A DNA stretch of 64,000 nucleotides from Enoplosus armatus. Lineage: Eukaryota > Chordata > Actinopteri > Centrarchiformes > Enoplosidae. Of the stretch, positions 1-64,000 are shown piece by piece. The notes beneath the pieces are model-generated. The model did not search any database. It was not told the origin of the DNA and saw only the letters and a program-made list of their open reading frames with translations. The first letter of the stretch is position 1; each line of letters starts with the position of its first letter. The DNA lies in contig NC_092196.1 in assembly GCF_043641665.1 (NCBI RefSeq), positions 13,878,692 through 13,942,691 of the forward strand, written 5' to 3'. The position numbers were made by a program, and so were the translations under genes.

Positions 1-3000
1 ACTCTGTCATCACCCCAATAAAGCCAGTTATTGACTCTCTTGAGGGTAATTGGGAAATTATTGGAGGTGGCACTTTAAAGCCCATTATTAGCTTATACAG
101 CTTAGAGGAACCTTATGATTGTCTGTAGGCTTGACCTTCTTGTAGAGGTTAATTGTTTGAAACTGTTTCATACTTGATATGCACAAGATGTTAGGCTGGG
201 TTAAAATAATGCAAAACTGTAGACACACTGCATAGATTTGTCTATTTAAAACAAGAAGGTCATTTCTGTCAATAGTAAAAACAACTAGTTTTGGGATACT
301 ATAGAAAGAGAAAGCTGGAATGAGTTGATCACTGTTGTGTGTGAGTTTTTGTTCTAGACGTGAAGCAGCATGCCAGGACGAGAGGACCGGTATCTACCTA
401 AGTGATCTTAACTCTAAAAGCTCCCTCTGTCCAGTTTATCTCCGCTTGTGCCCCCTTCCTTTTGTCTCCTCTTTTCTTCAGGCAAACTCTATTTCGGGAC
501 TGACGGTGTTCTAGCCATGTAGTGAGGTGTGTGAGTGTGACTGTTTTATGTCTGCTTGTGTGTTTTGGGCGGGTGGCAGGTTTATGTTAGAGGAATCCTG
601 GTGCTGTTCTTTTGGCAGAGAAAGCTGCCAAGTGAGTGAGACAGCAACACGTCACAGCATGTCGGTGTGTGTAGGGCCAGGAATATTAAATTGTCTCCTG
701 TGTGTGTGTGTTTATGAGTGAAAGTGTGGGTGTGGGTGTTTTTGTATATGCGTCATCGTGGCTCGACACCCTACTACAGCTGCCATGTGCGTGCTGTTTG
801 TTGACAAATTTGCCGGTAATGTTTTGCTGCATGTTTTAGGCCCTCATCCAACACACTCTGAAGTTATGGAACACGCTGGCGTCACTCTGCGGCTGACAGC
901 CATTAAAAGGGCTCAGTCAAGTCATTAGCTAGTGGAAGGAATGATTTTGCTTACTCCCTTGTTAGTGTATTAATGCATCGCCTCCCCATTTGACAGCACT
1001 GCAGAGGTGCAGGAATCCATTAGCTGCACCGTTCCTCAGATCGACTACATGGGCACATGTTTTTCGCTGTCAATACGTCTTCCTTCCCCCATTAGCACGC
1101 CAGAGCCAGCTCAGGCCTTAGAAATGTCTCAGTTGCCTGGAGGCTGAGGGGCAAGTGAGAGCCTGAATGAGTGAACAGCCCCGGGGTGGGAGAGTAGAGG
1201 GAGGCGTGGAAAGAGAGAAGGGGTTGAGGATCTACAGTAGGGGTCACAGGTCAGACGCAGGGGCGCCTGAAGGATCTTATCCACAGCTGTCTGCTCATGT
1301 CCTACCGAGGAAGTGGTACTGAGGGATAGGAACGGTTCAGACAGGAAATAGCTTCAAATGTACTTTTAATGAGGCAGCTGCAGTCTTCTCCTCGATGATG
1401 GTACCATAAGTGCCCAGGGTGGTCCATAGGTATTAGTCGTAATGACTGAATAAAGATGTGTACTCTAACCCTCAGTGTTCATTAGCTAGAATGGGTTTGA
1501 AGAGGCTTACCATCAAAGTATCTACCTGAATCCGAATACAGCCTGCAGAACTAATGACTAGTCCTCTTCTGTCTGTCCCCCCATAAGGAGACTTAGACTG
1601 TCCTTGGCGCCATAGCATGGTTACCCATCATCGGGACCATTTTATCATTGTGTCACATCTCATTTGCTGGAGCCTTCCCTCCCTTCATCCTCTCAAGCTC
1701 CACTCTGAAGTTGTTCCAACTGCATGTTCTCCTGCAAACCAAAACACACTGACAAAACAACCCTGCAGCCCTCAACTCTTTCCTTACATACAGCACCACC
1801 ACAATCAGGCTGCTCCATGCCAAATACCTCCCCTGCAGTCTCAGCCACAGTCTCAACCGTGTGTTGTTCTCACATTGCAGACTGCCAGCCCTCACCTCGC
1901 TGCGCACACCCTTACCTTCACACCACAAAAACCACCAGAGAGCCCCTTTAAAGTTTCCAAGGTACATACCAGAGTGGCGGGTCCTTTATGTTCCTGCTGA
2001 ATCAGACAGCCAGACAGACAGCCCACTTCAGACCTCCCCACTCATGCCCTGAACTCCAGATCCGGGCTCCAGGAAGCAGGTCAGTGAAGTGTGGAGAGAA
2101 CAGAAGCAGCTGTGGGAAGCATGTCTCCACTGGCCAGCAGTAACAGTGTGGCAAGAGTTCTCCTGGTGTGCTGGTGGAAGGTAAAGCAACATAAAGGCAG
2201 TCGAAAGTACCTTGCCCCCAAGAAACATTATATTTTACTTTACACACACTTTATTTTGCTACGTGTGACTTTGATGATTGAGTTTGTGAATTTGCGCACC
2301 AAAAGCTTCAAGCTTCAAGCTTGCAGGTCACTTTCAGCAGTCTCACTGCTTCTTTCTTGGCCTTTTTGGGTGCCCTGTCTTTGTATGTCACTGTATATGA
2401 GGTGCACCATATGTCTTAGAGAACAAAAGGCCTTCCATTGCTCACACTTTTGTTTGGTGTTGGTAATGCGCCATGATAAAAGAAGCAGTGGGTGTCTACT
2501 TAAACAGGTTGTGTGGAGCCCAGGCATAGCAGATGCTGATGATAGCAGATGGTTAACAAAGATCCAGGCCTGTTTTGGCTCCTCAGTCCCTTTTTGTTCT
2601 TCACCGATTAGTCTCTTTGTGTCGCGATCAGGGCAGACAAAACAGATCTGGCCAATTATGGAAACAGAAATGGGTGTGTGTGAGTGCAGGGGGCCACCAC
2701 TCACCCTCATCCCACCTCTCCACTACTTGGATTGGGCCACCAAGGATGAACAGGGAGTCACTCACACACACGCACAGTAATTTAATTGGGTTTGTGGCAG
2801 TTTATGGTTGCCAATCATAATCATAGCCTTCATGCGAATGACTTCACCTCCTGTTTAAGTGTTACCTGCCCTACAGTACAACAGTGTGTGTGTCTCTCTC
2901 TCTCTTTTGTGTGCTTGAGTCTGTCTGATGGTGCATACAGTCTCTTCCCAGACTGCCTCTACAAACAAAGACCTTAAAGTGATTCAAACTGAATAGTGAT

Positions 3001-6000
3001 TAGATGAAAGAACAAATCAAGGCTATCTTGGCAGCTTTGTGCAGGTAAAGTCATTATTGAACAAATAATAGTACAAGCCCACCCAGCCCAACTGCAGACT
3101 GCGCTTTATGAGCATGTTAGGCAGGCTGTGACACTGCTTCTTGTAATGTTGTTACTAAGGATTATCGTGTTTGCAAAGATTCAAATTACAACACTTCACT
3201 TCTCTTTATTACTTTTTTTTCAAGGTTGACTTGAAGGTAAAAAAGCAGCATAAAATTTAGTTGGGAAACATTGGCACATGCAAGCTGATCAGGGGCCCAG
3301 CAAGGGTGGACCGCCCCTGAAGGGTGCTGCACAGCCCAGGCCAGTCCAAAACTGCAGGCCAGATGGACCTGCGTTGACAGGTCACTAATTGTTTGTCCTC
3401 CAGTTCTATCAAAGGGCAAATGTAGAACGAGGCCTGTTCAGTTGAACATTATTGGGTGTGATGAAGCAGATGGTCATTACTGTGGTTTAGATATAGCTTT
3501 AGGCTCAGTGTCATGCTTGTCCGACAGCAGCAGCATCCACAGGAGTTAATTTAGGTCTGTGATAGCGAATAGGCTGTTCGCCTCAATGCATGTCTCTCTG
3601 ATTGTTTGGCTTTAGCGTGGTTTATTTGGTTGGTTAGTTTTTCTTCCAGGTGCTGGTGGGTTTTTTTGGCGGTTTGTTTGGTTGTCTGTTAGTCTATGTG
3701 GCTATGGGTTTGGATCTGTTTGCATCCCAGTGTGGTTTTTATGTGTATGTGTGTTGGGGGTATTCTTCTGGTTGAGGTGGGGTCGTGTTTACAGAGCGGG
3801 TCCCAGCAGAGCCCAGATCTCTGACCCTCACATTCCAGAACCACCACTAATCGCCTCCGTCTGCTGTTCTCTGTAGAGGAACCCTTGCCGCATCTCTCTT
3901 GGCCCCATCTCTCCAGTGTTCTCTCACCCCAGTATTACTGCCATCACACCCATTAGTCAATTCTAGCCTCCTGGCCATGAATTTTAGCCTAGTTTTTACT
4001 TCGATGCTGTATTGATCAACAGATGTTTAGCAATATGACCGTAAAGCATGTCGATGAATAGCTACCATCTGCCCTCTTTTTTTGCCTTTAATCACTTTCT
4101 CCATAGGTTTCTTTTTTATTTCTTGCTTTTGGTTGTTGTTGTTCTTCTCTCACAGTGAGCTCATTCTGGGCTGTGGTCATAGATGTGTAAATTAGAACCA
4201 GAAGAGTTTCTCAGAGTGAGGCACATATCCCCTCTGCTCTCATTCCTCCTCTTCTCCTTCCTCCCTCCCTCCCTCCCTCCCTCTCTTCTTCCCCCCCTTC
4301 TTTCTTTCTATTCCTTTTGACTATTTGAAAGCATTCCTGCTTTGAGTGTCAGGCCCAGCAAGCAGCACATTTTGGCCTGGCAGAGTGAGCCAACCCACGC
4401 CGCCTCTTTTTGGGTCCCCTCGCAGGCTTTTCCTGGTCTGGCTCTCTTTTGAGCATGTCTTGGCCAGGTGCAGAGGTTTGCTCACAGCTGCCTGACAGAT
4501 GATGTGAGGGTCTCTGGAGTGTTTTTGTGTCTTGTTGTGAAAACGGTTTTAATGTAGTTGTAAAGCATAGAGGTTGACTGTGACACAGGAGCTTGTAATT
4601 TGTATAGGATCGTGCAGATACTGAATAACTTGTAACTTGTATAACTGCAGCACTATCGCTATGTTTTTTATTTATCTTACAGTACTAAGAATTTGTGACA
4701 CAACTTTGGTTGAGGTCAATTCTGTGAATTCATTTTATTGCAAAACTTTGCAAACAGTTTTGCCACAGTAGCGTGATCTTTGGCCATTAGTGCCGAGTTT
4801 GTCCATGGACTTCACAACCATCAGTATTGGCAGGCCTTAGGTCATAAAATATGCTGTTATCTGGCTCAGCACTTAATGGTTCCCATTAGACCTCCATATG
4901 TATTGAAAATGATCCCTTTAGAAGTCCACGTTCCTACTGTAACCGCAGAGCGTTTGGTCCTTAATGGAGAATCTGTCCATTACTTCTCTGTCAATGCAGC
5001 AAAATATTGATTATTGAGAGAGAACTGGCCATATTGTGGAATCTGATGAGGAGTAAGCCTGTTAATGGATGATATGGAAAGCAAAAAAGGTCTCTATGTG
5101 CCACAAAACTGACCTGATTTCATCCAAAGCAATTTATTTATGGCAGAATAAATGTCAAATGCTGTACTTTATGTTGCAACCTTTGATGTGCTTGATCAAA
5201 AACACATTTCAGAAGAAAATGCAGCATGTCCGAGTCTGTGTAAAAATGGCTTACAAAGCCCTTCATTATAAGCTGCTCTGTCCACTTTTGGGCATAAATG
5301 ACACTTTGAAAACAGTTGCTTTACTTATTGTATAATGCCGATTATACAATCAGTAGATTTAAATTTCATTCCCCAATCAATGGTCAATATGTCACTATTA
5401 GGTATTACTTGGAATATTAAAATTACAATGACACAAACTGTGACTGTTGACTGTGTGTTGGATAGTTTTTCATTTAAAACCTATTTAAAATGGAGCGCAG
5501 TGCACTAAAATCAAATGAAAATAATCCACACCCACTCAGTTTGAACCAGAGACGAACCAGACCGTATCTCTGCAGGTCTCCACCAAGGTATGATACACAC
5601 AGATAAAGGGATTATGATTAGGAGATTAAGAGAGGTGTGTGCATTTTATGCAGGTGGCAGAAGAGAACCAGGAAACCCTCATTCAGGATATGTATTTTTA
5701 AACGAACAAGAAAAAAGGACTTTCCCAAAGTATTTATTTAATACTCCCAGCAATCTTAGCCGATATAAACTAATCAGAATTATTCAAGCAAGCAGTTTTC
5801 TTTAATATTACTGTTCCTAGAAATATGTCATCCTAGCAATGAGATGACATCACCTTTTCTGTAATATAATGCAGTCAAATACAACATACTACTAACTATG
5901 GTGGCAACACAAAATCCAACATTACAAGATTCTTACAATATAAGATTTGACTACAGAAGGGTTATTTCTGTGGATTGCATTACATACTCTACCTAATACA

Positions 6001-7772
6001 CTCAGTAATCATCCTATTGTTTGACAAGATTCAACTGGCATTTGTTATAAAGACAGGAATCCTGGCCAGACAACAGCAGAGCTTCAAAACAGATGATGAA
6101 TTCCTTTTGTCTAAAAAAACAAACAGCACCTGTATGTGACCTGTATGTGGCCGTGTGTGTTACATGAGGTACATCAGTGCGTGACTGAGCTGAATTTATG
6201 TAGCTACATGTGTGAGGAGACGCCTGTGGACGTGGCGACTGAATGAGTGAGAGATCGGGGTCAGATGAGAGGTGTTTTCTATCTCTCTCTCTGTTGACGT
6301 CACGGCCTCTGCTATCTGCCTGCAACGTGTTTCCCTCCCTCACTTTCTTACCCCCATTAACATATATGGAAGTGGGCTGGCTTTTATCTGTGTTTTGTCT
6401 TTCTGTTAGGGCAGCATGACTTTGACCACACAGGTCACTAACACATGCTTTTGACAACAGTATAACATTCTTAATCCAGTCAGGCTATTGGCCACACAGC
6501 AGTTAAGAGTTGCCTCTTCATGATTATTTCCCTTGTTATCCTTGTTTATCAGGCTGAGCGGCCGATATGGTATGTTTTACAAGTGGACTGTATGGTTGTG
6601 ATTGCAAACACACAGAATGATGGCTAAAACCGAGACAAAGCCAATGTGGACAAATCTTAAAGTGCAAATAGTTACCTTTAGTAGGTCAGGTATTCATGTC
6701 CTGTTCTTTGCCCGTCAATACTTGTTGATTTATCAAGCTTAAAGACATGTTTGTGTGCCATTGTTTGCATGCTCGAGTGTGTATTTTTGTGTGTATCCTG
6801 TGGACTACTCAGTCACGTACTCTGAGAGATTCCCTGGCAGAAGCAGTGTTTTGGCCTGGGTGCGTTCCAGCCAACCAGCAGGCCTGGGATGACAGGAAGA
6901 GGCACAGAGGTTAATGATTAGTCCCATGTTCTCGCTGCATTCCATGGGGTGACGAGGGGACATGGGATAAGGGACAGAGAAATGGAGCAGGCTGGGCAGG
7001 CTTTTACAGGGCTATTGGCTATTTGAAGTACAACACAGAAGAAAAAGCTGTGCAGCTCGGCCTCAGTTTCTGGGATACAAACGCACAATCTCCCTCATTA
7101 AAATGTGGCGCAACTTTTACCCTATGAACTTTCACCATCAGGCGGTGAGGTTTGTTTGCTTAAGTGTGCCAGACCTTGACCGCCTTTCACCTGATACAGA
7201 GTTCTTTTAATTAGTGACCAGCCAGGAAACATAGTGAACACATATGTAGGTTAATTGTTGATGTAAGATTAGATGGATTGAACTGCCTTTCACTGGAACA
7301 AAGTGTCATTGCTAAACAATACCATGCCCTTCCTACAGTGGGCCTATTGTCCTCTTCTGGCACAGTGAAACTTCCTGTTTAACATGCCCCCTAATATCTT
7401 CTTCCTCCTTCCTCATCTTAATTCTCCACTGTCATGCCCATCTCCCCGTCTCTCTGTCTCTCTGTGTCTGTCATCTCTCCTTCTCTCTGATCTTCTGGTG
7501 GAAGCAGCTATGTGTGGAATGCTTTATCCCCCTGGAATCTGGAAATCATGTCACCGGATGACTGACACTCTTTAAAGCTGCTCCTGTGAGGCAGGAGAAG
7601 GCCATCTTTATATTAGCCGACTGTACCAACTATCTCTGTATCTTGCTCTCTCCGTCTCTCTCTCTCTCACCCTGTGATCTTTGTTGCACAGAGCACATGC
7701 TCACAGACATTCATCAAGCCATCTTTTGTTTTTTGTCTGCCTCCCCTCCCTTTCTCCCCCACATCTCATCAG
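1..7772. other. Non-coding: upstream / first-intron region of the PLPP-like gene
   Basis: No exon with homology or consistent splice phase was found on either strand. The PLPP-like gene to the right lacks its first coding exon, which in this family encodes the N-terminus and first membrane helix, so part or all of this stretch is probably its first intron. Visible contents are simple: three tandem copies of a 7-bp unit containing HindIII sites at 2303-2322, a (CCCT)n run near 4258-4287, and CT-rich tracts near 7430-7500 and 7645-7670. Open frames here are low complexity and lack splice context. Confidence 0.6.
4258..4287. repeat. (CCCT)n simple repeat
   Basis: Tandem ctcc/ccct units are read directly, embedded in a wider pyrimidine-rich tract that includes a C7 run. 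Confidence 0.9.
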
Positions 7773-7930
7773 CCTCCATCCCATTCTTTGCATGTGAGTT
7801 GAAGGCAGTGACTCCGTACAGACGAGGCCTCTTCTGTGGAGACTCCAGCATCACCTATCCCTACGTGGAGAGAGAGGCCATCCCTGACGGCCTGCTCATT
7901 GCTGGTGGTATAGCCATCACTGGCCTAACG
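7773..7930 (+). CDS. plpp3-like: PLPP-like exon 2
   Basis: Acceptor after ctcatcag and donor gtgaga. It starts at phase 1 (an upstream G would give Ala) and encodes SIPFF, the first extracellular loop with [18 protein letters not shown], and the start of membrane helix 2. The phase matches the family, where the first intron interrupts the A/G before the L/I-P-F motif. Confidence 0.93.
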
Positions 7931-10721
7931 GTGAGACAATGACAGCTGTTAAGTATTGGCACAGTGAGTTAAAAGTTGTCATCGCTTTAATATGATGTAA
8001 TGAAGCATGTGTGTTTTAGTAAAACAAATATACTTTTCACTGTTTCAGTATTTGTGCAGCTGTACTGTATGACTTATGTTAACCAGTTTCGCTTGTCTTA
8101 TTTCTCTCTCAGATCGCACTGGGTGAATGCTACCGGGTGCGTTACCGAGGTGTCCACTCACGGGCTTTTGTGCGAAACTGCTATGTGTCGTGCCTGTACA
8201 AGGAGCTGGGCAGCTTCCTGTTTGGTTGCTGTGTGGGTCAGTCTCTCACCAATATGGCCAAGCTAAGTGTGGGACGCCTGCGACCCAACTTCATGTCTGT
8301 CTGTAACGTCACCTATGCGTCCATCAACTGCACTCCGGGCAGTTATGTGCCCGAGGTCGTCTGCAGGCAGGATAATCAGAAGATGGTGGAGGAAGCAAGG
8401 TGTGTAGTGTGTGTGCTCAGAAATGATTTGGTTTGTTTACTAAGGGTGGGGTATACTGTACAATAGCTTGACTCATCCAGTTAATGTGTAATCTTATTGA
8501 TATTACCCCCTCAGGAAGTCTTTTTTTTCCGGCCATGCTTCCTTCGCAATGTACACCATGCTCTATCTGGCGGTAAGTCACATCTACTTTTAAATACACA
8601 CACACACACACACATCTGGAATGTGACCTTCACATTCACCTGAGCTTGTGTTGTGTAATTACAGTATTTGGTACTGTTTTTACAAAGTTGGGGGAATATT
8701 ACAGCTCTCACTTTCGTTTCAGTTATTAGAGTCAACACCAATCCCTCGGGGCCAACAACACTGTGCACAACTTAACTTGATAAGCTAATTAAACATGCGC
8801 AAACACACACCAAGACATGTGCTGTTGAATATATTCACACTTCCTCATCGTGAGGGAGGAGATCTTTGAGAGCAGCAATTCTCCAAAGGCATCCCGCTTC
8901 AAACTGAAAGAGCTGGTGAGACAGAGAGACAGAGAGGAGGGGAGAGAGTGGGAGAGTAAGAGAATGAGGGAGAATGTTTTCCACAGGGAACATGAATAGA
9001 TGAAGAGACTACGCAGACAGAGGAGGCCTTGTTGTGGGTCTCATTTAGAGGAGGGGGTGGAGGGCTGAATATGCCTGCTGAGAGATCGACAGGCTTCTTT
9101 CAGCAAGAGACACCCTCTCAACCCCACCAGCCTCCCCCAAGCTCTCTCTTTCTCTCACACTGCTCTGCCCAGTAGGCATGGGTGCATTGTGGGAGAGAAA
9201 CGACAGTTAGAGGGAGACAAAAGCACATTATTAACCATAAAATGTCCACATTCCTCATGTATTCCCCGTCATTAACCCTTAGAATATAGTTTTAGGTGAC
9301 TTAAATATTTTATTGTTAATAAAGCTAAAATTAATGAAATGAGGATGTTGCTGTGCAAAATTCAAAGAGAGGAGAAAAGAAAATCACTGCCTCTCCTATT
9401 TGCATTTGTGTACTATAGAAGTCTAAATGAAAAGCAGCTCATCTCTGACCAGAAAGAGACAGACAAGGATGAGTAGGGGAGGACTGAATTAGAGGAATAA
9501 AAGGGTAAAGTACTGAAGGAAAGAAGTGGTCTGAGAAAAACAGTCTCTGTGTTTGTTACACCTGTTTTCTCTCCTCTCTGCATCTCACTCCATTGTTTCT
9601 CCACACACACACTGCAGGGAAGTTTGCTGCTTGCTAGTGTTTCAGCAGACTGTAGACAACCTGGAGAGATTGTGTCGTCAAACCTGTAGCTACATGCCAC
9701 CCGGACAGTGGCCAGCTGCTAGTGTTTAAGACAGGATCAATGACACCTGCTCTCAGTTGGGATAGGAAAGGGAGAGAAGGACCCGGTGAGGGTCGGCCTC
9801 ACTGCAGGAATGTAGGCCATGTGCTCCAGAGTTGTTGATGGGTCCAGACAGACCTCCAGCCACCTCATAAAGCAAGCCCTGCCTCTGCATCATGCTCACC
9901 CTGTGACCCCATTTTTACAGACACAAACATCCATTCTGTACTGCAGCACTGGTGCAGGAGATGAGGATGAACAAAAGGAGGAAATGGGGTTTAGATAGTG
10001 TTAATGGACTCGTGCCAAGCTTCTCTTTCCCCTCTGGGTTAGCAGACTGAGGAGATGGCCATGTTTCACTTAAAGGGCTCTGCCTGTGTTTATAGAACTT
10101 GAATTATAAGACATAATCATCAGTTTATGCTTGTGGGGCATACATTAACACACAGGCACCCACATGCATGTAATTACTTTTCTGTAGTAATTATAAAGTC
10201 AGTAACAAATTACAATATTTATCTTCTTTCCTGCAGTTCTACCTGCAGGCGCGGTTGTCGTGGCGAGGAGCTCGGCTGTTGCGCCCGCTAATACAGTTCC
10301 TCTTAGTGATGATCGCCATCTACACCGGCCTGAGCCGTATCTCTGACTACCGTCACCACCCTACTGACGTCCTCACAGGCTTCATCCAAGGAGGGCTCAC
10401 CGCATACTGGGTGGTATGTCGAAAATCACTGTTGTCTAAATAGCCTTGAATAACTGCTATCTCTGTCTTCACAGGATTTGCTTCTTAGCTTAAACAATAG
10501 GTTCCCTCCCTCATTTTCCTCACTCTGATCTCTCATGGTGTTTATAAACAGTGAATGATTGACAGCGTGTGTGGTCTGTGTATATTTCCTGACATGTTTT
10601 GTGTCTGTGCCTGCAGGCCTTCTACATTTCCTCCATGTTTAAGCCCTGCGCCCGTCCAGACCTGTCTCCCACTAGCATGTCTCTGGAGAGTCCACTGTCC
10701 AGCCAGCAAACTGTCTGTTAG
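7773..10721 (+). CDS. plpp3-like: Lipid phosphate phosphatase, PLPP3-like (exons 2-6; exon 1 outside window)
   Basis: Integral membrane ecto-phosphatase of the PAP2 superfamily. Family members dephosphorylate lysophosphatidic acid, phosphatidic acid, sphingosine-1-phosphate and ceramide-1-phosphate at the cell surface or in internal membranes. Five exons (7773-7930, 8113-8399, 8515-8572, 10237-10413, 10617-10721) join in frame to 260 residues plus a stop. All three catalytic signatures are intact: KLSVGRLRP (C1), SGH in FFSGHASF (C2) and [12 protein letters not shown] (C3). The extracellular loop between C1 and C2 has two N-glycosylation sequons (NVT, NCT). The core resembles PLPP3 more than PLPP1 or PLPP2 (for example [27 protein letters not shown]). 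However, the RGD of human PLPP3 is R-Q-D here and the C-tail ends in a free cysteine. A fish-specific fourth paralogue (ppap2d) is possible. Exon 1, with the first helix, is not in the window. Confidence 0.95.
8113..8399 (+). CDS. plpp3-like: PLPP-like exon 3 (catalytic motif C1)
   Basis: 95 codons plus two bases, from IALGECYRV to EEAR; acceptor tctctcag, donor gtgtgt. It holds membrane helices 2-3, the C1 motif K-x6-R-P (KLSVGRLRP), and the glycosylated loop [13 protein letters not shown]. The position of the human PLPP3 RGD motif reads CRQDNQK. Confidence 0.95.
8515..8572 (+). CDS. plpp3-like: PLPP-like exon 4 (catalytic motif C2)
   Basis: 58-bp exon encoding [19 protein letters not shown]. 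It carries the SGH catalytic signature, whose histidine participates in catalysis in this family. Acceptor ccctcag, donor gtaagt. Confidence 0.96.
8573..10236. other. Intron 4 of the PLPP-like gene
   Basis: 1.66 kb bounded by gtaagt and ttcctgcag. It contains an (AC)n run at 8595-8614 and purine-rich stretches, and no further coding signal was seen. Confidence 0.85.
8595..8614. repeat. (AC)10 microsatellite
   Basis: Uninterrupted dinucleotide repeat just inside intron 4 of the phosphatase gene. Confidence 0.9.
10237..10413 (+). CDS. plpp3-like: PLPP-like exon 5 (catalytic motif C3)
   Basis: 59 codons from FYLQARLSW to TAYWV. It holds membrane helices 4-6 and the C3 motif S-R-x5-H-x3-D ([12 protein letters not shown]), whose histidine is the nucleophile in this superfamily. 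Acceptor ttcctgcag, donor gtatgt. Confidence 0.96.
10617..10721 (+). CDS. plpp3-like: PLPP-like terminal coding exon 6
   Basis: 34 codons plus TAG: end of helix 6 (AFYISSMFK) and a short cytosolic tail, [18 protein letters not shown] followed by SSQQTVC. The Ser/Thr/Pro-rich tail ends in cysteine and differs from the human PLPP1-3 tails as I know them. Confidence 0.93.
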   Translation, partial: AFYISSMFKPCARPDLSPTSMSLESPLSSQQTVC

Positions 10722-11046
10722 CAGGCACATGCAATCATTCCAGGAATCAGAAGAGAAGATGGACTGCAGAAAGACAGACAGAATGTTAGATAGCACAGGT
10801 GAAGAGCAGAGAAAAGAGAAAAACGTTAGTTTTTACGAAAGGGAATCATTCTAAGAGAATGATACTATTAAAGTACAATCTAACACATGTTTGCTCTTTT
10901 GGGCATACTGATACGCATACATTCACACAGTAATCTAACACACACTCACGCGTGAAACACAAGAAGCACATTTGACTGTAAGTCAAACCCGTCCAGTGAA
11001 AAGAACTGCATAGTAATATTACAGATATTTTTTTATATATGAAAAA

Positions 11047-11052
11047 AATAAA
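11047..11052 (+). terminator. Candidate proximal poly(A) signal AATAAA
   Basis: AATAAA within an A-rich run about 325 bp after the phosphatase stop. Its use would give a short 3' UTR that lacks both hairpins. Confidence 0.4.
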
Positions 11053-11513
11053 AGTGTCTATTTTTCAAGAGGATTTTTAGAAGCTGCTAATGTTGATAGT
11101 TTCCAGTTTTAACTTTTTTTCTGTGATGGAGGCATTCGGTCAGTCCTTTTAGTTAGCTTCTAAGCAGAACTGGTCGCTCTTTGGTCTTGGGTGAGAGAGG
11201 AAAAAAACGCTAGCCTCCACTTTGTTTTTGACCCTCTGCCCAGCCTGGAAAACATCGCCCAGCAGCTGTGAACTGAGACCATTAGACCTCACATGTAAAG
11301 ACAGCTCTGTACCAGGTGACAGAACTGGCAGTGATAAGGAACAAGCACTGGCTTCAACTTCTAACCATCTTTACCTTCAGTGGCCTGATGTGCCGCTGCT
11401 CTTATCAGACTGCCCTACATCACTATGACTAAACAATAACCTGTTCGTAAGCAAAGAAAAGAAAACAGTATTTGTGCTGTAATACAATGTTATCTTACTT
11501 GTCTAACCAAGGG

Positions 11514-11559
11514 AGTGATGGGGAGGAATCTGACCGAGTAGCTTTCCTTCCCCATCACT
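11514..11559 (+). other. 3' UTR hairpin 1
   Basis: Left arm 11514-11528 (AGTGATGGGGAGGAA) pairs with right arm 11544-11559 (TTCCTTCCCCATCACT) over 15 base pairs with one bulged base and a 15-nt loop. It is shorter than a typical microRNA precursor, so an RNA-protein binding element is more likely. Confidence 0.6.
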
Positions 11560-11679
11560 ACCACTTTTCTGTACTAACCACTTTGACTGTGTCTCAGAGG
11601 TGGAGGTTTGACTGAATTTTATAACCTTTGACTTTTGTCCCCTGACTCTCTGAGCTGCACCTTGATTTATGCCACTCTG

Positions 11680-11721
11680 ACAGGAGAGCCGAAGTGGCTG
11701 CGAGCCCAGTGGCTCTCCTGT
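11680..11721 (+). other. 3' UTR hairpin 2
   Basis: Perfect 11-bp inverted repeat ACAGGAGAGCC / GGCTCTCCTGT separated by 20 nt. The interior can form a further GGCT/AGCC stem. It lies 120 bp after hairpin 1. Confidence 0.6.
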
Positions 11722-12153
11722 GCATCTTTATTAATAGCACTTGAACGTACATAATGGAACCTTTTAATTATAATCAATATTATATATTTTATCACACGTT
11801 TGAATAATCAGTGTTTATTTTTGTTAATGTTGACTCATACACTATGTTTTTTTTTCTTTAAATGATAATTATTCAAATTGAATGTAAATAGTTATTGTCA
11901 TTTTATAAACCACGCAGAATTTCAAAAGTATTAGTTCCAGTTTTGGACAGTTTTTACATGTTTATTAAGTGTTTGTATTTACGTTTGTGTCAATCAGGTA
12001 CGGAGAGTTACTATTGTATCTGTTGTAACTACTAGACTGAGCCACAGATATTATCAGAAAGCTATATTTTTTGTGTTCCCAGTTATTGTTATCTGTTGTG
12101 TCTGTGAATGCCAGAAAGGCAGAAATAACCACTGTACTCAAAAAAACCAAACC

Positions 12154-12159
12154 AATAAA
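12154..12159 (+). terminator. Poly(A) signal AATAAA, distal, PLPP-like gene
   Basis: AATAAA followed within 30 bp by T-rich and GT-rich sequence, in sense orientation 1.4 kb after the stop codon and just before the LINE insertion. Confidence 0.6.
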
Positions 12160-12498
12160 ATGAATGTTGAATGTTTTTAACTTCTTCTGTCCTGTTTTTA
12201 GTGCCAGTAGTGCACCACAGTCCCTCTCATCAGAATCAGAATCAGAAACTGTTTATTGCCAAGTAACATACATTACAAGGAATTTACTGTGGTCTGAAGG
12301 TGCTATTGTTTTGATAACAAATAAGTAGAATATAAAAGCTAAATAAGAATAACAATAAAAATTAAAATAAGATAAGATAAATAACAACAGTGCAGTGACC
12401 AGAATAAAGTAAAGTGTCCAGGTAAAGTGTCCAGTAGGGGGTGGGTGCCTTAATGTAACGCAGGGGGTTATATAACGTATAACTTGTGTTTGTGTTCT

Positions 12499-12519
12499 GG
12501 GGGGGGGGGGGGGGGGGGG
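12499..12519 (+). repeat. G21 homopolymer
   Basis: Twenty-one consecutive G on the + strand (C on the LINE sense strand) in the element's 3' UTR. Length is uncertain in any assembly. Confidence 0.9.
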
Positions 12520-12521
12520 TG

Positions 12522-12905
12522 TCAATGTAAGTTCGTCAGGTTGACTGCAGAGGGGAAGAAACTGTTGTTGTGGCAGGAGGTTTTGGTCCTGATGGACCGC
12601 AGCCTCCTGCCAGAGGGGAGGGGGTCGAACAGATGGTGTCCGGGGTGGGAGGGGTCGGCAGCGATCTTCCTGGCTCTCCTCAGGGTCCTGGAGGAGTACA
12701 GGTCCTGAAGAGATGGGAGGTTGCAGCCGATCACCCTCTCTGCAGAGCGGATGATACGCTGCAGTCTGCGTCTGTCCTTGGTGGAGGCAGCAGCGTACCA
12801 GACGGTGATGGAGGAGGTGAGGATGGACTCTATGATGGCAGTGTAGAAGTGAACCAGCATTGTTTGTGGCAGGTTAAACTTCCTCAGCTGCCTCAGGAAG
12901 TACAT
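12522..12905 (-). pseudogene. LINE ORF, C-terminal fragment after the frameshift
   Basis: Continues the reverse transcriptase protein in another frame: RMYFLRQLRKFNLPQ, then TAIIESILTSSITVWYAAAS and RLQRIIRSAERVIG, the conserved segment after the polymerase core in fish L2/CR1-type elements. It runs up to the 3' UTR. Confidence 0.85.
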
Positions 12906-12940
12906 CCTCTGTTGGGCTTTCTTGATGAGGGAGCTGATGT

Positions 12941-14575
12941 TCAGCTGATGATGGAGCCCAGGAAACGGAAGGACTCCACAGTGTCCACTGGAGAGTCACA
13001 CAGGGTGATGGGGGCAGGTGGGGCTGCGCTCTTCCTGAAGTCTACAACCATCTCCACTGTCTTTGAAGCGTTAAGCTCCAGGTTGTTGTGGTTGCACCAG
13101 GTCACCAGATGGTCAATCTCCCACCTGTGGGCAGACTCATCCTCTCCAGAGATGAGTCCGATGAGGGTGGTGTCGTCCGCGAACTTCAGGAGCTTGACGG
13201 ACTGGTGACTGGAGGTGCAGCTGTTGGTGTACAGGGAGAAGAGTAGAGGAGAAAGAACGCAGCCTTGAGGGGAGCCGGTGCTGATCGTCCGCGAGTCTGA
13301 GACGTGTTTCCCCAGCTTCACGTGCTGCTTCCTGTCAGACAGGAAATCTGTGATCCACCTGCAGGTGGGGTCAGGCACGTTCAGCTGGGAGAGCTTGTCC
13401 TGAAGAAGAGCCGGAACGATCGTGTTGAAGGCAGAGCTGAAGTCCACAAACAGGATCCTGGCATAGGATCCTGCGGAGTCCAGGTGCTGGAGGATGAAGT
13501 GTAGAGCCAAGTTGACGGCGTCGTCTACAGACCTGTTAGCTCTGTAGGCGAACTGCAGGGGGTCCAGCAGAGGGTCTGTGATGGATTTGAGGTGGGACAG
13601 GACCAGGCGTTCAAATGATTTCATGACCACAGAGGTCAGGGCGACGGATCTGTAGTCATTTAATCCTGTGGGCCCTGTTTTTTTGGGGACGGGGATGATG
13701 GTGGAGGCCTTGAAGCAGGCTGGCACGTGGCATGTCTCCAGTGACGTGTTGAAGATGTCCGTGAACACCGGAGACAGCTGATCGGCGCAGCGCTTCAGGC
13801 AGGATGGGGAGATGGAGTCTGGTCCAGCAGCTTTTCGCGGGTTTTGTCTCTTGAAGAGTCTGTTCACATCTCTTTCAAGGACAGACAGAGGTGTCGATGC
13901 TGGAGGAGTGGGGGGTGCTGTGGGGGGCAGCTGTGGTGGTAAGAGGTGTGAGAGTTCAGCCCCAGGTGTGATGAGGGGGTTGGGGCTGTTGGGCTGGAGC
14001 TGGTGGGTGATGGTGTGGGGGATGGTGTCAGGACTGTCCCATTGTCTTTCAAAGCGACAGTAGAAGTCGTTGAGGCTGTTGGCGAGGCGTCGGTCGTTAG
14101 CAGAGTTGGGGGCTCTTGGCTTGTAGTTGGTGATCTGCCTGAGCCCCCTCCACACAGAAGCAGAGTCGTTGGAGGAGAACTGGTCTTGTAGGCTCTCTGA
14201 GTACAGTCGTTTAGCTTCCCTCACCGCCTTGCTAAACTTGTACTTGGCTTCCTTAAACTCTGCTCTGTTGCCACTCTTAAACACCTCTTCCTTTTCCAAC
14301 CTCAGCTGTCGCAGTCTTGCTGTGAACCAGGGTTTGTCGTTGTTGTAACTCACCCTGGTCCGAGTTGGTACACAGCAGTCCTCACAGAAGCTGATATATG
14401 AAGTCACAGCCTCTGTGTACTCATCCAGACTGTTGGTAGCAGTCCTGAAAACATCCCAGTCAGTACAGTCCAAACACGCCTTCAGGTCCTCTGCAGCTTC
14501 ACTGGTCCACTTCTTCGAAGTTCTCACAACAGGCTTAGAAAGTTTTAATTTCTGCCTCATGCGTACAAGACACAC
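12941..14575 (-). pseudogene. LINE reverse transcriptase ORF fragment
   Basis: Long open frame (544 codons). In order it has a coiled linker region rich in K/E, the finger motif NDYRSVALTSVVMKSFERL, motif A (LFVDFSSAFNTI), motif B (STGSPQGCVLSPLLF), the catalytic motif C (LLKFADDTTLIG) and motif E (FRFLGSIIS), where a stop arises from a frameshift. The catalytic aspartates remain, so loss of function comes from truncation and the frameshift rather than from active-site decay. Confidence 0.92.
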
Positions 14576-17500
14576 ACATACTTAATCTCAGTGCCATCTC
14601 GGTTGTCTCTGGCTACTCATAAGCAGAGTTAGTAAAGCAAGCCATTAAGCCATTTGTAAATCAGTCAACATACAGCCATAATTTCTTTTTTAGAAACAGG
14701 ATACCAGACTCTGTGAGGAGGCCTGGGCTGAAAGCGAACGTAAACACTGAAATGATAAGTGATTTAACCTCCTTGTGTTTGGAAGCTTCCACTCCAGTGC
14801 TCTCCTAGTTGCTTTCTTTACAACTCTCTCTCTCCCCTTCATACCCTTCCTCGCTTTGCCCCTTCCCTGCTCCCGGTTCTTTTTGAGTGCAGTGGAGCAT
14901 GATGGGCTGTTTCAGGGGGTCATGCTACCATGGAGATGCTTTAGCCAGATACAGGTTGGGGCGTCTGAGGCTTTTTCTTTCATTTATTTTTTTTCCCTCT
15001 CTCTCCGATCCACTTCCAGGCTGAGGGAGGAGAATAAAAAGCAGATCAGACGGAGAGGGCAAATGAGAGAGAGAAAGAGAGAAAGAGAAAGAGGGAGAAC
15101 TTCAGTAATGGGTTTGTGCATAACGCTGAGGTAAGGGGGACAGACGAGCAGGGAAAGTGGTCCAGTAATGAAGGGAAGGAGTAATGGAGCAGTTGGCAGA
15201 ACTGGGGCGGTAGATATGAGAGAGTGAGGGTGATGGGCGTGGGGTGTTGGGGTGGGAAGGAATGCGATTGTGGTTTTCAGGCCTGTTTTGTTTCATAATA
15301 CTGTAACTAAGGAGACACATTTCATTCCTGAGCAACATATATGCCTGTGCTTGTGTGACAGGTTCTTGTCTATCTGTGTCTGCCTCACTCCTTGTTATTG
15401 TCTCATGTTTAGGTGTGTGTGACTGAGCTGAGCGAGAGGATGGCTGCTCTACTGAACTGAGCTTACACACCCTGTCAAACATGACATCTCGTTTACACTG
15501 GGACCGGCGTCCTCCTCGCTAACCCCTTGGCCCTAATGGAAATGAATGCGGGGGTCGACAAGCAGAAGCACATTCTGTATGTTCAGATTACTGAGGTCCA
15601 GGCAGAAAGGCCTCACTATTTACACTGCTGTGACTGTACACATAGTAGGAACAGTAGCCGGGCACTGTGGTCATTTAGAATGGGGGCTATTTGAACTCTT
15701 ATCTCAACAGGTGAAAGCCATTACTGCCTGCACGCTTCACTGTGAAAGAAAACCCACTTTCTCCCTCTTTCTCATACTTTGGGGAATTCCTTGATAAGAT
15801 TATGATTTTTGTGAAATTGGACAGGTGCAAAAATAGCAGGGCGGATGCTAGAGAGCACTGATCCAAATCAACACAACGATAAGGGTGCTGCGGAAGGCAC
15901 GTAGCTCACCTGCATATCCCTCCATGTCTGAGGAAAGGACACTTGTATCATACATGTTGTTTTTTTTTTGTCTGACATTGATAACATCTTCAAGGCATGT
16001 GCAGCTTAGCCAAACTCTGCCCCTGTTTGAAGTGATGAAATAGGCCTTATGATGAAGATGTAAAACATACCTCTTCTCATGCAGAGGCCTCACAAGCCTA
16101 TCAACCTATCTTTGTTTACTACCAAGTGAAAGCTGCTTAATGAATTGATTCAACTGTAAAGAAAGAAAGAAATTTCCTTGCAAATGAATTTTTGTTAAGT
16201 AAGAGCTTTTCGCTGTGGGTCTCCAAGGCATTACAGACGTAGTCTCTGGAACTCTGCTGGCCTCTTATCCAGCTGTAGTCCAATTCTTAATAGAATTAAA
16301 AAGGATTAATGGGCTCTTTAGTATGCTCAAGTTCAGGCTTGCTCCCCCAGCCTCACTGCTGTGCATATTTCTAAATCTCCCATAGTAATGAAAGTCAGTG
16401 AATGCACTAGCTGCAGCCATTAGAACTGCAAGTGGGCACATTGTGTCCTGATATGAGTCTGTGAAAGGCATTAGTTTGCATGTTCCTAGTTAGATAAATC
16501 TTCTCGCTTCGCCTTTCTTCTCTCTCTGCTCTTTGCGGATTAGGATTAACCAAGCCGTGTTGGCTCATTGAATAAGCAAAGAGATCAACCCCAAAAAAAC
16601 TGACTGACGCGAACTACGGGATGACAGCAGGGCCACATTCGTTGCCAAATGTGGAAACCTTGTTGTCTGTTTGTGTAGGTGTACACACTACACAACAAGT
16701 AAATGCACACCTAATTCATCAGTCCAGCACATATGTACACATCAGATTGTACACATACTATCTGATGAGGACAGTGTCATTGTGCTATCTGATGAGGATT
16801 GCATCGCTTACATACCGTGCTAGTCAGCTGAGACTGCACAGCATTTTTGAAGTATATTTTTGAAGCTTATATGAATCGCTAATGATTTGTAGAGAGACAG
16901 TCAGTCACTGTGTGAGCATGTGTGAGAGTGTGATGAAATACCTCCCTATGTATTTCTGTTACAAGATTTACAGTAGCATCAATTAATAGAAACAAGATGC
17001 ACACAATTTTCTAAGAACTATTTCCTGTCAGCCTTTTAAAAGAACATTCAAACATTTATGACTGCTCAGGGCTGCACATTTCCTTAGGTAACAAATTGTT
17101 TAAATTATATTTTTAGGTTTGTTGAAAAGAAACCATGCCTCAACATACCCATAAGCCACTATTTACCATATAATAGGTCATATTGTTGTCTTTGTAAGGG
17201 TGAGGAGGTGTTACGAAAGTACAATGCAATGGAAAAGGTTACCTGATAAGACTTGGCGCCACAATGTGTGGTGTGTTTATTTTAGTGTCAAGGTGTTTTA
17301 GGGTAGGGTGACCTTAGTTACCTGCAGCTTCTCCTTAGAGGTGTTTTCAGCCAATTATCCAGCTCTTCCTTTCTCCCTGTCACCTGTGAAAAGAAGTAAA
17401 CACATTTAAATAGTCTTTCCACACACGAGGATAAAACCGACAGGTTAAGATTTGACTGAGCACAGCAAGCAAATTAGACTTTGACATAACATTCTTCAAC

Positions 17501-20500
17501 AAAACAAGCTTATCTACCAGCACCCAGACAAGACACGTTGTCGATAGAGATACCAAACCACTTTGTTTATATTGTGCGGTCTGAAGAATGAGAGATGTTT
17601 AGTGTGTGTGTGTTCATGTCGGTTCCATAACTTGCAGGCTGCTGAGGGCAGACTGGAATGCAAAAACAAGATCATGGGAATAAAAACAATAGTCAGGATC
17701 CATGAGGTGTCGGTGACGACTGCAATGGAAAGGTGGGAGGATGATCCTGGGTTCCAAGGTCAACAAGCTAAGCCTCCTGCAACACACATCCACATGCAGA
17801 GGTAATGTAATAGTGACATGACACTCAGCCCATGTTAATACAAGCCGGGGAATCATACAAACAGCCCATTCATCACTTAAGGAAACTACAGTATATTACT
17901 CAAGTGAACCTCATAAAGTCAGATGTATACAACTGACCTCAGTGCTCAGTCTTTATCTTGAAGGAGATGATCTCACAAGCAATATGTCTTGAGAAAACAT
18001 CTCTTCTGTGTATAAAACACTTAGTGTATGCCTCATTTGTGTATTAGCATCTGTGTGTATGTTTAATCTGTGCCTACTGGACTGCATGTTTACATGTTAA
18101 AATGTGTATGAGCATGCGCATACCTGTATACACATCTGTGTGTGTGTTTCAGAGGTTGTTTAGGTCATAAATAAAAAAACATTATATTCTCACTTAGTGT
18201 ATACACCACTGTACACTCCCCCACACACAATCATACTCTCCTACATATATCATCTCACCCTCTATTGTAACACTGGTCTGTATGAGAAATATTGATGTTG
18301 TTCAGAGTATTATTGTGTGCGTGAGTGGGATCGCATATGTTAAAGAAGAATAGTAAAGAAAGAGAAAGAATGATAGTGTTTGTGAGGAAGAGAATAGGGG
18401 TGTGTGGACAGTATGGTAACGTATAAAGTCTCACAGAAGAGTAAGAAGAAATAACACAATCTTACAATAACAATACGTACTGAAAAACAATACAACGCAC
18501 ATCTCAGGGGTTTTGTTACTAGAGTCTCACTTGGTCTGGTATGAGTGATAGAACTTTAGATAGATATTGCTGAATAATAACCAGTTTGTTTCCTGACTTT
18601 ATGACTCTTCTCTACATGTGATACTTTTTCACTGCATTGTATCATGTCACAGATAAACATTTCAATGGTTTCATCACAAACATAAAACAGATAGTACAGG
18701 GAAATTCAATGTGCCATTATTCTGTAACTGCCACTTGTGGTAAAAGTAGCCACTGTTCAGAAAAAGTCACATAGTGTCAGTTTTGGGACAACTTTAAAAT
18801 TCAGCTTGTTTTACTAAAATTATCCACCATTTTTCTCTTTTCGATTATTTACCCTGTCTCCTTCTTGGTGTATATGGCTGTTGGCCTTGAGCATGTAAGA
18901 GCTTATAGTGCAGCACTGTGTGTGGGACAGTAAAGTGGTGTATGTGCCAGACCGTGATGCAGAGTGTGTGCGTGATAGTGAGGATATTGCTATCAGTGCA
19001 GTGGTGCTCCTAATTACAGCCCTCCCCAGGAAGCAGCTGGAATAACATGGAGAATTAAAAAACCTGGGGTGCTGAGGTCACACTTACAACACTGCAGTAC
19101 ATTAGAGAGCCAATGAAACGTGCTTGTTGGAGCCCAGGAAACTGTTAAATACAGTGCAGGCCTCTCTCTTTCTGCTGCTGTGTGTGTCTATATACTTTCA
19201 TCTTCGCTTGTCTGCATGTAAGTGTGATGATAGCGTAGTGCCAACAGTTTAATGAGCATGCACACAGCAGACACCCGACAAAATTCCTGTAATTCCTAGT
19301 TATGAATGAGGTGAACTAGTGAGTAATTTGTGTGTGTAATGCTGATCCACTAACATCACTTGCCAAGGAGAGCTTGTGTAATTGGTAGATAGAGGGCAGT
19401 AAGTACAGTAAAGTAACTAGCAGATATTAAGTTTAATAACAGTAATAACTCATTATCTAATTGGTTGCCCATGCTCGTTTTTCCTTTTCTTCTTTTATTA
19501 TTTTTCTCTTAGCATCTTAAAATAAATTGGGTATTGGGCAACAGGTGGACTACAACAGCTTTTACTATGCATTGTTTACAGTCATTTGGTGTAATTGTTG
19601 AACAATGTCAGTTCGACAGTCACGGCTTCTGGCTACCATTGTTATTAGTGTTATCCTTGGGGGGTGAGTTATGGCTGCCTTGGTCCTGTAATTATGTTTC
19701 TCCTTCCCACTGGTCGTGGTGACAGATGACGAAGGCCGTGGAAAACAGTGAAGGAAGCCTCCTGCTGGAACGTTAGGAATGATGGCAGTGACAGGGGTGA
19801 CAGGGAGACAATCCCAGACCTGGAACCACAAAGGTATCTACCTGTCTAGACACTGAACAGCTGTCTTTGGCTGGAACTCGCACACTGCAAAAAAGGGGAC
19901 ACAAGTCAGAAACCTAAAAATTTAAAAAAGAATGCATTTAAACAACTTAACTTCTTTGCAGTGAAAAATCAGCTTTATTAATGAACGTTATTGAATTGAA
20001 CACCATTATCTTGGTACTACTTATCGGTAGAGTGGTCAGACTTACATCATGTTTGATATTTTGACTTGTCACAGCAGGAAAATCACAGATGGAACAAATA
20101 ACAGTCTCCACTCAGTTGTGTCCCTGTAAGGTGCCAGGGTCCTTGAAGTGGAACACCTAAATGGAACACAGCCATTGTAATGCTCTTCATGCTATTACAT
20201 GCCGAAATGTCAGAAAATGATCTATTGGCACATTGTTCCATTGTTGCTGTTTTAATTAAGTTTTTTAAGTGTGTAAAAATGTACACTTCTTGCAGTGTGC
20301 TGCTCTCCTGCTCTGTCCTCCATTCCCCTCTCTCCAATTTTTCAGGTGAGTGCCTGATCGCCTCACTGATCCGCAGCACAGCCAAACACAAGGCTTTGTT
20401 TATTTAACAATAGGGCTCAGCCAAATGTGAACAGCTATATAAGGGCTGCCTTAACAAAACATGACAGTGATAGACATACTGACTTAACTGACATTTTACA

Positions 20501-20776
20501 GCGCTGCAGCAGTTCCCCTTTTACAAATCCCTGTCCCCTAAAACTCCAGTCATGTCACTCATGGCTTTAGGTGAGACAGCCTCGGATTCTGCTGGGAGAG
20601 ACAGAAAGCAGTATGCACAGAGGAGTAGCTCATAAACAAAATTAACCAAAAGGGTAATTTCATGTGAACGTCTTGCATACTTTCTCATGAGTCCACTTAG
20701 TGTGCAGTGCATGCCAGTGCTTGCACATGTACTTGTTTGTGTGTCAAAACAAATGGTGGTGTGTGCGAGTTGAGTT

Positions 20777-20780
<4 letters not shown>

Positions 20781-20844
<64 letters not shown>
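20781..20844. repeat. (TG)n microsatellite, about 64 bp
   Basis: Alternating TG with one TATG interruption. Such tracts can adopt Z-DNA and are length-polymorphic. Confidence 0.95.
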
Positions 20845-20845
<1 letters not shown>

Positions 20846-23519
20846 ATGCTGTATGTATATTTATGTGTGAGGCTACAGGAATAACAGAGGGCACGGTATA
20901 AAAATCCTGATTGTTTCTGAGGGATTATCCTTCACAATGTAGGGCTTTATCAGAGGGCCTGGACTGCTGTAACAAGACACGCTCGCCCTGGGTTCACCCA
21001 GCCAAATACTGAGACTTACGCCAGCAACGAATCACAGGGGGGAAAGAAATGGAGAGGGTAAAGAAAAGACACACAGAGGGGAAAACGATGGCGAAGGACA
21101 GGAAAGAGCAGAGAGAGGGAGGAAGAGGTGACGGTAAGAAAAGTGGAGTGAGAGGGAATGTGGGAGAGTGAAATGCACAGAGAAAGGCAGAAGTTGAAGT
21201 TGAAGTTTAACTGGAGGCCATGCTTCAAACAGAGAGGTTTGTTTTCTGACAGAGATCCCTCTCAGGAGATTGAGCTGGAAAACAGATTAATAGAGGCTGT
21301 CCAAGTTGTTCTCTGATATTGCACAACATGTGCCTCAGCACCATATGAATAAGAGCTGCTGTGCATTATACTGTTAAGTGCTTTGACGTGGCTCTTTGTA
21401 TGTTATAGCCAATTGTATGTGATACAGCCTCACTGAGCCTTTATATTCAAACACTGATGGGCCCTCAGGCAGGGGCTGGTCAGATCTTTCATGTCTGGCT
21501 CTGTGGAGGAGAGGTGTTTTTGATTGGATTGTTTTATTTGCTTCCTTTTATAAGACTTTCTCAGCTGAATCAGGTTGCTGTGCACAGGCTAACCAAGCTC
21601 TGTAAAGGGGAGCTGTGGTTTTGGAAATGAGGGGGTGAGTTGGCCGCTATGGAAGGGGCTTTAATATGTGTGTAGGAGTAGATGGAGAGGGGGGTGTACA
21701 TGGTATTGTGTGAGGCCCTGTGACTTCATATATTCATATATTCCCATGGCACCTCCACCCCTAGCACTCCTGAAGTATATTCTTTCAGACTTGCTAATTT
21801 ACTTTTATTAGCTATTCAATTTTTTGGCATGTAAGTGCCATAATGTAACCACATAGCATGATTGAATGTTTATGTACTGCAGACCACACGGACACATCGC
21901 TATCCAGTGGGTAAGCTGGTTGAATGCCCAGGTGAATGTGATTACTGTGTGCATATTTCTCTGTATGTCAGTGTGTGTTGCTGTTGGAGGGTTTCCTGTG
22001 CTGGCAGCGTGTAGGTGTCCCTTTGTGATATTCAACCTGTGCAAGTGGGGGTTTCAGGCTTCATACTGAGCCGACTGGACTGACCAAAGCGTCTGTAACA
22101 GTCCCAGCACGATTTTCATTCTCTAAACTCACCTCTCCTTTGGTCTTGCACTGAGAATGAGGATTATGCTTAATACCATTTTTCTTGAAAGCACCCCTTG
22201 TGACTCAATGCTTTTCCTAGCCTCGGGTCAATCACTTCTAAGGTTGGGGTTGAGGGGAAAATGCCACGTAAAGGCCTGTGATGTTGCTCTGTACTTGAAA
22301 AACTGGAAAATGTGTTATCTACAGAGAAAGTCAGGGTGTGAACATGATACTGTTTTCTTAAAAGGAGTCACTCCTGGCCTGTGTATACTGTTTTGGTTGT
22401 GGCCGACTTTCTACCGGGTGTATTTTGAAACCGTTGTGGAGCTACGCGAACTCAAGCCAAGCAGGGTACTGAGCAGCCAGCACTATTGTTTCAGAGCTAC
22501 TCAGGATTCTCAGGGTGTTGCTTTGCCTCAGCTTTGACTCAACAACTCACACGCCCTGAATGGTGCACCCAGTTTTTGTGTTAAACTTGGGTTCAAAATA
22601 GTGAACTGTACAGCTGTTATGGGGGTTAATTTACCCCTATCCTTCTTTCCTTCCTTCCAGAGCCAAAACTCTGTACCTTTCAAACTCTAAGAGTACTACC
22701 CTCATCCACATGGACAGAGAATGAGGGATTGAGGGGGTGGCAGTGAGACGGGAAGAGAGTTGTTTATCTCTCATCGTCACTCTCATGAACGGAACAAGAA
22801 GGGAAGAGTGGAGGCAGATGGGGAGGGGACTCAAAAGCAGCAGAATTGTAATTATTTACCCTAAAAGTCCCGTTTAGACTGTTTGGAATTCACTCCGTCT
22901 TTCAGACTTCAGAACTAGATGCATAGTGTTTGTTGGAGTGTGGGCCGCGGACATGCGTGTTCATAGTTTTGTGTGTGTGTTTTCAGCCTGTCCTGCGTCA
23001 TCTTTGCTCTCCTCTGTTTACATAGGGGCTGTGTGGATATGCAGAGGGATGGTAAGATATCCAAGCCTCCCACTGTCACTTGATGTCTATGGAAAATGGA
23101 TCACTTGCTCCCTCATTCATGCCTGTTGTGATGCTGTCACCTTTATTCAGTAAGGGTCTCGCCAAGGAGGGATGAAGCAATCAAGAATGATGCAATGTTG
23201 AACTGGTTAGTCACACCAAATTGGCTAATATGTAAATCTGCTTGGTCTCAATGTCATTTCATCTATTTCTAAGCCAATATGATAGTTATGTTTAAGGTGG
23301 AAACCTTTCGCTCGACTACGCTGGTGGACTATTGCAAAGGGCAAAGGAGAAGCAGAGAGGGACAGAGAGATGGAGTTGGGGAAGTAGATGGAGTTGAAGA
23401 GATAGAGAGGGGCCCATATTGAGTGACACAGACTATGGTCTGTGTTTTCTCGGTGGACCAGAGAAGATGCAGTGTAAATGAAGCGTGCTGCACCATGGCG
23501 GCTTCTGCTTTATCCTCGC

Positions 23520-23521
<2 letters not shown>

Positions 23522-23559
<38 letters not shown>
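23522..23559. repeat. (TG)19 microsatellite
   Basis: Uninterrupted TG dinucleotides read directly. Confidence 0.95.
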
Positions 23560-23561
<2 letters not shown>

Positions 23562-24312
23562 AAAGAGAAATGACAGAGGCCTCTTTGAGTACTCGGTGCC
23601 CTCTGTTCTCCCTCTGTTCTCTCATGGTTGGTAATATATCGGGAGGATTGCCATCCTCTGTCCACGACCCATCTCCAAAGATAACAGGCGTATATACACA
23701 ACACAAATGTGAACATGGATAAATACAAATGCATCCACCTGAGCAGTAAAAAAATCCTGCCGCAGAACAGAATCCATAAAGGACCACAGGATGGGCTTAT
23801 CTAATAACACATCTGATGTGTGTATTTTTCAGAGATCATGTTGAAACCACAGCACTTAGATAGATAGATATTAAGATCTGAGACTAAGTCTCTTCACAGT
23901 CAGTCAGGGCGGTCAGTTCAATGTGTGTTTCTGACCTGTAGGACGAGGGCCTCCCCCGGTGTTCAATGTGTGAACTACAAATCCAAAAGTAGTTCAACCA
24001 ATATTTTAACCAACATGGTTAAATACTTACGTAATTAATTCATAACTCAGGATAATTTGGCACGAAACCCTGGCACTGTGGCATATAGCTTGCATGAAGT
24101 CTCATCTTATTTTAAAAGCAAGACATAAAAGAAAGTGTAAAATAACAGCACATGGTTTCCCACACTGTATACGTTGATTATCATTCTAATCATTATTATA
24201 TTATATATTATCATTATTATATCATATCATTATTATAGCCCAGACGACGACAAGTATCCTTGCACTACCAGATAAATCTGGTCCAATCAGGATCCAACTT
24301 TCTTTTATGCCT

Positions 24313-24347
24313 CACTTCCTGCTTCAGCTACATTGTGCTACTTCCTC
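24313..24347 (+). promoter_or_regulatory. Paired ETS/PU.1-like sites upstream of the unassigned receptor gene
   Basis: CACTTCCTGC (24313-24322) is the reverse complement of an ETS consensus, and ACTTCCTC (24340-24347) is the exact reverse complement of the PU.1 core GAGGAAGT. They lie 51-85 bp before the first ATG and no TATA box is evident. That arrangement is common in myeloid and lymphoid promoters. The transcription start is unknown. Confidence 0.4.
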
Positions 24348-24397
24348 ATTGTTCAGTTGACATTGTTGAGCGTCTTTACCTCTTTTCCTTCGACAAA

Positions 24398-24461
24398 ATG
24401 ACCTTTCAAATGTATCCACTTTTTACCATGACGATACTACTCTGTGTGGGAAAAGCACTAG
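24398..24461 (+). CDS. Unassigned receptor exon 1 (signal peptide)
   Basis: Encodes the hydrophobic leader MTFQMYPLFTMTILLCVGKA plus L (residues 1-21). Donor gtaaga, phase 1, which is typical of leader exons. Confidence 0.75.
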
Positions 24462-27400
24462 GTAAGAGATGGAGCTTTTTGCATATGTATGTCTCTCCTG
24501 TTTTTGTTGTTTTTAGGCTTGTTCTCAACTTTTCCGGTAGCTGTGAGCTTCAGTAACGATACACTGTACAACTTCGTTGTCTCACAGGGTGCTCTCAGAA
24601 AAACACTTCCTGCAAAGACATTAAGACTGCTGAAGGATTCAAGTACTTTCATGGAGGTCCTGAGGGAAGTGAGATTTACGTGTATTATAATAAGGTATTT
24701 TTATTTGCTTATTAACTCTGTAGTAGTACATAGTTTTGTTTTATAAAGTAAGTTTTACAAAGGTTTTACAATGTGGATTAGAAAAGGGGAAGGAGGGAAA
24801 GGGAAAGTTTGTCACTGAGGTTGACAAATAACCCAAATGTTTTTTGCTCTGACTGCAGTCAATCAAAGTACATTTTTATTACTTTCCCAACAGACCTTGA
24901 TTGCTCATGCTGTGCTTGCCAGTCAGTCTTTTAAATGTTTGCCTGAAGTGATGAGCATGAACAACCATTCGGTCATCTTAAGAGACTGCCAGGACCTGCA
25001 AGTAAAATACTATGTTCGTGAAGTGAGTTTCCCTCTAATTTAATTTGTACTTATATGAATTGAATTCACAAAAGTCATATTGATTTGTTTTGTTTGTTTG
25101 TAAATGTGAAATACGTACTATACACTGTCACAATATAGACGTTGATTTTGCTTTTTAGGGAGAGCGCCATGTAAAAGAGATCTGCTGGAATTATAAAACT
25201 ACTGGTAAGGAAGTGAGATGTTATGAATACCTGATTTACTACTGAATCTTATCTTATGTCGCCGATCATAAAGACATCATCATATATATCATATATAAAT
25301 TATATACACAATTATCCCACCTCTTTACTTTAAGCAGAGAATCAGGATCCCAAAGATTTACCAACACCATGGCGCTACAACAGTGAGTACAGTTACTCTA
25401 ATGCCTCACAATACTATTAACAATATTATGAATACATTTTCTATAAAATACCTCAAATTAATATTTGATGATAACATGTTTGCATTGTGTTTTCGTCCAG
25501 TGTTTGTGCTATATTGTGTGATAGCGCTGATTGTGATCATTGGGATCATTGGGATCATTGGGATGCTTTGTCTTTACCTGCCTTGGAAAAGGGAATTGAG
25601 GTGAGTTCTATTCTATTTGCAATAACAATCGACTGTTAATGCCATTTACACGTTTACCTACACAGTGTCATGCATGGATTAAGAAATGTTTGTTTGTTGT
25701 TTGTCTCATGTGCCAGGAAGCAGCACAACACAGCTGAAGTTTCGCAGCTCAGTTTTTTAAGATACCTGCAGACTTCCTCTTGTCTCAGAAAGGTTATTTC
25801 CCAGCCAGAGACAGGACAGGCAGAAGAACCTAGGTCAGTCTTTCATGTTCATTTCAGCTAGCACTGTTCATTTGTCTGTCAATAAGTTTCAGTAAATTCT
25901 CATTGACCTCTGACTTTTTACATGAAGAAAAGTTAGTAAAAACGATGCTCTAGAGAAAAAATGAATTGGAAACTTGAAAATTACTTTATTGACATCCTCA
26001 TCTTTCCTTCATCATTTTAGGCTGAGTGATAAACCATCTCCCACTGGTTCACAAGATGATATTGAGGAAGATGACACACTTGAAAGTGTGCACGTTCACA
26101 GGTTAGACTGCCATGTTAACAATATCCACTCTGACCTCTTGTTAGCCTGCTTGTCAAAATTGTCAAAGTGTGTTTTTTATTAACAATTGGAGGTCTAGAC
26201 TGTGATCTGCTAAAAGCTACCTTTGTCTCCATAGCATTGATCTTAAGGCTGATGGCGAGGCTCCTCAATCCCTCAGTCTGCACTGCAACTTGAGCAAGGA
26301 GGGAATCCAGCTGTCTAAAAAGTGAGAAGGAGAATTGTTTACTTTTGCTTGTGCCTGTAGCCTTTTTTCCTTTTAAGATTGAGGTGAATTGTCCCTTTAA
26401 CTGGGCAGACAGTGAATGAGATTTCTCAGAAGAGACTCAGTGCCATTCTTATCTAGTATTTGTTTTGTAGTGGACACACAAGTACCCCTGACGCTAACAG
26501 TGCCTATGATCATCGAGCCATGCACAGGTAAGCTTTTGGATTGTCAGTGTGTTTATTATCAATAATTTTTATTATTTATTCAGTCATCACTATCATCTAA
26601 AAACTATTGTATATGTCTGCCTCAGGAACTTGGGGGATGATCCACGAGGAGTGATTGACAACAAAGGAAAAGACATTGTTAAGTAAGTATTTAGTGTAAT
26701 AATTATTAATGATTATTATTACAGTACATACAATTTAATAATTGTATACAATTTAATAATTTTTGTATTATATTTATGGCACATTTATGAAGCATGTGAG
26801 GTAAGAATGTGTCCTATTGAAGATGGTTATGTACGTATTTTATATATTAGCCTCCAAGAGGTTAATTACTTCTTATTAGTAGTTCAGTATGAAACATTTA
26901 TTATTTATTGTGTTAAATGTAATTATTTCACAGCCACCCACAGTTTATGTTGGCTTCTGTTTCGGATGTTTGCAAAAAATGTAAATAAAGTCCACAGTGA
27001 TAAAATGTAATGAAAGCTAGAAAGACGAAATGCAAATTACCAATTTGCGGATGAGATGAAGATAAACAGAAAAAAACTAAATATGGAGTTATTTAAACAG
27101 CCTGCCAACATGCCCTAACACAAAAAACTATTATTTCCGAAATGTTTGAGTTGAAATGTAAACAAAACCAGTACAAACAAATCATCCTGGTAAGGCAATG
27201 AGACGACTATAGATTGATCTAAAATCAAATCAAATTTAACTTTAATTTTGGCAAATGTGCAAAAAATGCAGAGAAGCATCCAGCCTGATCGTCTTGTGAA
27301 AAGACCGGAAGTACGCACTCTGGGTTTTTCTGTGTCCATCTGTTAACTGATGATGGCTGTGAATTCTCCTCCAGGATCTTGGAAGTGCGCGGTGGACGGA

Positions 27401-28003
27401 CTCTTGGTGATGGCGGTCCTGAAGATCATGAGATTGAAGGACAACCTCTGCTGTGAGACTGCCTCTTGCTCTCTGTCACTCTGCACTCAAAACTGTGACC
27501 AAAGAGAAATCGCTGTCGCTTTCCAATTTCCAGTCTCCTTCATACCTTTTCTCATTTTGCTTATTGCTGCTGTGTGGACAGCTGTCAGGGGTAACTTTAT
27601 GAACTGCTCCCCCCACCCCCATCCCAGATCTGTAGGGCCAATCTGAACTTCAGAACTTGTCTCTGACATCTGCTCGGAAAGTGAGCATAAACCGAGCTTT
27701 GCTGTTACTGTGCAGAGGCTCATGTCTCTATTTCTTATTGTTTCTGTCTCCAGATCTGCCATCCAACATTTTGACATGAAAGGTGAAGCCGCAGCTTTGG
27801 TGAACAGGCGCGGCCAAGACCCAGACCCGGTCAGCAGGGGCTCTACTGCACCAGTAAGTAGAAAGCTTTCAATATATGATTCATTATCTTTACTTACTTA
27901 CATACTTTTTTTCTGTGCTCTTTTTTTCATGTGTTTGATTTAGCAATTGTTTTGTTTGCTGCAGGACACTGACGTGGAGTCAACACCCAACATGAAGAAC
28001 TAG
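24398..28003 (+). CDS. Unassigned single-pass type I membrane protein, 14 exons, 368 aa
   Basis: I do not recognise the family. Fourteen exons (listed separately) join with matching phases into 1107 nt ending in TAG. The protein has a signal peptide (1-21), an ectodomain of about 109 residues with five cysteines (23, 30, 72, 89, 109) and three N-glycosylation sequons (N27, N56, N81), a short stalk, one membrane helix (about 132-157) followed by a WKRELRK stop-transfer segment, and a 210-residue acidic, Ser-rich cytosolic tail with few tyrosines and no ITIM/ITAM. The ectodomain module (exons 2-4) is flanked by phase-1 introns, as for Ig and sushi modules. Its tail NNHSVILRDCQDLQVKYYV vaguely recalls Ig strands E-F, but the usual Ig cysteine/tryptophan pattern is absent. 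An acidic dileucine signal (EGQPLL) suggests endocytosis. The start is the ATG giving a signal peptide, with A at -3; an in-frame ATG at 24260 would bury it. The gene model is mine; the function is unknown. Confidence 0.75.
24588..24694 (+). CDS. Unassigned receptor exon 2
   Basis: Residues 22-57: GCSQKNTSCKDIKTAEG to IYVYYNK. Acceptor tctcacag, donor gtattt (weaker). It contains C23, C30 and the N27 sequon; the N56 sequon is completed only by the next exon. Confidence 0.72.
24894..25022 (+). CDS. Unassigned receptor exon 3
   Basis: Residues 58-100: TLIAHAVLASQSFKCLPE to VKYYVRE. Acceptor actttcccaacag, donor gtgagt, phase 0 on both sides. It contains C72, C89 and the N81 sequon. Confidence 0.75.
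25159..25204 (+). CDS. Unassigned receptor exon 4
   Basis: Residues 101-115, GERHVKEICWNYKTT, ending the extracellular module with C109 and W110. Acceptor tttgctttttag, donor gtaagg, phase 0 to 1. Confidence 0.73.
25338..25382 (+). CDS. Unassigned receptor exon 5 (stalk)
   Basis: Residues 116-130, ENQDPKDLPTPWRYN: a polar, proline-containing membrane-proximal stalk. The acceptor is an AAGCAG tandem, so a form with one extra alanine is possible. Donor gtgagt. Confidence 0.7.
25501..25600 (+). CDS. Unassigned receptor exon 6 (transmembrane)
   Basis: Residues 131-163. It contains the helix VLYCVIALIVIIGIIGIIG, followed by MLCLYLPWKREL, with basic residues on the cytosolic side. Three perfect copies of a 9-bp unit (25536-25562) encode the I-I-G repeat. 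C154 near the inner leaflet is a possible palmitoylation site. Phase 1 to 2. Confidence 0.8.
25717..25833 (+). CDS. Unassigned receptor exon 7
   Basis: Residues 164-202, KQHNTAEVSQLSFLRYLQ to AEEP. Cytosolic; phase 2 at both ends (117 bp). Confidence 0.72.
26021..26101 (+). CDS. Unassigned receptor exon 8 (acidic)
   Basis: Residues 203-229 with the acidic stretch QDDIEEDDTLE preceded by SPTGS, resembling casein-kinase-2 style sites (inference). Phase 2-2, 81 bp; acceptor tcattttag. Confidence 0.72.
26235..26321 (+). CDS. Unassigned receptor exon 9
   Basis: Residues 230-258, IDLKADGEAPQSLSLHC to IQLSK. Phase 2-2, 87 bp; acceptor ctccatag, donor gtgaga. Confidence 0.7.
26471..26527 (+). CDS. 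Unassigned receptor exon 10
   Basis: Residues 259-277, GHTSTPDANSAYDHRAMH. Phase 2-2, 57 bp; acceptor tgttttgtag, donor gtaagc. Y271 is one of very few cytosolic tyrosines. Confidence 0.7.
26626..26682 (+). CDS. Unassigned receptor exon 11
   Basis: Residues 278-296, NLGDDPRGVIDNKGKDIV. Phase 2-2, also 57 bp; acceptor tctgcctcag, donor gtaagt. Confidence 0.7.
26683..27374. other. Intron 11 of the unassigned receptor gene
   Basis: 692 bp, the longest intron of this gene, AT-rich, with no coding signal seen. Confidence 0.7.
27375..27452 (+). CDS. Unassigned receptor exon 12
   Basis: Residues 297-322, ILEVRGGRTLGDGG to EIEGQPL. Acceptor tcctccag; donor CT|gtgaga. If this donor is not used, the frame reads one more Leu and stops at TGA, giving an alternative 323-residue protein that still ends in the dileucine motif. 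Confidence 0.68.
27453..27753. other. Intron 12 of the unassigned receptor gene (retainable)
   Basis: 301 bp between gtgaga and tctccag. Retention would simply end the protein after EGQPLL. Confidence 0.6.
27754..27853 (+). CDS. Unassigned receptor exon 13
   Basis: Residues 323-356, SAIQHFDMKGEAAALVNRRG to SRGSTAP. Acceptor gtctccag, donor gtaagt, phase 2 to 0. Frame continuity with exon 12 and the terminal exon supports it. Confidence 0.68.
27965..28003 (+). CDS. Unassigned receptor exon 14 (terminal)
   Basis: Residues 357-368, DTDVESTPNMKN, then TAG. Acceptor gtttgctgcag. Confidence 0.65.
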   Translation, partial: DTDVESTPNMKN

Positions 28004-28025
28004 TATACATAAATACTGATTGTTG

Positions 28026-28080
<55 letters not shown>
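28026..28080. repeat. (TAA)n microsatellite, about 18 units
   Basis: Uninterrupted trinucleotide repeat 23 bp after the predicted stop codon of the unassigned receptor, so it lies in its 3' UTR. Confidence 0.95.
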
Positions 28081-28081
<1 letters not shown>

Positions 28082-29064
28082 TTATATTATATATACAACA
28101 TAAAGTATTCTCACAGAGTAGGTGGTACATTTACTGGCAGATCCTTTGGGATCAAGTCCAGCACTTTTCATTAATCATTTTCATCCCACGATGTTTTTCT
28201 CTCTTGAAGAGCATGCTGACAGATATATTTTTACAAGACCTATGTGCAGAAGTTTATATTATTACAACTTCTTAAGTTTTTCTTCATAGAAATATTTGAC
28301 AATCCTGGTGGAAACTGGTGTTGACCATGTGTTACTTTCAGCCTATTCATTGATTTACGATCAGTCAATCACATTGATCAGGTAACATGTTCATTTTGGT
28401 CAACATTTAGATGAACAGTAGTTATTACATTTTGCTAAACTATTAAATTACCTGACACTAATGGCAGTATAGGTTGATTGATGGTCTCATCAAAAAACAA
28501 CAACAATGATAATATGAAGAGCTTGGCTTGACCAAAGGATGGGTGGACCAAAAACATGTCAGAAAAAGTACCACAAACGCAGCTGTGAGACAACTTAATA
28601 TAAATGTGCCTATATGACAGGCATAATGTGTAGCATAAATACATATTTCGAAACTAAACAAATGTATCATATAAAATGTTATATTATAGTTTATTATATC
28701 AATTATGCCTCATTAGAATGTATGATGTTAATGAGATAATGCATAATAGAATACATAATGTTTTTTTCCCTTTTCTACATGTAATTTCTTATTTATCCAA
28801 TCAGTTATAAGTAAGCCTGCCTTTACTCCATTATTGCTGCATAATCTAGCAACTTGTTTATTTTTACCTCCTGAATCACAACACACTTTGCTTTTCATGC
28901 CGCATTTGTGAATTTGGAGGTTATATTATTGTGATTCTGTGTTTTTTTTTTCTTGCTTATGTACTCAGTTACATTGCTTTTGCTTATTAGTTGATAAATT
29001 TAAATATAGTAATAATGAGGTATAGGTATATTCAAAAATGATGATTTCTTGTCCTGAATTATGA

Positions 29065-29070
29065 AATAAA
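29065..29070 (+). terminator. Candidate poly(A) signal AATAAA
   Basis: Sense-strand AATAAA about 1.06 kb after the TAG of the unassigned receptor, followed by TTTACTCC and T-rich sequence. Confidence 0.5.
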
Positions 29071-31065
29071 TGGTTTACTCCACCCTGGATTTCACTGCCT
29101 GCTCATTTTTACCTTTGTTTCTTAACTATTTAAGGCAACACTGCAGACCTGGAGTATCAATCTTATTCATTTATACCATGAGGGGGCAGTAAATAGTCAT
29201 AAGTCCTACAACACTGAGGTACATAGGCAACATAACTACACCTCAATCAATGCGTATTTATTCCAGATCGCAATAGCTTCAAAATTTGTGAATGTTATTT
29301 TCACATAATGTGTTTTTATGATCAACCACTGTGGGTGGGGCCAAAAATAATTTTGTTTAAATAAATCAATTGAAATAAATCAATCAAATAAATCAAGGCT
29401 CCATTATAGTACTGTTTACCATAGTGTGGTTCTTTTATGCAATCAGTGTCTGTGTTATATACGTATGTTACAATACTTAAAAGATTTGTTTCCCCCTTGG
29501 CTTGATGTGTCATAGTAATTACAGTTACAGACAAACACACAGAAGTTCAGGCTGAATTTAATACATCTCTTTTCTCTATCTCTTGGGATCTGTTGCTGTG
29601 AGTCTTAGTCTTAGTTCATGTCTGTTTCTATTTTAAGCTTCTATAAATGTGCAATGACCTTGAAAAAGAAACCCTTTTTTCCTCTCAGATGGACCAAGTA
29701 CTGGGAAGCGAGTGTGTCAGGGTTAGAGGCTTTGTTGCTCATGTTTGGTATGTCAGCATGTGAAAGTGTTACTGTACCATTGGTGAAAAGAGGGTGATTG
29801 AATGGTCAAGGCCTCAGAGCCTCCCCTCTCAGGGAGTTTCACTGAGGGGACACAAGCGAGATGGGAGCAGGGCAGGAGCTGGGCAGATGGGTGGATGGGT
29901 AGGGGGTGAGTCATCACATGTAATCACACATGTACAGCGTACAGTATGACATGGAAAAAAGAGGTACATGGGAGAGGCTGTAATTATGGATGAATATTCT
30001 ATGCTCTGATGCACATAATAATTAGATATCGGCTAATTAGCTACCAATCACACTCCACTGTTAACGGTGTTATGAGCAGTCAAGGAAACAAAACTCAGTG
30101 GGAGATGAACACTGATCACACCACATCGGGGGTAAGAGGGCTTAAGGGAAGCTAGATGGTCTGCAATAACCCAGACACTTAGGTGCGTTATCCCTAACTG
30201 ATCTCTAGTTGATCACAATGTTTATGCTTACTCTGGAGTGTACTAAAGGTTGCTTACTAGTGTGTGCTGTTGTGGCTTAACAGACAGCTCCAAGCAAACA
30301 GTGTTGCATTCAAAAGTCAGTGAGCTGTATTCATACGGCAGTTATTAAAAGAGTACATCGGGGATCACACCACACCGTATGATTAATTAACCTTGACTGA
30401 TGCTTTGTAAAGCTGAATCCAGCTGAGCAAGTATGCCCACAGGTCTGCATGTACATACAGATACATATGAGATGGTTGAAAGAGTCACTGTAGATGGACT
30501 CGGTAATACTGACTTAGGGTCGCTGTAGTGAAACAAAGCCTTGCTTTTTTTCCCAAATTAGTATGGGACCAGTCCTCTCCTCTTTCCCAGTGCGTGAAGC
30601 TCACGCTGTCACTAAAAGTGCTGGGGCTCCAGGTTTTGTCTCTTAAACTGACGGCTTGCTTTTTTCTGCATCTCTTTGATCACTGGACAGAGACCAGTGT
30701 TTGACAAAATCATCATCCCAACCAGCAGGTCAAATCTGCATATGCATACAGTGTGTGGTTCAAAGGGGAGCTGACTCAGGAAGGGGCTGGGTTGCTTGGC
30801 TTCAGTCCCGGCTTCCCATGGTGCAAAGATGAGCAGCACAATGCTGTCGTAACCTGCAGAACAGCCCATGAATAAAGCATAACCTCCGTATTATTGCTTA
30901 AAGACGTCTTTTCATTTCCAGTTTGAATCACGAGGTATATTGAAGAGTATATGCATATGGTACGGCAAAGGATTAATAATTTCTGTGTGCTGTTACGCTT
31001 TTATCACACTGGCCCACACAAAGCACACAAGCAATTATGCTGTACAACAGCGTACAACATCACAC

Positions 31066-31066
31066 A

Positions 31067-31102
<36 letters not shown>

Positions 31103-31111
31103 TGCACGCAC
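31066..31111. repeat. (ACGC)n tetranucleotide repeat
   Basis: About eleven units with one CATG variant. It is CpG-rich in an otherwise AT-rich region. Confidence 0.95.
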
Positions 31112-32710
31112 ACACACCACAATTGAGCCCCTTCAAGAAATTCCCAGAGAAACCCTGAAGAATGAATGGTGTATATTTTCAATAGTTTTTTATTAATATG
31201 TGCTGATACAAGGTCGCTCTGACCTGCAATGACGCAAACACTCAAGGAAAATCATCCCCTTTGGCCCAGACAGCTGTCAAAGCAATGACCATGAGAAAAA
31301 CAAAACAAAACAAAAAACATATAAACACCATTCCTCAAAGAAAATAGAAACAGAATCAAGGTGTTATATTAACTTCAGTTTACACGTCTCAGTGGTACAT
31401 GATAAAGTATCTGTTTCATAAAAAGAAATCACAGAAAGCTCTGGAAATGGTGCAATATGTAGAACCCCACATGGCATTTCTACCCATGCCTACAGCCTGC
31501 TATGTAAAACCACAAGCACCCAATCATTTATTCTCATAAATTTAAGCATTTCAGGGATGTCCAATACTGACCAGGTTCTACTGTACTGAGCTAATTAATA
31601 CAGCCCTAAGCTGCTACTCAGAATATCCCATTCACACCGGCTATAGCCAGCTATTCTACCTCTGATGATGGACACACATCGTCTGGGGCAGCATTTCCTG
31701 GCCTGTCCCATAGACAATATCAGCCACGGACAGGCACATGCAGGCACAATTCAGCTCCTCCCCACTCTCAGAGACAGTGCACCCAGTGGAGGAAAGGAAG
31801 AAAAAGAAAAAATCATGCCTACAGATTCAGCCTGCTGTACATGGAAGTATATTAACAAGTAAACAGCAGATACATGTCTTTCTCCACTTCAGTGTATAAA
31901 ACTACCAAATCTGACTGAAGATTTGTGTTGTATATATGTCTGTGTGTCAAAAGATATGTTTGTTTTGGTTTTGGACCTTGGGGTCTCTATGTAGAATGGG
32001 CCTCACATGTTCAGCATTTGGAGAACCCCATCCTATCCAAAAGCCCCTCTGTTGTTGGTCCCAGCCTCTGCATCAAAGATGGCAGCTGGCCTGAATTGCT
32101 GGCACAGCTCCACGGACACATATCCAACACAAACAAGAAACAGCACAATCTTCATCACTGGGTTTATGCCATACCCCTACATATTCTTAAATGTACGCTT
32201 TAAGTACTGTATAGCAGTCATGTGGACACGTAACAAGAGACCAATAACAAAATAGTACTACTTTATCATTGTTTACATTTGCTTTTTAAAAATCTCTATA
32301 GGAAAATCCTGTTGCATTTGTTAGCACTCTAAAAATCTGGATTTAATCGGCTGATGCGGCAGTGGATTCATTTTCACATTTTTTTTTAAAGGAAGCATCC
32401 ATTAGACCAAATAACAATCACATCATCTTTCTTCCTCTACAGGCAGATTTGTTTTATTATATGAACAATCTTGAGATCTGACATACCAGCTTGATCAATT
32501 TAAACAATAAAGTGATAACCTCTGGACTGCAAACCACCAACAGAGAGCCATCTGAAACAAAGCAGCACATCCATCTCCTTATCTTCAGATCCAGCCCTGC
32601 ACAGCCTTCTCTCTCACTGCCTATGGCTATGAATTTGTGACATCTGTGACATCTCTGCTGCATCCCTGCTCTGTCCCCTCTTGGGCCAGTCTTTGCAGAC
32701 ATAATGACCC

Positions 32711-32742
32711 TCTGCTCCTCTGCTCCTCTGCTCCTCTGCTGC
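32711..32742. repeat. 8-bp tandem array (tctgctcc)
   Basis: Four near-perfect copies read directly. Confidence 0.85.
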
Positions 32743-35406
32743 TGAACTCACACACCAGTATCCTGCCACCCCCCTGCCCCCCCTCTTCCCAACCGCCCTC
32801 CTGGTGTGATATGCGCCACAAAAATCACTGGTAAGAAAAGGGAAAAAAACCCAAAAGGCTGTGTGTGTGAAAGGGTCAAATGCAAGTAAACGGACTGTAG
32901 GCCTGCTGGGACCTCTGCTGTCTAATGATAGACTGAACAATGCCACAGCTCAGTCTCCACTGACACTAAGCTGCAGGGGTGAGACAGCACTGTGTCAAAG
33001 GTTGGGCGTCCCACCTTTTAAACAACTTCCCACCTAACCACTGGAGAAGAAGCATTTCAGGCTTGCCACCATCATGGAATGGGAATTGTGTTACACATTT
33101 GCAAAAAGAGAGAAACAGAGAGCAGAAAAGAGAGTGAGGGTGAGTTCACTGCAGTAAATTAGTACCCACAGTGTTATTATTGTAATCAGAGGTTTGGAGG
33201 GCTTTGAATGATGGAGAAACTTTCATTGTGTGAGCCTCCGTCCAACAGCATGGGCCGCAGACCTTCTACTGTATAATCACTATCATTTACCACAGTACAG
33301 CACTCCTCTGTTTATTGAGATATTAATCTGGGATAAACAAAGCTTTTGACAAAACAAATTAACACTCTCAAAGAAGTGCTGCACTAATGGAGTCCATTGA
33401 GATTGATATTAAAATGTGGATGAGATGGGGGGAGAGGGAGGAAAAGAGAAGAAGCTGGGAGGTGCTGGAAAAAAAGAGAAGCAGGCCCAAGGTGACGCAC
33501 ATTCCTCCTCTCATGGGGAGTGTCTGTCTAAACAGTGCTTCTCCCTGGGGCGGGTCCCAGCTGAGCAGCAGAGATCGGCATCAGCACATTATGTCAAATA
33601 CAATGGAGGGAGGGATGGAGTTAATGATGATGGCGATGAGAATGATGAGGATGGAGATGATGATGGCCGTCTTGTGTTTCCCATTAACACTTCCACCCTG
33701 GAGTGAATTGTTTTATCTTCAGTCCTGCTTGTTAAAATACATTCAGTTGTCCTCAGCTGACCAGCGAGTGCTGCCTCGGTACGGTGCCCCACCACTGAGC
33801 CATAAGATTCGTGCTTCACATTGTCCAGCACTGCAGCAGAGCAGAATACATGTGCATATTGTCTTTTCATTTGTAAACACAGACAGCTCCAAGATTCAGC
33901 CTCAAATCCGAGTCATGTACCATCAAACCAGTATTGCACATCTTCCCCCTGTGGCTCAAGTGATGATACTAGGGCCTTCTTTCTGAGCTTCATCGTTACA
34001 CAAGTGATTTGAATAACAAGAATAAATGGTGGCAAATCCTTGTAATCCCTCTCCCTTATCTGTCTTTAACCCTCTCTCTCTTTCAGCCCCAGGAGCCACA
34101 GCTAAAAGCTGTCCTTTGGGTTCTCTTAGAAGTGGGACAGTCAAGCCCTAGCCAAATGTCACACTGCAGTGGATGCATCTATTTTCTGCTCACGTTCCGT
34201 CCACACATCCCACTCTTTTCGCTTGCCGCAGGTTTACAAGGGAGACAGTAAAAAAAAAAAAATGCCATGAATAAATCAATGTGAATAAATATTCCAAAAA
34301 CATACATAAAAACTGATAAATAAACCATAAGAAATACCTATAAATACAGCGTAGAAGAAGGCAAACTCTCAGTTTTCTTTAAAGGTCAAACAGATTTCAG
34401 CTGGATGAAAGGAGCCTCACGAGCAGCTCTCTCTTGACAGCTAATTTCTCAAATGTATCGCTTGCATAAGGTGGCATATTGGAAACATGTTCCTCCCCAT
34501 CGGTCAACCCTGCTTGTCATTTTCATGGTATATGGTTATCACACATCTCCCAAGGCGGTCTGATTTCTCCTGTCCTCCTTGTACCTGAACGCCACGGTAA
34601 GAGCAACTTCCATTTGAGGCTGAGAAGTAATGGCAGCTCTCTGAGATGAGTATCCCCCTTGTCTGATGTGCATTCAAGTCATGTCACAAAAAAATAGCCT
34701 TTCAAATGTGTGTGCACATACAAATGTCTGGTGCACGCCACACACTCACACTCACACACTGGAGACTTAATACACACAACCAGCCATTCAGACACATTCA
34801 CACTTACACACATGCACACAAACACATGCACACAGGAAATTAATGAATTGTCACATTAGGCTCTGGAGTGATGCTGAAACTATCTTTAAGAAACAGCAAA
34901 ATGCAATATTCTCTGATGGCAAAACAAATGTCATTATCATACATGCTAAAAACCCATGTTGTTAAAAGTATGTAATCTGGTTATACCTCCCAAATAATAC
35001 AAGAGCAAACCAAATCACTTAATGGATGTTGTCGTTCCCCCCACAATGCTTTATCATGCCTGTGAGGCACAGTATGACATTTGACGACATCTATCTCGCT
35101 TGTCCCCCACCTCCCGCCCCCCGCTGCCTTCGGCAAATTCCACCCAGGGAATGTCAAAGGTCAAACATTAACAACATGTAACGGATTATATTACATAAAA
35201 ATTGTGCCAGGAATTTTTTTGTTCCATTTTTCATTTGTATAAATAAAATCTACTACACATTATAATCTGTCTCTCTCTCTGCCTTTCTCTCTCCGATCAC
35301 TAAGGATTTTTCACTGAATGGCACAGTGCTGGGGCACAAGAGCGAGAGATCAAGCAACGGGGGAGAGAGATAGAGTGTATCATTCAGGTCACAAACTCCA
35401 AAACAT

Positions 35407-35412
35407 TTTATT
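35407..35412 (-). terminator. Candidate adgrl1 poly(A) signal
   Basis: TTTATT on the + strand is AATAAA on the minus strand, 1.3 kb beyond the stop; it is the first such hexamer I found downstream. Confidence 0.35.
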
Positions 35413-36707
35413 TTTTTCTTTCGTCGGTTTGTTGCAGTACAAGAAGTCATTTTTCATAGTATTCGTTACTTTTTGTTGCTTTTGATCATCTGGTGTCTCT
35501 ATTTACATAGTAGGAATAAAGTAGATTCATGTGTGATTCCTATGTACACGGTTATACCAATTGGTCGACCAGTGGGTTTGCAACGTTTGCAGTCTTGCTT
35601 GTCACAACCACACACAGGAAACAAGTCCACTTCAACTGGCTAGGCTCTAACAGCAAAGTACAGGGGGAGGGGGCGACACCAGTCCGCTCTTGCAGCCCCC
35701 CAGAGGATGCAGACCCAAAGTCAACAAATTGAATACTCTCTTCAAAACAATAGCAAGGCAGTCATTTAACTTTTCAAATGCCTAAAGCAAACAACCAGAG
35801 AGAAGAGTGGAGAGGATTGGCCAGTCTTATGGATGCAGGTTCTCCTGCTCTGGAGGGGTGGTGCAGCGCCTCCTCAGTCTCTGTCTCTGCCTCTACTCCA
35901 CTTCTGTACATAGTCGTTGATTCACAGCAAGTGAAAATGAAGGCAACTACACTGAATCCGCTCCCACTGCCTGCTCGGAACAAAAGCTCTTGCTCCCTTT
36001 TACTTAGATGGCGTTCTGTTTTCACTTTTGATGTTCAGTAATGAGCACTTCCGGACGAGTGAGCGTATGTGTGTGTGTGTGTGTTTGCCTTGTGAATGTT
36101 CTAGTTTCTGTTCTGGCTCAATAAAAGATATTTTTGGCAACAATGAAGAGCTTTCTGTGAGACATTTTTTAGGTTATAATAGTGTACTATATTCCCATCT
36201 CCACAGCTAACTACTCCTATCAAATGATGACTCAAAAAAGACCTATGGATGGTACGAAAGGGAAATGAGATAAAATATAAAATGATAGTCCCATCTCCGG
36301 AGGCAGGTCTGAAGAAAAATTACATAAAAAAACTTTAACAAAGTTTTAAAGTTTTGAAATATCTGAAGGTAAAGGGGGTGAATCGGTACATTCAGAGTGC
36401 TGGACTTGGCCTTACCAAAGGAACTGGGGAGGACTGGGACTGGAGAGAGCCGATGAATGCTCTACAGAGAAACACCCATCACTCATCTCCATATGACGGA
36501 GGAGGGCTAAAGATAAAGGCTGATTCTGCAGAGTCAGCCACGACTCCCCCTGAAGGTCACTCTGTTTGCTCATCTGTTAGTTAAATAAAAGTCAAGAGAA
36601 AGAAAGGCAACCAAACAAGCAGAAAGTGGAGAGACGTGAGAACGAGGTGGGCAAGGAGGCGGCTCTGGCCATCACATAAGTCCCCAACTTCCTCCTTTAG
36701 GCTCCAG
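35407..36707 (-). other. adgrl1: Predicted adgrl1 3' UTR (minimal)
   Basis: Minus-strand sequence from the adgrl1 stop to the first AATAAA (35407-35412). The true end may be several kilobases further left. Confidence 0.4.
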
Positions 36708-57223
<20,516 letters not shown>

Positions 57224-58155
57224 CTGGCGCAGAGACGGTGTGTTGGTGCAGAGAGGAGGAGAAGAAGGCAAAAAGGAATGAAAACAAAGCATTGTAAGAA
57301 TGAGAGATATTATGGAGATGGCAGAGGAGGGAGAGGGGAAATGGGAAAAGGCCAAAGACCATGGGATATAGAACAGGAGAGAGACATGGAGGGGACGGAA
57401 GAGAGATGTGAGCAGATAAAAGTAAGTTGAGATTTTAAAAGGAGACAAAGAGTTGGAGAAGAATGGGAGAGCGGGGGAGAGGGGGAGTGAGGTGAGGTAC
57501 AATATCAGATTTAAAATGAAGGAACATATAAAAGCTCATTTGTAGAACATCAGCATTGTGGTCGGAAAGCGTCTGGATATGATAAATGGGAGATTTCTGG
57601 CTGCCACGGCGACTTAGATGTAGTCTCTAATCTAATTTATCGTGGCCTACTTTTTATGTGATTGTGCATTTTCTATTTCAAAGACCTCTGCTTCTCTACT
57701 CTGCTACTGGGTGGTAAAATGGTAATTGTAGTGCTTGTTTTATTAGGACTCAAATTTGGCTCTCAGTCAAGAGTAATGCCTCAAAGAAAAAAGCATCCTG
57801 GGGTAAAGATGTGAGGTTGGCCAGGCCTCCCCTTCCTCTGCAACTGCAACTCAGCTTCACACACCCACAAACAACAGTCCCTAATCCAAACATAGACATA
57901 GATACATGCACAAAAATACATGGGATCCCTTACACACAATCCATATAGCAAGCACACACACAGACACACACATACACACAGAGGATGCCTACTTTAGGCA
58001 GGTGGAGGTCATCCACTGGGGATTGGTGTAAATTGGCTGTCTGACACACTGTGTCCCTGCCTGACAGAAAGAGTGCCCTGGGACCACCAGGCGTGTCAGG
58101 TGATCTATGAGGAAAGCGGCTGGCATCATCGCCACTCTGACATCACAGGGGTACC

Positions 58156-58160
<5 letters not shown>

Positions 58161-58191
<31 letters not shown>
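58161..58191. repeat. (GA)15 microsatellite
   Basis: Uninterrupted GA dinucleotides. Confidence 0.95.
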
Positions 58192-58193
<2 letters not shown>

Positions 58194-60392
58194 GGAGGCC
58201 CTACAAGATAAAACAGCTGAGGAGTCCCCATGTTTCCTCTGCCAGCGTATTTATGTGGCTCTCTGGCTTGGGGTTGCGACAGACACCTGCTGGTCACCTC
58301 ATGATTGAACGCATCTCTGAACTAATTGGACACTGCAGGGGCATTTGGACACAGATGACATACAGCACACTCGGATGCACAGACAGACACACACACACAC
58401 ACGAATAACCATCCCAATACAAACGAGAGTCGTACATGACATGCATGCACACACCAACACGCATTCACACTCTGTCACACAGTGACTGTTAGAGTGATGG
58501 ATCAGTCTAGGCTCCAACTGTCTTGAATATTGCATGGAGTCTGGAGCAGGAGGAGAATCATAACAGAGAGATGGAGGAGTTACTTCAGGCTTTTGGAAAT
58601 CCAGCTTTCCCTTTTCGCTGTGTGTCATGCTGTTTTTGATAGTGGCTGGTGATCTTTGGTGCTGGGCCACTTAGGAATTAGCCTGTTCTGTTTGAGGGGG
58701 TCCAACAGGGATTGAGACTACCAGCCAAACAGGAATCTAATCAAGCTCAGGCATAAACAAACACTATGAATACAGACTCTTCACAGGGAGGAGGCTTGTC
58801 ATGCTCCATTGTCGAACCAAAATGCTCCCACGAAAGCCTGAGGTGTTTGCTTTGCAAATATGAACGGGGGTGACTGAAATATGCAAAACAATGTTCAGAG
58901 AAATGGTTAAATCTGGCACTTTCAGACAGCTGAACAATGAATTTCTTGACTAACATCTATGCCAACTCTCCCTCACACCACAATCAAATGACATCTTTAT
59001 CAATCCAGACACAGCATGAGTGCACTGGAAATAAACGGAAATTGTGCTCCAAAATATTTCAAATAAAGGTCGTAAAGGGTGAGGTGTTATCGGAGCAGAA
59101 AGCTAGAGAGTGGAAAAAAACAACCACTAAAAGTAGGACACTGCCTCAAAAGTACAATGCTACTGTAAATAGAGAAATAAACAGCATGCAGAAAGCAATG
59201 CAACGGCTCTGCATGTAGGTGACCTACAAACAAAGCCAGCCCTGCCTCAAGGTAGAATAAAGGACAAAGAAACACAAACATGCAAGCCTCCTCTCTGCAG
59301 TCACAAAAAGGATGACCAACCAGAAAAGTAAGTATCAATGTGCACGCTAGCATTCAACTCATCTGCCACCATACAGTGAAACTGATCCGCATTACAGTAA
59401 TACAGAAAAGGGCAGAGTAAATCTGTTATGCCTCTATGGAACAATTTGCTTTATGGTCACTTATCATATTAAAACACATCAATCTTACATAAAGAAATAA
59501 CAGTTGTAACAATTGTACAGCAACAGGAGGATTTAATGAAAGCAAATCAGAACTAGTTTGGGTTCCATTGGATGATGGATGCCACTGGACTGAAGGCTGA
59601 ACCTATGGCTGATGGGAGTGGCTGGAATGTATCATAAAGAGGGTCTTAGAAGGAAAATGTAGTCCAAAGTTTGATATTACTGGATTTATGCTGTTGGTTT
59701 CAGTGTGTGAATATATAAACATGGTGCTCCATGATTCACTGTTGCTGGTGTTGTCTTTATCAACTTGTACAGGTGTGACCCACCAAGCTAGTTACCATTG
59801 CTCAATAGAAGAAAGCATAACCTAACCATTCTAAATGTACTAGTTTTTGTATTTTCTGATATATACTGTATAATATTAACATTACATTAGTTCTGGATAC
59901 CAGCTTTAACCGTGTGTCACAAATTTAAGATCCTGTTAGATACACAGTATGACATTCCTATCTATCATGTCCAGATTAAATCTCTTAATGGCACAATAAG
60001 TTTAGGATTGGATCCAGAGCTTTGGAGGAAGAGGGATGCTGTACTGAGTCGTGACTGGCTATATATAATATAATATACAGGTAAGAGACAGAGAAGAATG
60101 CACTATAGCTATCAGGGCACCAAAATAGTTGTTGTCTGCAATACAATTTACTCTCACTACATTGTGCCCGCCCCCCAAGTTCTGGTTCTGTTCATTACTG
60201 CACCTAACCTTCGAGCCCTGTACTAAATTGGTGGCAGCCTGTACTCTATTGGGCTCATCATCACAATAACACTCCAGCGCATCATAGCCTAACAGTCTGT
60301 CATCCTCTGACAAATCTGATGAACTGGTCATTGGGTGGGCCTGGTGTCAAAGGGGCTCATCAAAGGCCTCCATGAGGACTCGGACTCTCACT

Positions 60393-60459
<67 letters not shown>
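60393..60459. repeat. (CA)n microsatellite, about 67 bp
   Basis: CA repeat with a single CATA interruption. Confidence 0.95.
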
Positions 60460-60460
<1 letters not shown>

Positions 60461-63400
60461 AAACAGAAACATGCTTCACACTCTGAAAACACTGCCTAGG
60501 GGGCTTCATTAACTCTGACCTGCACTCCCCATCCTTCGCAGCTGCCTTCCTGTTTACCAGCTCACTCTGCCTCTCCTTTGCTCTGCCTCCCCCTCTCTCT
60601 CCTGAAGGGCGATTGTAGCAGTCAAACCCTAGCAGTAGAGTCTATGGTACAAAAGGCTATTATGACCACAGTATGAATGAGGTATTAGGCATTAAGCATT
60701 AGGCGTAAATCTTGAGATTAGGCATTATCCTGGCTAGAGCAGGTTAGCTAGAGTAAGAGCAATCTGGGATTATGTGAGATAGTTAGATTAATAGATTAAT
60801 TCCTGTTTTGGTGCGGATGGAAATCTTGCAGTCATGATCATCCCAGTGAAGTCACCAGGCAGCGCAGACACCACACTTCTTTACCCTACAAACTAGCCAG
60901 ATGGCTAATGAAACTTACCTTATCAGGGATTAAAACCCAGGCTGCAGCTATCATACTCTAGCATGCCAATTACTGCCACACACACAGGGAAATACTGCTG
61001 TAATAATTGACTATTTATCTCTATAATCCCTTTCCCAGGCACAGGTCAGCTGTTACTTGTCAATATGAAGCTGCTGTATAAAATGATAAAAGCACCAGAA
61101 CTTTCCTGAAAATGACAGTAAATATCTCCCATTACTGTCTCGCAGCAATTTGTGATCGACTGGTAACGCAATTAAAAGTGAGCGCTGACAGCTTTAGGCT
61201 AAATTTAGACTTTTCATTTTGGTTGTCTTCTGCAATCCATGGTGTTTTCATGTTTGATGTGACAGTGTCATGGTGATGGTTAATGTACGACTTTGATGAT
61301 CTAAACACCCCCTGCCAATGGTTGGCAGCTGTTTCTAAAGTGGTGTCCTTGTGGCGTTTGTGTTTTTGTACTTTTTGCTTTTAGCTACAGGGATCTGAGG
61401 GCTCTGCTGGCCCAAGCCTTTGCCCAGTCCGCAGTCATGGCCTGCTCACAGGACTGACTGCTGAGAGCATGCTGCTCTAATTGAATCCCACACCTGTTAC
61501 TGGCAGGTGCAGCACGTAGGCAGCAGGGGGCAGAATGGAGCATGGCATGGTACCCTGCATCCATGCTGGACAGTTAATGGGCTTAAAGGGTTAGTGTCTG
61601 TGCATGAGTGTGCAGTGAGTCTCCTGATGGTGTGTTGACGTCCATTCATCAGCCCATTAGTGTGTGTAGCTGTGTCTTACTGTGTATTTTTATATTTGTT
61701 TGTGTGTGTTGGCATGCATGTGTGGAGTTCAGAGAGACAGAGAGGCAGAGAGAGAGAGAGAGAGAAAGCGTGAAGAAGGATGTGAGCGTGTTCTGTGTGT
61801 GCAAACAAGAAGAGAGAGAGGAGTGGAGTAAGAGAGAGTAAATAGGTTATTTCCTGTGAAATGAGAATTAGGAGTGAGTTAATCTGCTGAGGAGTGACAT
61901 TTAGTGACAGAGAGAAGAAGAGAGGGATAAAGGAGGAGGAGGGAGGGGCTCCCATTGTGTTTCCGCTTCCTTTTAGACTACAAGGGAGTCAAGTCATGGG
62001 AGTAAAAACACAATACAGTACAAACATCCGTGCACAGACATAAACACACAGACATACACCCTTAGAACACACACAAACTCTCAGACAATGCAACGCAAGT
62101 ACACACTGCCCAGACAGTGGAAGAGGCAGGTGTCAAACCGGCACCTTTATCAACCCAAACATTCACCCCAGAGAATACCCTTCACTGAGACCAAAAGCTG
62201 GCAACGGCTCGAGATAGTGTCCATTGAAAGCAAAGTCTTATCTGCCTCGGAGTGAAGTTGACACTGAGTGACAGGAAAGTTGGTTGGGACATGGCTGCAG
62301 AGGCTACAGGCTGCAGATACAGTAGACGACTGACTGACTGAGGGTTGAGCAGTGGGGTAGCAGTGAGCCTGCATGACTGTAACATTAGCTTAGCCTAGCC
62401 TGCCATGCATTTTCTTCCCTTCTGCTCTGAATCAGGCCTCCCAGAGGTGCTGTCTCTCCATAAAAGGTCCTGAAACCAGAATCTGTGATTTATATTCACA
62501 ACCACCTGCCTCGCTCACTCCCCTCTCTGTTCTTTGGCTCTAACAATTCATGACTTCTGCATGTACAGTCAATCCTCACACTCTTCCCTATCTCCCTGTG
62601 TCACTGAATAGGGCGTCTGCGCTGCCTCAGTCACATGACTGTGGTTGTGTGTGGTGGGTCATTCCTAATGAGGCGATGCTGCCTGACTCATCGTCTCTAT
62701 AGCGACCGCTCTTCCTCTTTTTCTCCATTTGCAGCCATTCTTTGTGTTTTCCTGACACACGATGGAGTAGTTTCTTACTCATTCCCTCTCACTTTTCCAA
62801 AATCACAGGTAGAGAGCTGTTTGTGTGAGCGATGGTTCTGTCCTTGTATGCTCCCCCACCCCGCCCTCCATGGAAATACCAGAATTGTTCACAGCAGTCT
62901 AACACTGCTTCCTTTTGTTGCCTCTTTTCCTTTAGAAGCAAACAGACTGGAGGTGAGAAAAATATGGTGGACACTTGTTTGGTCCTGTCAGCAGTGATAA
63001 AGGAAATACTGTAATGATGTGGGTAGTGTACTCTGCTAGACTGTCAGTGAAAAGGGTGAGAAAAGGGACAGAGGGAGTGATGGGAAGAAGGAGAGGCGGC
63101 TAACGCCGACATAGTCTTAACATAACCTAACAGTAGGTAGGTTGACAAAGTATTGAACATTCATTGAACAGGATCTCCTGCCATGTGACATCATCACCGC
63201 GCTGTACACGTCATCCCAATCCAAATCTGTCAATCAGCTGATCAATCAGTGAGGATTAATTTGACAGACACAGGCAAGACACAAGTCTGGAATGTTAATT
63301 CAGCCATAAACAGAGAAAGGAAGTGTGTTTAGCAGCAGTGGAGGGATGGATTAAGGTGGGTAAGGGCAGGAGTGCAGACAGAAGAAAGGGGTATTCATCT

Positions 63401-64000
63401 TAGTGTTAGTGGGAGGAAGAGTAGTAAATAAAAATAACCAGTTGGGTGAGGTGGAAGCAGGAGGAGGAGGAGGAGGATGGTTTTGTAGCTTGCTATTCCA
63501 CCGCAAGCAGAGAGAGTGAGCCAAAATGGCTGCTTGCGGTGGGAGAAAAATGTGAGACAATGATCCATGGTAATGAAAAGCCATGGACACGACAACAGAC
63601 AAAGGGGTCCATAAACCAGTTAATGGCAACCTCTATAGGAGTTAATTCCTCCAACATATGGATCCAGTCATGGGGCCAGACAGGAAAATGGCTAAGGCTG
63701 AGGTGGATGTGAGTAGGGGGGTTCAGAGAGAGTTGAGGAGGGTGGGGACCTGAGAGAGGGAGTAAAGGCTTATTGGGAAGCTGGCACTAATGGCCATGAC
63801 TCACCATGACCTTGGATATGGGTCAGGTCTATCTCTCCTTAAGAAGCTAGTGATTGAGGTGCCTGGCCATGCTGATTGGGGCTCTTTAGGAGTGCTTGTG
63901 CTAAGGCCCTGCTGTATCAGAGGGGCCATTATAAGAAGCTGGGGCACTCCCTACAGGAGATACACCTCCCACCCCCATCCCCTCCCCTCTCCTCCCCCTC

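Follow-up and report, generated by a model that had tools for sequence, protein, structure and literature searches.

A complete 14-exon gene of Enoplosus armatus for a type I membrane protein with a predicted immunoglobulin-like ectodomain, from an unnamed percomorph family

Positions 24398-28003 of the window (the whole 64,000-nucleotide stretch of Enoplosus armatus DNA that was analysed) hold, on the + strand, a real and complete gene for a type I membrane protein, the ectodomain of which is predicted to adopt a V-type immunoglobulin-like fold. The product is probably a surface receptor of V-type Ig-like build, orphan and single-copy, and perhaps belongs to immune cells. Its relatives are already in the databases as unnamed fish proteins.

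Many of the marine species that are farmed belong to the spiny-rayed fishes, whose lineage-specific receptors are, in the authors' own judgement, poorly mapped. The present family has no name or function in spite of its conserved tail end and its spread over percomorph branches. The full-length model supplies the leader and the Ig-like domain that are missing in the public Enoplosus model, which makes the family testable, and it shows that a receptor whose public model begins only at the membrane helix can be recovered by reading raw sequence exon by exon.

Results

Gene structure

Reassembly of the gene from the DNA gave all 14 exons (24398-28003, + strand). The 13 introns that separate them are 98-692 nt long and have GT/AG borders throughout, the coding length is 1107 nt, and no stop or frameshift occurs within the reading frame. 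Exon 1 (24398..24461) contains the start codon and the leader peptide, residues 1-22; the ATG at 24398 is the first in-frame ATG downstream of an in-frame stop at 24236. The ectodomain is encoded by exon 2 (24588..24694; first part, with Cys23 and Cys30), exon 3 (24894..25022; middle, with Cys72 and Cys89) and exon 4 (25159..25204; end, with Cys109), which together form a phase 1-1 module of 94 residues (24588..25204) corresponding to the predicted Ig-like domain. These exons are placed by the splice model and the alignment of relatives, and exons 2 and 3 also by a match in the species' own genome. Exon 5 (25338..25382), placed by the splice model and the alignment, encodes a stalk, and exon 6 (25501..25600), recognized from its hydropathy, the transmembrane helix and a basic stop-transfer segment.

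The tail is built largely from exons of phase 2-2, namely exons 7 (25717..25833), 8 (26021..26101), 9 (26235..26321), 10 (26471..26527), 11 (26626..26682) and 12 (27375..27452). Exon 11 carries a conserved DDPGG stretch, which reads DDPRG in Enoplosus, and exon 12, placed by the splice model and the relatives' rows, ends with the acidic dileucine EGQPLL (27436-27452), the last codon of which is finished in exon 13. Exon 13 (27754..27853) encodes the conserved C-terminal tail, and exon 14 (27965..28003) the C-terminal DTDVEST and the stop, with the highest conservation of all exons (mean identity 0.85). The other tail exons rest on the splice model, the public protein P0001 and the alignment of relatives. 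A candidate polyadenylation signal AATAAA, one among several such words and identified by consensus match, lies at 29065..29070 (+).

P0001, a public Enoplosus armatus protein of 238 aa, is letter-for-letter identical to exons 6-14 and lacks exons 1-5, so that the leader and ectodomain are what the 14-exon model adds to it. Counterparts of the added exons are nevertheless present in nearly all of the 31 aligned relatives (30/31 for exon 1, 31/31 for exons 2-4 and 30/31 for exon 5), and over all 14 exons the counts range from 27 to 31. Direct tblastn matches among 38 relatives are fewer for exon 1 (2/38), exon 5 (5/38) and exon 6 (4/38); the exon 1 border and the exon 5-6 borders are supported chiefly by alignment and splice sites, and less by such matches.

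A first database search returned 22 proteins with E values from 7e-155 to 3.5e-26, and a second returned 33, the weakest at 3.8e-33. P0002 aligns with 100% of the query at 54% identity (E 2.7e-102), and the homology to the uncharacterized percomorph family of LOC122868653 is full length, covering leader, ectodomain, helix and tail. When the relatives' proteins were compared with positions 20001-30000 of the window, 16 places beyond the modelled exons were matched, none of them intronic, on the + strand and with E below 1; the two best, 22985-23092 and 20297-20368, lie upstream of the gene. A preliminary description made from the letters of the sequence had proposed a complete 14-exon gene with exons summing to 369 codons including the stop, very unlikely to arise by chance. 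All of this is borne out by the rebuilt exons, by relatives that align over the whole product, by the E values of the database searches and by the conservation of the exons in those relatives.

Protein layout and cysteines

The product consists of a leader, an ectodomain, one hydrophobic helix at about residues 131-157 and a 208-residue tail. The ectodomain contains exactly five cysteines (23, 30, 72, 89 and 109), and three N-glycosylation sequons (27, 56 and 81) lie outside the membrane. The leader, the single helix and the glycosylated ectodomain with an odd number of cysteines are therefore as first described; of the "long acidic tail", the length stands, while the acidity is mild (net charge -12, pI 5.1). 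The tail is disordered by prediction.

In the family consensus the ectodomain carries six cysteines (23, 30, 45, 89, 96 and 109), a variable trait and not a defining one: among the 31 relatives, two rows of which are second isoforms, Cys45 is absent in 10 and Cys96 in 3. Enoplosus keeps four of the six, with Gly at position 45 and Tyr at position 96, and has in addition Cys72 (codon 24936..24938, +), found in that column in 1/31 relatives. The odd number in Enoplosus results because two consensus cysteines were lost and Cys72 was gained. An unpaired Cys72 could join two chains. The Cys45-Cys96 pair, both members of which are lost in Enoplosus, could lie near the canonical B-F disulfide place.

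Family and distribution

All named relatives are "uncharacterized" or "hypothetical" fish proteins, among them LOC122868653 (Siniperca chuatsi), LOC116059450 (Sander lucioperca), LOC127357108 (Dicentrarchus labrax) and LOC105931992 (Fundulus heteroclitus). Most members end near (D)TDVES; the leader, helix and ectodomain change fast, and the tail end is conserved. One relative, P0024, has two domains, both copies of the same domain. The family occurs in several percomorph branches, three of which were checked in the taxonomy. A third search, from a divergent member, in which shared 5-residue words were needed and 7995 candidates were scored, brought in no further protein, nor any named fish that is not a percomorph; a search of this scope does not establish absence elsewhere. 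The family is an orphan one, so far seen in percomorph fishes only. In the Enoplosus genome the gene has one match locus, and a search for paralogues there found none, the C10 match having E 0.8 and three stops.

Neither the product nor its relatives gave a convincing Pfam match; weak rows such as OSTbeta, DUF3112, Adeno_E3_CR2 and Insulin_TMD look like matches to the membrane helix. Of two PDB sequence searches, one was empty and the other returned two rows, both for membrane segments, with E values of 2 and 6.9. The window gave nothing in an Rfam scan at gathering scores, and a literature search that included the LOC numbers found no publication naming the family. The earlier statement that the protein matches no named family therefore holds for Pfam, PDB and the protein databases; it must be amended in that relatives exist as an unnamed fish family and that a kinship in shape with Ig-like domains is predicted.

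Predicted fold of the ectodomain

The comparison with Ig, sushi and cytokine-receptor folds that had been suggested was run on predicted structures of two relatives, P0005 and P0007. Both models contain a beta domain whose listed matches in Foldseek and VIA-align are nearly all of immunoglobulin type, with modest scores. The P0005 model is a predicted nine-strand A-B-C-C'-C''-D-E-F-G sandwich as in the V type; strand B of the P0007 model spans just two residues. TIGIT ranks high in the Foldseek matches. In a viral structure library, glycoproteins of herpesviruses and adenoviruses, several of them Ig-named, and a poxvirus protein head the named rows; these matches are read as a shared fold and not as kinship. 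Judged by title, FnIII and sushi proteins are absent from the 50 rows listed by each structural search and may still sit among those not listed. Class I/II cytokine receptors have paired fibronectin III domains, and this gene has one domain; the listed matches may leave out other folds.

Marks of the Ig fold in the sequence were also sought. No Ig profile (Pfam V-set or kin) matched in 7 ectodomains, with HMMER filters that drop most rows above 0.1, and the 24 Pfam families that 23 members matched between them include no Ig family. The conserved strand-C Trp and the Tyr corner D-x-[GA]-x-Y-x-C were not found by eye in the family alignment, where the F strand reads D-L-x-V-x-C.

Tail signals

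No tyrosine context in the Enoplosus tail fits the ITIM/ITSM patterns [SIVL]xYxx[IVL] or TxYxx[VI], and in relatives, with each row scanned from residue 126 on, scattered matches occur in 4/36 rows. Judged from these motifs, output is probably not through ITIM-type tyrosines. The acidic dileucine of exon 12 is a conserved tail signal, present in 27/36 relatives' rows. The segment encoded by exon 12 is absent from some relatives' proteins.

Discussion

The product is probably a single-pass type I cell-surface protein of an orphan percomorph family, with one V-type Ig-like domain, which binds a ligand and is internalised through its dileucine. We infer its ligand, cell type and mechanism as follows. 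The exposed sheet of the Ig-like domain would bind a ligand, either soluble or carried by another cell, in the manner of V domains of the CD2, CEACAM and TIGIT types, and the long disordered tail would be a platform for docking and trafficking. The acidic dileucine of exon 12 may recruit clathrin adaptors, in which case the receptor would be internalised and routed to endosomes; since some relatives lack the exon 12 segment, there would be forms with and without the internalisation signal. Expression in immune cells is a guess from the fast evolution and the fold. An extended version, in which a percomorph-specific immune receptor family has its own cysteine scaffold in a V-type Ig fold, a non-tyrosine tail of cassette exons, internalisation toggled by exon 12 splicing, and a ligand system with no known mammalian counterpart, is a speculation to which little credence is given.

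A somewhat doubtful alternative is a cell-cell adhesion molecule, making CD2/CEACAM-like homophilic or heterophilic contacts, with a tail that tethers inside the cell and does not signal. The V domains of CEACAM1, CD2, CD48 and CEACAM15 are indeed among the best structural matches, but similarity of fold is no proof of function, and antibodies, CD80 and CD47 are likewise among the rows within 1 Z unit.

It is unlikely that one of the vertebrate V-type receptors already known, such as a member of the CD28H/TMIGD2 or CD2/SLAM groups or a TIGIT-like gene, has here an orthologue that is divergent and has gone unrecognised. The single V-type domain plus tail would suit such an origin, as would a TNF-family ligand frame about 34 kb upstream, given that TNFSF14 is placed in human 19p13.3 (PMC7674686). 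No named family is matched by sequence, however, and the CD28H marks given in PMC11599192 (EIP motif, YxNx tail motif) are absent; more generally, the CDR3-region EIP/PPP motif and the Y-based tail motif described there for the CD28 family were not seen by eye in the Enoplosus sequence. The synteny markers for CD28H are fsd1/stap2.

About equally improbable is an intracellular type I glycoprotein of lysosomes or endosomes, or a cargo-sorting receptor, in which the dileucine is the main address and the Ig-like domain binds lumenal cargo. The presence of the acidic dileucine in 27/36 relatives' rows, the long tail and the three sequons are consistent with this. Against it, the dileucines of lysosomal proteins are usually close to the membrane, whereas EGQPLL lies about 160 residues from it in a skippable exon and is missing in 9/36 rows.

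There is a small chance that the ectodomain is not an Ig domain at all, but a small beta domain rich in cystines, to which the predictor gives an Ig-like look, as the lack of Ig sequence marks, the candidate non-canonical disulfides and the modest Z and TM-scores would allow; against this, the two models agree, from differently headed though overlapping alignments, and Ig-type proteins make up most of the listed structural matches. A pseudogene or chance open frames are extremely improbable and, despite the omission of exons 1-5 from P0001, are ruled out by the database relatives and by the exon-by-exon conservation without stop or frameshift.

The favoured reading, a ligand-binding Ig-like surface protein, may finally be set beside known systems. 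Proteins of the CD2/SLAM group have a second Ig domain (C2), and many have tyrosine switch motifs. The Enoplosus protein has no sequence match to this group (CD2, CD48, CD244, NTB-A) and no such tyrosine motif, and the V and C2 pair was not found, one domain being present in the gene and in the P0005 model. The V domains of CD2 and CEACAM proteins are not known to have the canonical disulfide; the CEACAM N domains (CEACAM1, CEACAM15) are not known to have a six-cysteine set of the kind seen in the percomorph consensus, and CEACAM tails are unrelated to those of the family. Receptors of the TIGIT and CD28H/TMIGD2 type have a single V domain, one membrane helix and a cytoplasmic tail, an arrangement that the Enoplosus protein shares, its V domain being predicted. 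TIGIT carries an ITIM. Neither this motif nor the YxNx tail motif given for CD28H in PMC11599192 is in the Enoplosus tail. Within the unnamed percomorph family, Enoplosus differs by lacking Cys45 and Cys96 of the consensus, by having Cys72, and by the absence of a stretch that in several relatives lies between exons 7 and 8; it shares with the family the leader, the cysteine-bearing ectodomain, the single membrane helix and the long tail.

Gene structure and conservation

The gene belongs to an orphan family of probable Ig-like receptors. Its fourteen exons, rebuilt from the DNA on the plus strand of the window, lie, in order, at 24398-24461, 24588-24694, 24894-25022, 25159-25204, 25338-25382, 25501-25600, 25717-25833, 26021-26101, 26235-26321, 26471-26527, 26626-26682, 27375-27452, 27754-27853 and 27965-28003. 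As the preliminary description claimed, all junctions are GT/AG and the exons sum to 369 codons including the stop. The introns number 13 (98-692 nt), the coding length is 1107 nt, and no in-frame ATG lies between the stop at 24236 and the start codon. Exons 2-4, which encode the ectodomain, form a single phase 1-1 module, while exons 7-12 have phase 2 at both ends, so that any one of the latter could be skipped with the frame intact. A (TAA)n simple repeat lies directly past the stop codon (about 28027-28081, plus strand), in the presumed 3' untranslated region. The public Enoplosus armatus model (P0001) corresponds to exons 6-14 at 100% identity and begins at Met131, within the membrane-helix exon, and therefore is without the leader and ectodomain; the rebuilt model is the fuller of the two. 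This identity also places the window in Enoplosus armatus or a very near relative.

The earlier argument that such an exon series is not due to chance is upheld by the relatives, which were found at strong E-values. A first protein search returned 22 proteins (weakest E 3.5e-26), a second, with an alignment of 17 of these as the query, returned 33 (weakest E 3.8e-33), and a third, which used 13 members with a divergent one heading the query, returned 8, all found before. The exon-by-exon alignment covers 31 of the 39 proteins, including two second isoforms (P0004, P0012); P0001 was left out, as were seven fragmentary or partial models (P0020, P0021, P0027, P0031, P0036, P0038 and P0039). For every one of the 14 exons, between 27 and 31 of these 31 show a counterpart. 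The mean identity in this alignment rises from 0.28 in the leader (30 rows) through 0.36 in the membrane helix, 0.51 in the ectodomain and 0.66 in the last 54 residues to 0.85 in exon 14. When 38 relatives were compared with the gene region by tblastn all exons were matched, exon 1 by the fewest (2/38) and exon 2 by the most (35/38). In two relatives, P0035 (326 aa, contig of 1114 nt) and P0020 (210 aa, contig of 1366 nt), the frame stays open across many exons on a contig that is too short for introns, which suggests that both contigs were assembled from spliced transcripts in other fishes.

The relatives that carry names are all fish proteins labelled “uncharacterized” or “hypothetical” (P0020 and P0035 carry none), and the product stands, as first described, outside every named family by sequence; no published paper naming this fish family was found in the literature listings.

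Spread and copy number

Enoplosus (Eupercaria), Fundulus (Ovalentaria) and Thunnus (Pelagiaria) all fall within Percomorphaceae in a taxonomy check, and the remaining named species with relatives (Lates, Xiphias, Channa, Monopterus and others) are presumably percomorphs as well. This limit to percomorphs holds for protein searches reliant on shared short words, which relatives elsewhere could escape. The protein-search lists contain one gene per species, isoforms aside, and the Enoplosus genome has a single match locus: both matches to the ectodomain query, and five of the six to a Sander relative, lie inside this gene. The sixth, considered as a second copy, was rejected (E 0.8, three stops).

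Ectodomain cysteines

A leader, an Ig-like domain and a membrane helix are predicted. The family consensus has six ectodomain cysteines (23, 30, 45, 89, 96 and 109), for which the disulfide pairs 23-109, 30-89 and 45-96 are inferred. Cys30 is present in 31/31 aligned relatives and Cys89 in 30/31. Cys23 and Cys109 are each present in 28/31 and are missing together in P0028, P0029 and P0034; the Xiphias protein P0021 also has no Cys109, in a model that starts too late to show Cys23. Since these fishes all belong to what we take to be one branch, Carangaria, the loss may have been a single event. Cys96 is missing in 3/31 (two genes, one in two isoforms), each time together with Cys45, but Cys45 is missing in 10/31, in seven of them alone, which makes the 45-96 pair less convincing.

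Enoplosus keeps cysteines 23, 30, 89 and 109 but not 45 and 96, which it has lost. Its Cys72 is a gain, at a position where one of the 31 aligned relatives (P0025) has a cysteine. The odd cysteine number noted previously is thus accounted for by four consensus cysteines plus a gained one, and is best explained by an extra, apparently unpaired Cys72.

In Anoplopoma fimbria (P0024) the whole ectodomain occurs twice in tandem, which agrees with its 1-1 exon phase.

Cytoplasmic tail

The tail is predicted by modelling to be largely disordered. The acidic dileucine motif [DE]xxxL[LM], which is EGQPLL in Enoplosus, occurs in the tail in 27/36 database rows and is missing in P0002, P0014, P0019, P0032 and P0034 and in the truncated P0027, P0031, P0038 and P0039. 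Exon 12 is without a counterpart in 4/31 aligned rows, identified by eye as P0002, P0004, P0019 and P0034. ITIM/ITSM-type motifs occur at varying places in 4/36 rows scanned from residue 126 (P0013, P0024, P0026, P0034), and are matched by none of the Enoplosus tail tyrosine contexts. The C-terminal DTDVES is among the best-conserved stretches of the family.

Genomic neighbourhood

The gene is flanked on one side by a PLPP-type phosphatase gene, which we take to be PLPP2-like (PAP2 match E 0.0076, under the family cut-off), and on the other by a latrophilin (adgrl-type) gene at about 36000-57000 on the minus strand, with an olfactomedin domain (E 3.7e-31, frame 55054-55392). An exon at 9068-9325 (minus strand) of the neighbouring stretch L010, which resembles, by eye, a lectin domain, is assigned to the latter gene.

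About 34 kb upstream, in the neighbouring stretch L009, a frame at 239-649 on the minus strand (G000 C30:13868930-13869340) resembles the final exon of a gene for a TNF-family ligand (PF00229 at 24.1 bits, where the cut-off is 23). A putative membrane-anchor exon of the same TNF-like gene was picked out by eye at L009:1899-2105 (minus strand), where a Pfam search gave no match. Human TNFSF14 is located in 19p13.3 according to PMC7674686, and together with the TNF-like frame this is suggestive, and only suggestive, that the region may be part of an immune-rich block.

Two upstream pieces on the plus strand have tblastn matches to relatives. The piece at 22985-23092, about 1.3 kb upstream, matches residues 33-68 of Epinephelus coioides P0036 (56%, E 3e-7), and is either one more exon upstream or conserved non-coding DNA that the P0036 model has wrongly taken in. 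In Sander vitreus P0013, whose N-terminus is odd, residues 35-57 of that N-terminus match the piece at 20297-20368 (67%, E 3e-4), which is perhaps conserved upstream DNA drawn into that gene model. A 546-residue open frame at 12941-14581 (minus strand) matches RVT_1, the reverse transcriptase family, at E 2.9e-32 and has the look of a LINE-type retrotransposon.

Proposed mechanism and comparison with known receptors

That the product works as a surface receptor is the reading towards which we lean, with some reserve. The V-type domain would bind a ligand, the dileucine would drive internalisation, two protein forms, with and without exon 12, may be made, and a covalent dimer could form through Cys72. 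The motifs of CD28H, as set out in PMC11599192, were not found in this product, whose predicted fold resembles that of single-V-domain surface receptors of the CD2, CEACAM and TIGIT kind.
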